A stretch of DNA of 64,000 bases from Carboxylicivirga fragile. Lineage in GTDB: Bacteria > Bacteroidota > Bacteroidia > Bacteroidales > Marinilabiliaceae. The stretch spans positions 1 through 64,000 of the forward strand of contig JAFMVD010000007.1 in assembly GCA_025499625.1 (NCBI GenBank), read 5' to 3'. Each line of letters opens with the position of its first letter. Position 1 is the first letter of the stretch. Position numbers and translations under genes: made by a program. The notes under the pieces were generated by a model. The model was not told the origin of the DNA. It ran no database searches and was given only the letters and a program-made list of their open reading frames with translations. Of the stretch, positions 1 through 64,000 are shown one piece after another.

Positions 1-52
1 GTCAAATCAAATCAAAAAATCAAAGAACGTTTGTATGTTGTTGAAATATAAT

Positions 53-427
53 TTATTGCAAATTGTTTTTAAAAATTAACGCATCACTAGTAATGCCGAA
101 TTTTAAACCTTTGGAGTGTACGTAATCAACAACATTTTTCATTCCGTTAGGAAATTTCTTTGGGTCTGGTACCAAATTATTGTTTTCATCACGTTCCTTG
201 GCCATCCAACCGTCGTCCAATACGAGATATTCATAACCTGCATCACGCAAACCCAACTCAACAAATGCATCAGCAATATCTTTTACTAATTGTTCATTAA
301 TATCTGTTCCGAAGGTATTCCAACTATTCCATCCCATTGGTGGCGTTAATGCTAGATTCTTGTCTTTTTGGGCATTAAGTGTAAATGTAATCAAACTTAA
401 TACTATAAAACTTAGTGCTGTTTTCAT
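53..427 (-). pseudogene. GH27 alpha-galactosidase, 5' fragment
   Basis: The first 20 or so residues form a signal peptide (hydrophobic core, then NAQ). The mature part begins with the GH27 motif LTPPMGWNSWNTFG, followed by LVLDDGWM and HSKGLKFGITSDA, all from the N-terminal half of the clan-D TIM barrel. After SDA, where family members continue with a Gly/Cys-rich loop, the reading changes to LIFKNNLQ and stops. The protein is 124 residues, whereas the family is usually about 400 or more. The catalytic Asp residues of GH27 lie further on and are absent. The start and signal peptide look intact, so the 3' part was lost by deletion or rearrangement. Downstream bases 1-52 are AT-rich and show no further GH27 sequence. 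It would have removed alpha-galactosyl residues. Confidence 0.85.
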
Positions 428-561
428 TTTTATCCAGTTTTTCTTAGTTTGTTTAATTTAAAAAATCTTCTCAAGTGTCAAGAACATCAGTCTCTCGTAG
501 TATTTATGTATAATTATTTCAAATGTCAATAATTATTTAGCGTTTTAAGTAAGTCAACACC

Positions 562-2637
562 TCAATTACTTTTCCATACGGATACACCAGCGGGCTTCAG
601 CACCTTTTCTCCAAGTAGATATTTACCATCATAGGCAAGTTCATAAACTTTTGATGAATAATTAACCGCTACCATAAATCCATCACGATACATCACAAAA
701 ACACCTTCAGGGTAATTTTCGACAGGCACATCATTATATGCAAACGCTCTCTTCAATATATCCCTTTCTAACAGCCCTTCCAACGATTCAACACCTATAT
801 ACCAAACCTTGCCTTTATCAATACTTTGAGAAATAATACAGGCATCACCTTTGTAAAACTGGTCGTTATATCTCGCCAAAATATCAGATGTAGAGTTGGC
901 AATTACCTGATCACCCCATGAGCTCCACTGGTATGTTTTACCATTCATTATCACCTGACCACTTTTACCAGCTGACAGCATATCAAAGGTTTGAACCTTT
1001 CCGCCTATTAATTCATTCATGATGCCGGAAAGGTTACTCTCCCACAAATGCGCATTGACATCTTTAGCACCAGTTCGAGTGCTAATAATCAGGTTCCCCC
1101 CCTGGCTCACGTAATCTTTCCATTTTTGAACTAAGGCTTCATCTACCATTTCGTAAGCCGGTACAATTAAAAACGGATAATCGGTAAAATCATCCTCCAC
1201 TGAAATAATATCAACCGGCGCTCCCAAAGAATGTAAGATAGATTGGTAGCCTTGCATATGTTTCCAAGTATCCCATTGGGAGGTTTGCTTCTGCCGCTCC
1301 AAACTCCAAAGGTTATCAAACGACCACATAATAGCAGCTTTACGCTTTTGCAATATTTCAGGCATTTCTGACTTAGATGAATATTCTTTGCGCAATTGGT
1401 TAATCTCTTTAATAACCTGTGCATACTCCTTACCCCCCTGACTTAAATTCACACCATCTGTTGAAACTATGCCATGATGATATTGTTCGGCTCCGTATAA
1501 CACCTGACGATAACGATAGGTACACGCATATGAACTACCACCAGCGAAACAATGCCACAACCACATACGCACAATACCTGGTTGTAATAGAGAGTTATGG
1601 TTGGCCCAGTTAACCTGTCCTGGTTGAAGCTCCATCACTCCGGTTATTCCATCAATTAATTTATAATAGTCATTCGCATACATCAAAACTGAATAATCTC
1701 CCAACCTAAAGCCTAGATCTCCTAAATTTGCACTTCCGTAATTCGGATAAGCCGTAAATGAGGCAAAATCCATCTTTGTACTTCGACGCGGATCGGTTCC
1801 ATTTCCTTTAGCCACGTAATTGGTAGTGATAAATTGAGTCTTATCAATATACTCTCTGAGCACCTCGGCTTGAAAATCGAGAAAAGCAGCCTGTGTGTCC
1901 GCTGTAAAACGCTTAAAATCGAGCAATGCAATTGGGTTGGCGCCCCACCACCCCACATTGGTTGCATTATGGATATTCACCTCATCAAATGCACTGTATA
2001 ATTGACTCCAAAAGGCCGTTCCCCAAGCTTCATTCAAAGCATCAACCTTTGAATATTTTTCTTTAAGCCATAGCCTGAAAGCCACTTGAGATGCTTCACT
2101 GTAATCTTCTTTTGCTTCGGGTTCGTTATCTATTTGCCAACCCATAATGGTTTTATTGCGTCCATAACGTTTAGCCATGGCTTCAACAATCTTTTTGGTA
2201 TAGCTTAATACTATTGGGTTTGACAAAGACATATTTGCTCTAGTGCCATGCTCTTTACGTTGATAATGGGCATCTTTAATATAAATATCTGAATGCTTTT
2301 GGCTTAACCAGACTGGCGGACAAGGTGTAGGTGTTCCCAGTATCACTTTTAATCCATTTTTATCTGCCAGTTCAATGACTTTATCCAACCATTTAAAATC
2401 ATACTGACCTTCTATAGGCTCTAATTGCGCCCATGCAAATTCAGCCATATGGATAAACTCAAAACCATGGTCTGTAATGTTCTTAATGTCGCGCTCCCAC
2501 TGATTTGGTGACCAATGCTCAGGATAATAATAAACACCTAAAGACATTAATTCTTCTTTAGGAAAGAAACCTTTCGCACTAACAAATGAACTCAAGGCGA
2601 ACAGGTATAAGAATGAAACAATAATTTTTCTAATCAT
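562..2637 (-). CDS. GH42 beta-galactosidase (secreted)
   Basis: A 691-residue protein with an N-terminal signal peptide (cleavage near SAKG). The catalytic barrel starts at LGVYYYPEHW, the usual GH42 opening. The acid/base Glu is seen in DNEPE (about residue 172) and the nucleophile in MELQPGQVNW (about 336). A trimerisation-like domain and a small C-terminal beta domain follow, so the length is normal for the family. GH42 enzymes release terminal beta-D-galactose and some take alpha-L-arabinopyranosides. Here it probably works in the periplasm on galactosylated oligosaccharides from xyloglucan or pectic side chains. It is the last intact gene of its unit; the broken GH27 gene lies 134 bp downstream. 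Confidence 0.93.
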   Translation of the reverse strand: MIRKIIVSFLYLFALSSFVSAKGFFPKEELMSLGVYYYPEHWSPNQWERDIKNITDHGFEFIHMAEFAWAQLEPIEGQYDFKWLDKVIELADKNGLKVILGTPTPCPPVWLSQKHSDIYIKDAHYQRKEHGTRANMSLSNPIVLSYTKKIVEAMAKRYGRNKTIMGWQIDNEPEAKEDYSEASQVAFRLWLKEKYSKVDALNEAWGTAFWSQLYSAFDEVNIHNATNVGWWGANPIALLDFKRFTADTQAAFLDFQAEVLREYIDKTQFITTNYVAKGNGTDPRRSTKMDFASFTAYPNYGSANLGDLGFRLGDYSVLMYANDYYKLIDGITGVMELQPGQVNWANHNSLLQPGIVRMWLWHCFAGGSSYACTYRYRQVLYGAEQYHHGIVSTDGVNLSQGGKEYAQVIKEINQLRKEYSSKSEMPEILQKRKAAIMWSFDNLWSLERQKQTSQWDTWKHMQGYQSILHSLGAPVDIISVEDDFTDYPFLIVPAYEMVDEALVQKWKDYVSQGGNLIISTRTGAKDVNAHLWESNLSGIMNELIGGKVQTFDMLSAGKSGQVIMNGKTYQWSSWGDQVIANSTSDILARYNDQFYKGDACIISQSIDKGKVWYIGVESLEGLLERDILKRAFAYNDVPVENYPEGVFVMYRDGFMVAVNYSSKVYELAYDGKYLLGEKVLKPAGVSVWKSN

Positions 2638-2736
2638 ATCTTTTATTAATGTCTTTAATTGAAACTTTAAGGCGGCTACTCAATCCTACAAAAGTTTTTT
2701 ATGCGCCACTCTAACCAACATTTATAATTCAAACCA

Positions 2737-2964
2737 TCACAATAAAAGGCAACATGCCTCTTGAAGATCATAGATAATTAATGGTTTATTTTCATCTTTT
2801 AGATTTACAACAACGAAAAGAAAGTTTGTTTCACTTATTAAATCATATGCTAATACTCCCAACTTATCAACTTGATAACTTTTTGTTTCTCCATTTCTAT
2901 AATGTAAAGAAACATACTCAATCCTATTCACACACATACTTACTCTCTCTGTAGTTATGTTCAC
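2737..2964 (-). CDS. small protein of unknown function (75 aa)
   Basis: I do not recognise a family. There is no signal peptide or membrane segment; the sequence suggests alternating beta strands (IEYVSLHY, FLFVVVNL, LIIYDLQ) and ends with a Cys-Cys-Leu-Leu-Leu tail. Support for it being a gene: it starts 62 bp from a repeat pair and -7-like box that recur at similar distances before the susC and acetylesterase genes (58-76 bp). It also resembles the 90-residue ORF before araB: IEYV followed by a Lys/Arg-Gly turn, an AY pair, a hydrophobic VV/AVLN-type strand and a late Cys. GH42 follows 99 bp downstream. Both points are inference by eye. Confidence 0.45.
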   Translation of the reverse strand: MNITTERVSMCVNRIEYVSLHYRNGETKSYQVDKLGVLAYDLISETNFLFVVVNLKDENKPLIIYDLQEACCLLL

Positions 2965-2989
2965 CTATTAAAGACCTTTTACACTGGTC

Positions 2990-3055
2990 TAAAACTATTA
3001 TAAACCCAGCGATTAAAGGTGCAAGAATGATAACTATACATGCAGATTTGTTAAC
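2990..3055 (-). promoter_or_regulatory. candidate promoter and HTCS operator of the small ORF-GH42 unit
   Basis: On the plus strand AATGATAAC (3026-3034) and TTTGTTAAC (3047-3055) are direct repeats 21 bp apart. On the minus strand a -7-like box TAGTTTTA lies at 2990-2997, with the first repeat beginning 29 bp beyond its end. The same geometry occurs before susC at 32161-32271. I infer a site for the xyloglucan hybrid two-component regulator. Confidence 0.5.
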
Positions 3056-3106
3056 AAGCAGAGGGCTGGCATTATCAACAAATAGCAGAAAAGAATTACC
3101 CTCCAC

Positions 3107-3286
3107 AAACCACTTAATGACAACACTTTCTAATTAATTAAGAAATTATTTATCTCCGAAACGTTTCTTTGAATTCTTAAAACCACAAGTCTTCCTCTAT
3201 TAAAAGTAGAGATAAGAATATGTCACAGCAGGAATCCGTTGTTTTAAAAAATAAGTTCGCCACCGACATATGGCTTGTTATATTAT
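3107..3286. promoter_or_regulatory. intergenic region with LacI-type palindrome
   Basis: No coding sequence is supported here. The perfect 10-bp palindrome GAAACGTTTC at 3158-3167 looks like the core of a LacI/GalR-family operator. No LacI-family gene is in the window, so the cognate regulator, if any, is elsewhere. It lies downstream of the GH2 gene and about 100 bp upstream of the repeat pair at 3026-3055. Confidence 0.35.
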
Positions 3287-6100
3287 TTACTCTACTTTAA
3301 TAGATAAGCTACTATTCTCAAGTCCATCGGATTTTGCTTGAAGGATTATTGTTCCCGGCTTGTCACTTTCCTGCACAATCACTTGTGCCAATCCATTAAA
3401 CAAACGTCGTTTATTAGTCTCCGACTTGGTGAGCACCTGAATAACACCCGGTTTTTTGTTGGGATCATCCCATTTGTGCTTTGGCTCAAAAGGTTTTGTG
3501 ATGATCACTGCATCATTCTTACCTTTATTCAACCAGTCATTATGGATAACAAAAGAGGCCAGGCCGCCACTCGCTATTGTTTCGGCACTTAACAAATGAC
3601 TGTTAATATAGATTTGCTGTGCCTCCCCCACGTGATGATAAAACCAGGTAATGGTTTGGCTGTCGTACGGTGTTTGCTCCAATTCAAAGGTAGCAGTCAT
3701 CACTTTAACACCCGGCAAGGTTAAGATACGCTTACGTTCTTTCTTATCCAATACAGCAAGCCATTCTTCTGCCTCAGTACTTTTTAGCTCGTATATAGTG
3801 GCTTCCGGCAATTCCAACTGTTGATAATCATCCACAAACACTTCTTTCTCCAGGGAAGTTGGATTACCATTACCCACACCGATTATTTTTCCGGGACCTT
3901 CCAACTCAAAATGAATCAGATTGTCCGCTGTTGGCACAACCACTCCCTTTTCATCCAACACTTCAACAGTTATCATAGCTACTCCTTTATTATTCAGCTC
4001 CGATTGAGTATTGCTTAATTGAATAGAACTTGGCTTTCCGGCTGTTGTTCTCTCGGTCACCTTTACTGTCTGTCCGTTTTTATAGGCAACAGCTTTAATG
4101 GTTCCTGGTTCATAAGGCACATCCCAAGTCAAATGTCCATTCAGCTCCATTTGCTTCTTGCCCAACGAACGGCCATTGAGCCACAACTCGACTTCTTCGG
4201 CATTGCTATAAGCCCACACATCAATGGTATCACCTTCGCGCCCTTGCCAGTTCCAGTGTGGCAACAAGTGTAAAACATCTTCTTTATTCTGCCACCACGA
4301 TTTCAGATAATAGACATTGTCTTTGGGGAAACCGCATAAATCCATCATTCCAAAATACGAGGTAACCGACGGCCAGGCGTAAGGCGTTGGTTCGCCACGG
4401 TAATCAAAACCTGTCCAGATAAACATGCCAGCCAGGTAATCGCGCTCGCAATAGTGTTTCCAGCATTCCTGAATGGTAAACCAATCTTCGAGTGGCTTCA
4501 CATCATAAGCCGTTTTGTAATGCTGCTCGTCATCCACTTCATAAATGCCACGAGTGGTATAGGTTGAACCTTCTTCTGTACCAATACAAGGCGTATTCGG
4601 GAATTTTTTATGGTATTCATCGGTGCTGCCGTGCACCAGGTAATTGAAGCCCATCACTTCGACCGTTGTGGAGGAACCATCGCCCCAACCACCACTAACA
4701 GCAACGTTTATCGGACGAGTTGGGTCGATCTGCTTCGCATAATTCTGCATGGTCTGTGTCATGCGAGCGCCAATATCGTTCCACTCAATACCCCACTCTT
4801 CATTACCAATTGACCAAACAATAACAGACGGGTGATTGCGGTCGCGTCGAATTAAACGCTCCAGCTCTTGCAGCGCCTTTTTAGTCGTCCCCATAAGCCG
4901 ATTTTCATCAATAACGAGCATGCCCATCTCATCGCACAATTGCAACAACTCAGGTGTTGGTGGGTTATGAGAACTGCGGATAGCGTTGCTGCCAAAGTTT
5001 TTGAGTTGCTGAATGCGCCAGCGAATCAAATCATCGGGCATGCCACATCCTACGCCCGCATGATCCTGGTGATTATTTGTACCTTTTAATTTGATGTGTT
5101 CGCCGTTTAAGAAGAAGCCTTTATCAGCATCAAAACGAACGCTCCTGATTCCGAATGGTGTGGTGTATTCATCCACCAAATGACCATCAACCAGCAGTTG
5201 TGTTACCATGCGATGTAGATACGGATTCTCGAGCGACCACAATTGCGGCTTTTCTGCTGAAAGGTTTGCTTTAACGGTTGTTTGACCCATCGGCTTTAAC
5301 TGCACATGACTCACTTCCGATGTTGAAATAATTTTTCCACTGGCATCTATTAACTGATGTCTTATTTCAATTTCAAAGGCCTGAGTATCGTTATTGGCTA
5401 TATCGGCCTCAACAGTAATATTGGCTGAGTTTTCACTTATCTGGCTATAAACAAACGTGCCGTCTTTAGGAATGTGTACATTGGGTGTTTTGCGCAGCCA
5501 CACATGCCGGTATATACCAGCACCTTCGTAGTACCAGCCCTCTTCCATGCTTACATCAGCCCGAACGGCCACGATGTTTTCTGACCCATAATTGAGAATA
5601 TCGCTAATGTTATAGCTAAAGCTTTGGTAGCCGCTTGGTTCGTTTCCTAAATAATGACCATTGACCCACACTTTAGCATCGCGCGAAACCCCATCAAAAT
5701 CCAGAAATATTTGCTTGCCCAAATCAATGCTGTCGATAACGAATACCTTTCTATACCAACCAACAGACACATCGGGAAAACCCGGACCAATGGCCTTGTA
5801 TCCATGGCTATGACTGGCGCTGGCACTATGAGGCACTTCAACAGCCCAATCGTGCGGCAAATTCAATTTTCGCCAAGCTCGGTGGTCGAACGCCAATGTT
5901 GTAGCTCCATCACCTCCATACCGAGCTTTTGCCAAATAGGTAAAATAACTAGTGCCAGTATTAAAATCCTTAGATTTATCAGTAGGGTGCCCAAATGCAA
6001 AATACCAGTTATTGTCAAAGTTGATACGTTCTCTTGCGGTTTGCGATTGAACCAATGAAAAAAGAAAACATGCAATTAATAAAAATCCTGTATGTTTCAT
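3287..6100 (-). CDS. GH2 beta-galactosidase (secreted)
   Basis: A 937-residue protein with an N-terminal signal peptide (ends near VQSQ). The order is GH2 sugar-binding jelly roll (residues about 25-210, with LPHDW and GVSRDAKVWVNG), Ig-like domain (about 215-320), TIM barrel (about 325-620) and C-terminal beta-sandwich domains of the DUF4982 type. The acid/base is E434 in IGNEEW and the likely nucleophile E509 in IGTEEG. GH2 enzymes of this shape are exo beta-galactosidases; beta-glucuronidase or beta-mannosidase activity cannot be excluded by eye. It follows the acetylesterase by 30 bp, so the two form one unit. In xyloglucan breakdown it would remove galactose from L side chains before the alpha-xylosidase acts. 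Confidence 0.92.
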   Translation of the reverse strand: MKHTGFLLIACFLFSLVQSQTARERINFDNNWYFAFGHPTDKSKDFNTGTSYFTYLAKARYGGDGATTLAFDHRAWRKLNLPHDWAVEVPHSASASHSHGYKAIGPGFPDVSVGWYRKVFVIDSIDLGKQIFLDFDGVSRDAKVWVNGHYLGNEPSGYQSFSYNISDILNYGSENIVAVRADVSMEEGWYYEGAGIYRHVWLRKTPNVHIPKDGTFVYSQISENSANITVEADIANNDTQAFEIEIRHQLIDASGKIISTSEVSHVQLKPMGQTTVKANLSAEKPQLWSLENPYLHRMVTQLLVDGHLVDEYTTPFGIRSVRFDADKGFFLNGEHIKLKGTNNHQDHAGVGCGMPDDLIRWRIQQLKNFGSNAIRSSHNPPTPELLQLCDEMGMLVIDENRLMGTTKKALQELERLIRRDRNHPSVIVWSIGNEEWGIEWNDIGARMTQTMQNYAKQIDPTRPINVAVSGGWGDGSSTTVEVMGFNYLVHGSTDEYHKKFPNTPCIGTEEGSTYTTRGIYEVDDEQHYKTAYDVKPLEDWFTIQECWKHYCERDYLAGMFIWTGFDYRGEPTPYAWPSVTSYFGMMDLCGFPKDNVYYLKSWWQNKEDVLHLLPHWNWQGREGDTIDVWAYSNAEEVELWLNGRSLGKKQMELNGHLTWDVPYEPGTIKAVAYKNGQTVKVTERTTAGKPSSIQLSNTQSELNNKGVAMITVEVLDEKGVVVPTADNLIHFELEGPGKIIGVGNGNPTSLEKEVFVDDYQQLELPEATIYELKSTEAEEWLAVLDKKERKRILTLPGVKVMTATFELEQTPYDSQTITWFYHHVGEAQQIYINSHLLSAETIASGGLASFVIHNDWLNKGKNDAVIITKPFEPKHKWDDPNKKPGVIQVLTKSETNKRRLFNGLAQVIVQESDKPGTIILQAKSDGLENSSLSIKVE

Positions 6101-6130
6101 AAGTCTGTTTTTTTCAGTTCCACTAATTCC

Positions 6131-7549
6131 TTATAACGAATGCTTTACATTATGCCATTCATAAGTAGTAAAACTAGAGGCGGGCAAATGATCTTGGTTA
6201 AATAAATCGGGTGTTGCAGAATTGCGCCATGCAAAACGCACATGTATGGGCTTTTTAACAGCTGGTGAACTAACAATCACCTTATCCTTCTTAATGATGC
6301 CTTCTGACTTATGCCATATTAAATCTTCACCAGCCACTTCAAACTGCTGCATGGCATCACCCGAACTATATAAGCCTTCTGCATAATCAAATTGCACGAT
6401 AATCGTTTCGTTTTTCACTTCGTAGGCCTTAAAAAGAGGCCCTGAAACCGGCCATTCGTTCAAACCATAAGTTTTATTGAGAGCCAGCTGAGCAAAGCGT
6501 TGTCCTGCATCTATTTTATTGCGCGGATGAATATCGGTAGTATCGCCAATATCGCTCAAAACCACCATGCCCGAATTTGGAATAATATCTAAAGCGCGAC
6601 GTTGCGCATCCCGCACTTTCACACCATCATCGTTTTGATAGTGCATGAAAGGCGCAATTTGGGCATAATAAAACGCAAAATTAGTCTTGAACTTATCGCG
6701 CCAGGTTTTAACCAGTAATTCTAACATATCGGTATAAGCATAAGCGTTCTCCACATTGGCTTCGCCCTGGTACCAAAGCACACCTTTAATATTAAATGGC
6801 AACAAAGGGGCAATCATGGCATTGTAAGTATAAGCCACTTCATTGGGTGCCCAAGGGAAATGAGGCAACTTGTTAGCAGCATCGTTTAAGTGTTTTCTCG
6901 ACCTGATTTCATATTCAGGTATCCAAGATTCGATTGGTGTACCACCCCAATTGGAACTGATAAGTCCAACAGGATAATTGGTTTTCTCATTCAGTTCCTT
7001 CCCAAAAAAGTAAGCGATCGAACTGAAATTTCGCACTGATTCCGGTGTGCATTTAAGCCATTTACCCTTCAAGTCGATATTTGGATAGGGTGCACTTCTC
7101 CACTCTACATGAAATAATCGAATTTCGTTATTATCAGCTTGTTTGGCAGCTTCTTCCCCATTGATTATTCCATGATTAATCGACCATTCCATGTTCGATT
7201 GTCCGGAGCAAAGCCAAACTTCGCCCATTAATATATCTTTAATGCTTACTTTATTATAACCTTGGATGGTAACTTCGTGTATCTGTCCTGCTTCAGGTGT
7301 TTTCAATTTAATCGACCAATTACCGTTTTGCGAAACCACCGTGTGCGTTGTATCAGTACTCCATGTAGTGGTAACATATACATCTTCCAAAGGCTTGCCC
7401 CATCCCCAAAGTTCAATATATGCATTTTGCTGCATGACCATATGATCACCAAAAATAGCTGGTAAAGATATATTTGCTTTTAAACTAAATGCCATGAATA
7501 AGGCCCACAAAAAAAGACCTCCTTTAATTCTAAAAAACCTTGCTCTCAT
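6131..7549 (-). CDS. SGNH sialate O-acetylesterase-like carbohydrate esterase
   Basis: A 472-residue secreted protein with a signal peptide after a short basic N-terminus. Block I reads LCSGQSNMEW, with the catalytic Ser at about residue 118. WYQGEAN and a late DIHPRNK give the Asp-x-x-His of the SASA/DUF303 family. A beta-rich insertion and N-terminal sandwich match the sialate O-acetylesterase layout. The family name reflects the first member; many relatives in plant-polysaccharide loci remove acetyl groups from xylan, pectin or xyloglucan. Since xyloglucan galactose is often O-acetylated and the next gene is a GH2 beta-galactosidase, I infer deacetylation of side chains before galactose removal. 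Confidence 0.85.
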   Translation of the reverse strand: MRARFFRIKGGLFLWALFMAFSLKANISLPAIFGDHMVMQQNAYIELWGWGKPLEDVYVTTTWSTDTTHTVVSQNGNWSIKLKTPEAGQIHEVTIQGYNKVSIKDILMGEVWLCSGQSNMEWSINHGIINGEEAAKQADNNEIRLFHVEWRSAPYPNIDLKGKWLKCTPESVRNFSSIAYFFGKELNEKTNYPVGLISSNWGGTPIESWIPEYEIRSRKHLNDAANKLPHFPWAPNEVAYTYNAMIAPLLPFNIKGVLWYQGEANVENAYAYTDMLELLVKTWRDKFKTNFAFYYAQIAPFMHYQNDDGVKVRDAQRRALDIIPNSGMVVLSDIGDTTDIHPRNKIDAGQRFAQLALNKTYGLNEWPVSGPLFKAYEVKNETIIVQFDYAEGLYSSGDAMQQFEVAGEDLIWHKSEGIIKKDKVIVSSPAVKKPIHVRFAWRNSATPDLFNQDHLPASSFTTYEWHNVKHSL

Positions 7550-7570
7550 TATTTTAAATTTTTAGCCATT

Positions 7571-7637
7571 GCAAGGTATGCAGACTTCAATAGTGAGCTG
7601 TTCACTATTGTTACCATCTATGTACTCTAATGTTAAT
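7571..7637 (-). promoter_or_regulatory. candidate promoter and HTCS operator of acetylesterase-GH2 unit
   Basis: Plus-strand direct repeats ATTGTTACC (7607-7615) and AATGTTAAT (7629-7637) lie 22 bp apart. A weak -7-like box TACCTTGC on the minus strand ends at 7578, 29 bp before the first repeat, the same geometry as upstream of susC and of the small ORF-GH42 unit. The start codon is 58 bp from the nearest repeat. The -7 match is poor, so confidence is moderate. Confidence 0.45.
7588..7610. promoter_or_regulatory. 9-bp-arm inverted repeat before acetylesterase gene
   Basis: CAATAGTGA and TCACTATTG form a perfect inverted repeat with spacer GCTGT. It lies 39 bp upstream of the acetylesterase start and about 150 bp downstream of the DUF418 gene. 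No T-run follows on either strand, so an operator or 5' leader hairpin is more likely than a terminator. It overlaps the first of the direct repeats at 7607. Confidence 0.45.
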
Positions 7638-7760
7638 CAATTGAAGTAGTACATGAATGTTCTATTGCTTTTTAACTTGCACATCAAATTCGTTTGCCCA
7701 ACTTATAGTTTTTATAATCAATTTCTTAATTTATGGCTATTGAATCAAAACACTTTTATA

Positions 7761-9017
7761 TTATAACGTTATTTTTTTCCTAAAAGGTTGAATTTCAAAA
7801 TAAGTTAGCGAACGCCACAACCATTCGAGAGGACCATATATAAAGTAATTAAGCCATATTTTACTACATATAATTTGCACTATATAAATTACAATCCCTA
7901 AAATAAATAAAGCCGAAACGCCCCAATTACTGAAAATCGAACCAAATGCCCATACAGAAAAAATAAAGCTTCCAATTACTCCCTGCATTATATAATTTGT
8001 AAGTGCTGTTCGTCCATACGGTGCTAAAACTTCAAGAAATATTCCAAATTTGCGTGTATTATATAATAATATAAATCCCATTATTAAAGACCCCGTAAAT
8101 AATACGAGACTAATATCTTCTAAGGTCTTTACAATTAATGTTTCAGAAGCCAATATCTGACCTTCCGGTCTAAAAAAGATAAAAATATTGAGTGGAGGAA
8201 ATAGCTTTTGAACCCATGTAAATAATATGGTTGCAAGGACAAACCCAATAAAGAGAAACATATTTCTCTTCTTATGTTTATGTTCGTTTTCAAAAAAGCG
8301 ATTGCGTCCAAGAAGAAGGCCGAGGATAAATAATGCAAAAGTAATATAGCCTCGGCCAATGAAGCCAAATTGATAATTTAGCTTGCCTGGAAGTCGTTCC
8401 TGATAATTAAACTTTGCAATATTTAAAAAAGAAGGATTAGCTAAATGCTCTGGCACAGCACGGGAGGCTTGTGTATTATTCATTTGTTCCCGTGTTTCGA
8501 CTTGTTCAGTTTTTACGCTTTTATTATGATTAAAGGCTTTTATTACACGTGGACCTCCGAGTAATAAAAACGCAACAATTGTTATCAACATCCAGCTTTT
8601 AAACCGATATAGCGGCAACATTAACAAACCCAAAAAACCATACACCGAAATAATTTCTACACTATAAAAAGAATGACTTATTAATCCCATGACTAATAAT
8701 AAAATCATTCTCCATACAAATCGCATACGAAAATCAATACCTTTTTTTGCAGCCCTGTCCATTTGAATAAAAAAACTTAAGCCAAACAGCAAGGCGAAAA
8801 TATTAATAAATCGTCCCATTATAATGTTATTCCCAATCCATTGAACTGCTTGGTCAAGTTCAGGAAAACGATGCACTTCATTCTGCGATGGCGTTGAAAA
8901 TATTCCAAAATGCTGAATCATATGCATTAGAATTACACCTAACAATGCAAAGCCTCTGAGTGAGTCTAATATTGTAATTCTTTTAAGTGGTGATGATATT
9001 GATTTATTTTGTACCAT
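7761..9017 (-). CDS. DUF418 / YeiB-like multi-pass membrane protein
   Basis: A 418-residue hydrophobic protein with about ten predicted membrane segments. The N-terminus ITILDSLRGFALLGVILMH is the typical opening of the YeiB/DUF418 family, whose first helices resemble acyltransferases of the HGSNAT/DUF1624 type. The C-terminal DUF418 part contains YGRTALTNYIMQ and GPLEWLWRSLTY, both characteristic. The biochemical function of the family is not established; transport or acyl transfer to a cell-surface molecule are proposals. It follows the broken aldo/keto reductase by 36 bp and has no obvious link to xyloglucan use. Its reading frame is intact, unlike two of its close neighbours. Confidence 0.85.
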   Translation of the reverse strand: MVQNKSISSPLKRITILDSLRGFALLGVILMHMIQHFGIFSTPSQNEVHRFPELDQAVQWIGNNIIMGRFINIFALLFGLSFFIQMDRAAKKGIDFRMRFVWRMILLLVMGLISHSFYSVEIISVYGFLGLLMLPLYRFKSWMLITIVAFLLLGGPRVIKAFNHNKSVKTEQVETREQMNNTQASRAVPEHLANPSFLNIAKFNYQERLPGKLNYQFGFIGRGYITFALFILGLLLGRNRFFENEHKHKKRNMFLFIGFVLATILFTWVQKLFPPLNIFIFFRPEGQILASETLIVKTLEDISLVLFTGSLIMGFILLYNTRKFGIFLEVLAPYGRTALTNYIMQGVIGSFIFSVWAFGSIFSNWGVSALFILGIVIYIVQIICSKIWLNYFIYGPLEWLWRSLTYFEIQPFRKKITL

Positions 9018-9053
9018 ATTTAAGTATTTGAGTTTATTTTTTCGATTATTTTA

Positions 9054-9840
9054 TCACTTTAAAGGGGCTTCTACTTTGGAGAATTGAAGAATAAAATCGG
9101 GTAATCTTTTTCCTTTTATTTGAATATAATCAAATTCTTTATTAAATTCATTCACTTCTTCTACAGAAAACTTTATCGTGTCGGCACCAATATTTTGTGC
9201 CATATGTGCCATTTGAGTTGTGCCAGGAATTGGAACTACCCAATGTTTTTGAGCCGTTAACCATGCAATTGCTATCTGTGCAGGAGAAGCCTGCTTTCGT
9301 ATTGCCCATATCTTGATTAAATCAACCAGCTTCAAATTTTGGGGTAGATTTTCAGGAGAATATCTCGTTGTTCTTGCCCTTAATTCACTTGGTGAAAATT
9401 GGGTATTCGAATCAATTGCCCCTGTGAATAGTTGGCAAGCGAGTGGCCACCGTGTAACAAACCCAATTCCTAACTCCTCACATATCGGAATTACGTCTTT
9501 CTCAGGGTCGCGCCATATCATTGAATACTCGTTCTGAATGGACTTAAGGGGGAGTTCCGCATGTACTCGCCTTATGGTTTGAAGTCCAAGTTCGGAAAGT
9601 CCCCAATGAAGTACTTTACCTTGTTCCATGATGTCATTAACCGCACCAGCTACATCTTCAATTGGCACTTCCGGATCGACCCGGTGCTGATATAGTAAAT
9701 CAATACGATCAGTGCGAAGTCTTTTCAACATTCCTTCTACTGCAAGCTTATAATGTACCTCCGGCCATTGCTGCCCTTGATTTAAAGAACTTCCTTCGAT
9801 TAATTCCCTGATTTGATTTATTGTCCGTTAAGTTTTCCAT
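9054..9840 (-). pseudogene. aldo/keto reductase with Tat signal, internal deletion and frameshift
   Basis: From 9731 down to 9054 the frame encodes the C-terminal two thirds of an aldo/keto reductase: LKRLRTDRIDLLYQHRVDP, then GKVLHWGLSE, then NEYSMIWRDPEKDVIP and IAWLTAQK. Upstream, an ATG at 9838-9840 opens a different frame encoding 30 residues that form a clear Tat signal (NRRKFFKSRAAMAGG) and stop at 9748-9750. Secreted Bacteroidota reductases have such a Tat signal joined in frame. The N-terminal barrel half, with the DTAEVYG-type catalytic Asp/Tyr region and the Lys, is missing between the two pieces. The gene therefore lost roughly 150 codons (my estimate) and its frame. NTF2-like gene 9868-10314 lies 27 bp upstream. 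Confidence 0.8.
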
Positions 9841-9867
9841 AGCAAAACAAGTTTAAAATACAATGTA

Positions 9868-10314
9868 TTAATGACCTCTGGGAGTTAGTAATTTTGTGAA
9901 TGAAAGAGAACCCAATTTCCATTCATCATCTTGCTTAATATACACCTCTGTAACTTCAAAAGGATTAGTAACTTCGTTTCCGCCAACCACAGCCAGCAAG
10001 TCTATTTGGTTCAACAAGATGGCTGTATTGTCAATAATATTTACCGTAACTTCTTTAATATCGGCTTTCTTGTACCAAATACCACCATCTTTTATAATAC
10101 GTATTTCCTGTTCTTTCCCCCAAGAACCTCCCATGTGGACAAACACAGCCTTTTCGTGAAACAGTTTGTTCAATTTATTGACATTTTTATCGCTCATCCA
10201 TTGCCACTTATCTTTTGATAATTGTATGATTTCAGTTTTACTCTCAGAGTTCTGTGCAAGAGAAAACTGCATGGATATTATAATTGAAAACAATCCTGTA
10301 ATTAAATATTTCAT
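9868..10314 (-). CDS. secreted NTF2-like (DUF4440/SnoaL-type) protein
   Basis: A 148-residue protein with a signal peptide (cleaved near SLAQN). The mature part follows the cone-like NTF2 fold of DUF4440: an N-terminal helix with KWQWMSDKNVNKLNKLF, then HEKAVFVHMGG, and paired strands ending in VTEVYIKQDDEWKLGSLSFTKL. Such proteins include small-ligand binders, isomerases and reductase partners; nothing identifies a substrate here. It directly precedes the Tat-signal aldo/keto reductase remnant, a common pairing in Bacteroidota, so it probably belonged to that redox unit. The frame is complete. Confidence 0.75.
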   Translation of the reverse strand: MKYLITGLFSIIISMQFSLAQNSESKTEIIQLSKDKWQWMSDKNVNKLNKLFHEKAVFVHMGGSWGKEQEIRIIKDGGIWYKKADIKEVTVNIIDNTAILLNQIDLLAVVGGNEVTNPFEVTEVYIKQDDEWKLGSLSFTKLLTPRGH

Positions 10315-10341
10315 ATCATCTGTTTTAAAGTGAATACTTTC

Positions 10342-10680
10342 TTAACAAATATTTGACTCTTTAGACAAATATGGAAAGAAATAGCTAAGAGCCAAGCCAT
10401 CATTTGAAACCTGAATAATTAGATCCATAGGGTTTCCTTTATAATTGATAAAAGAATATCCCCGTTTATTTACGCAATTGTTTACTCGCCATTGCCTGCC
10501 TGTTTTAGGCTCATGTACTTCACTATAAGTTCCAATATCGCTAACTGAAACCAACGAAAGTCCTTTAGTAAAATCAACATCCTGACGAAACAAGCCTAGT
10601 TTAGAAATTTCTAAAACCACAGCACCTTGTTTTGTAACTTAGTAAAACACTTTTCCTTCAGACCTCACTTCTAATTGCAT
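10342..10680 (-). pseudogene. GH97 N-terminal domain remnant with in-frame stop
   Basis: The largest open stretch (10620-10342) reads LGLFRQDVDFTKGLSLVSVSD and ends MDLIIQVSNDGLALSYFFP, which matches the N-terminal beta-sandwich of GH97 (compare ITFRVSNDGVAFRYLF in the intact GH97 at 62109). The similarity continues upstream in the same frame through a TAA at 10639-10641: QLEVRSEGKVFY, stop, VTKQGAVVLE. No signal peptide is left; it begins about 20 bp after the GH43 stop, and the catalytic barrel is missing. The stop falls where family members have a Ser-Val-type strand, so a nonsense mutation is likely. Both ends are truncated. Confidence 0.8.
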
Positions 10681-10697
10681 TTCGATACATCTTGGCT

Positions 10698-12203
10698 TTA
10701 TTTGTGTGGGTGATACTCATAATTCTTAAACTTAACCTTTCCCTGACCAATCGAACATAGTCCAATGCGTAAACTCATAAAGCCACTTAATACGTTATGA
10801 TGGTAGGCTGAACAATCAAACGAGTTTTCAATTTTAAACCATTCTTTACCATCTAGACTGTAATACATATCCACAATATTATTGGTGTTATTTAATCTTA
10901 AATGAACGTGTTGGCTAATCGCATTCTTCTCAGAAACAAATTGCCAGCCGCGTAAATTGGCAAGAATACTGTTTTTGTCTGCCAGGATACCGGAGTAAGC
11001 CCGCTCGTTATAAAACAGCACCAAGCCTCCAATGGCATTACCTTCAATCTCTAACTTTACATCTACCGTATAACTATGGTCTGAAGGAATCGTTAATAAA
11101 GGAGAACAGTTTGACACATCGTTGCCTTTACCATTCATAACAAAGCCATCGGAACTACAAGTATATCTTGTATCTCCACTTTCTTTATAAAACTTCCATT
11201 GACTTTTTAATTCAGTAGCATTAAATGGGTCAGATAAATTAAACTCTTCAGTATGTTTATTATCAAGCTGCGGTATAGCGATTGGTTTATCAATTTCTGT
11301 TGCATCTGGTATTTTATACCATCCATCTTTAGTCCACTCAAGAGGTGTTAGCATGGTTTGGCGCCCCATGTGATAAAAACCATTTTCGAAACCATGAAAT
11401 ATCATATACCACTCATCGTTGGAATCATCAAAAATAGTGGCGTGTCCTACTGACCACCATTGCTCATCAACCGATTGTGTTCTTAAAATAGGGTTGTATG
11501 GCGAGTTTTCCCATGGACCCAAAGGCGATTTCGATCGCGCTGATATCACCATGTGGCCGGTTGGTGGTCCGGCTGTTCCTCCCTGAGCCACTGTCAGATA
11601 ATAGTAGTCGCCACGCCTAAAAAGCTTAGGCCCTTCCATGCAAAAACACTCAATTGTCCAGTCACGCGGAATTATCCAACCATCATAACTGTGCTGTATA
11701 TCTCCTGTAATTGACAATCCATCTTTTGACAAAGGCACATAACTGCCATTGTTAAAGTACAAATAACGGTTACCTATTTCATCAACCACATGTCCTGGGT
11801 CGATTAATTCAATATCAAGTAAAACAGGTTCACTCCATGGACCTTCAATATTATCAGCCGTCACCACATAGTTTTTATTACTAGCCGGAAAATAGATGTA
11901 ATACCTGCCATCATACTTTACTAAATCAGGTGCCCACACTGAACCTACATATTTATGTAACGCATTTGATAAAGGTAGCCAATTTATCAAATCGGTAGAA
12001 TGCCAAACTAAGAGGCCAGGATAATACTCAAAGGAAGAGTGCACGAGATAAAAATCATCACCATCCCGCAAAATACTCGGGTCGGGATAATCACCTGCGA
12101 AAACAGGATTGAGAAATGTTTCATTATTTCGACTTCGTTGAGACTGAGCTATGGCTGAAAAACTAATCAGACTAATAACTATTACAAATAAAATCTTCTT
12201 CAT
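10698..12203 (-). CDS. GH43 alpha-L-arabinofuranosidase / beta-xylosidase
   Basis: A 501-residue secreted protein (signal peptide ends near IAQS). A five-bladed propeller carries the GH43 triad: base D41 in GDYPDPS, pKa modulator D136 in IDPGHVV and acid E190 in CMEGPKLF. From about residue 330 a C-terminal concanavalin-like sandwich follows, as in two-domain GH43 exo-enzymes. The family splits arabinofuranosyl or xylosyl residues. At the end of a xyloglucan operon an alpha-L-arabinofuranosidase for S-type side chains is the best reading; Bacteroides ovatus has GH43 genes in the corresponding place. It follows the regulator gene by 9 bp, so it is co-transcribed with it. Confidence 0.88.
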   Translation of the reverse strand: MKKILFVIVISLISFSAIAQSQRSRNNETFLNPVFAGDYPDPSILRDGDDFYLVHSSFEYYPGLLVWHSTDLINWLPLSNALHKYVGSVWAPDLVKYDGRYYIYFPASNKNYVVTADNIEGPWSEPVLLDIELIDPGHVVDEIGNRYLYFNNGSYVPLSKDGLSITGDIQHSYDGWIIPRDWTIECFCMEGPKLFRRGDYYYLTVAQGGTAGPPTGHMVISARSKSPLGPWENSPYNPILRTQSVDEQWWSVGHATIFDDSNDEWYMIFHGFENGFYHMGRQTMLTPLEWTKDGWYKIPDATEIDKPIAIPQLDNKHTEEFNLSDPFNATELKSQWKFYKESGDTRYTCSSDGFVMNGKGNDVSNCSPLLTIPSDHSYTVDVKLEIEGNAIGGLVLFYNERAYSGILADKNSILANLRGWQFVSEKNAISQHVHLRLNNTNNIVDMYYSLDGKEWFKIENSFDCSAYHHNVLSGFMSLRIGLCSIGQGKVKFKNYEYHPHK

Positions 12204-12212
12204 CGATGTTTT

Positions 12213-15200
12213 TTATGCTTTCTTTTTTTGTTTCACCTTAACATAAACATTAGGCAACATACCATATTCATTTTTAAAATATTTGCTAAACAAGCGAGGG
12301 CTGTTAAATCCAACTTCATAGGCCACCTCAGAAATATTCATTTGGCTTTTCTCCAATAGCTGTGCACCTCTTTTTAAGCGGATTATTCGAATAAATTCGA
12401 TTGGCGACTTACCAGTTAAGGAGGTCATTTTTTTATACAGATACACACGACTCATGCCCAGCTCTTGACTAAAGTCTTCGACCGAAAAACTAGACTCCCC
12501 AATATTTTTATTTACTAAATCAATGGCTTTTTTTATCAGCTTTTCATCCATTGAAGTAATTTTAACTTCACCCGGATCAATTTCAATTGTTTTCTGAAAC
12601 TGTTTCTGTTGTTTACTTCTTTTTTCAAGTAATTTATTTACCCTTAACATAAGTAAATCCATATTGAATGGCTTAGTGATATAGTCATCGGCACCTATTT
12701 CTAAGCCTTTTATTTTATCCTCATCGGCTGTGCGGGCGGTTAATAGAATAAACGGAATATGCGATGTTCTGATATCGTTTCGTAACATTTTACAAAGCTC
12801 TAACCCATCAACATTGGGCATCATCACATCACTGATAATTAGGTCAGGCACTACATCATAAACAAGTTCGCTGGCAATTTTACCATCGGCTGCTTCGTAA
12901 ACCTCAAACATACCAGCCAGAGTTTCTTTCATAAAAGTCCGGAAATCGATATTATCCTCAACCAACATTAACGTTGGTTTAGTGCTTGTTTCTGGTAGTT
13001 CTGACTTCATAATAGCTTCATTGTCATTGCTACTGTCTTTAACTGCAACCTTCTCTTCAGCCTGTTTGATTATAGGCAACTCTACAATAAATGTGGCGCC
13101 TTTACCTTCTTCACTCTCAAAACGAATAGTCCCCTTATGCAACTGCACCATCTCAAGAGCAAGGTTAAGACCAATTCCACTGCCTGATATTCCTAACTTT
13201 TTGTTATTTTCCGATTGATAAAAACGTGTAAATACTTTATCCTTGTCATCCTTCTTTATCCCAACACCATTATCAGACACACTAATTTGAACGAGCTGTT
13301 TTAATTCATCAGCCTTTAATACTAAAGTAACTTTTCCATTTTCAGGTGTAAACTTTAGAGCATTTGAAAGAAGGTTCATTATCACCTTCATCAATTTATC
13401 TTTATCAAAGTTGAGCATGAGTTTATCCAAACTATGCGAAAAAATAAACTCAATATTCTTCTTGGTAAATTCTTCTTCAAAACTTCTAATCACCTCATCC
13501 AAAAAAACGACCAGATTGCCATATGATGGATTATACTTTAGTCCATGCAATTCCAGTTTCCTGAAATCAAGCAATTGATTAACCAAGCCTAATAATTGTT
13601 TCGCATTACGATCAATCACTTTTAGTAATTTCTTATCCTCACCACCTTTTTTTTGATCCAATAATTTATGCAATGGGGTTAGAATAAGGGTTAAAGGCGT
13701 TCTGAATTCATGACTCACGTTGGTTAAAAAACGTAATTTCATTTCATCCATTTCATGATTTCGTTTGGCTTGAAAGCGCTCTTGTTCAACTTCAAACTTA
13801 ATGCGCTCTTTACGAAGCATGGAGTATCTAAAATAGATAATGATCAGAATAATACACAAAACATAGAGGAAATAAGCCAATGGAGTAGCATAAAATGGAG
13901 GTAAAACTTTGATATGCAACTGAGTATATTCATCATTCCATAAACCATCATTGTTAGCTGCCTTTACTTTAAAGTAATAATCGCCAGCATTTAGATTAGT
14001 GTATGTGACCTTATGAGTATTTTCCAACAAAAGCCACTCTTCATTAAATCCCTCGAGCTTATATTTATACCTTGTTTTTTCAGGTATAAAAAAATCAAGG
14101 GCTGCAAAATCAATTGAAATTACGTTCATCGTATGTTTGATGGTTATCTTTTCTGTTGATTCGATGGACTTTTCAAGAAGCTTATTGTTTCTAACTTTAG
14201 AACTCGGAGAAATGCTTTGGTTATATATCTGAAAATCTGTAATAACTACTTTAGGAAGCTTCTTGTTATATTTTACATTTCGCGGGTCAAAAAGATTAAA
14301 TCCGTTAGGCCCACCAAATATCAATTCATTTTTACTTGTTAGATAACTTGCGTTCGGGTTAAATTCTTTCCCTTGTAAACCATCTTCTTCGGTATAGTCA
14401 TAAACCCAAAAGGTATAGTCACTTTGTGGTGCATATTCATTAACAATAATTTGGCTTAAACCTGTAGATTTACTAATCCAAATTTTATTAGAGAGGTCCT
14501 CTTTGATGCAGTTTATTATATCATGAGGTATTCCATCAGCTTCAGTAAAATATTTAAAAAAATTGGTATTGGGGTTAAAAACATATAACCCCTCACGGGT
14601 TGCTGTCCACAAAAGTCCACGGGAATCTTCAAATACATCGTAAACCGTTTTGTGCCCAATTGGATAAGCCTTCGTTGCATAGTCATCCGGATGATTTTTA
14701 TAGCGTTTCTCATTAACATCATAAAAGGTTACACCATCCGCAGTTGCAATAAATAAATTACCATTGGACAATTTAATTATCTGATTAATAAAAACAGATA
14801 ATAACTCTTTTTCACCCCGATTAGGTAATGGGGCAAATGAATCACTTTTTCTATCATAAACATCAATACCTCCGCCAAGGCTACCGATATACAATTGTTT
14901 ATTATTATCCTCTAGGATGGACCATATATTGTTATTACTTAAACCATGAGCTGATAAGCTTCCATGTTGATAACGTTTAAAACTGGTTCCATTAAAACGA
15001 TTGAGCCCACCTGCATAGGTTCCAATCCATAGTTCACCATAAGAATCAATAAATAAGCTAACAACAACATTGCTGCTTAGCGAATTGGGATCAATTCTAT
15101 CGTATTTGTAACTTTTAAAGGTATTTGTGTTGCGGTTAAAGTAAATGAGGCCACCCCCATTTGTACCAATCCACAGATTACCTTTTTCATCCTCCACAAA

Positions 15201-16301
15201 ACAGTTAACATCACTAAAAGGCAAGCTACTTTTGTCGCTTAGCACATGTCGGTAATGTGGAAATTTATGTATACTCTCGTGATAGTAACTTAGCCCATTT
15301 TTATAGGTCCCCACCCACACTATGTTATTGTTATCAAGGTACAGGTCAGTAATTGTATTTTGCGCAATACTTTTTTGATTATCCTCCTGGTGGTAAATAT
15401 GCTTCACTTCATTAGTATACTTATTAATCACATCAATCCCACCATGGTCGGTTCCTACCCATATCAGACCTTTATCATCCTGAATGATTTTTCGAATCAA
15501 ATCACTCGTCAAGGCGATCTTTTTACTATTAATTGAATAATGATTCCATTCTAATGCATTTTTATCATAGTGATAAACACCTTTATTGTTGCCATAGAAC
15601 CATATATCACTATCATAATCAATACACATCTTAACATTCAAACTGTCAGAACCCAGTTTACCGCATAAATAATCATCCTGATAATTTAATTCAAAATTTG
15701 AATCACTATAGCACTCAATCACACCATCATTAAAAAGACAATAATAGGCATCATTAACATGCATAAAGTCCAGGATAATCCTGTTACGAACCGACCCTTC
15801 TGGAAAAAGTGATAAGCACTGCTTTATTTCAGCATCCCACTTTTTATAATGCAATTGATCGTATTCTAAAATCCATAGTTGTTTACCCTTATCACAATAT
15901 ATTTCTGAAATATTTAAATGTGAAGCACCTTGCCCCAGATACTCATTTACATTATTGTAAAGCACCTCTTTATTAGTATCCAAAACCGTATAACCCCAAG
16001 TGGTTTTAATCCATATACCACCTCTTGCATCCTCCTGAATGGTCAGAATATAGTTATCTATTAAGGAAGTAGTATCAGCAGGATTGTGTTTATAATTAAC
16101 AAATGAACTTCCATCAAAACGACTTAATCCGGCCACTGTACCAACCCAGATAAAGCCACGTGTATCCTTATGAATGCAAGTCACCTGATTATTAACCAAG
16201 CCATTGGTATTGTTAACCTGTAGAAAAGAATATTGTTTTTGGGCTCTACCTGTAAAAGCTAAAGCCATCAAAATAACTACAAACAATAGCTGTTTTTTCA
16301 T
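12213..16301 (-). CDS. hybrid two-component system regulator (HTCS), xyloglucan locus
   Basis: One polypeptide of about 1362 residues holds a whole two-component system. The start at MKKQLLFV gives a proper signal peptide; an upstream Met 9 codons earlier does not. The order is: periplasmic propeller of Reg_prop repeats (GFIWVGT, LWIGT and the like) to about 720, Y_Y_Y domain to about 800, membrane helix about 805-827, HisKA with NVSHEFRTPLTLI (His near 865), HATPase (NLLSNALKF, DNGVGI, GSGIGLNL), receiver with phospho-Asp in ISDVMMP (near 1157), and AraC-type HTH at the end. HTCS proteins bind an oligosaccharide directly outside and activate the linked susC/D operon. It lies inside the operon it probably controls. 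Confidence 0.95.
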   Translation of the reverse strand: MKKQLLFVVILMALAFTGRAQKQYSFLQVNNTNGLVNNQVTCIHKDTRGFIWVGTVAGLSRFDGSSFVNYKHNPADTTSLIDNYILTIQEDARGGIWIKTTWGYTVLDTNKEVLYNNVNEYLGQGASHLNISEIYCDKGKQLWILEYDQLHYKKWDAEIKQCLSLFPEGSVRNRIILDFMHVNDAYYCLFNDGVIECYSDSNFELNYQDDYLCGKLGSDSLNVKMCIDYDSDIWFYGNNKGVYHYDKNALEWNHYSINSKKIALTSDLIRKIIQDDKGLIWVGTDHGGIDVINKYTNEVKHIYHQEDNQKSIAQNTITDLYLDNNNIVWVGTYKNGLSYYHESIHKFPHYRHVLSDKSSLPFSDVNCFVEDEKGNLWIGTNGGGLIYFNRNTNTFKSYKYDRIDPNSLSSNVVVSLFIDSYGELWIGTYAGGLNRFNGTSFKRYQHGSLSAHGLSNNNIWSILEDNNKQLYIGSLGGGIDVYDRKSDSFAPLPNRGEKELLSVFINQIIKLSNGNLFIATADGVTFYDVNEKRYKNHPDDYATKAYPIGHKTVYDVFEDSRGLLWTATREGLYVFNPNTNFFKYFTEADGIPHDIINCIKEDLSNKIWISKSTGLSQIIVNEYAPQSDYTFWVYDYTEEDGLQGKEFNPNASYLTSKNELIFGGPNGFNLFDPRNVKYNKKLPKVVITDFQIYNQSISPSSKVRNNKLLEKSIESTEKITIKHTMNVISIDFAALDFFIPEKTRYKYKLEGFNEEWLLLENTHKVTYTNLNAGDYYFKVKAANNDGLWNDEYTQLHIKVLPPFYATPLAYFLYVLCIILIIIYFRYSMLRKERIKFEVEQERFQAKRNHEMDEMKLRFLTNVSHEFRTPLTLILTPLHKLLDQKKGGEDKKLLKVIDRNAKQLLGLVNQLLDFRKLELHGLKYNPSYGNLVVFLDEVIRSFEEEFTKKNIEFIFSHSLDKLMLNFDKDKLMKVIMNLLSNALKFTPENGKVTLVLKADELKQLVQISVSDNGVGIKKDDKDKVFTRFYQSENNKKLGISGSGIGLNLALEMVQLHKGTIRFESEEGKGATFIVELPIIKQAEEKVAVKDSSNDNEAIMKSELPETSTKPTLMLVEDNIDFRTFMKETLAGMFEVYEAADGKIASELVYDVVPDLIISDVMMPNVDGLELCKMLRNDIRTSHIPFILLTARTADEDKIKGLEIGADDYITKPFNMDLLMLRVNKLLEKRSKQQKQFQKTIEIDPGEVKITSMDEKLIKKAIDLVNKNIGESSFSVEDFSQELGMSRVYLYKKMTSLTGKSPIEFIRIIRLKRGAQLLEKSQMNISEVAYEVGFNSPRLFSKYFKNEYGMLPNVYVKVKQKKKA

Positions 16302-16363
16302 TTGAAACCTGGTTAGAACTTGAAACATTTAATAAGGGACGTTAAAGCCATCCCTTTAAAATA

Positions 16364-18538
16364 CTACTTTATATTGATTTTTTGCTTACTAATGATATTA
16401 TCTGACGAATTACAAATGTATAGCATATAAGTTCCTTTCTCCAAAGACCAGTCGGCCAAGGATTCGTCATAAAACATCAATTTTTCAACCGGAATTTCAA
16501 TTTCAACGGTTTTGCTCTCGCCGGCATTGAGGTATACCTTTTGAAAACCTTTCAACTCTTTAAGGGCTCTTTTAACCTTCGATGTTGGTTTACCCACATA
16601 CACCTGGACTACCTCGGCTCCATTCACATCACCTGTATTTTCAATACCACTGGTTACTTTAATCACCTCGCCCTGTGTATATGTTTTTTTATCCAGCTGG
16701 AAATCACTGATGGCAAAATCGGTATACGACAAGCCAAAACCAAAGGCAAATTGCGGTTTAATATTTTTGGTGTCGTGCCAACGGTAACCTACTAAAATAT
16801 CTTCCTTGTAATACTGATCAATGGTATCACCAGGATAAGATAACTCACCAAAGTAATGTGCTCCGTTATCCTTCAATTTAACCGGGTATGAATAAGGTAA
16901 TTTGCCCGATGGCGTTACATCACCCGACAAAATATCGGCTAAGGCGTTTCCGGCTTCACTACCATTATACCACGATTGAATCAAACCATCAACTTTATCG
17001 ATCCATGGCATTTCAACCGCATTGCCACTTACGAGTACAACACCAGCTTGGGAGTTAACTTTCAATAGTTTATCAATTAGCTCATTCTGCCCAAAAGGTA
17101 ACTTGTAGTGCTTGCGGTCAGCTCCCTCGCAATCTTGATAATGGTTTTTGTTTAAACCCCCAATAAACAATACAATATCCGCTTTGGAAGCCACTTCAAG
17201 GGCTGCATTCACCAAAGAATCAGCATCTAGTTCTGAAGCTATTTCGCGTCCATAAGCTGATGGCCCAGAAGCATAACCCAATGAGTAAATAATGTTGGCT
17301 TTGGCATATCTATTTTGAATGCCTTCCAAAGGTGAAACTTCGTATTTGGCTTTTAGCTCTGATGAACCTCCTCCCACCGTCATCGAACGATTTGCATTTT
17401 CACCAATCACTGCTATCGTTAATTCAGTATCGGGACTTATCGGGAAAAAATCATTCGCATTCTTTAGTAAGACAATGCCATCGGCTGCCACTTTGCGGGC
17501 TACCTGAGAATGCTCCACGTTATTCATTCTACCCGTAGGACGGCTTCCACTCATATTGGTGCGTAGCATCAAACGTAGAATCCGACTGACTTTATCATCC
17601 AATACTTCTTCACTAATTTCGCCCGCTTTTAACATTTCAAGGAAGGGTGTGGCCAGGTAATAATTATCGTAAGCCAAATCAATAGATGATGTTAATCCAT
17701 TTGTCCATGAGCCCATTTCAATATCCAAGCCGTAAAGCGCAGCTTCTTTGGTATCATGTGCACTTCCCCAGTCACTCACTACCACACCATCAAAAGCCCA
17801 GTCTTCTTTTAGAATTTTATTGAGTAGTTTGTGATGGGTTGTATGCTGACCTCTAAATTGGTTATAAGCCCCCATTATAGCCCAAGTATGTCCATCTTGA
17901 ACTGCTGTCTTAAAAGCAGGCAAATAAATTTCATGCAAGGCTCTATCACTAACATTCACACTAATGTGTCCCCTCCAATGCTCCTGGTTATTTAACACAT
18001 AGTGTTTCACACAAGCAGCCACTCCATTCCTTTGAACGCCTTTGATATATGGCACAACCATTATGGATGCCAAATGAGGATCCTCACCCATGTATTCGAA
18101 ATTACGACCATTCAATGGCGTTCGATAGATATTCACACCCGGTCCCAGTAAAATATCCTTTCTACGGTAACGGGCTTCCTCGCCAATGGCCACCCCATAT
18201 TCGTAAGATAATTCAGGATTAAAACTAGCAGCCAAACATGTTAGCGCCGGAAAAGCGGTGATTGAATCATTGGTCCATCCAGCATAGCCCCAATTGTCCC
18301 AATTAATCTCCCCTCGAACCCCATGAGGACCATCCGACATCCATATTTCAGGAATGCCCAAACGTGGAACTCCGGGTGAACTAAACTTTGATTGGGCATG
18401 ACACATAGCTACCTTCTCTTCCAGAGTCATTTCTTTTAAAAGCTCATCTATCTTCTTCTCCACATTAGCCTCTGTTTGGGCGTTTACTGTTGCCATTATT
18501 CCAAAGCCAATCACTATGTATATCAATAGCTTTCTCAT
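16364..18538 (-). CDS. GH3 beta-glucosidase
   Basis: A 724-residue secreted GH3 enzyme. A signal peptide (VNAQ) is followed by the TIM barrel with WMSDGPHGVR, KHYVLNNQE and the nucleophile D256 in VVSDWGSAHD, then the alpha/beta sandwich domain, and a fibronectin III-like C-terminal domain starting near residue 610. Lengths are normal. GH3 exo-enzymes remove beta-glucose or beta-xylose; within a xyloglucan operon a beta-glucosidase that shortens the de-branched cello-backbone is the likely role. The gap to the GH95 gene is only 4 bp. The regulator gene begins 62 bp downstream. Confidence 0.92.
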   Translation of the reverse strand: MRKLLIYIVIGFGIMATVNAQTEANVEKKIDELLKEMTLEEKVAMCHAQSKFSSPGVPRLGIPEIWMSDGPHGVRGEINWDNWGYAGWTNDSITAFPALTCLAASFNPELSYEYGVAIGEEARYRRKDILLGPGVNIYRTPLNGRNFEYMGEDPHLASIMVVPYIKGVQRNGVAACVKHYVLNNQEHWRGHISVNVSDRALHEIYLPAFKTAVQDGHTWAIMGAYNQFRGQHTTHHKLLNKILKEDWAFDGVVVSDWGSAHDTKEAALYGLDIEMGSWTNGLTSSIDLAYDNYYLATPFLEMLKAGEISEEVLDDKVSRILRLMLRTNMSGSRPTGRMNNVEHSQVARKVAADGIVLLKNANDFFPISPDTELTIAVIGENANRSMTVGGGSSELKAKYEVSPLEGIQNRYAKANIIYSLGYASGPSAYGREIASELDADSLVNAALEVASKADIVLFIGGLNKNHYQDCEGADRKHYKLPFGQNELIDKLLKVNSQAGVVLVSGNAVEMPWIDKVDGLIQSWYNGSEAGNALADILSGDVTPSGKLPYSYPVKLKDNGAHYFGELSYPGDTIDQYYKEDILVGYRWHDTKNIKPQFAFGFGLSYTDFAISDFQLDKKTYTQGEVIKVTSGIENTGDVNGAEVVQVYVGKPTSKVKRALKELKGFQKVYLNAGESKTVEIEIPVEKLMFYDESLADWSLEKGTYMLYICNSSDNIISKQKINIK

Positions 18539-18542
18539 ATCT

Positions 18543-20981
18543 TTATTTTTTATTTACCATTACTTCAACGCTCTTCCCACGCTTGAAATGGATAATCAAT
18601 TTTGAGTTATTAATATTATATCTGGCACCTATTACATCAATTCCATTAATGTTATATTTATTCCCAAAGTCTATTTCTACTTTTTGATTCAGAGCTGAAA
18701 CCAATTTAACTTCAGCATTAGTCTTGTTCCATTTAATTTCATCGCATGCTATTCCTCCTCGCACCAAAACGCCATTTAATTGTCCTTCTGTCCAATCATC
18801 TGGCAATGCAGAAAATAAACTGATATATCCGGGGCTGCTATTTATAATCATCCTTGTCATTAATGATGGAATTCCACCACTGATATCCATATTAAAAAGA
18901 TGCCCTGGATTGTGGGTAGTCGCCATGCTATTTGTCCAATAGAAGCGAGATAAGTATTCAAGTATTTCAGTAGCGGTTTCTTTATCGTACATATTCACAG
19001 CTGCAAAACCAAGATGACACATCCCAAAAGCCATTTCTCCACCTTGCTGTTGTTTGCGAATCTTCATCCTTTCTTTGATGGTTGTCTTAACCGCTTCCTG
19101 CAATTTTTCAGAAGTCAGAATTTCTTCATCAGGCACTTCGTAGACACCGTACAAATGGGATGCATGACGGTGTGCCTGGTTATCGGTCAAACCTTCCCAA
19201 AGCCATTCTCGTAATACACCATCCTCACTTATCTGATAGTCGGGCAAACTACTTAAAAATTCCTCTTTCTGCCTGATTTCTTTTTGACTTACTCCAAGCT
19301 TTTTGGCAGCGCTAATCCAGTTGCGTGTTAATTCCTTAATAATCATTACATCCATTGTAGCATTTATACAATTTTGCCAGCGATGCTCCAATGGATTATT
19401 TTCTGGTGAATAGGAAGGTACAACAATGTATTTTCCATCATCACCCATCGTTAAAAAATCTTCCCAAAATAACAAAGCCTCGGTCATAAAGGGAAAAGCT
19501 CGTTTTTTTAAGAATTCAATATCCTGCGTATATAAATAATAATCGTAGAAGTAAGAAGCCGCCCATCCTGCACCGCCATTCCAATATTCCATACACCAAG
19601 TTTCATCGTAATGGTTATTTAAACCATGAGAGCTGGTATGTGAAGGGATATGAATGCCATGGACACCATATAGCTGCTGAGCATTTATCCGATAATTGTC
19701 CATCATGCGCTCGTGATATTTAAAATAAGCCATCATTAGTTCGGGCATATTTCCATTAAGCAGATTTGAAATAGCAACTTGTACATTTCCATCATGGGTA
19801 AAATCAGAACTCCATGGAGGAGTCCATGTACCGCTCCAAATTCCTTGTAAGTTTGGAGGGTTGGTTCCTGTGGAGCATAAAATGTTATATCTGGCTGCTT
19901 CAAACTGGCGTTGCATTATTCCTACAGATGTATTTTGCCTGACCTTTGACACAAGCGTTTCGGAATTCATTTCCCGCTCTTCTTCTGAAACTGCCAAGGA
20001 CAAGGATACGCGATTATATAATTTGCCATGACTTGCCTTCTGCTTATCAAGTAAGCTGGTGTAATTTGCATCAATACTATTAAGCTTATTCTTAAGATTC
20101 GATACCACTTCATGATTACTTCCCTTATAAGGCTCAATAGCAGTAATAATCAACACAGAAGTTACACCCTGTACTTTATATCGATTACCTGATTTTGTCA
20201 ACTCTCCACCATCATTTATTACTTTTAATAGGCCATCGTAACCATCTGGTGAGTAGTTATGTGCTTTGCCATACTGGCAGTGATAATGTATAAACTCATC
20301 TTCAATGCTTGTGGTAGAATGAGTAATCAACTGATCCATAGTGGCATTTTGCTCCCAAGAATGCGGTTGTTTGTGTAATGAAATTTCTGCATCAATTGGC
20401 GAAGTCCCTTCGATAAAAGTAACAACAATGCCATCCGCTCTTGACACAAAGGTCTTTCGTGTGAAAGCACCTTGCTGGTCAGTCCACTCAACAATGGCTT
20501 CAGCCGTTTCGTAGTTAACCATTCGACGGTATTTATCCACATTTGAAGCTGGCATATCAATAGTGATATTGGCAGCAGGAACGAAGGAGTCCGTCCATCT
20601 TTTAGGACCATATTGTTCTTGCCATAAATCATAGCCCAACTCTGCAACTTCCTGGTATTTCCCCTCAAAGGACAACTGTTTAATCGTATCCTGATAATCC
20701 GTCATATCGGGAGGAATGACTGGTTTTTCATTGGGTAGAAACAACAATGCATGATTCAAAATGATTGTCTCCTCAAACGGATTGCCCATGACCATTGCCC
20801 CCATCTCGCCATTGCCCGTTAATAAGGCGTCTTCCCATTTAGCAGCTGGCAACCAACTAACAAAACCTTTTCGAGGAATAAATTGAATTTGGCCTTGAGC
20901 TTCCAGTGATTGTAGTTGAAATAATGCAAGGTAAACTAGGGTTAAGAACAGCCCCAATAATTGTTTCTTTTTTAAATGCAT
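18543..20981 (-). CDS. GH95-family alpha-L-fucosidase (divergent)
   Basis: The start chosen is MHLKKKQ, which gives a clean signal peptide; an ATG 11 codons earlier is possible. The length is about 812 residues. An N-terminal beta-sandwich (ALLTGNGEMGAMVMG) leads to an alpha/alpha-six barrel with NLQGIWSGTWTPPWSSDF, YSPENNP, and HRHASHLYG, all GH95 marks. The Asn-x-Asn pair of well-studied GH95 enzymes reads Asp-Gly-Asn here, and the later FQIDGNFG-type segment reads FNMDISGG; the final Asp is kept. So the family call is firm but the precise specificity is less so. In xyloglucan it would remove alpha-1,2-fucose (or L-galactose) from F side chains. Confidence 0.85.
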   Translation of the reverse strand: MHLKKKQLLGLFLTLVYLALFQLQSLEAQGQIQFIPRKGFVSWLPAAKWEDALLTGNGEMGAMVMGNPFEETIILNHALLFLPNEKPVIPPDMTDYQDTIKQLSFEGKYQEVAELGYDLWQEQYGPKRWTDSFVPAANITIDMPASNVDKYRRMVNYETAEAIVEWTDQQGAFTRKTFVSRADGIVVTFIEGTSPIDAEISLHKQPHSWEQNATMDQLITHSTTSIEDEFIHYHCQYGKAHNYSPDGYDGLLKVINDGGELTKSGNRYKVQGVTSVLIITAIEPYKGSNHEVVSNLKNKLNSIDANYTSLLDKQKASHGKLYNRVSLSLAVSEEEREMNSETLVSKVRQNTSVGIMQRQFEAARYNILCSTGTNPPNLQGIWSGTWTPPWSSDFTHDGNVQVAISNLLNGNMPELMMAYFKYHERMMDNYRINAQQLYGVHGIHIPSHTSSHGLNNHYDETWCMEYWNGGAGWAASYFYDYYLYTQDIEFLKKRAFPFMTEALLFWEDFLTMGDDGKYIVVPSYSPENNPLEHRWQNCINATMDVMIIKELTRNWISAAKKLGVSQKEIRQKEEFLSSLPDYQISEDGVLREWLWEGLTDNQAHRHASHLYGVYEVPDEEILTSEKLQEAVKTTIKERMKIRKQQQGGEMAFGMCHLGFAAVNMYDKETATEILEYLSRFYWTNSMATTHNPGHLFNMDISGGIPSLMTRMIINSSPGYISLFSALPDDWTEGQLNGVLVRGGIACDEIKWNKTNAEVKLVSALNQKVEIDFGNKYNINGIDVIGARYNINNSKLIIHFKRGKSVEVMVNKK

Positions 20982-21052
20982 AGAATAAACATTATAGATA
21001 CAAAAACCCGACAATCATTTGATTGCCGGGAAACTGATTTTCCCGGTTGGAC

Positions 21053-23917
21053 CTACGGGAATTGAATCAATAATTGATCGCCAGTATAGTTTGCAACCTG
21101 ACCATCAATTTCTTTAATAGCCTCTATACTTCTAGGACTATTTTCTGATACAAAAACGATATTGAACTGTCGTTCTTTAACCATTCCTTCATATTCGCCC
21201 TTGCGCTCTCCTATTGTTAAAGTCCTATTCGTTTGATCCCATTTTAATGGTATAGAACAAAACAATCCTTTCTCATAGTTGTAATTTAACCCTTCATCTT
21301 CATAAATTTCAAATGCCCCATCTTCTCCGGTATAAACAACTAATTTAATTGGCGCATCCAGTTTTTGGTCGGTGTATTCAATTTCAGGACCAAAAGGAAT
21401 AATAGAACCAGCTTTGATAAATAATGGCATCTGCTCATATGGTGCATCCGCCATTATCGTTTGGCCACCCGGAAGCATTCTGCCATTATGGGCATTATAC
21501 CACTTTGTGTCTTTAGGTAAATATACTTCTCGTTTGCGGGCTCCATACTCATAAACTGGGCATACCATTAACGACGGACCAAACATATATTGATCATCAA
21601 TATTCTCCACCTTTTTATCATGAGCAAAATCCATTACCAAGGCACGCATCATGGTATAGTCATTAAAATAAACATGACCTGCTACCGAATAAATATAGGG
21701 CATTAAACGATAACGCAATTTATTATAGGCCACAATCGTTTTGTAAGCTTTATGATTTTCAGGTGCAATATGGAATACCTCACGGTAAGGATATTGCCCA
21801 TGCGCACGATACAAAGGCACAAAAGTTCCAAATTGATACCAGCGTGTATTTAACTCACGCCACTCATCCAAATCTTTACTGCCTTCTTTTGCTGTTTCGT
21901 AACGCTTTTCGACACAGAAACCACCAATATCCATCGTCCAATATGGGATACCGGACAAGGCAAAGTTCATTCCAGCCGTTATCTGGGCTTTCATATCTTC
22001 CCAGCGAGTACCAATATCACCACTCCATGTAGCCGTTGCATAGCGCTGTAAGCCAGCAAAACCAGAACGCGTTAATAAGAAAACACGTTTATTTGGGTCT
22101 ACACTTCTTTGTCCGTTATAAATAGCATCGGCATTGGCTAAGGAATAGGTATTAAAAAACTCGGTTGATGAACCAAGAGCAGTTGGTCCACAAAGCTCTT
22201 TACGGTATTCGATGCTGGCATTAGATAGAATATCAGGCTCAGAAGCATCCATCCACCAGGCGTCCATGCCATATTCGTAGATATTTTCTTTCATCTGATC
22301 CCAGAATAGTTCACGTGCTCCCTGGCTGTATGGGTCGTAGAACGAACCGATGTAGCCTTGTGAAATCCAATCACGAATACTGTCTTGTACCGCTCGTTGA
22401 TACATATACCCCCTGGCATCCAACGCTTTGTAATTATCCGTATTATGATAAAACTTAGGCCATACCGATATCATACAACGCGCATTCATCTCGTGAATAT
22501 CGTCCATCATCTTCTGCACATCAGGAAAACGTTTCGCATCAAATTCATGGCTTCCCCACTGGTCTTCTTCCCAATATGACCAATCCTGCACAATATTATC
22601 AATTGGAATATGACGCTTACGAAATTCCCCAAGTGTCCCAACAATCTCGTCCTGCGTTTTGTAACGCTCACGACTTTGCCAAAAACCATAGGCCCAACGC
22701 GGTAAAATGGTTGCTTTACCTGTTAATTGACGGTAACCACTAATAATCTTATCCATATTTTCACCATGAATAAAATAATAGTCGAGCTCTTGCCCCATTT
22801 CAGACCATAAGGCTAATTTACCCTGTTCTTTATCTGAACGAGGGCTAAAGGCTTTTAAGCCAATATAGGAAATACCTCCATCAGGCTTCCAATCTAGTTT
22901 GATAGGCACACGCTTACCCTTCTCCAACTGAACTGTAAACTTATAGGTGTTTGGATTCCAAGCGGTACGCCAACGCTCTTCCACCACTTCTTTACCATCT
23001 ACTTCAACACTGGTGTATCCAGCATAGTACAATTTAAAATGATAGATTCCCGACTCTGGTGCTTCAATTTCACCTTCCCAAGTTATCCTTGAATTATTAA
23101 AAGGAAAATTTGCCGGGAAATTCTTAATAGACTCTAAATGTTCATAATCAATCTCAGCCTCATTCTGCTGAGCAAATATTTTGCCTTCTGCAGTAGTATA
23201 TGTTGCTGTTAAACCACCTTCAACTCCTTCGTTGTTAAATAATTTAAATTGCGATAGCTGTCCATAATCGTTAGGGTTACCAAAGCGACTGTAAGAATAA
23301 TTGTCCCACAAGATCCCATATTTTTTATTTGACACCACAAATGGCACAGATACTTTAGTATTGTATTGATACAGTTCTTCATTCTTACCTTTGTAGTTCC
23401 ACTCATCACTCTGATGCTGGCCTAAACCATAAAACGCTTCATCATCGGGTGATTCAAATACCTGCTCAAATGTATAACCAGTATAACCATCAACTTCTAT
23501 TGGTTTAAACTTCTTATGACTGCCAGAGCTTTCTTCCAATAAGGCATTTCCCTTTAAATCGTAAAAACTTAATTCACCAGTCTGCAGCGATGCTTTTACT
23601 AATAACTTGGCTGTCTTAATATGAAGTACTCCTTCTTGTTCAACAACATCAAATTTCACTTTATTGTCGAACTCCTTAACTATAATTAAGCTTTCCCTTT
23701 CTTTCATCGTCATCTCGGGAGTGGCCTTCACTCGGATAATATCATCGGAAACAATCTGTATTTTAATACTTTTTGCTCCATCTTTGGCCACCTCAACTGG
23801 ATGAATTATTATTCCCTCCGGCGTTCGCTTATAGGCAGTTTTTGAACAAGAGAATAACACAAGTCCAACAACCATTATGACATAAAGCCTTTTTATCACA
23901 GTTCTCAATTTACTCAT
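21053..23917 (-). CDS. GH31 alpha-xylosidase with PA14 domain (lipoprotein)
   Basis: A 954-residue lipoprotein (lipobox LFSC, residue 24; no acidic run behind the Cys, so periplasmic retention is likely). The N-terminal GH31 sandwich is interrupted by a PA14 domain at about residues 225-360 (IYHFKLYYAGYTSVEVDG). The barrel holds nucleophile D557 in WWMDASEPD and acid/base D634 in WSGDIG, then two C-terminal sandwiches. The PA14-GH31 layout is that of the xyloglucan alpha-xylosidases in Bacteroides and Cellvibrio, where PA14 helps bind longer oligosaccharides. It removes the non-reducing-end xylose of XXXG-type units. The GH5 gene lies 11 bp upstream. Confidence 0.95.
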   Translation of the reverse strand: MSKLRTVIKRLYVIMVVGLVLFSCSKTAYKRTPEGIIIHPVEVAKDGAKSIKIQIVSDDIIRVKATPEMTMKERESLIIVKEFDNKVKFDVVEQEGVLHIKTAKLLVKASLQTGELSFYDLKGNALLEESSGSHKKFKPIEVDGYTGYTFEQVFESPDDEAFYGLGQHQSDEWNYKGKNEELYQYNTKVSVPFVVSNKKYGILWDNYSYSRFGNPNDYGQLSQFKLFNNEGVEGGLTATYTTAEGKIFAQQNEAEIDYEHLESIKNFPANFPFNNSRITWEGEIEAPESGIYHFKLYYAGYTSVEVDGKEVVEERWRTAWNPNTYKFTVQLEKGKRVPIKLDWKPDGGISYIGLKAFSPRSDKEQGKLALWSEMGQELDYYFIHGENMDKIISGYRQLTGKATILPRWAYGFWQSRERYKTQDEIVGTLGEFRKRHIPIDNIVQDWSYWEEDQWGSHEFDAKRFPDVQKMMDDIHEMNARCMISVWPKFYHNTDNYKALDARGYMYQRAVQDSIRDWISQGYIGSFYDPYSQGARELFWDQMKENIYEYGMDAWWMDASEPDILSNASIEYRKELCGPTALGSSTEFFNTYSLANADAIYNGQRSVDPNKRVFLLTRSGFAGLQRYATATWSGDIGTRWEDMKAQITAGMNFALSGIPYWTMDIGGFCVEKRYETAKEGSKDLDEWRELNTRWYQFGTFVPLYRAHGQYPYREVFHIAPENHKAYKTIVAYNKLRYRLMPYIYSVAGHVYFNDYTMMRALVMDFAHDKKVENIDDQYMFGPSLMVCPVYEYGARKREVYLPKDTKWYNAHNGRMLPGGQTIMADAPYEQMPLFIKAGSIIPFGPEIEYTDQKLDAPIKLVVYTGEDGAFEIYEDEGLNYNYEKGLFCSIPLKWDQTNRTLTIGERKGEYEGMVKERQFNIVFVSENSPRSIEAIKEIDGQVANYTGDQLLIQFP

Positions 23918-23928
23918 TATTTCTGATT

Positions 23929-25392
23929 TTAATTGTATACATTAATAATGGCCTCAATAGCTTCGGTATGCACCTGCTCGCCAGTTGAACGATTAAACAA
24001 TCCTGAAGCATCCTTATCTGTGTATCCATTATCCCAATAGAAAGTAGTAATACCATTTGCTTTTGCTATTTCATTTACCTTTTGATGATAATAGTTACGC
24101 GACGCTTCATGCAAAGCCTGTTGATCTGCAGGCATATCTCCTCGTAACATGGCCGAATACTCTCCAATAATCACGGGTATATTATTATCGATATATTTTG
24201 TTTTTAGCTTTTGAAATTGCGCTTCCAGGTGGTCTTCCTGCCCCCAATCGGTAACATCTGTATAGCCTTCGCCCCATTGCGTTTTATAACCCTCATCAGT
24301 CTTAATAGTGAACTCATATGGATCATAGTAGTGGGCTTCAACTATAAGTCTGTTTTCTGTATCATCGCTTGGCATTGTGTGGTAATTAACTCCATGATCG
24401 ATATTGGTATTGTAAGTTTGAACTACCAAGTTGCGGTAAGTATTTCGACCACCAGTAGCTCGCACAGCATCAACAAATGTTTGTACATAAGACTCTTGAA
24501 CTTCTATATTTTCTGTACTTGGATTACCATAATTTTCTCTTACTTCATTGGTACCGGCAAACATTAAGTGCTCGTTATAGTCGCGGAAGTATTTGGCAAT
24601 TTGTTTCCAAATTGCCGCTTGCTTTTCATTTACAGCATCCTGATGTTCATACATTGGATGTTCTTCTAACCAGCCACCATCCCAGTGAATATTAATAATG
24701 GCATACATATCTCGGCTTACGCAGCAGTCAACAACCTCTTTAACGCGTTGGAGCCAACTTTCTTTTATTGTGTAATCTTCCTGATTCTCAAGATAGCTAT
24801 CCCAGGCACAAGGAATGCGTATTGCATTAAATCCTGCATCTTTAACGCCTTGAATCAATGTTTCAGACACCTTTGGATTACCCCAACCAGTTTCACCACC
24901 GGGCACTTCTAATGAATTTCCAATATTCCAACCAACAATCATCTTATTAGCTAATTCAGAGGCTGTACTTTCAACACCTGTCATGTCGGGTTCGATATAA
25001 TCAGGTATTTCAGGATCAATCACCTCTTCTCCTGCCTCCTGGTTAATTGTAATTATAATTTCTTCAAGTGTCTCATCACTATCGATAATTGTAAGTGTTC
25101 CATTTCGTTCTTCTGCTTGTTGGTTCTCATCTATCGTAATCTTAACGGTAGCATCTCCCTTGGCTGTTGTAATTGAAGGACGAAAAAAAGAAGAATTATC
25201 ATAAGTTATTCTCCATGTTGTATTGGATTTGATAGAAATATTGGATTCACTTCCTTCTGCGAAAGCACTAATATTCGTTGGCTCAACACTCAATTCATGA
25301 GTTGGTTCAGGTGGTTCTTCTCCCCCATTTGACTCACTACAGCTACTGAATATCAATGCCAGCATGGTGATTATTAAAATATTCATCTTCAT
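23929..25392 (-). CDS. GH5 endo-xyloglucanase (subfamily 4-like) with BACON domain
   Basis: A 487-residue lipoprotein (lipobox SSC, residue 18). The residues after the Cys are rich in Glu/Ser (SESNGGEE), a surface-export-type sequence. Residues about 35-120 are a BACON domain, a spacer that holds the enzyme off the membrane. The GH5 barrel (about 140-485) has GWNIGNSLEV, IRIPCAWD, acid/base E283 in GTNEVR and nucleophile E411 in IIGEYSAM. The Pro usually found after the acid/base Glu is Val here. This is the layout of the Bacteroides ovatus surface endo-xyloglucanase. It starts digestion at the cell surface, handing oligosaccharides to the binding proteins encoded just upstream. Confidence 0.93.
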   Translation of the reverse strand: MKMNILIITMLALIFSSCSESNGGEEPPEPTHELSVEPTNISAFAEGSESNISIKSNTTWRITYDNSSFFRPSITTAKGDATVKITIDENQQAEERNGTLTIIDSDETLEEIIITINQEAGEEVIDPEIPDYIEPDMTGVESTASELANKMIVGWNIGNSLEVPGGETGWGNPKVSETLIQGVKDAGFNAIRIPCAWDSYLENQEDYTIKESWLQRVKEVVDCCVSRDMYAIINIHWDGGWLEEHPMYEHQDAVNEKQAAIWKQIAKYFRDYNEHLMFAGTNEVRENYGNPSTENIEVQESYVQTFVDAVRATGGRNTYRNLVVQTYNTNIDHGVNYHTMPSDDTENRLIVEAHYYDPYEFTIKTDEGYKTQWGEGYTDVTDWGQEDHLEAQFQKLKTKYIDNNIPVIIGEYSAMLRGDMPADQQALHEASRNYYHQKVNEIAKANGITTFYWDNGYTDKDASGLFNRSTGEQVHTEAIEAIINVYN

Positions 25393-25470
25393 ATCTTTCC
25401 TAATTGCGCTCTTCGTTAATGATAAGGTTGGAATAACCGGAGATTAGACTAACCTCCGGTATTAAAGTTA

Positions 25471-27306
25471 TTAGAATAAAACTACTTTATCAATTGTTGC
25501 TGTCACAGCATTAATATCACTAATTTCAGCAGCCATTCCTTTAATGTCAATAACAAAAACTGCTGCACCTTCACTCGTTGATGTAGGATCATACGAAACA
25601 GTGTAGGTGCCATCACCGGTCACTGAAGCAACTTGTTCTTGAGTTCCATCTCCCCAATACTGAGGCTCCCAGTCACCATCGGCCAATGAAAAAGCAGTAT
25701 TATAATTACCCACTGCGTCATCTTGAAGCGTAATACCTCCTAATGTAAATGTTATTTCAATACGATTAGTGAATACCAGGTCATCTCTATTTAAAGGAGG
25801 ATCAGCTGCAGTGCTGCTATAATCATTATATAATTCTAAACGCAAATTTCCGTTTTCTTCAAGGTCACCATAGACGAACTTAGTATTATCAAAAGCCAGT
25901 TCTGTTCCTTGAGGGGATCCTCCATCGTCAGAACCGCTAGCTTGTGGTACTAATTTATAACACATATACTCCGGTTTATCAGTGGCAAGTGCTCCTACCC
26001 ACATCCCTGTTACATTTCCAGCTTCTTTTTCAATGGATAAAATACGCCACTGATTTTCGGCGGTCGTGCTTAAAGTTACCCAGCCACCACATATTATGAA
26101 CTCAGGCTTAACACCATCAAAGGTATAGATACCTTTTTCATCCAATGTATAGGTACCTTCCGACTCTGTTCCATCGGGCAATACCATATGAACAGTATTA
26201 TCTGCTGAATTCATGGTTAATGCAAAATCAACATAAGTAGGTGGTACATCAGCGTTCATACCCGTCCAATCAGCATAGGTATCTGGCGACACCCAATCGG
26301 CATTCATTAGCGAGCCATCAAGATTAGCCCAGTTAAATGGTGTTTCAGGCGATAATACCCATTTGATAGATGTGTTTATTACTTGAGAAACATCATCTTT
26401 CCAGCCATCAGGTAGAATTGGTTCCGGGTCTGGTAAATCCTCTGGCACATAGTTCTCAGCATATTCATCCGAAACAAAATTCCATACATACAAGTAATCT
26501 CCTTCTTCGTTAGTTCGTCTTACACCAACCATTAATTGTATTTCAGTTAGTTCGAGAATTACCAAATCATTATTCCAGTTAGTTGCATTAGCAATAAAAT
26601 TATTTGAACGAAGAATAGTAGCATCTGTTGTTGTAATAGTATGATTATCTACATTCAAAGAATAAGTTCCTATTTCATCAACACCCTCCGTAACTTTATG
26701 AGTAGTCATAACGGCACCATCAATCAAACTAAAAGTCATTCTACTATCCTTATCAGCCTCTTCAATTATCCATTGATTATCACTCCAGGCTGGAGCCCAT
26801 CCTATTACAGCAGTGCCTGCCTGCCATTCCACCCAAGTTGTTTGAGGTTCACAATAAGTTAAGGGACCTGCAGCAAGGCCATAGTCTCCATAATCTAATC
26901 TCCATGTTTTACTATTTCCAACTCCCCCAGAGAGAAACTCCCAAAGTGGATCATTAATGTATTCGAAGTTCGTTGTGGTAATTTCAACCTGCATCGTATC
27001 ATCCTGAATATAACCACCTGCCGACATTACGCCATATGCAAAATCATAAACACCTGGGAATGCTAATTTAACGGTATCTTTTTCACGTGTTGAACGCCCC
27101 AATGGTGTAATCCAATGTGGAGCAGCATCGTCTGTTAAACTCTCAAGCAGCACCATATTAGGGTCTTCAGCATCTTGTACTATACTGTATTTTAATGCAT
27201 CCTTTGAGATGGTATTACCCAGCTCAAAATCATCGGGCTGACAAGCTACAAAGCCAAGGGCCAGCACCATGACAGCTATGACAATATGAAATATATTTTT
27301 CTTCAT
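25471..27306 (-). CDS. surface glycan-binding lipoprotein (SusE/F position)
   Basis: The start chosen is MKKNIF; an earlier ATG overlaps the susD stop region and spoils the signal peptide. About 611 residues. The lipobox is FVAC, followed by QPDDFE, an acid-rich surface signal. A short PKD-like segment (residues 40-110) is followed by two copies of a lipocalin-like domain (each with WRL/WVL, then GTYSL/GTYTL, then a VGVRR or GMWVG strand) and a C-terminal sandwich rich in Asn and Asp. No catalytic motif is visible. By position (third after susC and susD) it is the second xyloglucan-binding protein of the locus. The domain duplication is by eye. Confidence 0.8.
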   Translation of the reverse strand: MKKNIFHIVIAVMVLALGFVACQPDDFELGNTISKDALKYSIVQDAEDPNMVLLESLTDDAAPHWITPLGRSTREKDTVKLAFPGVYDFAYGVMSAGGYIQDDTMQVEITTTNFEYINDPLWEFLSGGVGNSKTWRLDYGDYGLAAGPLTYCEPQTTWVEWQAGTAVIGWAPAWSDNQWIIEEADKDSRMTFSLIDGAVMTTHKVTEGVDEIGTYSLNVDNHTITTTDATILRSNNFIANATNWNNDLVILELTEIQLMVGVRRTNEEGDYLYVWNFVSDEYAENYVPEDLPDPEPILPDGWKDDVSQVINTSIKWVLSPETPFNWANLDGSLMNADWVSPDTYADWTGMNADVPPTYVDFALTMNSADNTVHMVLPDGTESEGTYTLDEKGIYTFDGVKPEFIICGGWVTLSTTAENQWRILSIEKEAGNVTGMWVGALATDKPEYMCYKLVPQASGSDDGGSPQGTELAFDNTKFVYGDLEENGNLRLELYNDYSSTAADPPLNRDDLVFTNRIEITFTLGGITLQDDAVGNYNTAFSLADGDWEPQYWGDGTQEQVASVTGDGTYTVSYDPTSTSEGAAVFVIDIKGMAAEISDINAVTATIDKVVLF

Positions 27307-27325
27307 CTTTTTGTTGTTTAAGTTA

Positions 27326-28945
27326 TTACCAACCGGCATTTTGAGTTAACACACCTGCTGAGCGAGTAATTTGCTGTTGAGGAATTTGCATCAAACCTTT
27401 GGTTTCGGTTACCTTAGCTGATTGAATGACCTTATCAGTTTCAACACCACCATTCAATACTTTTGTAGTTGTACCAATAGCATTGGCTGCCACATCAACT
27501 CCCTGACGCAATAAATCCCAGTAACGAATACCTTCAAAAGCAAATTCGTAACGACGCTCTACCATAATATTCTCCTTAGTCAGGGCTTTCGGATCCAGGC
27601 CGGCACGACGACGCACTTCATCAAAATAACTTTGTGCATTAGCACTACCAAGCTCAGCTGCCATTAACATAACATCCGCATAACGTATGACCACATAATC
27701 CTGAAACTGGCTAATCATAAAATTCTCTCCACCATTAATTTCCGAAACATCTCCTACATTTATCTCTCCTGTTTCTTCGTCTTTATACGGACTGGCCATT
27801 GGCGTATACTTCTTTACTGTATACCCAGTATATTCACGCTGTCCACCATTATCGAATGAGAGGTCTTCACCTATAATCGAAATGATTGATGCTTCTTTGC
27901 GAGTATCTCCATCTTCATATGCTGCATACAAATCAGCTGAAACTGTACAGGCACCCCAACCTTTGCTATAAGGCACATTGTATTCCGTAGCACGCAATCC
28001 CATCATTACCAGCCAATGGTTTCCATCAGTGTTACCATTCCAGTCGGATGTAATGTTATGCTTAATTGCAAAAATGGTTTCCTGATTATCCTTACCTGCA
28101 TAACTTGATTCCAATCCATCGCCGGCTTCGTTTACCATTGCAGATGCTGCCGGCCACAAGTTTTTGAATTCATCAACAAGGCCATAATCACTAACACCCA
28201 AAACATCTTCCAACCCTTGTAAAACAGTACTTTTATCAACAACTCCAACTAAGTCTGTTTTTTGATAATAACCTGTGTAAAACAAGAATACACGAGCAAG
28301 CAAAGCTTTTGCAGCATATTGATTAACCCGCCCGGGTTCAACTACATTTGTTCCGTTTTCAGCTGCAAACTTCAAATCTTCGGCTATAACTTTATATGTA
28401 TCATCAATGGGAGCTTGTGGAATATTTCCACTCTCCGGTTCTGTTAATAATGGCACACGTTCCCATATACGTACCATATCAAAGTAACAGTAAGCACGAA
28501 GGAAACGGGCTTGAGCTTCGATATTTGTTTTAAAAGCTAAATCGTCTTCCCAATCAATCTGATCCATTTTTTTTAGGAGCATATTCATTCGGTAAATGGC
28601 TTTGTAATAATTTTTCCAGTTATCGTTAAGAATATCTGTTTCACCTGGTGAGCGATTAATATCAAACTCATCTAGAACTTGGTAATTATAAGCATCATTA
28701 TTCCCTGTTGCTCCAAAAGTATTGTCCGATATCACCTCAGATAATACCGGGAAAGCAACACCTGACGCATATAAGACTTGAATTCCATCGTAACAACCTA
28801 TTATGGCCTTTTCAGCATCAGCTTTTGTCTTATAAAAGTTCTGTTCAGTTATATCGGTAATAGGCTCACTATCTAAAAAGCTATCGGAGCAAGCTGATGC
28901 CAAAAGAGCAACTAATAGAACTATATATATTGAAATTTTCTTCAT
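27326..28945 (-). CDS. SusD/RagB-family glycan-binding lipoprotein, xyloglucan locus
   Basis: A 539-residue lipoprotein (lipobox ASAC, then SDSFLDSE, an acidic surface signal). The SusD hallmarks are present: the N-terminal ITEQNFYKTKADAEKAIIGCYDG, the central RFLRAYCYFDMVRIWERVPL with TPR-like helices, and the C-terminal VERRYEFAFEGIRYWDLLRQG. SusD proteins form the lid of the SusC barrel and bind the glycan at the surface. The gene begins 11 bp after susC and precedes the SusE-position gene by 19 bp. Confidence 0.95.
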   Translation of the reverse strand: MKKISIYIVLLVALLASACSDSFLDSEPITDITEQNFYKTKADAEKAIIGCYDGIQVLYASGVAFPVLSEVISDNTFGATGNNDAYNYQVLDEFDINRSPGETDILNDNWKNYYKAIYRMNMLLKKMDQIDWEDDLAFKTNIEAQARFLRAYCYFDMVRIWERVPLLTEPESGNIPQAPIDDTYKVIAEDLKFAAENGTNVVEPGRVNQYAAKALLARVFLFYTGYYQKTDLVGVVDKSTVLQGLEDVLGVSDYGLVDEFKNLWPAASAMVNEAGDGLESSYAGKDNQETIFAIKHNITSDWNGNTDGNHWLVMMGLRATEYNVPYSKGWGACTVSADLYAAYEDGDTRKEASIISIIGEDLSFDNGGQREYTGYTVKKYTPMASPYKDEETGEINVGDVSEINGGENFMISQFQDYVVIRYADVMLMAAELGSANAQSYFDEVRRRAGLDPKALTKENIMVERRYEFAFEGIRYWDLLRQGVDVAANAIGTTTKVLNGGVETDKVIQSAKVTETKGLMQIPQQQITRSAGVLTQNAGW

Positions 28946-28956
28946 TTCTCTTTCAT

Positions 28957-31900
28957 TTAAAATTTAACATTTACACCTAGCAAAAATGTGCGTGGTCGCG
29001 GATAAAAACCTAAATCCACACCAGATGACCCACCCTCTAAGCCATATCCTACTTCAGGATCCATTCCATCATACTTAGTAAATGTGAATACATTCTGACC
29101 AGTAGCATAGAGGCGAACTTGCTTAAATAAGCCACTTTGGATAATATTTGAAAAATCGTATCCTAAGGTTACATTGCTAATTCTAAGGAAGTCACCATCT
29201 TGAACGTATATATCAGAGAATTGCCAATTCACATTGGTTTCAGTTACTCTAGGTGTATGGTTTGATGTTCCTTCTCCATGCCAACGACCGAGAATAGCCT
29301 TTGTATAATTAGCATAACCGTTGGATTGGTTTCGGTAGGATTGAACAATCTGATTACCAGCAACACCATTCGCTAATACAGAGAAGTCAAAACCTTTATA
29401 ACTAAAACCTAAATTAAAACCATAAGTGTAATCCGGATTTGGATCACCTATCATACCTTTATCATCATCATCAATCACGCCATCGTCGTTGCGATCGATA
29501 TATATTAGGTCACCTGGTTTAGCATTTGGCTGAATAAGTGTACCATCGGTACTCTTGTGGTTAGCTACTTCTGCTTCGTTCTGAAAAACACCCCCTGTTG
29601 ACCATCCCCAGAAATAACCTACCGGCATGCCTGTTTCGGCTCTGCGATAAAATTCGCCAGCATTATCGTATAATTGATTAGTTAAGCCATGAACAATCCC
29701 ATCTTCTGTTGGCACATCTGTTACTTCATTTTTGTTTTTTGCAATATTTGCGCTTATAAAGTATTTAAAATCACCAATATTGTCATTCCAGTTTAATGCT
29801 AATTCTATACCTGTGTTTTTAACGGTACCTCCATTAAAGAATGGTGCATCGGCGCCATCGGTTGCATAACCCGGCTTCTCAAGTAGCCAATCTTTAGTTT
29901 GCTTATCGTACCAATCAAAATTTACACCTAAGCGAGCATCAATAAAACGAGCATCAAAACCAATATTTATCTGTTCTGAGGTTTCCCAAACAATATCAGG
30001 ATTACCCAATCGACTTGGGTAAGCCCCAACAGAATTACCTGATGCATCAAAATCGGCCGAACCAAAATAGTAATTAGATGTTCCAATGCTTATTGGCGCT
30101 AAATACTGCCAGGCTGCAATATTCTGGTTACCAACTTGTCCCCAACTTGCGCGAAGCTTAAAGAAATCCATCCAATCCTGTCCGGTAGCAAATTCCTCAT
30201 TGGTGAGAACCCAGCCTGCTGAAACTGACGGAAAATACCCCCAACGATTACCCTTAGCAAAACGAGAAGAACCATCTGCTCTAAATGTAGCATTCAACAT
30301 ATAACGTTCATCATAGTTATAACTCAGACGTCCAAAATATGACAAAAGCATAGACTCATCAAAAGGTGCTCCACCAAATGATAGTCTAGTTAAATCAGTA
30401 TTTGTTGTATTATCAATATAAGCATGATCAAGATCTGAAATCGTCAAATCAGAGTTACTAACACTAACCCATGATCCTTGATTCTGATATGCGGACATAC
30501 CAGCCATAGCCGTCATAGAATGCTTATCTATTGTCAAGTCATACGTGGCATAGTTATCCCATGTCAATGCCAGGCCTTTGTTCATCGTTTGGCTAGCCGA
30601 ATCGAATAAACGTTGGGAATAAATTGATAATTGATATTGCGGTGAATATGAACGTCCTTCTCCTGTATAAAAATCAACGCCTAAACGCGTTCTGAATTTC
30701 AAGCCTTTAACTGGATTAATTTCCAAATAAACATCACCAAACAGTTTTTGATTATTGTTACGGCTCTGATTATTTAATACCATTGATGCATAGGGGTTAC
30801 TTTCTCCATCAAACCAAGGCACCCATTCTTGACCCTGGTACATTACTCCAGCACCTGCCGTGTTATTTAAATAATCTCCATTATCATCATACATTGGTAA
30901 AAAAGGACTTGTATTAAAAGCACCCCTTAATGAATTATTATATTGGTTCCCTACAGAAATACCATTTTTATCAACATAGCTGAATGTTAAGTGCTGTCCA
31001 ACTTTTACTATATCATCAAACAGCTTATGTTCTGTATTAACCCTAAAAACATATCTATTGTAGTCCGAAACATCAGGACCACCCATTACTCCTTCTTGTC
31101 CTGTATATGACATGGACATGGAATAAACAGATACATCATTACCTCCGTTCAAGCCGAATGAATAGTTTTGAGTAACTGCATTGGGATAGATCATCTCATC
31201 AATCCAGTCGGTTCCTTCACCCATGGCTTCAATTTCATTTTGTGTAAAATGAGCACTCTTGCCTGAATTGATAGCGGCTTCATTCATTATAACAGCATAT
31301 TCTTTACTGTTCAACATACTGATTTGACGCGATGGATTCTGAACACCATAATAGGCATCAAAATTTACATTCATTTTACCTGCCTTACCTGTTTTGGTTG
31401 TTATTAAAACTACACCATTGGCAGCCTGTGAACCATAAATCGCAGCTGAAGCGGCATCTTTTAAAATATCTATACTTTCAATATCTGCATTATTCAAATA
31501 GGAAATATCACCTGTTTGCACTCCATCAACAACATATAAAGGACCAGAATTACCTATGGTTCCAACTCCGCGAATTCGCACATTCATACCTTCTCCTGGC
31601 TGACCTGATGTAGATGTTATTTGAACTCCGGCTGTTTGCCCTTGCAAGCCTTCCAGGGCACTGGTTGTACTTTGTTTAGCAATATCATCTCCACTAACCT
31701 GAACCGTTGCACCAGTTACCAATTTCTTTTGCTGAACTCCATATCCAACAACTACAACCTCATCGAACTCAGAAATATTCTCAATCAATCTGACATCAAT
31801 AATTGATTGATTCGAAATTACAATCTCTTGATTTTTAAACCCTATGAAGGAAAAGATAATAACATCTCCTTCCTGGACTGTAATTGAATAATTCCCATTA

Positions 31901-32121
31901 ACATCTGTGATACCTCCAGAAGTGGTTCCTTTAACCATCACGTTAGTTCCTGGTATTGGTTGATTATCATTAGCTGACACCACATTACCAGTAATGGTTC
32001 TTTTTTCTTGTGCATTTGTTACCATCGCAGTGAGTAACATAAAAGCAAGAACAGCTATGTACCTATAATTAATAGGTATTAATCCAGCTGAAATTGCATT
32101 CCGTGCTTTTTTCATAATCAT
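28957..32121 (-). CDS. SusC/RagA TonB-dependent transporter, xyloglucan locus
   Basis: About 1054 residues. I choose the ATG at 32121 (MIMKKARN; 32115 is equally possible) because the longer frame would start at about the -7 box 32161-32168. A signal peptide ends near TNAQ. A carboxypeptidase-regulatory-like domain (RTITGNVV to about residue 120) is followed by the plug with EFDEVVVVGYG and VRIRGVGTIGNSGPLYVVDG, then the 22-strand barrel ending in a hydrophobic strand with terminal Phe. It imports oligosaccharides across the outer membrane with the SusD lid, driven by TonB. First gene of the operon running to 10698. Confidence 0.95.
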   Translation of the reverse strand: MIMKKARNAISAGLIPINYRYIAVLAFMLLTAMVTNAQEKRTITGNVVSANDNQPIPGTNVMVKGTTSGGITDVNGNYSITVQEGDVIIFSFIGFKNQEIVISNQSIIDVRLIENISEFDEVVVVGYGVQQKKLVTGATVQVSGDDIAKQSTTSALEGLQGQTAGVQITSTSGQPGEGMNVRIRGVGTIGNSGPLYVVDGVQTGDISYLNNADIESIDILKDAASAAIYGSQAANGVVLITTKTGKAGKMNVNFDAYYGVQNPSRQISMLNSKEYAVIMNEAAINSGKSAHFTQNEIEAMGEGTDWIDEMIYPNAVTQNYSFGLNGGNDVSVYSMSMSYTGQEGVMGGPDVSDYNRYVFRVNTEHKLFDDIVKVGQHLTFSYVDKNGISVGNQYNNSLRGAFNTSPFLPMYDDNGDYLNNTAGAGVMYQGQEWVPWFDGESNPYASMVLNNQSRNNNQKLFGDVYLEINPVKGLKFRTRLGVDFYTGEGRSYSPQYQLSIYSQRLFDSASQTMNKGLALTWDNYATYDLTIDKHSMTAMAGMSAYQNQGSWVSVSNSDLTISDLDHAYIDNTTNTDLTRLSFGGAPFDESMLLSYFGRLSYNYDERYMLNATFRADGSSRFAKGNRWGYFPSVSAGWVLTNEEFATGQDWMDFFKLRASWGQVGNQNIAAWQYLAPISIGTSNYYFGSADFDASGNSVGAYPSRLGNPDIVWETSEQINIGFDARFIDARLGVNFDWYDKQTKDWLLEKPGYATDGADAPFFNGGTVKNTGIELALNWNDNIGDFKYFISANIAKNKNEVTDVPTEDGIVHGLTNQLYDNAGEFYRRAETGMPVGYFWGWSTGGVFQNEAEVANHKSTDGTLIQPNAKPGDLIYIDRNDDGVIDDDDKGMIGDPNPDYTYGFNLGFSYKGFDFSVLANGVAGNQIVQSYRNQSNGYANYTKAILGRWHGEGTSNHTPRVTETNVNWQFSDIYVQDGDFLRISNVTLGYDFSNIIQSGLFKQVRLYATGQNVFTFTKYDGMDPEVGYGLEGGSSGVDLGFYPRPRTFLLGVNVKF

Positions 32122-32160
32122 AAAATCAGATTTAAGTAAAACTCGATTATTTAATCTGCA

Positions 32161-32271
32161 CAAATCTATTAGTGAAGCCTCCGAGTGTCATTAACAATTG
32201 TTAACAGTGACTACAGGAATGATAACAGCACCCTCAATAATGATAACTAATCAAGCATCAAATGTTAACAA
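32161..32271 (-). promoter_or_regulatory. susC promoter with four phased direct repeats (candidate HTCS operator)
   Basis: The minus-strand -7 box TAGATTTG lies at 32161-32168, a full match to the Bacteroidota TAnnTTTG consensus. Upstream on the plus strand are ATTGTTAAC (32197), AATGATAAC (32218), AATGATAAC (32239) and AATGTTAAC (32261), spaced 21, 21 and 22 bp, that is two helical turns each. No good -33 box is visible, as expected for an activator-dependent promoter. Bases 32272-32393 show nothing further. Confidence 0.65.
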
Positions 32272-32393
32272 TAAACAGCATATCTATATAGTTATCTAGG
32301 CATTACACAGCTATTAACTATTTATTATTAGATTCTCATTTTAAATCCATAGTATAATGCTAGAATGATTATCTAATAGGTTTGATTTAATTA

Positions 32394-32427
32394 AAAAAGC
32401 CTGTACAACGTTTTGCACAGGCTTTTT
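32394..32427 (-). terminator. rho-independent terminator after araB
   Basis: An 11-bp stem (AAAAAGCCTGT with ACAGGCTTTTT, loop of 12) is followed by a T-rich tail on the minus strand. It lies 48 bp downstream of the araB stop and closes the arabinose operon; the A/T flanks mean it could also work in the other direction. Confidence 0.85.
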
Positions 32428-32474
32428 AATTCGGTAAAATAGTTTGAAGACCTCTACCGTTGATAATTTGATTC

Positions 32475-34211
32475 TTATATATTGTTATGCTCGGTAAAAA
32501 CTCCAAGTTTTAGGTACTTGTTATAAATAACAGTATAAGCATCTACATTTTTTGCTATTGGATGATATTCTTTCTCAAACCCCTTACCCATAGCCTTTTG
32601 CGCATCTTCCACTTTCTCATAAGCACCTGCTGCTGTGGCAGCAAACATAGCTGCTCCAAAGGCACAAGTTTGCTCAGTTGTAGCTACTTTTATTGGCATA
32701 TTTAATACATCTGCTAAGGTTTGCATCACAAAAGGTGATTTTTTAGCTACGCCTCCTAAGCCAATAATTCCATTAATTTCCACCCCTTCACGAGCAAATC
32801 GGTCAACAATGGCTTTTGAACCAAAGGCTGTTGCTTCAACCAAAGCGCGGAAAATACGAGGTGCTGTTGTACCCAGCTTTAAACCGGCAATAGAACCAGT
32901 TACTTCCTGACTGGCATCAGGCGTACGACGACCATTCATCCAGTCAACCGCAAGCACGGTTGATTCTTCCATCGGAATAGCCATTGCTTCTTCAGCTAGT
33001 TGAGGAATGATGGCATCCATTGTTTCGTCAATTAATTTGGCCTTTGTTGCAGCATCAACAATTTCTGATTTTGCTAGAATATTTTCGATAGGCCAGGCCA
33101 AAACCTTTTTAAACCACGCATAGATATCACCAAAAGCAGACTGACCAGCTTCTAAGCCAACATAACCTGGAACAACCGAACCATCAACCTGACCACAAAT
33201 ACCGGCAATTAACTTATCTCCGATTTGCTCATAAGGAGCAATCATGATATCGCAAGTTGATGTACCAATAGCGCGAGCCAATACATTAGGTGTTACTTCG
33301 CCACCAACTGCTCCCATATGACAATCGAAAGCGCCTACACCAACTTTTACATTGGTTGTTAAACCAAGGCGTTCTGCCCATTCTGTCGTCAGATTACCAA
33401 CAGCTACATCACTGGTGTAGGTATCTTTATACAATCGATCACGATAGCCGTCTAAAACAGGATCTAATGCACTCAAGAATTCTTGTGGCGGCAAGCCGCC
33501 CCAGCTCTCATGCCACATAGACTTATGACCCGCTGCACAACGGCTCCGAGGTACCTCCAATGGATTTTCTTTACCCGTTATAAGAGCTGGCATCCAATCG
33601 CAATGCTCTATCCATGAAAAGGAAGCGTTTCGTACGGCTTCATCTTCGCGTAAGACATGTAAAACCTTTGCCCATACCCATTCTGATGAATAAATACCAC
33701 CTTCGTATTTTGTAAAATCTTGCTTAAATACATTTGGCATGTGGAATGTTGGATGAATCCGCTGAATTGTTTCAGGTGTTCTTCCTTCACTCCAATTATG
33801 AGCCAGTTCGTTTATTTCTGCTGCTTCTTTTACAGCTGTATGGTCTTTCCACAATACAAACATAGCATTGGGATTCTCGGCAAATTCTGGCAATAAAGCA
33901 AGAGGTGTTCCTTGCTCATTGACCATAACGGGTGTACTTCCGGTCGTGTCAAAAGACATTCCAATTATATTTTCGGCAATCCCATCACCCGCTTTCGCTA
34001 AGGCATCTTTTACGATGTACTCCATCACTTCAATGTAATCCAAAGGATGTTGACGATACATGTCCTTAGCTGGTTCACAATACTTACCTTCTATCCAACG
34101 TGGATAATATTTTACCGATGATGCTAATTCCTCACCTGTTGCCACGTCCACAATTACCGAACGGGCTGAATCAGAACCGTAGTCTAATCCGATTACATAT
34201 TGTTTTTTCAT
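32475..34211 (-). CDS. araB: ribulokinase AraB
   Basis: The start chosen is MKKQYVIGLDYG at 34211; its ATG overlaps the TGA of the preceding ORF. About 578 residues. The FGGY-kinase fold shows the N-terminal phosphate loop (GLDYGSDSARS), FDTTGSTPVMV, and the C-terminal IIGLGGVAKKSPFVMQTLADVL. The early CEP/WIEGKY and the SRCAAGHKSMW segments are specific to ribulokinases rather than xylulokinases. It phosphorylates L-ribulose to L-ribulose 5-phosphate in the cytoplasm. It is the last gene of the operon that begins with araA, with a terminator just behind it. Confidence 0.95.
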   Translation of the reverse strand: MKKQYVIGLDYGSDSARSVIVDVATGEELASSVKYYPRWIEGKYCEPAKDMYRQHPLDYIEVMEYIVKDALAKAGDGIAENIIGMSFDTTGSTPVMVNEQGTPLALLPEFAENPNAMFVLWKDHTAVKEAAEINELAHNWSEGRTPETIQRIHPTFHMPNVFKQDFTKYEGGIYSSEWVWAKVLHVLREDEAVRNASFSWIEHCDWMPALITGKENPLEVPRSRCAAGHKSMWHESWGGLPPQEFLSALDPVLDGYRDRLYKDTYTSDVAVGNLTTEWAERLGLTTNVKVGVGAFDCHMGAVGGEVTPNVLARAIGTSTCDIMIAPYEQIGDKLIAGICGQVDGSVVPGYVGLEAGQSAFGDIYAWFKKVLAWPIENILAKSEIVDAATKAKLIDETMDAIIPQLAEEAMAIPMEESTVLAVDWMNGRRTPDASQEVTGSIAGLKLGTTAPRIFRALVEATAFGSKAIVDRFAREGVEINGIIGLGGVAKKSPFVMQTLADVLNMPIKVATTEQTCAFGAAMFAATAAGAYEKVEDAQKAMGKGFEKEYHPIAKNVDAYTVIYNKYLKLGVFTEHNNI

Positions 34212-34480
34212 TTGTTTTGATTTATTAAATTCATACACAAAGCATCGACTGTAATTCCTCGTGCTTGACATATTTCAACCTGATTAAATATCATAGTCCC
34301 TCCAGAACGCATATTTAAAACAGCTATTAGTCTTTTATTAGTCTTTTTATATGCTTTAATCAGAATTTTATTTGAGGGCTGCCCATTATACAGACAAATT
34401 CCTTTCTTACTATAAATAGTAACATACTCTATCATCTCTGAAGACTTTATCTGCTCCATCATCCTATCCTTTATCTCCAT
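34208..34480 (-). CDS. small protein of unknown function coupled to araB (90 aa)
   Basis: I do not recognise a family. The stop overlaps the araB start as ATGA, and a GAGG sequence sits about 6 bases before its own ATG (the minus strand reads GAGAGGTTGATATG). Both support real translation and coupling to araB. The product is basic, without signal or membrane segment: an N-terminal helix (EIKDRMMEQIKSS), beta strands IEYVTIYS and LIAVLNM, and two Cys near the end. It resembles the 75-residue ORF at 2737-2964. A regulatory or accessory role for AraB is only a guess. Confidence 0.6.
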   Translation of the reverse strand: MEIKDRMMEQIKSSEMIEYVTIYSKKGICLYNGQPSNKILIKAYKKTNKRLIAVLNMRSGGTMIFNQVEICQARGITVDALCMNLINQNK

Positions 34481-34501
34481 ATCAACCTCTCAATTAAAAC
34501 A

Positions 34502-35530
34502 CTAAAAATTCACCATGGCTTTAATCACGCCATTCTTGTATAGAGTAACATTTTCAAATGCTTCTGCTGCTTCACTATACGAGTAATTATGAGTAATCAT
34601 TTGCTCATAATATTTTGGATTGGCAGTAATCATTTCAATGGCCTCTTCAAATGAGTTATTCTGTCGACGAACATTCTGAACACATATTTCTTTTCGTCGC
34701 ATCAGGTCCATATTAAACTGTAAATGCTTGGTTTCAGGAATACCCACAAACATCAATTTACCACCAGGTTTGAGTATTCGTAAGGCCTGGTCTAGTGCCT
34801 CTTGTTTGCCACAACATTCATACACTACATCAAAGCCTACTTTATTCTTTTCCAATAACGATTCCTCGTCATCAGGGTAAGTACAGGACTGTGCCCCCAT
34901 TCTCAAGGCAAACTCTTGTCGGTATGGAAGTGGTTCAGTCATTATCACTTGTTCCTGACCAAATTCAAGGCAAGAAGCAAGAACACTTAAACCGATTGGC
35001 CCAGCGCCAAGAATAGCCGCTTTCGTATTAGCCTGTTTCATACCTGAAAGCTTGAATGCATATAGACCAATGGATAAGGGTTCGGCTAAAACTGCTAGTT
35101 GAGGCGTTAATTGCTCTGATACTTTTATACAACAGCTCTCTGGCATGATATAATATTCACTCATGCAGCCCTCTGCCTGACCAGGACATCCTAAAAAGCG
35201 CTGATTCAGGCAGGTGTGACGTCGGTCGTTTAAGCACTCTGAACACTCTCCACAGTAGATAGTTGGTTCAATAGCCACTTTGTCTCCAATTTGTAAGCTT
35301 GTGACTTCTGAACCTATTGCCACCACTTCACCTGCGGCTTCGTGACCAACACCCCATGGGTATTGAAGTACCTGCGAGCCAATACTGCCTTCATTATAGT
35401 AATGAATATCTGAACCACAAACGCCCACTGAGCGGATAGCTACTTTCACATCATGACTATTCAGCTTATTTGGTTCTTTGACATCAACCACATCAACCTG
35501 ACGAATACCTGTTATTCTTACAGCTTTCAT
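34502..35530 (-). CDS. zinc-dependent medium-chain alcohol (polyol) dehydrogenase
   Basis: A 342-residue medium-chain dehydrogenase. Catalytic-zinc ligands are seen in VGVCGSDIHYY and GHEAAGEV; four Cys of the structural zinc lie in CGECSECLNDRRHTC. The Rossmann motif is GAGPIGL, followed by a Glu at the end of the second strand (TEPLPYR), which favours NAD. The sequence is closest in feel to sorbitol/xylitol dehydrogenases and threonine dehydrogenase. Lying between araD and the small ORF-araB pair (6 bp from araD), it may link arabinitol, xylitol or another polyol to the pentose pathway. The substrate is not decidable by eye. Confidence 0.85.
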   Translation of the reverse strand: MKAVRITGIRQVDVVDVKEPNKLNSHDVKVAIRSVGVCGSDIHYYNEGSIGSQVLQYPWGVGHEAAGEVVAIGSEVTSLQIGDKVAIEPTIYCGECSECLNDRRHTCLNQRFLGCPGQAEGCMSEYYIMPESCCIKVSEQLTPQLAVLAEPLSIGLYAFKLSGMKQANTKAAILGAGPIGLSVLASCLEFGQEQVIMTEPLPYRQEFALRMGAQSCTYPDDEESLLEKNKVGFDVVYECCGKQEALDQALRILKPGGKLMFVGIPETKHLQFNMDLMRRKEICVQNVRRQNNSFEEAIEMITANPKYYEQMITHNYSYSEAAEAFENVTLYKNGVIKAMVNF

Positions 35531-35536
35531 AGTTAC

Positions 35537-36226
35537 CTATTTCCCTTGCCCGTAATAAGCATTTTTTCCATGCTTGCGGTTAAAATGCTTCTCAACTAAA
35601 TCAGCATTCATATCGGTTTGCGAATTTATCTGCTTGGCTACATACGCCATTTTTGCCACTTGCTCCAATACTACACTGTTATGAACGGCATCATGTGCAT
35701 CTTTACCCCAGGTAAAAGGGCCGTGGTTCTTCACTACTACACCCGGCACATGCATGGGGTTTCTTTCTTTGAATGATTCGACAATAACAGTACCCGTCTC
35801 TTTCTCATAGGCCGTTTCAATTTCGGCTTTGGTCATCGCTCGTGCACATGGTATATCGCCATAAAAATAGTCGGCATGCGTTGTGCCCAATACTGGCAAA
35901 TCTATGCCTGCTTGCGACCAAGCTGTGGCATAGGTGGAGTGCGTATGCACAACACCTCCTACCTCCGGAAAAGCTTTGTACAATTCCAGATGTGTTGGCG
36001 TATCGGATGAAGGACGCATATCGCCCTCCACCACATTACCTTCTAAATCCACCACAACCATATCAGATGCTTTCATCACATCATATTCCACACCACTGGG
36101 TTTAATCACCACTAATCCCTTTTCGCGGTCAATGGCACTTACGTTTCCCCATGTGAAAATCACTAGGTTATGCTTCACCAAATCAAGGTTGGCTTTAAAA
36201 ACTTCTTTTTTTAATTGTTCTAACAT
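35537..36226 (-). CDS. araD: L-ribulose-5-phosphate 4-epimerase AraD
   Basis: A 229-residue class II aldolase-fold enzyme of normal length. The motifs are [28 protein letters not shown], the metal-binding [10 protein letters not shown] and [13 protein letters not shown], and KNHGPFTWG. It converts L-ribulose 5-phosphate to D-xylulose 5-phosphate, the last step before the pentose phosphate pathway. It stands 12 bp from the symporter gene upstream and 6 bp from the dehydrogenase downstream. Confidence 0.96.
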
Positions 36227-36238
36227 CTTCTTATTGAT

Positions 36239-37918
36239 TTACCAGAAATAAATGTAGAATGCGGCTGTTAAGCCAAGAATTACAACTGTATGTATTACGT
36301 CCCAATGGTTCCAGCTAGAACGCGTGGCCGCAATTTGTTCTGGTGTTGATGTTCCAAATACCAAGCCTTGTATTTTTTCTTCAGAAGGAGCTTCCGTAAA
36401 GAAACTAACTATTACCACAACAAGTATACAGGCCAGTAACATCCATCCGCAGAAAAACAACCAATTAGTATCAAAAAATACCGTTTTAAATAAAGAATCT
36501 CCAGCCGTTTCAACAGTATTGTAATATACTTTAGCTCCAAGTCGAGTTATACCAATAATAAAACCCGACATTAATCCCCAGAATCCTCCTTTAGCAGATG
36601 CTCGTTTCCAGGCAATCCCCATTAAGAATGCAGCAGCAATACCAGGAGCTAATACCGATTGAACATCTTGTAAATATTCATACAATACATCTCCGATACT
36701 TCGCATTATTGGTATCCACAAAATACCTAAGGTTACGATAACTACCGTAGCTACCTGACCAATCTTTACTAATTTCTTCTCTGGGGTATCTGGCTTATAT
36801 CGTTTATAAAAATCAATTGTAAACAACATTGCCGAAGAGTTAAATAACGAAGCTAAAGAACTCATTAATGCTGCTAAAATACCGCAAACAACTAATCCCT
36901 TTACTCCTGCAGGAAGTAACTGCGCAACCAATGAAGGAAAGGCCGCATCTGCACTAGGTAGAACATATAATTCCCCATTCAACATCACATCTCCTTTAGC
37001 ACTCATTGCATAAGCAATCATACCAGGAATAAGAAATAAAAATACAGGTAGTAATTTTAAATATGCCCCAAAGATAGTTCCCCTACGAGCATGTTTTTCA
37101 TTTTTACCAGACAATACACGTTGTACAATAAACTGATCTGTACACCAATACCAGAAACCAATGACAGCTGAACCAATTAGTGCACCCAACCAAGGAAAAT
37201 CAGCATCTCTATTATCTCTGATTAAATTCACCATACTATCGCCATATTCATTAACTGATGTAGCACCTGTTATAGCTAGTACTTGTTCCCAGCCTCCTAC
37301 AGCTTTTAAACCAAGAACAACTATAATTAATGACCCTCCTAATAATATTGGTGTTTGTAGTACAGATGTATATAATACAGACTTCATTCCTCCGAAAATG
37401 GTATATACAGCTGTTAATAAAACTAATCCGATAGCAGAAATCCAAAAGAAATCAATCCCCCACATTTCCTCAATACCAAATACTTGTTGAAATACAAGTC
37501 CTCCAGCATATACAGTTACGGCTACTTTTGTTAACACATAACTTACTAAAGATATCAGCGACAATACAGTCCTTGACTCTTTATTATATCTACGTTCCAG
37601 GAATTCTGGCATAGTAAGTACCATACTTCTGGAATAAAAAGGAACAAAAACCCATCCCAGAATCAATATCATCCAACCTTGAATTTCCCAGTGGGCCATT
37701 GCCATACCACTCGAAGCTCCAGCACCTGCCAAACCTATCAAGTGTTCTGATCCAATATTGGAAGCAAAAATAGACGCTCCAATAGCAATCCAGGAAGCAT
37801 CACGGCCGCCTAGAAAATAATCTTCAGAGTTCGCATTCTTTTGGCTAACAACCCATAAAATTATGGCCACCAACAGAACGAAAAACACACCAATAACAAT
37901 CCAATCTAATGTTACCAT
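36239..37918 (-). CDS. sodium/solute symporter, probable L-arabinose transporter
   Basis: A 559-residue inner-membrane protein with about 14 hydrophobic segments, of the SSS (SGLT-like) family. The family marks are SEDYFLGGRDASWIAIGASIFASNIGSEHL near the N-terminus, GGMKSVLYTSVLQTPILLGG, and ALMSSLASLFNSSAMLFTIDFYKRY with sodium-site Ser residues. Sequences of this type in Bacteroides arabinose operons import arabinose with sodium. The position between araA and araD supports that. A hairpin in the 56-bp gap after araA may lower its transcription relative to araA. Confidence 0.9.
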   Translation of the reverse strand: MVTLDWIVIGVFFVLLVAIILWVVSQKNANSEDYFLGGRDASWIAIGASIFASNIGSEHLIGLAGAGASSGMAMAHWEIQGWMILILGWVFVPFYSRSMVLTMPEFLERRYNKESRTVLSLISLVSYVLTKVAVTVYAGGLVFQQVFGIEEMWGIDFFWISAIGLVLLTAVYTIFGGMKSVLYTSVLQTPILLGGSLIIVVLGLKAVGGWEQVLAITGATSVNEYGDSMVNLIRDNRDADFPWLGALIGSAVIGFWYWCTDQFIVQRVLSGKNEKHARRGTIFGAYLKLLPVFLFLIPGMIAYAMSAKGDVMLNGELYVLPSADAAFPSLVAQLLPAGVKGLVVCGILAALMSSLASLFNSSAMLFTIDFYKRYKPDTPEKKLVKIGQVATVVIVTLGILWIPIMRSIGDVLYEYLQDVQSVLAPGIAAAFLMGIAWKRASAKGGFWGLMSGFIIGITRLGAKVYYNTVETAGDSLFKTVFFDTNWLFFCGWMLLACILVVVIVSFFTEAPSEEKIQGLVFGTSTPEQIAATRSSWNHWDVIHTVVILGLTAAFYIYFW

Positions 37919-37932
37919 TTTATTAGTTTTAA

Positions 37933-37964
37933 AGAGAGTTGGCTTTTATCTAGAGCCAACCTCT
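37933..37964 (-). terminator. intercistronic hairpin between araA and symporter gene
   Basis: AGAG-A-GTTGGCT pairs with AGCCAACCTCT (loop of 9, one bulge). The following T-run on the minus strand is short, so it is a weak terminator or an RNA-stabilising element that would make araA mRNA more abundant than the distal genes. Confidence 0.5.
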
Positions 37965-37974
37965 TATTTAATGA

Positions 37975-39483
37975 CTATAAACCTTTTGCTAAATGATAGT
38001 AAAGATCATTCCACTGTAATTCTTTTTTGAACTCTGGAATTTTCGTACCCTTATCAATAACCACAGCCTCAATTCCTGCCATTTCAGCAAAATCTTGTAA
38101 ATCTTCAACTGTTAAGTCATATGAAAAACTAGTATGATGCGTACCTCCAGCTAAAATCCATGCAGCTGCTCCTACTTCAAAATTTGGTTGTGGAATCCAT
38201 AGTGCACTCGCCACAGGAAGCTTAGGTAACTCTTGTGAGTCAATACAGTCAACCGTATTAATAATCATTCTAAAACGGCTTCCCATATCAATAACTGTTG
38301 CAGCAACTCCTGAACCTGTTTTACTTGTAAATACAAGGCGAGCTGGATCATTTTTGCCACCAATTCCTAATGGGTGTACTTCTAACTTTGGTTTATGATC
38401 TGCTATTAAAGGACATACCTCTAACATATGAGCTTGTAAAATCGAACTTTTTTCTCCATCGAAATTCAAGGTATAATCCTCTAAGAATGAACATCCTTTG
38501 TAATCAGACATTCCTTGACTCATGAACCACATCTGACGACATAATGCTGCTGTTTTCCAGTCTCCCTCAGCACCAAAGCCATAACCATCAGCCATTAATC
38601 GCTGCGATGCTAAACCAGGCAATTGGTCTACCCCTTCTAAATCATCGAAATTAGTGGTGAAAGCCTTAGCTCCCTTTTTCTCCAGATAACGACGCAAGCC
38701 TATTTCTATTCGAGCTGCATGTACCACTTGATTACGTGCTTCTCCGCCTTCTTTACAATTATCAGCTAAATCATATTCAGACTCATAAATTTTAACCAGT
38801 TCGGCGACATCTTCATCACTCACATTATCCTGAACTTTTACTAAATCCGCAATTGGACTATAGTCTACATGATAACCGAAAACTCTTTCTGCTTCAACCT
38901 TATCTCCATCAGTTACAGCAACATTATTCATTTGATCGCCAAAACGAATAATTAACATATCTTGAGAGTCAGCCCACGCAGCTGCAACACGCGACCATCC
39001 TGCCACTTTTGAAACAACTTTTGGATCCTGCCAATGCCCCACTACTACTTTACGATCCATGCGCATACGTGCCATTATATGACCAAACTCTCTATCTCCG
39101 TGAGCGCTTTGATTTAAATTCATAAAATCCATGTCTATCTCTTTCCATGGAATTTCTTTATTATACTGTGTATGTAAATGAAGTATAGGTTTTCTTAACT
39201 CCTGAAGCCCGTGAATCCACATTTTAGCGGGTGAAAAGGTATGCATCCAAGTAATTAAACCGATACAATTCTCTGCACCATTTGCTTCTCTGCAGATTTT
39301 ATGTATTTCTGCGGAACCAGTTCCTGTAGGCTTACAAACTACCTTTACAGGAATATCTGATGAAGCATCAAATGCTGCAGCAATTTCTTTTGAATGTGAA
39401 GCAACTTGATCTAAAGTTTTTTGCCCATACAAATGCTGACTACCAGTAACCAACCAAACCTCTAACTGATTTAATGTTTTCAT
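37975..39483 (-). CDS. araA: L-arabinose isomerase AraA
   Basis: A 502-residue cytoplasmic isomerase of normal length, starting WLVTGSQHLYGQKTL as the family does. The metal ligands are in EDYTLNF and the region with AHMLEVCP, and the late GGTHHTSFS contributes a His. It converts L-arabinose to L-ribulose, first step of the pathway. It is first in its operon. A palindrome that matches one before the repressor gene lies 107 bp upstream of the start, so regulation by the neighbouring AraR-type protein is likely. Confidence 0.97.
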   Translation of the reverse strand: MKTLNQLEVWLVTGSQHLYGQKTLDQVASHSKEIAAAFDASSDIPVKVVCKPTGTGSAEIHKICREANGAENCIGLITWMHTFSPAKMWIHGLQELRKPILHLHTQYNKEIPWKEIDMDFMNLNQSAHGDREFGHIMARMRMDRKVVVGHWQDPKVVSKVAGWSRVAAAWADSQDMLIIRFGDQMNNVAVTDGDKVEAERVFGYHVDYSPIADLVKVQDNVSDEDVAELVKIYESEYDLADNCKEGGEARNQVVHAARIEIGLRRYLEKKGAKAFTTNFDDLEGVDQLPGLASQRLMADGYGFGAEGDWKTAALCRQMWFMSQGMSDYKGCSFLEDYTLNFDGEKSSILQAHMLEVCPLIADHKPKLEVHPLGIGGKNDPARLVFTSKTGSGVAATVIDMGSRFRMIINTVDCIDSQELPKLPVASALWIPQPNFEVGAAAWILAGGTHHTSFSYDLTVEDLQDFAEMAGIEAVVIDKGTKIPEFKKELQWNDLYYHLAKGL

Positions 39484-39589
39484 AATAACTTGATTTAACT
39501 TCGCCCATAATTAAAGAATCAACTACTATATTGTATATCTCTCTTTTACAGACTATTTAATTTTTATAATTGATTTTTATTCATTATAT

Positions 39590-39606
39590 ATAGTACTTTG
39601 TACTAT
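39590..39606. promoter_or_regulatory. candidate AraR operator before araA
   Basis: ATAGTAC-TTT-GTACTAT is a perfect 7-bp inverted repeat, followed by TATA. It lies between the araR stop and the araA start. It shares the core TAGTA-TT-GTACTATTATA with the site before araR at 40335-40353. Confidence 0.75.
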
Positions 39607-39623
39607 TATACTATCAAAAAATT

Positions 39624-40316
39624 TTAAATTTTCACAATACGTTCAAAAGACTTGTCCTTTGCACCATCAATAAATTTAAAATAATAGGCACCACGTCTCG
39701 ATTCTGTTGTATTTCTTTCATCTAAACGTTGAAGTACTTTTAAAGACAATACTTTCTTTCTAAAATTACCAGTATCTAATTCTTTCTGAAAAATAGCTTC
39801 ATATAATTTACGCAACTGTAATAAGGTGAATTGATCTGGTAATAGCTCACTTCCCACCAACTCCAGTCCAGCCTTAATTTGCAATTTCTCCAGTGCTTTA
39901 TCAACCATTTCTTTATGATCAAAGACTAGGTTTGGTAGAGCTTTCAAGGACCACCAATGTGCACCGTTTTCCTTTACTTTATCTGCTTTATGCTTATCTA
40001 TTCTAATGAGTGCAAAATAAGTTAAACTAATAACCCTATCTTCACTATCCCTATCAGGGTTTGTAAATGCCTGCACTTGTTCTAAATAAATATCGTCTAA
40101 TCCAGTAATATTCTTTAGAATCCGACGAGCAGCTGTATCCGACGATTCTTCTTCTCCAACAAACCCTCCCATTAACGACCATTGCCCTTTAGCCGGTTCA
40201 AAGCCGCGGTGATAAAGCAATAATTTTAAATCGTCATCAACATAGCCGAAAATAACACAGTCGATGGCGACAAAATATTTGGAAAATTTGTTGTACTTTT
40301 CTCCCATAATTATCAT
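39624..40316 (-). CDS. araR: Nudix-derived transcriptional regulator, AraR (NrtR family)
   Basis: 230 residues. The N-terminal Nudix fold (about 15-150) keeps the opening GGFVGEEE but the REUxEExGU end reads RRILKNITGL, so the catalytic Glu residues are gone; it should bind a ligand without hydrolysing it. The C-terminal part (about 160-230: FTLLQLRKLYEAIF, RKKVLSLKVLQRLDE, GAYYFKF) is the winged helix of the NrtR group. A regulator of this type governs arabinose use in Bacteroides thetaiotaomicron, which supports the name. Palindromes stand before araA and before this gene. An ATG at 40307 (MGEKYN) is an alternative start and suits the very short leader. Confidence 0.88.
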   Translation of the reverse strand: MIIMGEKYNKFSKYFVAIDCVIFGYVDDDLKLLLYHRGFEPAKGQWSLMGGFVGEEESSDTAARRILKNITGLDDIYLEQVQAFTNPDRDSEDRVISLTYFALIRIDKHKADKVKENGAHWWSLKALPNLVFDHKEMVDKALEKLQIKAGLELVGSELLPDQFTLLQLRKLYEAIFQKELDTGNFRKKVLSLKVLQRLDERNTTESRRGAYYFKFIDGAKDKSFERIVKI

Positions 40317-40324
40317 ATCTAGAA

Positions 40325-40353
40325 CAAATATATTAATAGTATTTGGTACTATT
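40325..40353 (-). promoter_or_regulatory. araR promoter with overlapping candidate AraR operator
   Basis: AATAGTA-TTTGG-TACTATT (40335-40353) is a 7-bp inverted repeat. On the minus strand the -7 box TATATTTG (40325-40332) lies directly next to it, a full match to TAnnTTTG. Repressor on the palindrome would block the promoter, so autoregulation is likely. The remaining intergenic bases to 40609 hold only a 6-bp hairpin (40509-40528) behind the GH43 gene. Confidence 0.65.
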
Positions 40354-40609
40354 ATATTTTAAGTACACTTTTTTTGCTAATTCTTTCATAGCCCTCACTT
40401 TACATTAATTCAATTCAAAAATACTTCACCGATTCTAACCAATCAAAGAAGAACACTCTTTTACGACGTTAACTCAATTAATCTAGGTTCTATTATATCC
40501 TTTAAATTTGTTACGTTTCATAGTAACATTTCACTTTTGAGTTATCAAATCTCGTAACCTTTTCTGCATACATTACTCAATTAGAGGCAATAATTTAATC
40601 ACACCATAA

Positions 40610-41626
40610 CTACTCCTCATTTTGTCTAAAATCAGGAAATCCATCCATAGTCCAGTTAATTACCCTTGCACGAGTATGCCGATTGGGATCGGTTAAAGGA
40701 GAACCTCTTAAGCGCTTGTAATTTCTGGCATGATAAATCATAACATCCGTTGTTCCATCTTCAGAAACTGTAAAAGAGTTATGTCCCGGACCAAACCGAT
40801 TCATTTCCTCGTTTGTAAAAAAAACTGGTTCTTCTGACTTATTCCATGATTCAGCATCTAATAAATCCGCATTTTCGTCAGCCCAAAGAAGTCCGACACA
40901 ATAAGTATCATCAGTAGCACTTGCCGAATAAGTCATGAATATTTTCCCATTCTTTTTTAATATTGCAGGCCCCTCATTCACACTATAACCCTTTCTTTCC
41001 CAATCAAATTCGGGATTACTAATCACAACTTCCTTTCCCTTTAACTTGATTGGCGAATCCATTTCTGAAATCAACAAGGACGTATTTTCACCTTCTCTAA
41101 CATGTTGTGCCCATACATAATACTTTCTCCCTTTATGCTCAAAAAAAGTGGCATCAAGTGAAAAAGAGTCATGCGCAGTTAAAATTCGCCCTTCTTCTTT
41201 CCATTCTCCCTGCATGGGGTCCTGCGAATCATTTGAAAGGGCATACATTCGGATATTCCAGGCCTTTTCAGTTTCTCCAGCGGCAAAATAAATGTACCAC
41301 TTGCCATCAATCCGATGAAGCTCAGGGGCCCAAATATTGTTCCCCATCACCCCTTTGTCATATTTTCGCCAGATTACCCTAGCTTCAGCAGCAGACAAGC
41401 CATTTATTGTGTTGGATTGACGCATCTCTATCCTATCGTATTCAGGAGCTGTAGCCACGTAATAGTAAACATTATCAACTTTTAAGACCCAAGGATCTGC
41501 CCGTTGCTTGACAACTGGATTGTTGTATTTAATATCGGACTGACAACCTGTTAGTATACTCATCAAAAGAAGTATACTTTGGATGCTATTGATAATTCTA
41601 TTCTTGTACTCTAAATGCATACACAC
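40610..41626 (-). CDS. GH43 exo-arabinosidase / alpha-L-arabinofuranosidase (lipoprotein)
   Basis: 338 residues, lipoprotein (LTGC, then QSD). It is a single five-bladed propeller with GH43 residues in QRADPWVL (base Asp), the SLDATFF region (modulator Asp) and NEGPAILKK (acid Glu); NIWAPELH is also typical. There is no C-terminal accessory domain. Compact GH43 proteins of this sort include exo-alpha-1,5-arabinanases and arabinofuranosidases. It follows the GH51 gene by 19 bp and is last in a three-gene arabinan unit. The released arabinose would feed the ara operon next door. Confidence 0.88.
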   Translation of the reverse strand: MCMHLEYKNRIINSIQSILLLMSILTGCQSDIKYNNPVVKQRADPWVLKVDNVYYYVATAPEYDRIEMRQSNTINGLSAAEARVIWRKYDKGVMGNNIWAPELHRIDGKWYIYFAAGETEKAWNIRMYALSNDSQDPMQGEWKEEGRILTAHDSFSLDATFFEHKGRKYYVWAQHVREGENTSLLISEMDSPIKLKGKEVVISNPEFDWERKGYSVNEGPAILKKNGKIFMTYSASATDDTYCVGLLWADENADLLDAESWNKSEEPVFFTNEEMNRFGPGHNSFTVSEDGTTDVMIYHARNYKRLRGSPLTDPNRHTRARVINWTMDGFPDFRQNEE

Positions 41627-41645
41627 ATCTTACGGATCAACCTAA

Positions 41646-43178
41646 TTATTTTTCCAATGAAATTAAAACTACTGATTTAGCTGGAATCTTAAGTTTAAGC
41701 TTCCCTTTCTTTGGTTGTTTTAGAGAAAATTGCTTAAGCGTTACCTCTTCTTCTTTCCCAAACTCATTCAATGAATTAATTTTTTCACCTCCAATGATCT
41801 GACCAGAAGCTTTTGTGTATTTCTCACCCAGGATATCGTATTCAAACTCAACATCATTATTCGGATCCAGGTTACAAACAGTCAGGTTTAACTTTCCATC
41901 CTTTGTTGAAGCCGAAGCATGAAGAACCGGCAACTTCTCTCCTCCAACTTCATAATCGTCACATTCTATGCTTAATGGAACCAATGTAGCATCTTGATGA
42001 ACGCTATACATTTTAAATACATAGTACGTTGGTGTTAAAACCATTGTCTCACCCTTAGTCAATATCACCGCCTGAATTACGTTAACCATCTGGGCGATGT
42101 TGGCCATTTTGATGCGATCAGCGTGGTTGTTGAACATGTTCAACTGCATACCGGCACAAAGCGCATCCCTTAATGTATTCTGTTGAAACAAAAAGCCTGG
42201 ATTGGTTCCCGGCTCAACATCATACCACGAGCCCCACTCATCAACAATCATATCAATCTCTTTATTCGGATCATACTTATCCATAATGGCAGAATGATTA
42301 TTAATAAGCTCTTCCATATACAGAGCTTTTTGCAAGGTAAGATGGTATTCTGCTTCATCAAATTCAGTCGCTGAACCTTTGTTACTCCAGCCTCCAGGGT
42401 GCACATAATAGTGAAGTGAAAGTCCATCTACAATATGCTTATGATGAACCAGTTTTTTCATCATCACTTCAGTCCAATTATAATCTGCAACATTCGCACC
42501 CCCAGCGATTTTGTAATCTGCACCATGGCAATAAGTCGCATAATTACGGTATAAATCAGCATAATACTCCGGTGTCATATTACCTCCACAGCCCCAGTTT
42601 TCGTTGCCTATTCCCCAATATTTTACTTTCCAGGGCTCATCACGACCATTCTCTTTTCTCCATTCGGTCATTGGACTCTTATTTGGCGAAGTCATATACT
42701 CCACCCACTCTTTGGCTTCGCGAACCGAACCCGAACCTACATTAAGGTTTATGTATGCTTCGGCTCCAATCAACTCACAGAAGTCCATAAACTCATGTGT
42801 TCCAAAACTATTATCTTCCGTAACACCACCCCAGTGCACATTAACAATTGATGGGCGAATCTTTTTTGAGCCAACTCCATCTTTCCAGTTATATGTATCC
42901 GCAAAACACCCTCCTGGCCATCTCAATAAAGGGATGTTCATTTCTTGTAAAGCGTCGATGACGTCTACCCTAAAGCCCTTGATATTATCAATCAACGATG
43001 TGTCCCCAACATAAAACCCATCATAGATACAACGACCTAAATGCTCAGCAAAGTGACCATAAATATCTCTGTTTATTTTTGTTTTAGCCGAGTCTGTATG
43101 CGCGGTAATTTTGTTTTGTGCAAATACTGTTGACGAAACCAACAATAATGCGGCAATAAAAAAAGATTGAAGTCTCAT
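41646..43178 (-). CDS. GH51 alpha-L-arabinofuranosidase (secreted)
   Basis: 510 residues with a signal peptide ending VFAQ. The TIM barrel carries IYGHFAEHLGRCIYDG, LRWPGGCFADTYNW, acid/base E193 in GIGNENWGCGG and nucleophile E314 in VDEWGSWY, then the C-terminal beta-sandwich with LTVCNLDPN. These are textbook GH51 features. It removes alpha-1,2/1,3-linked arabinofuranose side chains and short arabino-oligosaccharides, probably in the periplasm. Spacing to both GH43 neighbours is about 20 bp, so all three enzymes share one transcript. Confidence 0.95.
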   Translation of the reverse strand: MRLQSFFIAALLLVSSTVFAQNKITAHTDSAKTKINRDIYGHFAEHLGRCIYDGFYVGDTSLIDNIKGFRVDVIDALQEMNIPLLRWPGGCFADTYNWKDGVGSKKIRPSIVNVHWGGVTEDNSFGTHEFMDFCELIGAEAYINLNVGSGSVREAKEWVEYMTSPNKSPMTEWRKENGRDEPWKVKYWGIGNENWGCGGNMTPEYYADLYRNYATYCHGADYKIAGGANVADYNWTEVMMKKLVHHKHIVDGLSLHYYVHPGGWSNKGSATEFDEAEYHLTLQKALYMEELINNHSAIMDKYDPNKEIDMIVDEWGSWYDVEPGTNPGFLFQQNTLRDALCAGMQLNMFNNHADRIKMANIAQMVNVIQAVILTKGETMVLTPTYYVFKMYSVHQDATLVPLSIECDDYEVGGEKLPVLHASASTKDGKLNLTVCNLDPNNDVEFEYDILGEKYTKASGQIIGGEKINSLNEFGKEEEVTLKQFSLKQPKKGKLKLKIPAKSVVLISLEK

Positions 43179-43198
43179 GTTATAATGTTTATTTTAAT

Positions 43199-44668
43199 TT
43201 ATCTTACTTTCTTTCCCCATATTCCATGACCATTAGGCAATATTCCGCTAAATAAAATGGTCTCGCGCTCCTGCTCCCAGTCGCACCCTCTGAATATGGC
43301 ACATTCGATTGGCTTGTTCTCATCATCAAGCAGTGTTAGTACACCATCAATGTATTCAAACGACTTTATGCCAGCTATTTCTCTCCCTTGAACCTCGCCG
43401 TCTGCATCAAATATTGCTTCTTTTGACACATTAAATGCCGTGGGCTTATATTGCCAGCCACCAGGGGCTCTCAGCTTCTTATCTAAAATATCTTTCAGCT
43501 CGATAATTTCCCACGAACCAGCTAACTCAGCCTTATTGATTTCACTCTGATCATCAAGTGCATTGTACCGTTCAGGAGATAAAACCGGCCATCCGTTTGA
43601 TAACCACTTGACTTCGCGCACATGCATTTGAAGCATCAGGTTATCGGGTGCCAAACGTCCCTGATGCATCACATAATACTTCCCTTCATCATTTAGCACA
43701 GCATTGTGAGCAACTCCAGACCATCCAACATGATTATTAAACATATAGCTATAGGTTAAAATCGGGTAATTATCCCTTGTGTCGCTCATGTCATTTCCAA
43801 AATAATCGAGGAAGGGGCCGGTTGGCGATTTAGAACGACCAACACGGATATTATAAAAATTAAACAATGAATCGTAGGACACAAACAGGTAGTACATATC
43901 CTGCTCTTCATTGTAGATTATTTCAGGCGCTTCAATTACCCGTTCGTCACCTCCTTTCAGACGAGCAATCAGATGCCCCTGGTCGCCATCATTTAAGGCA
44001 AGGCCTGTTTTTGGGTCCAACTCCATGCAATACAAACCACCAAAGAATGAACCATATACCATCCAGTCTCTACCTGTTTTACTATCCGTTATAACCGATG
44101 GATCAATCGCATTCATCAGGCTTTCCTTGGATGTTTTTACCACTTCACCTTTATCGAGCCAGGGGCCAAGAGGCGAGCTTGCAGTGGCCATCCCGATAAA
44201 GGAAGCATTAGAACCAAAATAGGATACTGAGTAGTACAAACGGAACTCGTCATCGACCTGACGAATAAATGGAGCCCACATGTTATCGGCCGCCTTTCTT
44301 CCATTTGCTTGCTTCACGTAATCGTAAGCTTCGGCCGGTGTTTGGTCAAATACCCAACCCTCAAAATTCCAGTTTATCAGATCTTTTGAGCTCCGAATTG
44401 GAATTTTGCCCACATGCACCGAGTCATCTTTAAAATTGATATTTGGCGGTGCGTAATAGGCACCCGTCGCATACACATAATAAGTATCTCCAACCTTTAT
44501 ACACGAAGGGTCGTGCACATTGGCCGCATTCCACTCATACCGGTGGCTCAAGCTGGCAATGCTTGTATAATCATCGGCGTATGGAAGCTTTTTGTGTTCT
44601 TTGGTGATATTGGTTTCACACGCACAAAGCCCAACGAAACTCAATAGTATATAAGGTAAATATTTCAT
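43199..44668 (-). CDS. GH43 endo-type arabinanase with C-terminal lipocalin-like domain
   Basis: 489 residues, lipoprotein (LCAC, then ETNITKEH). The propeller begins WNAANVHDPSC (base Asp), continues with NAIDPSVI (modulator Asp), and has VIEAPEIIY (acid Glu) and HNAV, a pattern of endo-alpha-1,5-arabinanases. From about residue 375 a beta-barrel domain (LAGSWEIIELKDI ... GIWGKKVR) follows, as in the two-domain endo-arabinanases of Bacteroides. A related protein lies at 50429-52045. First gene of the unit that includes GH51; its promoter region carries the GWGGAYA repeats. Confidence 0.88.
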   Translation of the reverse strand: MKYLPYILLSFVGLCACETNITKEHKKLPYADDYTSIASLSHRYEWNAANVHDPSCIKVGDTYYVYATGAYYAPPNINFKDDSVHVGKIPIRSSKDLINWNFEGWVFDQTPAEAYDYVKQANGRKAADNMWAPFIRQVDDEFRLYYSVSYFGSNASFIGMATASSPLGPWLDKGEVVKTSKESLMNAIDPSVITDSKTGRDWMVYGSFFGGLYCMELDPKTGLALNDGDQGHLIARLKGGDERVIEAPEIIYNEEQDMYYLFVSYDSLFNFYNIRVGRSKSPTGPFLDYFGNDMSDTRDNYPILTYSYMFNNHVGWSGVAHNAVLNDEGKYYVMHQGRLAPDNLMLQMHVREVKWLSNGWPVLSPERYNALDDQSEINKAELAGSWEIIELKDILDKKLRAPGGWQYKPTAFNVSKEAIFDADGEVQGREIAGIKSFEYIDGVLTLLDDENKPIECAIFRGCDWEQERETILFSGILPNGHGIWGKKVR

Positions 44669-44698
44669 CCTACAACTTTTTCTTTAATCGTTATAAGA

Positions 44699-44755
44699 CA
44701 AAAGTAACTTCAGGATGCAACTATTGAGAGGACAATCGTTTTTATAAGGAGGATA
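44699..44755 (-). promoter_or_regulatory. promoter of GH43-GH51-GH43 unit with tandem repeats (candidate arabinan HTCS operator)
   Basis: The minus-strand -7 box TACTTTTG is at 44699-44706. On the plus strand GAGGACA (44728-44734) and GAGGATA (44749-44755) are direct repeats 21 bp apart, the first starting 22 bp beyond the box. A further GGACAA lies at 44761. The same layout appears before three other arabinan units. Confidence 0.6.
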
Positions 44756-44849
44756 GATGTGGACAACACCTTACCATAAGCACGAAACCATTATATATCA
44801 GCAAATAAGCACAAGTTTTGCACACGCTTTAAGATAGAGAATTACCCAT

Positions 44850-47800
44850 TTATACACTTACATATTCACTTGGAGAGCATTTATAAAACTTTTTAAAGAC
44901 ACGGCTAAAATACTTTGGATCGTTAAAACCAACCATTACCGCCACCTCGGCCACCTGATATTTTTTCGATTTGAGCAGAGGAATTGATTTTTTTAGCCGT
45001 GAAACATTAATGTATTCATTGGGCGATACATTGGTTAAAGCCTTTAGCTTTTTGTACAACAAACTACGGCTAACAAACATTTTAGATGCAAATGTCTCGA
45101 TATCGAAAGTTGGATCGGCGTAGAATTCCGATACCACATGATTGACCTTCTGCATAAAATCTTCGTCTAGTGTACTGCCTTTTAAATCGGCTTCAGCGTC
45201 GGTGTTTTGAAGATAAATAGCCTTTAGCTTTTGCCTGTTGTCAATCAAACTTCTGATTTTTGCCTCTAAAAATGCGAAACTAAACGGCTTAGTGATGTAA
45301 TCATCTGCGCCAACACCCAATCCTTCCAATTGATTTTCTTCCATTCCTTTAGCCGACAATAAAACTATCGGCATATGGCTAGTATTCAGATTATTCTTTA
45401 ACTGTTTACACAAATCCAGCCCATTCAGGCGAGGCATCATAATATCACTAACCACCAAATCGACTTCTTTCTGCAGAGCCAGTTCAGAACCTTCCTGTCC
45501 ATCTTTTGCAGCAATAACATGATAGTTTTCGGCAAGCGACTCCGTAAGGAATTGCCTTAAATCATCATTGTCTTCAACAATTAATACATGGGCTTTATCG
45601 GCATCGTTAACTGGCTGATTACTTCCTTGATTGGCAGCCTCTTTTATCAAATTCACTTTTTGATTCAAGGTAACGGAATCTGCAACTCCCTCTTCTACAA
45701 TTGTGTAATCATCAAAACTTTCTTTTTCAATCGGTAAGATCAGTTTGAAGCTGGCCCCTTTACCGTACTCACTGCTAAGATTAATTTGCCCATTCAATTT
45801 AATCACTAATTCTTTTACCAACGACAAACCAATACCGGTACCAAAGCCCAGGTTATTATCAGCCCGGTAAAAGCGATCAAATACTTTTTCCTGTATTTCC
45901 GGCTTAATACCCTGGCCATTATCCGTTACAATTACCTCTATGATTTTTTGGGATTCACTGTTTTTTTCCAGATTTAAAGACAGTTCGACTTTACCCGACT
46001 CTGACGAATATTTGAAAGCATTGGCCAGCAGGTTGAACAGAATATTCTCCAGTTTTGATTTGTCAAACCAGCCGAAATAATCCGCCTGACTCACATTTGT
46101 CAAGTATGTAATGTGCTTATCCTCAGCTAAGACTTTAAAAGCTTCACCTATCTCCACAATTACTTCATCCAGTTTTCCCTGCTGTAACTGCACCTGCAGT
46201 TTACCGGCTTCAAGTTTTCGAAATGTTAAAATCTGATTGGTCAGAAGTAACAAACGTTCCGCATTGCGCTTCACAATTTTAATGGTTTTTTGGGCGGCTT
46301 CCGGCAGTTGATTATTCCCTGAACTTAACAAACGCTGAATGGGAGAAATAATCAATGTCAATGGGGTTCTGAATTCGTGCGAAATATTGGTAAAAAACTG
46401 CATGCGCATTTGATGAATACTTTCCACCTCCTCATTCAGCGCAATTAACTGGTCTCGTTGTGTTCGAATCTCACTATTTTGTTCTTCCAGCTGTGCTTTT
46501 TGCTTTTCAATTTTTGCACTTCGCTTCTCTAACTGTTCATTCGTATCAAGCAAGCGCTGTGAACTGACTTCTAACTGCTGGTTTTTTTCATTGATTTCAA
46601 TCGTCCGTTCCTTCACTAATTGTTCCAGCCTTTTGTTTTGCATCGACATTCTGAACGAACGATAACGGATGTAGCCTGCCATCATAAGTACTGCTATCAG
46701 AATCATCAGCAACTTAAACCACAATTCTTGCCAGAAAGGGGGAATAATTTCGATATACACCTGAGTAAACTCATCGTTCCAGACCCCTTCATCGTTGGTT
46801 GATTTCAGTTCGAACAAATACACTCCTCCGGCCAGGTTGGTATACGAAGCCACCCGTCGTTTCGAATCGACATTAACCCATTCTTTATCAACACCATCTA
46901 AGCGATAGGCGTATTTTATTTTGGATGAATGAAGAAAATCCATTGCCGAAAACTCCAATGAAAACACATTATCCTTGTGCGATAATGAAATGGTATCGAC
47001 AGCAAATGAGGCTCTGTGCAAGGGAGTAACTCCATTGTGCACATCGCCGGGAACAACCTTTTTATTATAAATTTTAAGTGCGGTTACAATCGGTTTAGTT
47101 TCAAAAGGAAATTTTTTAATCCGATCAGGATCGAAGTAATTCAGTCCATTTAAACCTCCAACATATAAATTACTATCGGCATCTTTAAATCCGGCCGACC
47201 AATAATACTGGTTGTTTCTTAAATTATCCTGCTTGTAATAATTGATAAAATGTTGCGCTTCAATATTAAATTTTGACAAGCCATTTTCGGTGGTTATCCA
47301 CAAATTGTTGTTATCGTCGCAAAGAAGCGAATAAACAATATTGTTAGCCAATCCGTCTTGCTGATTAAAGTTTATAAATTCGTAGTTACCATTTTCTGTT
47401 TCAACGCATTTGGCAATTCCTCCTCCATAAGTACCAATCCAAATGGTTCCTTCAGCATCGATATTTAAGGTGGTTATGTAATTATCCGGCAGGCTGTTTT
47501 TCTCATTCGTTTCTTTATACCAAACCTGTTCATAGCGCGAAATAACTGTCGGTTCATCATCTTTAATAAGCTTACCATTGAAGCGATGCAAGCCATCGGT
47601 GGTTCCTACCCAATAGAAACCATTCTTATCTTCCTGAATACACCCTACCTCCCAGTTTTCAATGGCACCACCACCGGCAGGCTGAATACTGTAAAAGCGG
47701 TCATCTTTCTCATTATAAATACACAAGCCTCCTTGCGTACCAACGAGCACTTCACCTTTTTTGTTAACATAGAAAGTGGAAATAAAGTCACTTGGTAAGC

Positions 47801-49136
47801 CTTTATCGATATGATACGATACAAACCGTTCACCCTTCCCTTTTCTCAACATTTGAACACCCATGCCCCACGTACCTACCCAAATATTGCTTCGTCTATC
47901 TTCGTAAATGCAGGTTATAAAGTTGCTTTCGATCGAATTAGGGTCATTTATCCTGTTTTGATAAAATTTTAATTGACTATCTTTTTGATTAATGCGGGCC
48001 AATCCATTACCTGCTGTTCCTACCCAAAGCGACTGCTCATTCTTATAAATTGAGTTAATAATGCTCCGGTTTAGAACGGAGTAATCAGAATCAAAACCAT
48101 CAAGAGCGTTAAATGCCTTTTTGTGAATATTATAATAGACCAATCCAACTTTATCGGTACCTACCCAAACATCGCCCTGGTTATCGGTAAAAATAGAACG
48201 GATGAACTCCACATGAACATCTTCGTTTGTATAATTAGGCAGATGAAACCGATTGACCTGATTATCATCCAGATTAAGAGAACACAAGCCTCCCAGTGTA
48301 CCAATAATCAGCTCATTATTAACTTTTGTAATGGCGGTTACATTGGAATGATATAAAGAATTGATATTACTACCATCATGATTTAACCATTCAATAACGC
48401 CTGCTTGCTTTTTATATAGAAACAAACCATTATTGGTTCCAATATACAGGTTGTTTGCATCGTCCAATAAACATTGGATATACGCCGGATTATAAGTGCT
48501 ATCATTATACTGATAGGCGTTAAACTTATCCGAAATCGGATCGTGTATCATTAGCCCAGCTACTGTCCCAAGAAAAATAGCGTTATCCACCCCTTTGTAA
48601 ATACATAAGGGCGATGAAGCGTTCTCAAAGGATTGATAACGTCCTTTTACTTCAATTCCTTCCTTTGTTTCCTGCAGCTTATAAACCCCGTTTACTTTGG
48701 TTACAAGCCAGAGGTTTTCCCCATCGTGCAAGGTTTGAACAATATCCTGATTGAACAACAAGTGAATATTAGCCTGCTCAATTTTTAGAAACTTCCCCGA
48801 TAACAGATTTAATATTTGCAGTCCCTTCTGGGTGGTCACATATAGTAAATCCTGATGGTTGGTCGATAAATGCAAAATCCGATTATCCAACAGCTGATCT
48901 TCATCCCCATTTGAATAATAGTAATCAAAACCATATCCATCGTACCGGCATAAGCCATTATCAGTTCCAAACCAAATGAATCCAAACGCATCTTTTGTTA
49001 TGGACTGCACGGTATTTTGAGGCAAACCATCGTCTATGTTAATGTATTCAACACGCGGGGTTCTTTGGCTATATCCCTCAAAAGGCACCAAAAACAAAAG
49101 AAGAAAAACAACGATGGGTAACGGATGATTTTTCAT
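44850..49136 (-). CDS. hybrid two-component system regulator (HTCS), arabinan locus
   Basis: About 1428 residues from MKNHPLPIV, which gives a proper signal peptide (an ATG 7 codons earlier does not). The order is: Reg_prop propeller (FIWFGTDNGL, VWVGT, IWIGTYGGG) to about 720, Y_Y_Y domain, membrane helix near 800-825, then a coiled coil of about 85 residues (heptads of Leu/Gln/Glu) not present in the other HTCS, HisKA with NISHEFRTP (His near 920), HATPase (NLLANAFKY, DNGQGI, GTGIGLSL), receiver (Asp in VVSDIMMP near 1232) and AraC HTH. By position it senses arabino-oligosaccharides and activates the surrounding arabinan units. Confidence 0.95.
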   Translation of the reverse strand: MKNHPLPIVVFLLLFLVPFEGYSQRTPRVEYINIDDGLPQNTVQSITKDAFGFIWFGTDNGLCRYDGYGFDYYYSNGDEDQLLDNRILHLSTNHQDLLYVTTQKGLQILNLLSGKFLKIEQANIHLLFNQDIVQTLHDGENLWLVTKVNGVYKLQETKEGIEVKGRYQSFENASSPLCIYKGVDNAIFLGTVAGLMIHDPISDKFNAYQYNDSTYNPAYIQCLLDDANNLYIGTNNGLFLYKKQAGVIEWLNHDGSNINSLYHSNVTAITKVNNELIIGTLGGLCSLNLDDNQVNRFHLPNYTNEDVHVEFIRSIFTDNQGDVWVGTDKVGLVYYNIHKKAFNALDGFDSDYSVLNRSIINSIYKNEQSLWVGTAGNGLARINQKDSQLKFYQNRINDPNSIESNFITCIYEDRRSNIWVGTWGMGVQMLRKGKGERFVSYHIDKGLPSDFISTFYVNKKGEVLVGTQGGLCIYNEKDDRFYSIQPAGGGAIENWEVGCIQEDKNGFYWVGTTDGLHRFNGKLIKDDEPTVISRYEQVWYKETNEKNSLPDNYITTLNIDAEGTIWIGTYGGGIAKCVETENGNYEFINFNQQDGLANNIVYSLLCDDNNNLWITTENGLSKFNIEAQHFINYYKQDNLRNNQYYWSAGFKDADSNLYVGGLNGLNYFDPDRIKKFPFETKPIVTALKIYNKKVVPGDVHNGVTPLHRASFAVDTISLSHKDNVFSLEFSAMDFLHSSKIKYAYRLDGVDKEWVNVDSKRRVASYTNLAGGVYLFELKSTNDEGVWNDEFTQVYIEIIPPFWQELWFKLLMILIAVLMMAGYIRYRSFRMSMQNKRLEQLVKERTIEINEKNQQLEVSSQRLLDTNEQLEKRSAKIEKQKAQLEEQNSEIRTQRDQLIALNEEVESIHQMRMQFFTNISHEFRTPLTLIISPIQRLLSSGNNQLPEAAQKTIKIVKRNAERLLLLTNQILTFRKLEAGKLQVQLQQGKLDEVIVEIGEAFKVLAEDKHITYLTNVSQADYFGWFDKSKLENILFNLLANAFKYSSESGKVELSLNLEKNSESQKIIEVIVTDNGQGIKPEIQEKVFDRFYRADNNLGFGTGIGLSLVKELVIKLNGQINLSSEYGKGASFKLILPIEKESFDDYTIVEEGVADSVTLNQKVNLIKEAANQGSNQPVNDADKAHVLIVEDNDDLRQFLTESLAENYHVIAAKDGQEGSELALQKEVDLVVSDIMMPRLNGLDLCKQLKNNLNTSHMPIVLLSAKGMEENQLEGLGVGADDYITKPFSFAFLEAKIRSLIDNRQKLKAIYLQNTDAEADLKGSTLDEDFMQKVNHVVSEFYADPTFDIETFASKMFVSRSLLYKKLKALTNVSPNEYINVSRLKKSIPLLKSKKYQVAEVAVMVGFNDPKYFSRVFKKFYKCSPSEYVSV

Positions 49137-49242
49137 AAACAGCTTTAAATATAACAAAACAATGCTAAGGTATAGTTCTGATTTGGGCTGATATTAATTG
49201 AATATCAAACAATACACAAATATATATATAGCTCGTAATAAA

Positions 49243-49276
49243 AAAAAAGAAGGCTGCCAAAACAACCTTCTTTTTT
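49243..49276 (-). terminator. rho-independent terminator after galM
   Basis: An 11-bp stem AAAAAAGAAGG/CCTTCTTTTTT with a 12-base loop and a long T-run on the minus strand. It stands 18 bp after the galM stop and ends the GH43-galM unit, separating it from the regulator gene downstream. Confidence 0.85.
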
Positions 49277-49294
49277 AAACAAACTATATACTAA

Positions 49295-50416
49295 CTACTC
49301 AGTTCTGAATGCATAAACACACACCGAATAATACGCTTCTCCCGGGTTTAAAAGCGTCGATGGGAAATTTGGTTTATTGGGTGTATCCGGAAAATGCTGC
49401 GTCTCCAAACACAGAGCCTCACGGTACTTTAAGGTTTTACCGTATTTGCCCATATACTTGCCGTCCATAAAATTACCACCATAAAACTGAATACCGGGTT
49501 CGTTGGTATAAACATCCATCACTCGCCCCGAAACAGGCTCTTTTAAAGTGGCCGCCAGGGTTAAGCCATTGCCTGACGCATTTAACACCCAGTTATGATC
49601 ATAGCCTCCTCCTCTTTTCAGCTGTTCGTCATCAGCATTCACACGCGCACCAATTGTTGTAGCTTCTCTAAAATCAAATGGTGTGCCTTCAACTGTTGCT
49701 ATTTCACCGGTGGGAATCAAACCTCCATCAACAGGCGTGTAGGCATCTGCATTTATCGTTAGCAAATGATCATTTATCGTGCCTGAGGCTTCGCCCGCCA
49801 AATTGAAATAGGTATGATTGGTTAAGTTAACATGAGTAGGCTTATCTGTTGAAGCAAAATATTCAATTTTAAGCTCATTATTGTCTGTTAGTTCATAAAA
49901 GACTTTAACATCCAGATTACCCGGATAACCTTCTTCGCCATCAACAGAGGTATAGTTTAATTCCAGTTTATTATCGCCCACTTGAACGGCCTCCCACACC
50001 CGGTCGAAAAAACCGGCTGGACCGCCATGTAAAGTGTTCTCACCATCGTTAACACTCAACTGAAATGTATCTTTCTCAATAACAAACTGACTATTGGCAA
50101 TGCGATTGCCATACCTGCCAATCAAGGCTCCATAAAAGGTTTCAGGATTATTAAGGTACTCATCAGCCGTCTTATAGCCCAGACTTACATCGGCAAAATT
50201 GCCATTTTTATCAGGCACCCATAGGTTTACAATACGACCTCCCAAATTGGTAATTTGAGTTATCATGCCGTTTTTGTTCTTAAGGGTATACAACTTAACC
50301 TCCTTACCGTTGAAAGAAGTCGAAAAAGTAGTTTCATCAATTAATTTTATCTGGCTTGTAGGTTGGCTGCATGACACTAGAATCATGGCGATAACAAATA
50401 GGTTTACAAATTTCAT
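49295..50416 (-). CDS. galM: aldose 1-epimerase (secreted lipoprotein)
   Basis: 373 residues, lipoprotein (VSC, then SQPTSQ with no acid run, so probably periplasmic). The galactose-mutarotase fold shows GRYGNRIANSQF, the catalytic-His segments NTLHGGP and LTNHTYFNL, and the late PGIQFYGGN with the catalytic Glu nearby (CLETQHFPD). It interconverts sugar anomers. Downstream of an arabinanase gene by 12 bp, it would equilibrate arabinose released in the periplasm and so speed uptake. Substrate may equally be galactose; a secreted form is common in Bacteroidota sugar loci. Confidence 0.93.
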   Translation of the reverse strand: MKFVNLFVIAMILVSCSQPTSQIKLIDETTFSTSFNGKEVKLYTLKNKNGMITQITNLGGRIVNLWVPDKNGNFADVSLGYKTADEYLNNPETFYGALIGRYGNRIANSQFVIEKDTFQLSVNDGENTLHGGPAGFFDRVWEAVQVGDNKLELNYTSVDGEEGYPGNLDVKVFYELTDNNELKIEYFASTDKPTHVNLTNHTYFNLAGEASGTINDHLLTINADAYTPVDGGLIPTGEIATVEGTPFDFREATTIGARVNADDEQLKRGGGYDHNWVLNASGNGLTLAATLKEPVSGRVMDVYTNEPGIQFYGGNFMDGKYMGKYGKTLKYREALCLETQHFPDTPNKPNFPSTLLNPGEAYYSVCVYAFRTE

Positions 50417-50428
50417 AGATAGTTGGAT

Positions 50429-52045
50429 TTAATCAATTTTTTTGCCCCATAACGAATGCTTGCGATCTTGTGTAAGACCTGAAATTACAATTGTTACCTC
50501 TCTTGGCGAAGCTTCCCAGTCAAGCTCACGCTCAACACATAGTTTTACGGTGCCAATAGTCAATATTTCATTTGCACTGTCGTACGACCATGAACCACTA
50601 AGCGCACCAACTGCCGTACCGTCTTCTTTTAAAACAATCGCATTAGAAGTTTGCATGTTTGCATAATCGTATTTGAGCTCAATACACTCCCAGGTACCAA
50701 TTAATTCGTCCTCAGTAATCTCCTTCTCTGGCACACCTGTGTAGCGTTCCGGCATCACAACCGGCCAACCATCTTCAGTCCAGGCAATTTTTCGAACGTG
50801 TCCCATCATATTGGCATTGGCATATTCATTGCCATTGGTGCCACCAGGCAGACGAGCCTGAGAAGCGTAAAACCAATCACCGTTTTCATTTTGAAAAACA
50901 GCATTATGCGCAAAACCAACCCATCCTGAATGGCTGTTAAACTTATAAGGATGTGTAAGAACCGGATAACAATCTGCCCCTTCTGTTACATTTGCGCCAT
51001 CACTGCCATAATAGGGACCTTCGATGGATGTGGCACGACAAACACGCGTATTGTATGGCACATCTAATCCGTCGTAGGCTAAAAACAAATAATAGTAACC
51101 AGTTTCTTCGTTATAAAGGATTTCAGGCCCCTCAGATCCCTGCCAGCGACTCCAATACCCACTAGCTACGCGTGTAGCAATGCGTTTTGTTTTATCTGCC
51201 ACATTAACATATTCGAACGGTTTCCCTGTTGCGGGGTCTAACTCAACACATGCTATACCCGAATGCCATGAACCATAAATCAGGTATTGCTTGCCGTCAG
51301 GTGTTTCCTGAAAAGTCGGGTCAATGGCATTGTAATAAAAATAAGCATTGCCCCAATCGCCCCCAAATGAAGAACGCGACCATTCTGTTCCTTTATCGGA
51401 CACTGAATGAATTACCATTCCTTTATCTTCCCATTCATTGAGTGCCAAATCAGATGTTTCCATCATTCCAATAAAAGCATGTTCGGACCAAGTGCCATCG
51501 AAATTAGCTTCATTACAAGGCAGACCATTACCAATATAGTTATCGATAATTATGCTGTAATACATTCTATATTTGTTCCCCACCTGACGTACAACCGGCG
51601 CCCAAAAACCGTAGCCTGGATTATCAATAGGTGCAAGCCCGTTAGTCGCACGTATATTGTTTAGCGTATCTTTAACCCAGGTCGGAGCATCATTCATGGT
51701 AGCATTTCTATATTCCCAATTCACCAAATCCTTAGATCGACGGTGGTGGAAATGACCATGCCCAGCGTGCTCATTACCAAATGAGGCATCTGTTGCATAC
51801 ATGTAATAATACCCACCATCGAACACTACAGAAGGATCATGTACGTTTGCTAAATTCCATTTAGATCTATCACTCCATGATGCTATATCATCTCCTGTCC
51901 ATGTATAATCATCATTATAAATGGGTATCACATACTCATCATCAGGTTCATCGGGCTTTGGATCCTCATCGACAATATCATCATCTTTACATCCATAAGC
52001 TATAAAAATCAATAGGCTTAAAAACCAGGAAAATTTACTTTTCAT
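50429..52045 (-). CDS. GH43 endo-alpha-1,5-L-arabinanase (surface lipoprotein)
   Basis: The start chosen is MKSKFSW, 18 codons inside the longest frame; it yields a lipoprotein signal (YGC). About 538 residues. The residues after the Cys are KDDDIVDEDPKPDEPDDE, a very strong acidic surface-export signal. The propeller has LANVHDPSVV, NAIDPTF and GSEGPEILY, the endo-arabinanase triad, and a C-terminal lipocalin-like domain from about 430 (LIGTWECIEL ... HSLWGKKID). It resembles the GH43 at 43199-44668 along its length, but the acidic leader suggests this copy is the outer-surface enzyme and the other the periplasmic one. Confidence 0.9.
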   Translation of the reverse strand: MKSKFSWFLSLLIFIAYGCKDDDIVDEDPKPDEPDDEYVIPIYNDDYTWTGDDIASWSDRSKWNLANVHDPSVVFDGGYYYMYATDASFGNEHAGHGHFHHRRSKDLVNWEYRNATMNDAPTWVKDTLNNIRATNGLAPIDNPGYGFWAPVVRQVGNKYRMYYSIIIDNYIGNGLPCNEANFDGTWSEHAFIGMMETSDLALNEWEDKGMVIHSVSDKGTEWSRSSFGGDWGNAYFYYNAIDPTFQETPDGKQYLIYGSWHSGIACVELDPATGKPFEYVNVADKTKRIATRVASGYWSRWQGSEGPEILYNEETGYYYLFLAYDGLDVPYNTRVCRATSIEGPYYGSDGANVTEGADCYPVLTHPYKFNSHSGWVGFAHNAVFQNENGDWFYASQARLPGGTNGNEYANANMMGHVRKIAWTEDGWPVVMPERYTGVPEKEITEDELIGTWECIELKYDYANMQTSNAIVLKEDGTAVGALSGSWSYDSANEILTIGTVKLCVERELDWEASPREVTIVISGLTQDRKHSLWGKKID

Positions 52046-52072
52046 ATTACAAAACTTAAAAATATTCAGATT

Positions 52073-52129
52073 CAAAATAAACGAATAAAAAAGCTTCACA
52101 GGTGGACAATATCACATTTATTGGAGATA
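52073..52129 (-). promoter_or_regulatory. promoter of GH43-galM unit with tandem repeats (candidate arabinan HTCS operator)
   Basis: The -7-like box TTATTTTG on the minus strand is at 52073-52080. On the plus strand GTGGACA (52102-52108) starts 22 bp beyond it, and a weaker GGAGATA (52123-52129) follows 21 bp later. A second TAnnTTTG match (TAATTTTG, 52175-52182) lies further upstream. Confidence 0.5.
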
Positions 52130-52208
52130 AATAGATAACTATCTAAACTTAATGTTGTCAACATAACTCATTTGCAAAATTAGTATTACATGCAATTTAA
52201 TCGCATAA

Positions 52209-52250
52209 AAAACTTCCTTATCAGCTTAAAAACACTGGTAAGGAAGTTTT
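52209..52250 (-). terminator. rho-independent terminator after susD of the arabinan locus
   Basis: A 16-bp stem (AAAACTTCCTTATCAG with CTGGTAAGGAAGTTTT, one G-T pair), loop of 10, then a T-run on the minus strand. It lies 22 bp past the SusD stop and separates the lipoprotein-susC-susD operon from the GH43-galM unit. Confidence 0.9.
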
Positions 52251-52271
52251 AAGATAAACCTAAATATAATC

Positions 52272-54113
52272 TTACTCTAAATTATAAACAGGACGCACTT
52301 TATATCCTTTTTCAAAGAATGTTGTACTATTATCTGAATTATTATTTGCTGAATTGCCCCTAAGATTCGGGTTAGTGTCAAGATTAACTTGCCATACAGG
52401 AAAATATTCATGACCTACTATATAATTATCATACGAAGAACCACTTGCATTATTAGAATTTAGCTCTTCCGTATCTACAATCACATACTCTTCCTGTTTT
52501 TCAACTCCATCCTCGACCCATGTATAAAGCTTCTTAGGTGCTAACTTATAATAAGCATGCTCTTTTATCTGTTGCATGCGGCTTGCATCGTAGAAAAATC
52601 CCCAACGAATTAAATCAGTTCCACGACCGTTTTCACAACCAAATTCTTTCGGACGTTCTACATTTGCAATTTGCTCAAAAAGAGCATCTGCTGTAGGAAA
52701 GTCTGTAATATTAAGATCTGGAAGGGCCACACGCTGACGAACCTCGTTTATATAGCTAATAGCAGTTTGTGTTGGTCCGTTTATTTCATTTTCACACTCA
52801 GCTGCACGTAGTAAAACATCGCTATATCGCATTAAGCGTAAATTAATTCCAGTTCTTAATCCTACAATAACATCATCAGATAAATCAGTTCTCGCATAAG
52901 TCCATTTAGCAATCGATATGCCACCCTGTGAAGTATTGGATCGAAAATTAACAACCCAATCATTATCTTTGTCGCCATTAATTCCATATAATGTGGACTT
53001 ATAAGCCATGTTGGTTCTAGGATCTCCTTCTGGATATGCCGCAGTAGAAACACCATTTATAGCATCATATTCTGCCTCATACGTCACTAAAGTCCAATAC
53101 AAACGCGGATCCAAAAATCCATCTGTACAGTTCTCTTTCTTATACAGGTTGTATAACCAGGGCGAAGCCGCACAGTCACCCCAACTACCTTTATCCTGGG
53201 GTGCATAGTTACTTTCTACTGCATGTCCTTGTGTTGCAGTAGGACTGATGTTCACTGGAGTCCACTCCTCATCAGTTCCACCCGTTCCAAGATCCATATA
53301 TTGAACTTCAAAAAGACTTTCAGAATTGTTCTCTGTATCTTCCCTGAAGTTATCACCAAAGTCTGCGGCCAAAGCATAATCTCCATACTGACCGGCAATA
53401 ATATCCTTCAATATTGTGTAAGCTTCACTATACTTCTGACGAAACATAAGTGTACGAGCCATATACCCAGCAGCCGCACCGGAAGTGGCACGACCTGAAG
53501 CCCATTCTCCACCTTCATTACGCGAAGGCAAAATTTTCATTGCCTCAGTAAAATCCACCTCTACTTTATTCAATACCGAATCCTGACTAGCAGAGGTTGC
53601 ATAAAGAGTGTTAATATCATTATAATCGTCATAATTAGTAATTAGCGGAACATCCTGATAAATGGTAGACAGATTATAGTAGGCTAAAGATCGTAAGAAA
53701 AGAGCCTGTCCCTTAATTTGATTATAAGATTCCTCTGACATCTTAACATCATCCACTTTTGACAATACAAAGTTTGTGCGGTTTACAACATGATAGTTAT
53801 CACGCCATGGCCACTCGGCCATAAAATAAGCGGATGTATGATTTAGGTTGTCTGCATCAATATACCATTGTTGTGATGAGTTCCAAACCTCATCGCCACG
53901 TACAGCATCTATAACATAACCAACACGGGCAAATGTACCTTCTAAACGAATACGATTGTAACATGCTATTATAGCTTCCTGAAGTTCTGACTCCGTATTA
54001 CCAAAATCGAAAGTAGTCTGACTGTTTGGGTTCACAACATTGAGCTTGTCATCACAGGCTGAAAATCCCGCAATGAGCAATAATATTAATAGTAATATAT
54101 TTAAACGTTTCAT
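52272..54113 (-). CDS. SusD/RagB-family glycan-binding lipoprotein, arabinan locus
   Basis: 613 residues, lipoprotein (FSAC, then DDKLNV). SusD marks: TESELQEAIIACYNRIRLEG, the helix QALFLRSLAYYNLSTIYQDVPL, the late ISYINEVRQRVALP and ERPKEFGCENGRGTDLIRWGFF. It forms the lid of the SusC barrel encoded 28 bp upstream. It is longer than the xyloglucan SusD by about 75 residues, mainly in the C-terminal third. Last gene of the operon, with a strong terminator behind it. Confidence 0.94.
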   Translation of the reverse strand: MKRLNILLLILLLIAGFSACDDKLNVVNPNSQTTFDFGNTESELQEAIIACYNRIRLEGTFARVGYVIDAVRGDEVWNSSQQWYIDADNLNHTSAYFMAEWPWRDNYHVVNRTNFVLSKVDDVKMSEESYNQIKGQALFLRSLAYYNLSTIYQDVPLITNYDDYNDINTLYATSASQDSVLNKVEVDFTEAMKILPSRNEGGEWASGRATSGAAAGYMARTLMFRQKYSEAYTILKDIIAGQYGDYALAADFGDNFREDTENNSESLFEVQYMDLGTGGTDEEWTPVNISPTATQGHAVESNYAPQDKGSWGDCAASPWLYNLYKKENCTDGFLDPRLYWTLVTYEAEYDAINGVSTAAYPEGDPRTNMAYKSTLYGINGDKDNDWVVNFRSNTSQGGISIAKWTYARTDLSDDVIVGLRTGINLRLMRYSDVLLRAAECENEINGPTQTAISYINEVRQRVALPDLNITDFPTADALFEQIANVERPKEFGCENGRGTDLIRWGFFYDASRMQQIKEHAYYKLAPKKLYTWVEDGVEKQEEYVIVDTEELNSNNASGSSYDNYIVGHEYFPVWQVNLDTNPNLRGNSANNNSDNSTTFFEKGYKVRPVYNLE

Positions 54114-54141
54114 ATTGTTTCTCTATTAAATCGATTAAAAT

Positions 54142-57100
54142 TTAGAATGACAGGTTTAATCCTAACATGAATGATCGTGGTTGTGGAAATGACGCATAAT
54201 TATACCCTGGTGTGAATGTGCCACCTGAAAAATCAACATTATACCCCTCATACTTTGTTATAGTAGCCAGGTTTTGACCTGATGCATATACACGAACCTT
54301 GCTAACTTTACCTTTAAACCAACGCTCAGGGAAATTATATCCTAATTGCACATTTGCAATTCGCAAATAGGATGCATCCTGAATGTATCTATCGCTGAAA
54401 TAATTATTTGTGGCATTAGCCGACTTATACTGCACGCGGGGCACATCGGTGTCAGTGTTGGTTGGCGTCCATGCATTTAACAGGCTAACGCCCTTATTAG
54501 TTGCCCCATAAGAATTCATCAATTCCCCTTGAACAAAATCAACCGCTTTAAAACCGGCAGCCCCAAAAGCGGCAATATTTAAATCAAAACCATTCCATTC
54601 AACACGACCATTTAAACCGAAATTAATATCAGGCAATCCACTCCCAATAAAAGTTCTGTCCTCAGCATTAATTGTACCATCACCATTAAGGTCTTTGTAT
54701 AAAATATCACCTGGTTGAGCTCCCGGTTGGTCAACAAAGGATCCCTCCTCATTGACTCTGTTATCTATTGCACTTTGATTTTGGGCAATACCATTTCTGA
54801 TGTTATACGTACCATCATCATTCTGCACGTCACCTTCAAGCACCCAGCCATAAAACTCCCCAACTTCACGACCAACCTCTGTGCGACAAACACCATTATT
54901 TTGAGGCTCATTAGCCACGCCTAACTTAGTTACCTTATTTGATAGCGTTGATAGGTTTGCAGAAACCTCAAATTTAACAGGGTGGTTATAATTACGATAG
55001 GTAAAAAGGAATTCAAGACCTGAGTTTACCATAGTGGCTGCATTCATTTTCACTCTCTCATTAGTAAAACCAGCTTCAGTCGGAACCCTAACATCATAAT
55101 GTAAGTCTTCTGAAGTTGACTCATACCAGTCGAAATTAAATTCAAACTGATTGTTAAACATAGCTAAATCAAGACCAAAATCAAGTGTTTTCTTAATTTC
55201 CCATCTTAATCCGGTATTTACAAAATTCGATATTGCGGATCCGGTCACCTTATTATTATTAAAGCTGTAAGTATAATCGTTTCTGCGCATTGTATCCATA
55301 TAATCGTATGGTCCAAGATTCTCTATACTACCAAGTTCACCATAACTACCTCGTAACTTCAGTAAGCTGATAGTAGACTTATCTACAGGAAAAAAATTCT
55401 CTCGTTCGATACGCCAACCTGCAGATACTGATGGAAAAATATCAAAGCGATCTTCCGGAGACAAACGACTAGAACCATCACGTCGTGCTGTTGCTGAAAT
55501 CAGGTATTTACCGTCGAAATTATAGTTTAAACGACCGATGTACGATGACATCCTCCAATCGCTTTCATAACTATACGAATTTCTCTCGGCTGCATTGTCA
55601 AGCTGCAAATAATAGGGTTCAGACAAATTATTGCCAGTACCTCTAAGCGAGTGATAATATACACTCTGATAGGTTTGCCCTAAAACAACATCAATACTGT
55701 GTTTATTAAATGTAGTATTATAGTTAATATAATTCTCTATTAACACATCACTTGTAGAACGATATTCTTGGTTAAGAACCTCATTTTCCTTTGGCAAGTA
55801 GTTAATGGTACTTGAGATAAATGCAGGTATAAATGAATAATTTTTAACTATGGTTTTGTTATACGCTAGATTTAGATTGTATGTCAATTTGTGATTACTA
55901 GTATTAACACCTAACATATCCAATAAATCAAAACTTGTATTGGCAGAACCAACAAAACGGTCAACTTTTACATTTCTTTCCAATAAATTATTCGTCATCA
56001 ACACATTGGTCATACGCAGGTCGCCATGCACATCATCGTAATAAGTACCATAACCGTAAGCATCATATTTCCATCCTGATGCTGAAGAAAGTCTGTCATC
56101 CAATACCCATGTTGATTCATCGTAAGCTTTGATGGTAGAAGGCAAAAGCAGAGTGGAAGCCATTACTGGATACTGACCGCCATAAAGGCCTTGTACATAC
56201 TCGTTTGCGTTACTAAGCGCCATATTATCCTGATCACTGTGACTATAAACCAAGCTGGTTCGGATTTTAATGAATTTCACATCCATGGTATTGTTAACAC
56301 GGACAGTGAAACGTTCGTAATTCGGACCGGCACCTTTCATTGTTCCTTCCTGACTAAAATAATCAAGTCCAATATTGTAGGTATTATTTTCTCCGCCACC
56401 TGAAAGGTTCACGTTGTGGTTTTGACGAATACCGTTTTTATACACCTCATCAAACCAATCTGTGTCTACTGAAGGTACCTCAGTACCATCGTCAAGCGTA
56501 TCCCACAAATAATTGCTACTGGAAGAAACATAACCACCCGGCAGATCCACACCACTGTTTGCGTAAGCCATGCCAAGGTAATCCTTGTATTGATCCGCAT
56601 TCATAACATTATAAACTCCTTTTTGCACCTGGTCCACACCAACATATCCATTGTAGTCAATCTTCATTGGTGAGTTTTTCTTGCCTTGCTTAGTAGTAAT
56701 AATTATTACTCCATTACCAGCACGAGAACCATAGATAGCTGCTGCTGATGCATCCTTAAGGATCTGAATTGATTCGATATCATTTGGTGAGAAGTCTCGA
56801 ATTGTCGTTCCCATTGGCACCCCATCTATAACATAAAGTGGGTTTGTATTGCCAAAAGAACCAATACCCCTAATACGCACTGTAGGGTCAGCTCCCGGTT
56901 GCCCGTCAGAAGTTATTTGAACACCTGATGCTTTTCCCTGCAGTAATGTTGAGATGTTGGAATTCGACTGCTTTCGCATCTCTTCCGGATTTACAATCGA
57001 AACTGAACCTGTAAGGTCGGCCTTCTTTTGAGTGCCATAACCAATTACAACTACCTGATCAAGCTCTTGTGTGTCTGAAATCAAGGTTATTACACCAAGA

Positions 57101-57405
57101 TTAGTCTTTCCTTCAATAGCAATCTCCATGCTTTTGAAACCTATGAAAGACACTGATAGCTTAGCGTCTTCAGGTGCAGAAAGGGCAAAGTTACCATCCA
57201 AATCAGTAATCATTCCTTGGGTTGTACCTTTAATTGCTATAGTTACACCGGGAATCGGATCTCCCATATCGTCAACTATTTTACCACTCACTATTATATC
57301 TCCTTGTTGAGCCATTGACATTTGGTAGGTGTCGATGCCACCTACTGCCAATGTTACTGGCGCAAACACCAACAATCCTAAAAGAATTAAATATATATTT
57401 TTCAT
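54142..57405 (-). CDS. SusC/RagA TonB-dependent transporter, arabinan locus
   Basis: 1087 residues with a signal peptide. A carboxypeptidase-like domain (DIIVSGKIVDDMGDPIPGV to about residue 120) precedes the plug with LDQVVVIGYGTQKK and VRIRGIGSFGNTNPLYVIDG, then the barrel ending RSFMLGLNLSF. It imports arabino-oligosaccharides with the SusD lid. The gene starts 20 bp after the lipoprotein gene, so susC is the second gene, not the first, of its operon. Confidence 0.95.
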   Translation of the reverse strand: MKNIYLILLGLLVFAPVTLAVGGIDTYQMSMAQQGDIIVSGKIVDDMGDPIPGVTIAIKGTTQGMITDLDGNFALSAPEDAKLSVSFIGFKSMEIAIEGKTNLGVITLISDTQELDQVVVIGYGTQKKADLTGSVSIVNPEEMRKQSNSNISTLLQGKASGVQITSDGQPGADPTVRIRGIGSFGNTNPLYVIDGVPMGTTIRDFSPNDIESIQILKDASAAAIYGSRAGNGVIIITTKQGKKNSPMKIDYNGYVGVDQVQKGVYNVMNADQYKDYLGMAYANSGVDLPGGYVSSSSNYLWDTLDDGTEVPSVDTDWFDEVYKNGIRQNHNVNLSGGGENNTYNIGLDYFSQEGTMKGAGPNYERFTVRVNNTMDVKFIKIRTSLVYSHSDQDNMALSNANEYVQGLYGGQYPVMASTLLLPSTIKAYDESTWVLDDRLSSASGWKYDAYGYGTYYDDVHGDLRMTNVLMTNNLLERNVKVDRFVGSANTSFDLLDMLGVNTSNHKLTYNLNLAYNKTIVKNYSFIPAFISSTINYLPKENEVLNQEYRSTSDVLIENYINYNTTFNKHSIDVVLGQTYQSVYYHSLRGTGNNLSEPYYLQLDNAAERNSYSYESDWRMSSYIGRLNYNFDGKYLISATARRDGSSRLSPEDRFDIFPSVSAGWRIERENFFPVDKSTISLLKLRGSYGELGSIENLGPYDYMDTMRRNDYTYSFNNNKVTGSAISNFVNTGLRWEIKKTLDFGLDLAMFNNQFEFNFDWYESTSEDLHYDVRVPTEAGFTNERVKMNAATMVNSGLEFLFTYRNYNHPVKFEVSANLSTLSNKVTKLGVANEPQNNGVCRTEVGREVGEFYGWVLEGDVQNDDGTYNIRNGIAQNQSAIDNRVNEEGSFVDQPGAQPGDILYKDLNGDGTINAEDRTFIGSGLPDINFGLNGRVEWNGFDLNIAAFGAAGFKAVDFVQGELMNSYGATNKGVSLLNAWTPTNTDTDVPRVQYKSANATNNYFSDRYIQDASYLRIANVQLGYNFPERWFKGKVSKVRVYASGQNLATITKYEGYNVDFSGGTFTPGYNYASFPQPRSFMLGLNLSF

Positions 57406-57425
57406 AGTTTGATTTTTTCTCTTAA

Positions 57426-59126
57426 TTATTCTGTAATTACAACATATGAACCTTCTAATACTATTGCACAGTTCAAATCAGAGCTATCAACTGTTACACC
57501 TTCATACTTTTGGAAATGTGTTTCTCCTGTGGCATAAGTAACATCGTAATTAATATCAGCAGTATTATCACCGTTATTGGTCACTGTGATAACCACTTTT
57601 GAACCGTTAATATTAGATGTGAATGTATCAAAATTCCAGTCATTTGTAATCGTGGCTGTTCCATAACCGTCACCCCATCCGAAACTGTCCATACGTACTA
57701 CACCATACTCAGTTGCATCGGCCTTACGCAAAATCGTACATGGGCTATGCCAATTATTAACTTCATTGGAGTAACAGTACATAGTAAGAACTTTACTGGA
57801 ACCTGATGCTACGGTGTAATCATCGGAAAACTCGGTCCACCAAGCGGTAGTGAAGTCAATTGCACCTATCTGACTAGTACCTTCAATAATAGTTAGTGGG
57901 CAAGTTGTGGTTACAGTGCTTGTGGCGCCAACATAAGAAATCACTGCATCTTGATCTCCATCAACTAAAGGAATTTCAAATTCAAGAATTGAATTATCAA
58001 GAATTCCTGTCGAGCCATCTGAATAAGTAGCTGTTACAACCATACCCTTAGGATCAAATGATGGGGATTCAGAACCAAAAAAAGCATAAGTGGTCATTTC
58101 CGGTAAAGCAGTTACTTCCATAGCAATAACAGAATTCGTTACTTCCAGTGTGTAAAATGTCGATACTGCAGGACCGTAATCACCTAGTTTGGTTTTGCTA
58201 TAAGCAACCGAAACTGTCTTTTCTCCGAGAGTGGTCATATCCGGTATCACATTGAATGACACATCTGCAGTATCCACTATAGAAGAAGAACCATCTGCAA
58301 AAGTAACAGTGGCTACTCCATCCCCCCAAAAATCTTCATTACCTAATTCAACAGCAAGTGGAGTTCCTGTAACATCAATCGACACAGCATTAACATCTTC
58401 GACTACTGTCACTTTAGACGGTATAAGATATGCCCTTTCAATCTCAAAATAACTCGCATCAGCTATTAAGAATGCCGTAATATCATCAGATGCTGAAACA
58501 GGTTGCTGATAGGTCATAACCAATTCTGTACCATTTGTCCCAATAGCAGTTGCAGTCACAAAAACATTGCCGGTAGCGGAGTGGTCAACATCAATCGAAA
58601 CAAAAGCCCCATCCATGGTTAAACGGAAATCATTCCAAATATCTCCATCTCCATCCGTATCTGGATAGTTATTACTAATAATATCTAAATCAAAATCTTC
58701 GTTACCCCAACCAAAAGCATCAGAGCGGAGCACAAAATATTCGGCATAGCCATCACCTTCACGATCTGCCACCTCATTGGCAACAGCAAGATTCCAGTTA
58801 TTCCAGGCGTTTGGACTACCTCCATTGTGGTTAATAAATTCCAAATGCAATAATTTATTTGTCGGAACGGTAAAATAATCTGAGAATGCCGTCCACCAAC
58901 CAGAACTGTAATCATCATTCCCAACAACTGCTGTAGTGATATCAATATAGGTTGTATCACCAGTGTCAATACCTTCCTTCGCGTCTGCAATCGAATCAAT
59001 CCTTGCCTGCAGGTCAGAGGGTGCATTAATAGTATATATCCTCGACTCTTCGCAACCAACTAATCCAATTGCTGTTAAAAAGGCTATGTACAAAACGTAC
59101 CCAATAAGCCTGTTTTTAATTTTCAT
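57426..59126 (-). CDS. surface lipoprotein with duplicated carbohydrate-binding-like domains around Ig-like domains
   Basis: The start chosen is MKIKNRL (566 residues); an ATG 7 codons earlier is possible. Lipobox VGC, then EES. Two related modules are visible: near residues 70-230 (SGWWTAFSDYFTVP ... WNNWNLAV ... RSDAFGWGN) and 425-566 (TAWWTEFSDDYTVA ... NNWHSPCTI ... RMDSFGWGD). Between them are two bacterial Ig-like (Big_3-type) domains, each with a TVTFADGSS/TATYSDGST strand. No catalytic motif is seen. Its place first in the susC/D operon suggests a surface arabinan-binding protein. I know no named family for the WW...FGWG module. Confidence 0.8.
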   Translation of the reverse strand: MKIKNRLIGYVLYIAFLTAIGLVGCEESRIYTINAPSDLQARIDSIADAKEGIDTGDTTYIDITTAVVGNDDYSSGWWTAFSDYFTVPTNKLLHLEFINHNGGSPNAWNNWNLAVANEVADREGDGYAEYFVLRSDAFGWGNEDFDLDIISNNYPDTDGDGDIWNDFRLTMDGAFVSIDVDHSATGNVFVTATAIGTNGTELVMTYQQPVSASDDITAFLIADASYFEIERAYLIPSKVTVVEDVNAVSIDVTGTPLAVELGNEDFWGDGVATVTFADGSSSIVDTADVSFNVIPDMTTLGEKTVSVAYSKTKLGDYGPAVSTFYTLEVTNSVIAMEVTALPEMTTYAFFGSESPSFDPKGMVVTATYSDGSTGILDNSILEFEIPLVDGDQDAVISYVGATSTVTTTCPLTIIEGTSQIGAIDFTTAWWTEFSDDYTVASGSSKVLTMYCYSNEVNNWHSPCTILRKADATEYGVVRMDSFGWGDGYGTATITNDWNFDTFTSNINGSKVVITVTNNGDNTADINYDVTYATGETHFQKYEGVTVDSSDLNCAIVLEGSYVVITE

Positions 59127-59312
59127 TTCCTTAGATTTAATTAACAATAAACATCTCGTTTTTTTAACTGCATTTTTTATCTCAAATTCGAATCAAGTCA
59201 ATATTATAATCAAATGCTCTTGATTTAAGCCTTCAAAAACTTCAATTAATAAGAACTTTACTTTTTAAGATATTTTTCATCTATACATCGAATTTGTTTC
59301 AAAATGTTAAAT

Positions 59313-59369
59313 CAAAAGTACAATCCAACGATTGCGACAAGGTTCATTAATGTTTTTTTTTGGTGGATA
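59313..59369 (-). promoter_or_regulatory. promoter of lipoprotein-susC-susD operon (candidate arabinan HTCS operator)
   Basis: The minus-strand -7 box TACTTTTG (59313-59320) is identical to that before the GH43-GH51 unit. GTGGATA at 59363-59369 lies exactly where the second repeat should be (43 bp from the box); the first position (59342-59348, GTTCATT) is degenerate. The leader would be about 180 bases. Confidence 0.5.
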
Positions 59370-59465
59370 ATTGAGGATGTCCAATTAGAAAACCTCTCAT
59401 CACTTGTAATAATAAACAAATCTAGCTTTTGAAAGGTGCACAAATGATAACAATGTGTATCATTT

Positions 59466-59522
59466 TATCCTCCTAAAGAATGAATTTGTGCTCCTGCAAA
59501 TAAGAAATAGTTTTCAAATTTG
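59466..59522 (+). promoter_or_regulatory. promoter of GH127-GH97 unit with tandem repeats (candidate arabinan HTCS operator)
   Basis: Read on the minus strand, GAGCACA (59487-59493) and GAGGATA (59466-59472) are 21 bp apart. On the plus strand CAAATTTG (59515-59522), one base off TAnnTTTG, stands at the same distance as the -7 boxes of the other arabinan units. The leader would be about 190 bases. The rest of the divergent region (59148-59717) holds an 8-bp-arm inverted repeat at 59442-59465 and no gene. Confidence 0.5.
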
Positions 59523-59717
59523 AACTTGATAAATAACAGTTATATAGTAGGGCAACACAAAAGTAAAACAAGCACTTGCTAATAGAATAACAATTCAATT
59601 TTCAAGGTATAAACACTAAAGTTTAATCTTAACAAGGTACAATCTACATCATGTAGATAGGTGTTGAGTGGATAAATTTCTGTGGGTAACACATCAAAAA
59701 AAAGAAAATATTAACTC

Positions 59718-62060
59718 ATGAAAAAATATTTATTACTAGTATTTCTAATTCAAGTTTGTCTCAGTTGTATCAAAAAACAGGATGCGATGCAAACATTTTC
59801 TTTAGACGATGTAGTGCTACATCCTTCTCCTTTTTATAATGCCCAACAGCTTGACCTCAGGTATTTATTAGAATTAGATGCTGACCGATTATTAGCTCCA
59901 TATTATAAAGAAGCCGGACTTTCCCCCTCAAAGGACAATTATACGAACTGGGAAAATACCGGTTTAGATGGCCATATTGGTGGCCATTACCTGTCTGCCC
60001 TCTCGATGATGTACGCCTCAACTGGTGATATAGAGCTTTTAAATAAGATTCACTATTTTATAATTCAATTAAAGCAGTGCCAGGACGCCAATGGTGATGG
60101 ATACCTGAGTGGAGTACCAGACGGTAAGAGGATCTGGTGCGAGATTTCTGAAGGCAATATCGAAGCTGGAAGTTTTTCGTTAAACAAAGGTTGGGTGCCT
60201 CTTTACAATATCCACAAAATATTTGCAGCCTTAAGAGATGCCCATATTTATGCTCATAACCCTGATGCTTTAAATATGCTTATCAAACTCTCCGATTGGT
60301 TTATGAGCATAACGGCGCATCTTAGTGATGAGCAATTACAACAGATATTAATTAGCGAACATGGAGGAATGAATGAGGTTTTTGTTGATGTTGCGGAACT
60401 TTCAGGAGATGATGAATACTTGGCTTTTGCAGCCAGATTTTCTGATTACACCATTCTCAATCCCCTGATTGACAAAAACATCAACTTGGTTGGCATGCAT
60501 GCTAACACCCAAATTCCTAAGGTTATAGGATTTAAGCGCTACGCTGATGTTGCGGATGATACAATCTGGAATGCGGCTTCAAAGTACTTTTGGGATTTAG
60601 TGGTGAATAAGATGACTATTTCCATTGGTGGCAACAGCGTGAGAGAGCACTTTCATTCGCCGGACGACTACAAGCCTATGATTGAATCGGAGCAGGGGCC
60701 AGAAACCTGTAACACCTACAACATGCTTCACTTAAGTAAAATGTTGTTTCTGAGCGAAACTGACCATAAGTATCTCGACTATTACGAACGGGCATTATAC
60801 AATCATATTCTTTCAACTCAACACCCTTATACAGGTGGCTTTGTTTATTTCACACCAATGCGCCCCCAGCATTACAGAGTCTATTCACAGGTTCATACAT
60901 CATTTTGGTGCTGTGTAGGCTCTGGCCTGGAAAACCATAGTAAGTATGGCGAAATGATTTATACACATAAAGCCAATAACCTTTATGTGAACCTTTTTAT
61001 TCCTTCACAAGTAACTTGGAAAGAACAGGGCGTCGAGCTGATTCAACAAACACAATTCCCATATTCCGAAGAGATAAACTTCACTATACAAAAAGCTGAA
61101 AAACCCTTTGAACTTAACATACGTATGCCAACGTGGTTAGGTGATAAATCACCTACTGTCACAGTTAATAACAAAGCTGCTGAAGTAGAAACCATTAATG
61201 GTTACATACTCGTTAAAAATGACCATTGGCGAAGAGGCGATCTTGTTGCTGTGAAGATGCCTATGCAAACAAGCATTGAGTATTTACCGGATAATTCAAA
61301 TTATGCTTCAGTTTCACACGGACCAATTGTGTTAGCGGCGAAAACAGATACTACCGACTTAGACGGATTGTTCGCCGATGACAGCCGTATGGGACATATT
61401 GCAAAAGGGGATATGCGTCCACTGGAACAAGCACCTGCTATTATTACCGATAACTTGAACTTTATAGATAAAATCCATCCTGTAAAAAGTCAGCCATTAC
61501 ACTTCGTAATGAACACAGCAAACGGCCAACAGCTGGAATTACAACCATTCTATGAAATACATGATGCCCGATATATGTTATATTGGCCAATTTATACAGA
61601 AGCTGAATTTAACGGGCGCATAAAAGACCTAAAAAAGAAAGAAGCCACTGTATTGGCTCTTGAGAAACAAACAATCGACAAGGTAGCTCCCGGAGAACAA
61701 CAACCGGAGTCTGATCACTTTTTTAAGGGCGAGCATACCAATTCAGGAATCAATCAGGACAAATTTTGGCGCGATGCAACAGCTTGGTTTAGCTATGAGC
61801 TCAATGATAAAAAAGCAGAAGCCAATACTCTGCGAATTAAATACTTTTCGGGAGATGTTGGCCGAAAGTTTCGGATTGAATTAAATGGCCATCTACTAAC
61901 TAAGGTTGAATTAAAAAGCGGCGAAAACGGTTTTTATACTATCGATTACCCTTTGCATCCATTAAAAGACAAAATTAGTTCGGGTAAAATCGAACTGAAA
62001 TTCGTTGCTGAAACAGGTTCCGTCGCAGGCGGGATATATGGTGTACGTTTATTGAAATAA
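59718..62060 (+). CDS. GH127/GH146 beta-L-arabinofuranosidase (DUF1680 fold)
   Basis: 780 residues, lipoprotein (LSC, then IKKQ, so periplasmic). The alpha/alpha-six barrel starts with LDLRYLLELDADRLLAPY and GLDGHIGGHYLSALS. The zinc-thiolate site is complete: E329 and C331 in GPETCNTYN and C398-C399 in FWCCVGSG, matching the Glu/Cys3 site in which a Cys is the nucleophile. C-terminal beta domains follow. It removes beta-L-arabinofuranosyl residues, found at the ends of complex pectic arabinans and in plant glycoproteins. It is transcribed away from the susC/D operon and leads a unit with GH97. Confidence 0.92.
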   Translation: MKKYLLLVFLIQVCLSCIKKQDAMQTFSLDDVVLHPSPFYNAQQLDLRYLLELDADRLLAPYYKEAGLSPSKDNYTNWENTGLDGHIGGHYLSALSMMYASTGDIELLNKIHYFIIQLKQCQDANGDGYLSGVPDGKRIWCEISEGNIEAGSFSLNKGWVPLYNIHKIFAALRDAHIYAHNPDALNMLIKLSDWFMSITAHLSDEQLQQILISEHGGMNEVFVDVAELSGDDEYLAFAARFSDYTILNPLIDKNINLVGMHANTQIPKVIGFKRYADVADDTIWNAASKYFWDLVVNKMTISIGGNSVREHFHSPDDYKPMIESEQGPETCNTYNMLHLSKMLFLSETDHKYLDYYERALYNHILSTQHPYTGGFVYFTPMRPQHYRVYSQVHTSFWCCVGSGLENHSKYGEMIYTHKANNLYVNLFIPSQVTWKEQGVELIQQTQFPYSEEINFTIQKAEKPFELNIRMPTWLGDKSPTVTVNNKAAEVETINGYILVKNDHWRRGDLVAVKMPMQTSIEYLPDNSNYASVSHGPIVLAAKTDTTDLDGLFADDSRMGHIAKGDMRPLEQAPAIITDNLNFIDKIHPVKSQPLHFVMNTANGQQLELQPFYEIHDARYMLYWPIYTEAEFNGRIKDLKKKEATVLALEKQTIDKVAPGEQQPESDHFFKGEHTNSGINQDKFWRDATAWFSYELNDKKAEANTLRIKYFSGDVGRKFRIELNGHLLTKVELKSGENGFYTIDYPLHPLKDKISSGKIELKFVAETGSVAGGIYGVRLLK

Positions 62061-62108
62061 ATAGACATCAATTCAATAATAATATTCTACCAATATAAAT
62101 ATACCAGA

Positions 62109-64000
62109 ATGAATACATTTAAACTTGCAACACTGTTGCTTCTTATAGTTCTTATTTCAGCAACGAGTTGTATTGACAAACACAATTCGATAAAAAGCCC
62201 TGATAACAATATTGATGTAACTATATTTACAGGAGAAACAAACAAGTTGTGCTATAGCATTTCCTATCACAATAAGGATATATTATTATCTTCAGAACTT
62301 GGAATGCTCCGCAGCGATGGTGATTTTTACAATAATCTGAAGTTTAAAACGCTTTCTCCGATCAATCTAAAATCTGAAGATTACCAACTGAACAACGGTA
62401 AACAGAAAAATATCAATTACACATATAATGAAGCAACTGTAGAAACTATAAATGCAGACGGCGTCCCAATGTATATTACATTCAGGGTGTCGAACGACGG
62501 CGTGGCATTCAGATACCTGTTCAAAGGCGAAAGTGATCAAAGGGTGAAAATTATAGAAGAAAAAACCACTTATCACTTCCCTGATAACACCAATGGATTT
62601 TTACAACCTGTTGCCAAAGCTAAAAGCGGCTGGTGCGAAACAAATCCATCCTACGAAGAATTTTACAATATCAATATAAAGGCAGGAACTACTTCTCCAA
62701 CAAAGTCTGGATGGGTTTACCCCGCATTATTTCAAAACAACAATAACTGGATTGCTATTACCGAAGCTAGTTTAGGAAGAGATTATTGTGCCACCCGACT
62801 TGTGGTACAAGATTCAACAACCTCTACTTATCAGGTTTCATTTCCTAACCCCGTAGAGATTATGCCAGGAGGAGAACTATTACCCAATTCTAGCGCCCCA
62901 CTAAAATCCCCTTGGCGTCTTCTTAGCATCGGCTCCTTAAAAACAGTTACAGAATCAACTCTTGGAACCGATTTAGCAGAACCTGCCATCGATATAGATG
63001 CCTCATTTGTTAAACCAGGAACTGCTTCATGGAGCTGGATCATCCTGAAGGATGACAACATTATTTATGACGTACAGAAAAACTATATTGACTTTGCTGC
63101 TGATATGAATTGGGAATATTGCCTGATCGATGCAGATTGGGACAGGAAAATTGGTTATGACAAAATACAGAAACTGGTCAACTATGCTAATTATAAAAAC
63201 ATAGGCATACTGCTTTGGTACAACTCAAGTGGAGACTGGAATACGACCACATACAGCCCCAAAAGCCTTCTTTTAACCTCAACACAAAGAGAAAAAGAAT
63301 TTGCCTTATTAAAAGAAATGGGTGTAAAAGGAATTAAAGTTGATTTCTTTGGCGGTGATGGGCAATCGGTTATCGCCTATTACCATGATATCCTTCAGGA
63401 CGCTGCCAAACATGGTTTGATGGTTAACTTCCACGGAGCTACACTTCCCCGCGGATGGCACCGAACTTACCCTAACTTAATGACCGTGGAAGCCGTCAGA
63501 GGTTTCGAGAATGTAACGTTTCGTCAGGAAGAAGCCGATAAACAAGCCGTTCATTGCACCATGCAACCTTTTACCCGCAATCTGTTCGATCCAATGGATT
63601 ATACGCCTGTTAATTTAACCGGGGTTCCTAATATTGAAAGAAGAACATCGCCTGCCTTTGAATTGGCACTCCCCATCCTTTTCCAGTCGGGCATTCAACA
63701 TTTAGCCGAAACACCTGAAGGAATGAGCAAGGTACCTGATTTTGCTATAGATTTTCTGGCGGATTGTCCGACTACCTGGGATGAGACCAAGTTGATTGAA
63801 GGATTTCCGGGACAATACGTGGTGATGGCACGGCGAGCAGGAGACAAATGGTACATTGGTGGTATTAATGCAGATAAAGAAGTGAAAGATATTCAATTAG
63901 ACTTATCTTTCATTGGAAGTAACAACATCAATCTAATTACTGATAACCATAAAGATAAGCTACTTAACTTAAGCACAATATCACTTAGCGATAATTCAAC
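62109..64000 (+). CDS. GH97 glycoside hydrolase, retaining type (cut by window end)
   Basis: The frame is open from ATG 62109 to the window edge (about 630 codons); the stop lies outside. Lipoprotein signal (ATSC, then IDKH). The N-terminal sandwich (YITFRVSNDGVAFRYLF) is followed by the barrel with WEYCLIDADWD, GIKVDFFGGDGQ, LMVNFHGATLPRGWHRTYPN and TVEAVRGFE. The VDF Asp and NFHG (rather than NAHE) are the pattern of retaining GH97 enzymes, alpha-galactosidases and beta-L-arabinopyranosidases, not of inverting SusB-type alpha-glucosidases. Start lies 48 bp after the GH127 stop. In an arabinan setting either activity is possible. Confidence 0.9.
   Translation, partial: MNTFKLATLLLLIVLISATSCIDKHNSIKSPDNNIDVTIFTGETNKLCYSISYHNKDILLSSELGMLRSDGDFYNNLKFKTLSPINLKSEDYQLNNGKQKNINYTYNEATVETINADGVPMYITFRVSNDGVAFRYLFKGESDQRVKIIEEKTTYHFPDNTNGFLQPVAKAKSGWCETNPSYEEFYNINIKAGTTSPTKSGWVYPALFQNNNNWIAITEASLGRDYCATRLVVQDSTTSTYQVSFPNPVEIMPGGELLPNSSAPLKSPWRLLSIGSLKTVTESTLGTDLAEPAIDIDASFVKPGTASWSWIILKDDNIIYDVQKNYIDFAADMNWEYCLIDADWDRKIGYDKIQKLVNYANYKNIGILLWYNSSGDWNTTTYSPKSLLLTSTQREKEFALLKEMGVKGIKVDFFGGDGQSVIAYYHDILQDAAKHGLMVNFHGATLPRGWHRTYPNLMTVEAVRGFENVTFRQEEADKQAVHCTMQPFTRNLFDPMDYTPVNLTGVPNIERRTSPAFELALPILFQSGIQHLAETPEGMSKVPDFAIDFLADCPTTWDETKLIEGFPGQYVVMARRAGDKWYIGGINADKEVKDIQLDLSFIGSNNINLITDNHKDKLLNLSTISLSDNS

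Follow-up and report, generated by a model that had tools for sequence, protein, structure and literature searches.

In Escherichia coli, the AraC activator uses the direct half-sites I1 and I2, which are about 21 bp apart and lie next to the -35 element. AraC is a soluble arabinose-binding protein, whereas the regulator considered here is a membrane-bound hybrid kinase (HTCS), although its DNA-binding domain is likewise of the AraC/XylS type (PF12833) and aligns to that of AraC (2k9s). Ravcheev 2013 predicted that 16 HTCSs of Bacteroides use direct repeats with an average spacing of 21 bp, and the operators are described there as two conserved direct-repeat sites about 21 bp apart located before PUL operons, with a word that varies between paralogues (PMC3878776). 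The SusR-type regulators of Bacteroidetes PULs also have direct-repeat sites, but these are reported to be 67 or 77 bp apart (PMC3878776), compared with the 21 bp found here. The arabinan HTCS of B. thetaiotaomicron, BT0366 (HTCS_Ara-1), is reported to shift the BT0365 promoter and the BT0366-0367 region in EMSA (PMC5061871, where predicted BT0366 sites are marked in Figure S3), and its activation, as described from ChIP-seq and expression, is limited to its own PUL (PMC3404733).

The DNA analysed here, a stretch of 64,000 nucleotides (the window), belongs to a genome of 5.6 Mb in 140 contigs, and the SusD it encodes was closest, among named records, to those of 'Marinilabiliaceae bacterium A049' and Carboxylicivirga linearis (Marinilabiliaceae; 87% each). 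The arabinan locus occupies positions 37975-62060 and encodes AraA, an NrtR-type AraR, two GH43 enzymes and a GH51, the HTCS, an epimerase, a third GH43, SusD, SusC, a 573-aa protein and a divergent GH127. With an HTCS beside susCD, GH43 and GH51, it resembles the BT0366 locus in gene content; the available descriptions of the BT0366 regulon name no GH127 unit, whereas one is present here. The arabinan HTCS carries in a single chain a propeller, Y_Y_Y, HisKA, HATPase_c, a receiver and an AraC-type HTH (PF12833) according to Pfam, which is the domain content of the HTCS class. The genes referred to below are the following:

39624-40316: NrtR-type AraR, adjoining the arabinan PUL
40610-41626: GH43 (a), after GH51 in the P1 unit (Pfam)
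41646-43178: GH51, after GH43 (b) in the P1 unit (Pfam)
43199-44668, minus strand: GH43 (b), first gene of the P1 unit (Pfam)
44850-49157, minus strand: arabinan HTCS, 1435 aa (Pfam and relatives)
44853-45194, minus strand: DNA-binding domain of the HTCS, with GFNDPKYFSR in its second HTH
49295-50416: epimerase, after GH43 (c) in the P2 unit
50429-52045, minus strand: GH43 (c), P2 unit, starting at ATG 52045
52272-59147, minus strand: P3 unit, 573-aa protein followed by SusC and SusD
59718-62060, plus strand: GH127, P4 unit

Judging by gene spacing, GH43 (b), GH51 and GH43 (a) probably form a single transcription unit. The 573-aa protein (57426-59147), first in the P3 unit, gave no Pfam match. 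For GH43 (c), the ATG at 52045 agrees with the relatives, while the longer listed ORF begins at GTG 52099; with the start at 52045, the P2 pair and its -7 box lie upstream of the gene.

The first-pass annotation had described a repeat with a period of 21 bp at all four arabinan promoters, standing at a fixed distance from a -7-like box, and had attributed it to the arabinan HTCS. All four pairs are located where it placed them, including P4, for which the coordinates given are the low ends of the minus-strand words and are correct. Using TAnnTTTG as the consensus of the -7 box (6 scored positions), the four promoters contain:

44728-44755, minus strand: candidate operator P1, TATCCTC (44755-44749) and TGTCCTC (44734-44728), lag 21, before GH43b-GH51-GH43a
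44699-44706, minus strand: -7-like box of P1, TACTTTTG, 21 nt downstream of the pair
52102-52129, minus strand: candidate operator P2, TATCTCC (52129-52123) and TGTCCAC (52108-52102), lag 21, before GH43c-epimerase
52073-52080, minus strand: -7-like box of P2, TTATTTTG, 5 of the 6 consensus positions, 21 nt downstream of the pair
59342-59369, minus strand: candidate operator P3, TATCCAC (59369-59363) and AATGAAC (59348-59342), lag 21, before the 57426-59147 gene, susC and susD
59313-59320, minus strand: -7-like box of P3, TACTTTTG, 21 nt downstream of the pair
59466-59493, plus strand: candidate operator P4, TATCCTC (59466-59472) and TGTGCTC (59487-59493), lag 21, before GH127
59515-59522, plus strand: -7-like box of P4, CAAATTTG, 5 of the 6 consensus positions, 21 nt downstream of the pair

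The lag between half-sites is thus exactly 21 bp in 4/4 promoters, and the gap from the downstream heptamer to the -7-like box is 21 nt in 4/4; the same lag and gap are kept in mirror orientation on the plus strand at the divergent GH127, as had been proposed. The agreement of the flanking nucleotides, also claimed, was nearly right when the half-sites were read by hand: a G precedes 6 of the 8 and an A or T follows 7 of the 8, not all of them in either case. Two half-sites are divergent. The upstream half of P2 scored only 2.9 bits with a matrix made from relatives, and the downstream half of P3, AATGAAC, departs from the consensus; a similarly divergent form of both is kept in relatives.

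The half-site matrix was built from 12 pairs of relatives, leaving the window sites out. With this matrix, the four best lag-21 pairs in the window were precisely the P1-P4 sites (23.3, 22.4, 18.4 and 18.3 bits), the fifth pair scoring 14.2 bits. When one promoter type at a time was left out of the matrix, the omitted P1, P2, P3 and P4 ranked 14, 6, 5 and 2, respectively, of 127,938 lag-21 pairs. A longer model of 63 columns made from 13 sites of relatives (R1) was run over the complete genome, and the top four of its 43 matches (E <= 10) were again the P1-P4 sites: P1 ranked first (E 1.6e-8), followed by P3 (E 4.0e-7), P4 (E 3.9e-4) and P2 (E 7.8e-4), with the fifth match at E 0.08. In the window, with filters off, R1 gave the four sites 37.3, 32.7, 23.3 and 22.3 bits and the next match 11.2. 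Strong R1 matches in this genome are therefore limited to the arabinan PUL, just as the induction described for BT0366 is limited to its own PUL (PMC3404733).

Conservation was inspected promoter by promoter in close relatives. The P1 pair is kept in 5/5 regions (L009, L010, L109, L111 and L113), always 21 nt from the -7 box. The P2 pair is kept in 3/4 (L009, L010 and L113), with an upstream half TTTCTAC or TCTCTAC, and no pair was present in the 110 nt before the gene of L041. The P3 pair is kept in 3/3, as TATCCAC/AATGAAC in L009 and AGTCCAC/TGTGAAC in L010 and L041, the divergent half (AATGAAC or TGTGAAC) being itself conserved. P4 is the least conserved of the four sites (four regions): one strong half-site is found in L009, L010 and L109, and in L111 the pair is present with a less clear -7 box.

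The motif extends well beyond these close relatives. At E <= 0.01, 33 of 88 loci had R1 matches, 38 in total, a set that includes L041 (two matches), which had been partly used for the model. In a table of genomic contexts covering 65 of the 90 R1 matches, from which 25 weak or partial matches were left out, none of the 65 lay in an ORF of at least 120 aa, and for 57 of them the next downstream gene was a homologue of a gene from the arabinan locus of the window. Across 90 loci outside the model, we found 39 pairs of at least 22 bits at lag 21, distributed among 37 loci, whereas none of 18 other lags (13 to 31) had more than 2 (range 0-2). The position of the -7-like box is equally constrained: considering boxes located 5-39 nt past lag-21 pairs (n = 53), 41 stood at a gap of 21 and 6 at 22. 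Orthologous arabinan loci are also enriched in spaced pairs, which had been set beforehand as a check: among 68 loci outside the matrix, 47 have a lag-21 pair of at least 16 bits in the 750 nt preceding the susC operon, compared with a mean of 0.94 loci and a maximum of 3 of 68 for 16 other lags, and with 0/68 for lag-21 pairs in stretches within the susC operon; the remaining 21 of the 68 upstream regions lack a lag-21 pair reaching 16 bits. It should be considered that the loci are related, some of them overlapping or near-duplicate, so that these figures are counts and not independent trials, which leaves the contrast between lags unaffected. With a reversed matrix that was to serve as a control, counts likewise went up at lag 21 (12 pairs reaching 22 bits vs 0-1 at other lags), probably because TCCACCT persists in the reversed word; this matrix is consequently unclean as a control, and reliance was placed on the other lags.

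R1 was also run over 393 order-level genomes with strict filters, and 9 of them, own genome included, had matches at E <= 0.001, a count that reflects the narrowness of the model and is no measure of motif frequency in the order. Among the 8 other genomes, G004, G038, G095, G126 and G220 have homologues of GH43, GH51, GH127 or SusC near the site; in G093 the site adjoins a prolyl-tRNA synthetase gene, in G280 it falls within a 153-aa ORF next to a PKD protein, and in G167 the surroundings are ambiguous.

The pairs are also found close to the regulator genes. Of 45 HTCS-class regulators outside the model, 34 have a pair scoring 16 bits or more no further than 700 bp away. This proportion depends on how the regulators were retrieved, as it amounts to 31 of the 32 found via SusD (one of which, L078, is a 181-aa end fragment of uncertain class) vs 3 of the 13 found via the HTCS itself. 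Among the regulator domains from the loci, 67 of 68 carry G[FY]NDPKYF in the second HTH. In the own genome this word is present in 1 of 17 AraC-type domains, that of the arabinan HTCS. The GFNDPKYF segment aligns with the second HTH of AraC (2k9s) and with the solved HTCS fragment 12aw.

The arrangement just described is therefore of a known type: like the operators of Ravcheev 2013, the sites form a direct repeat of two at about 21 bp, precede PUL units beside an HTCS gene and are conserved before orthologous operons elsewhere (47/68). They differ in belonging to another part of the phylum, their reach beyond Bacteroides being shown here, and in the constant spacing of 21 nt from the -7 box, as measured here (compared with the available text of PMC3878776). 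That reach is further than the first-pass annotation knew. A second HTCS locus in the window, whose substrate, xyloglucan, is as named in that annotation, offers an internal comparison:

12213-16328, minus strand: paralogous HTCS of the xyloglucan locus
32198-32269, minus strand: GTTAWCAW in four copies at spacings of 22, 21 and 21 bp, upstream of the xyloglucan susC

Neither a simple search for -7 boxes at the xyloglucan genes nor a general repeat search there found anything. The GTTAWCAW copies nevertheless fit the earlier suggestion that the two paralogous HTCSs have a common architecture and different specificity, since the lag is common to both loci and the word different. A common lag with a different word for paralogous HTCSs is, as described in PMC3878776, an already published rule.

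Considering these genomic data together, the earlier proposal is well supported, and we assign a probability of about 0.9 to the four pairs being operators of the arabinan HTCS encoded at 44850-49157. The way in which they would work can be outlined by analogy with known HTCSs and the AraC family, from which the ligand, the phosphorylation, the dimer, the polymerase contact and the extent of the units are taken. The periplasmic propeller would sense arabino-oligosaccharides, and the HTCS would then phosphorylate its own receiver domain, freeing the two AraC-type DNA-binding domains of a membrane-anchored HTCS dimer. These two domains would lie head to tail on the same face of the DNA, two helical turns (21 bp) apart, each occupying one TRTCCACC-like half-site. 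With the downstream half ending 21 nt before the -7 box, the bound activator would contact RNA polymerase at the -33 region, and the units switched on would be GH43-GH51-GH43, GH43-epimerase, susCD with its companion gene, and the divergent GH127. If this is right, the sites provide a concrete candidate operator for an arabinan sensor outside gut Bacteroides, and the promoter geometry (21 bp plus 21 nt) could be used for predicting PUL regulons.

Part of the conservation comes from descent, given homologous loci and a number of overlapping or near-duplicate records, and the sites might then be similar without any function, through shared promoter DNA and chance. The four promoters are mutually non-orthologous, yet each predicts the others in the leave-one-out ranking, and in distant loci lag 21 is unique among 19 lags; as far as sequence can, this contrast between lags counts against similarity without function, which we find scarcely credible. 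The constant distance of 21 nt to the -7 box would also be expected if the repeats were an extended promoter element, read by RNA polymerase or an ECF sigma factor and not by an activator. However, strong matches in the genome are those of the four arabinan promoters only, and the xyloglucan susC has a different word at the same 21-bp lag, so that an extended promoter element appears highly improbable.

The repeats could, on the other hand, be bound by another arabinose regulator, either the NrtR-type AraR (39624-40316) or a Crp-like global activator, with the HTCS acting elsewhere. The AraR gene is next to the PUL, and AraR from B. theta is reported to bind the BT0365 promoter (PMC4666351, PMC5061871), but its motif is described as a 21-bp semipalindromic site and not as two direct repeats. 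Moreover, the motif adjoins HTCS-type regulators in loci from Marinilabiliales, Bacteroidales and Cytophagales (Marinoscillum), and in Prevotella-type loci it lies beside a regulator with the same sensor and an AraC-type DNA-binding domain. Binding by a regulator other than the HTCS is thus unlikely, and the HTCS remains the preferred owner of the four pairs.

The regulators of the Prevotella-type loci differ from the HTCSs in their central part. In Prevotella-type and rumen loci we found 17 regulators of 975-1022 aa that consist of propeller, Y_Y_Y and AraC-type HTH, and for none of the 17 did Pfam give a match to HisKA (PF00512), HATPase_c (PF02518) or receiver (PF00072) at E 0.001. A single pattern for the kinase H-box, applied to both groups, was present in 0/17 of these proteins vs 42/42 full-length HTCSs carrying the signature. 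A hydropathy scan revealed a transmembrane-like stretch near residue 780-830 in 16/17, and all 17 have a lag-21 pair within 700 bp. One case is Hallella seregens ATCC 51272 (Prevotellaceae; L061), and several others are near-identical. When the protein of another such locus (L070) was searched against 294 genomes, scoring at most two candidates per genome, its six best matches, from five genomes, were the sensors of full-length HTCS frames. Of the corresponding loci (L216 and L257-L261), five have a lag-21 pair near the HTCS together with GFNDPKYF, two of the five pairs being weak (17.0 and 16.7 bits) and one of the loci, L216 (genome G220), being already known from the R1 site search; the sixth, L259, has GYNDSKYF and no pair.

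These comparisons are most simply read as a loss of kinase and receiver, with sensor, DNA-binding domain and operator retained. We lean towards the view that one operator serves two signalling logics, the 21-bp TRTCCACC pair probably being read both by full HTCSs, in many loci of the phylum, and by Prevotella-type and rumen regulators devoid of kinase and receiver, whose propeller, transmembrane segment and AraC-type domain would be directly linked. In that case, the way in which two DNA-binding domains are arranged on the operator would be set by the sensor dimer in the membrane, and not by phosphorylation, and the ligand would suffice, once bound, to turn the genes on in these species. In Segatella copri, an arabinan susCD unit is reported to be raised on arabinan (PMC11784079). 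Most HTCSs have been proposed to silence the DNA-binding domain through the receiver (PMC11253607), and relatives with neither kinase nor receiver would constitute a natural experiment on the part of phosphorylation in HTCS control. By combining a DNA-binding domain and a membrane sensor in one chain, the kinase-less regulators fit the transmembrane transcription regulators of PMC10269533, in whose available text neither AraC nor propeller occurs and no operator shared with an HTCS is mentioned. Among the matches listed in searches of the open-access literature, we found no description of kinase-less propeller-AraC regulators sharing an HTCS operator, nor the letters of the motif. A specialist would be surprised by how far the motif reaches and by the kinase-less regulators adjoining it.

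GFNDPKYF was also considered as the sole predictor of the site and rejected, as 10 of 12 DNA-binding domains bearing it had no pair of at least 18 bits within about 1.5 kb on each side. In this second set, a pair was found near 2/12 domains with GFNDPKYF vs 0/35 without it (Fisher p 0.06). A two-helix rule, requiring S[RK]SLL in the first HTH in addition to NDPKYF, looked better, although it was drawn post hoc. In a tree of the DNA-binding domains the deep branches were unresolved, and the operator-linked domains were not shown as one clade; the kinase-less domains grouped with some of the HTCSs with a support of 0.999.

A TRTCCACC-like pair, that is, direct-repeat half-sites at a 21-bp lag forming the predicted operator of the arabinan hybrid two-component system (HTCS), was found at most 700 bp from each of the kinase-less regulators of 975-1022 aa encoded in 17 related loci (L048, L049, L051, L054, L060-L062, L068, L070, L071, L074-L077, L083, L084 and L086). 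These proteins carry a propeller, Y_Y_Y and an AraC-type HTH, with kinase and receiver absent by Pfam. A 989-aa frame in the own genome of C. fragile (G000:C7:1147-3003), containing Y_Y_Y and an AraC-type domain, is possibly a further kinase-less regulator. The receiver domain of the arabinan HTCS (window 44850-49157, minus strand) reads SHMP, whereas PMC11253607 describes an S/CHIP motif conserved at the inhibitory contact between receiver and DNA-binding domain.

Three additional repeats were recorded:

L258:2475-2552, minus strand: TGTCCACC, three tandem copies at steps of 21 and 19 bp
Window 59442-59465: inverted repeat AAATGATA n8 TATCATTT, abutting the predicted P4 operator before GH127
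Window 32198-32269, minus strand: GTTAWCAW, four copies spaced 22, 21 and 21 bp, upstream of the xyloglucan susC

In locus L258 the array separates a GH51 homologue from the gene of an HTCS, and a weaker word lies 21 bp upstream of the triplet. The inverted repeat is a candidate site of another regulator. The xyloglucan array equals the arabinan pairs in period but differs in word.
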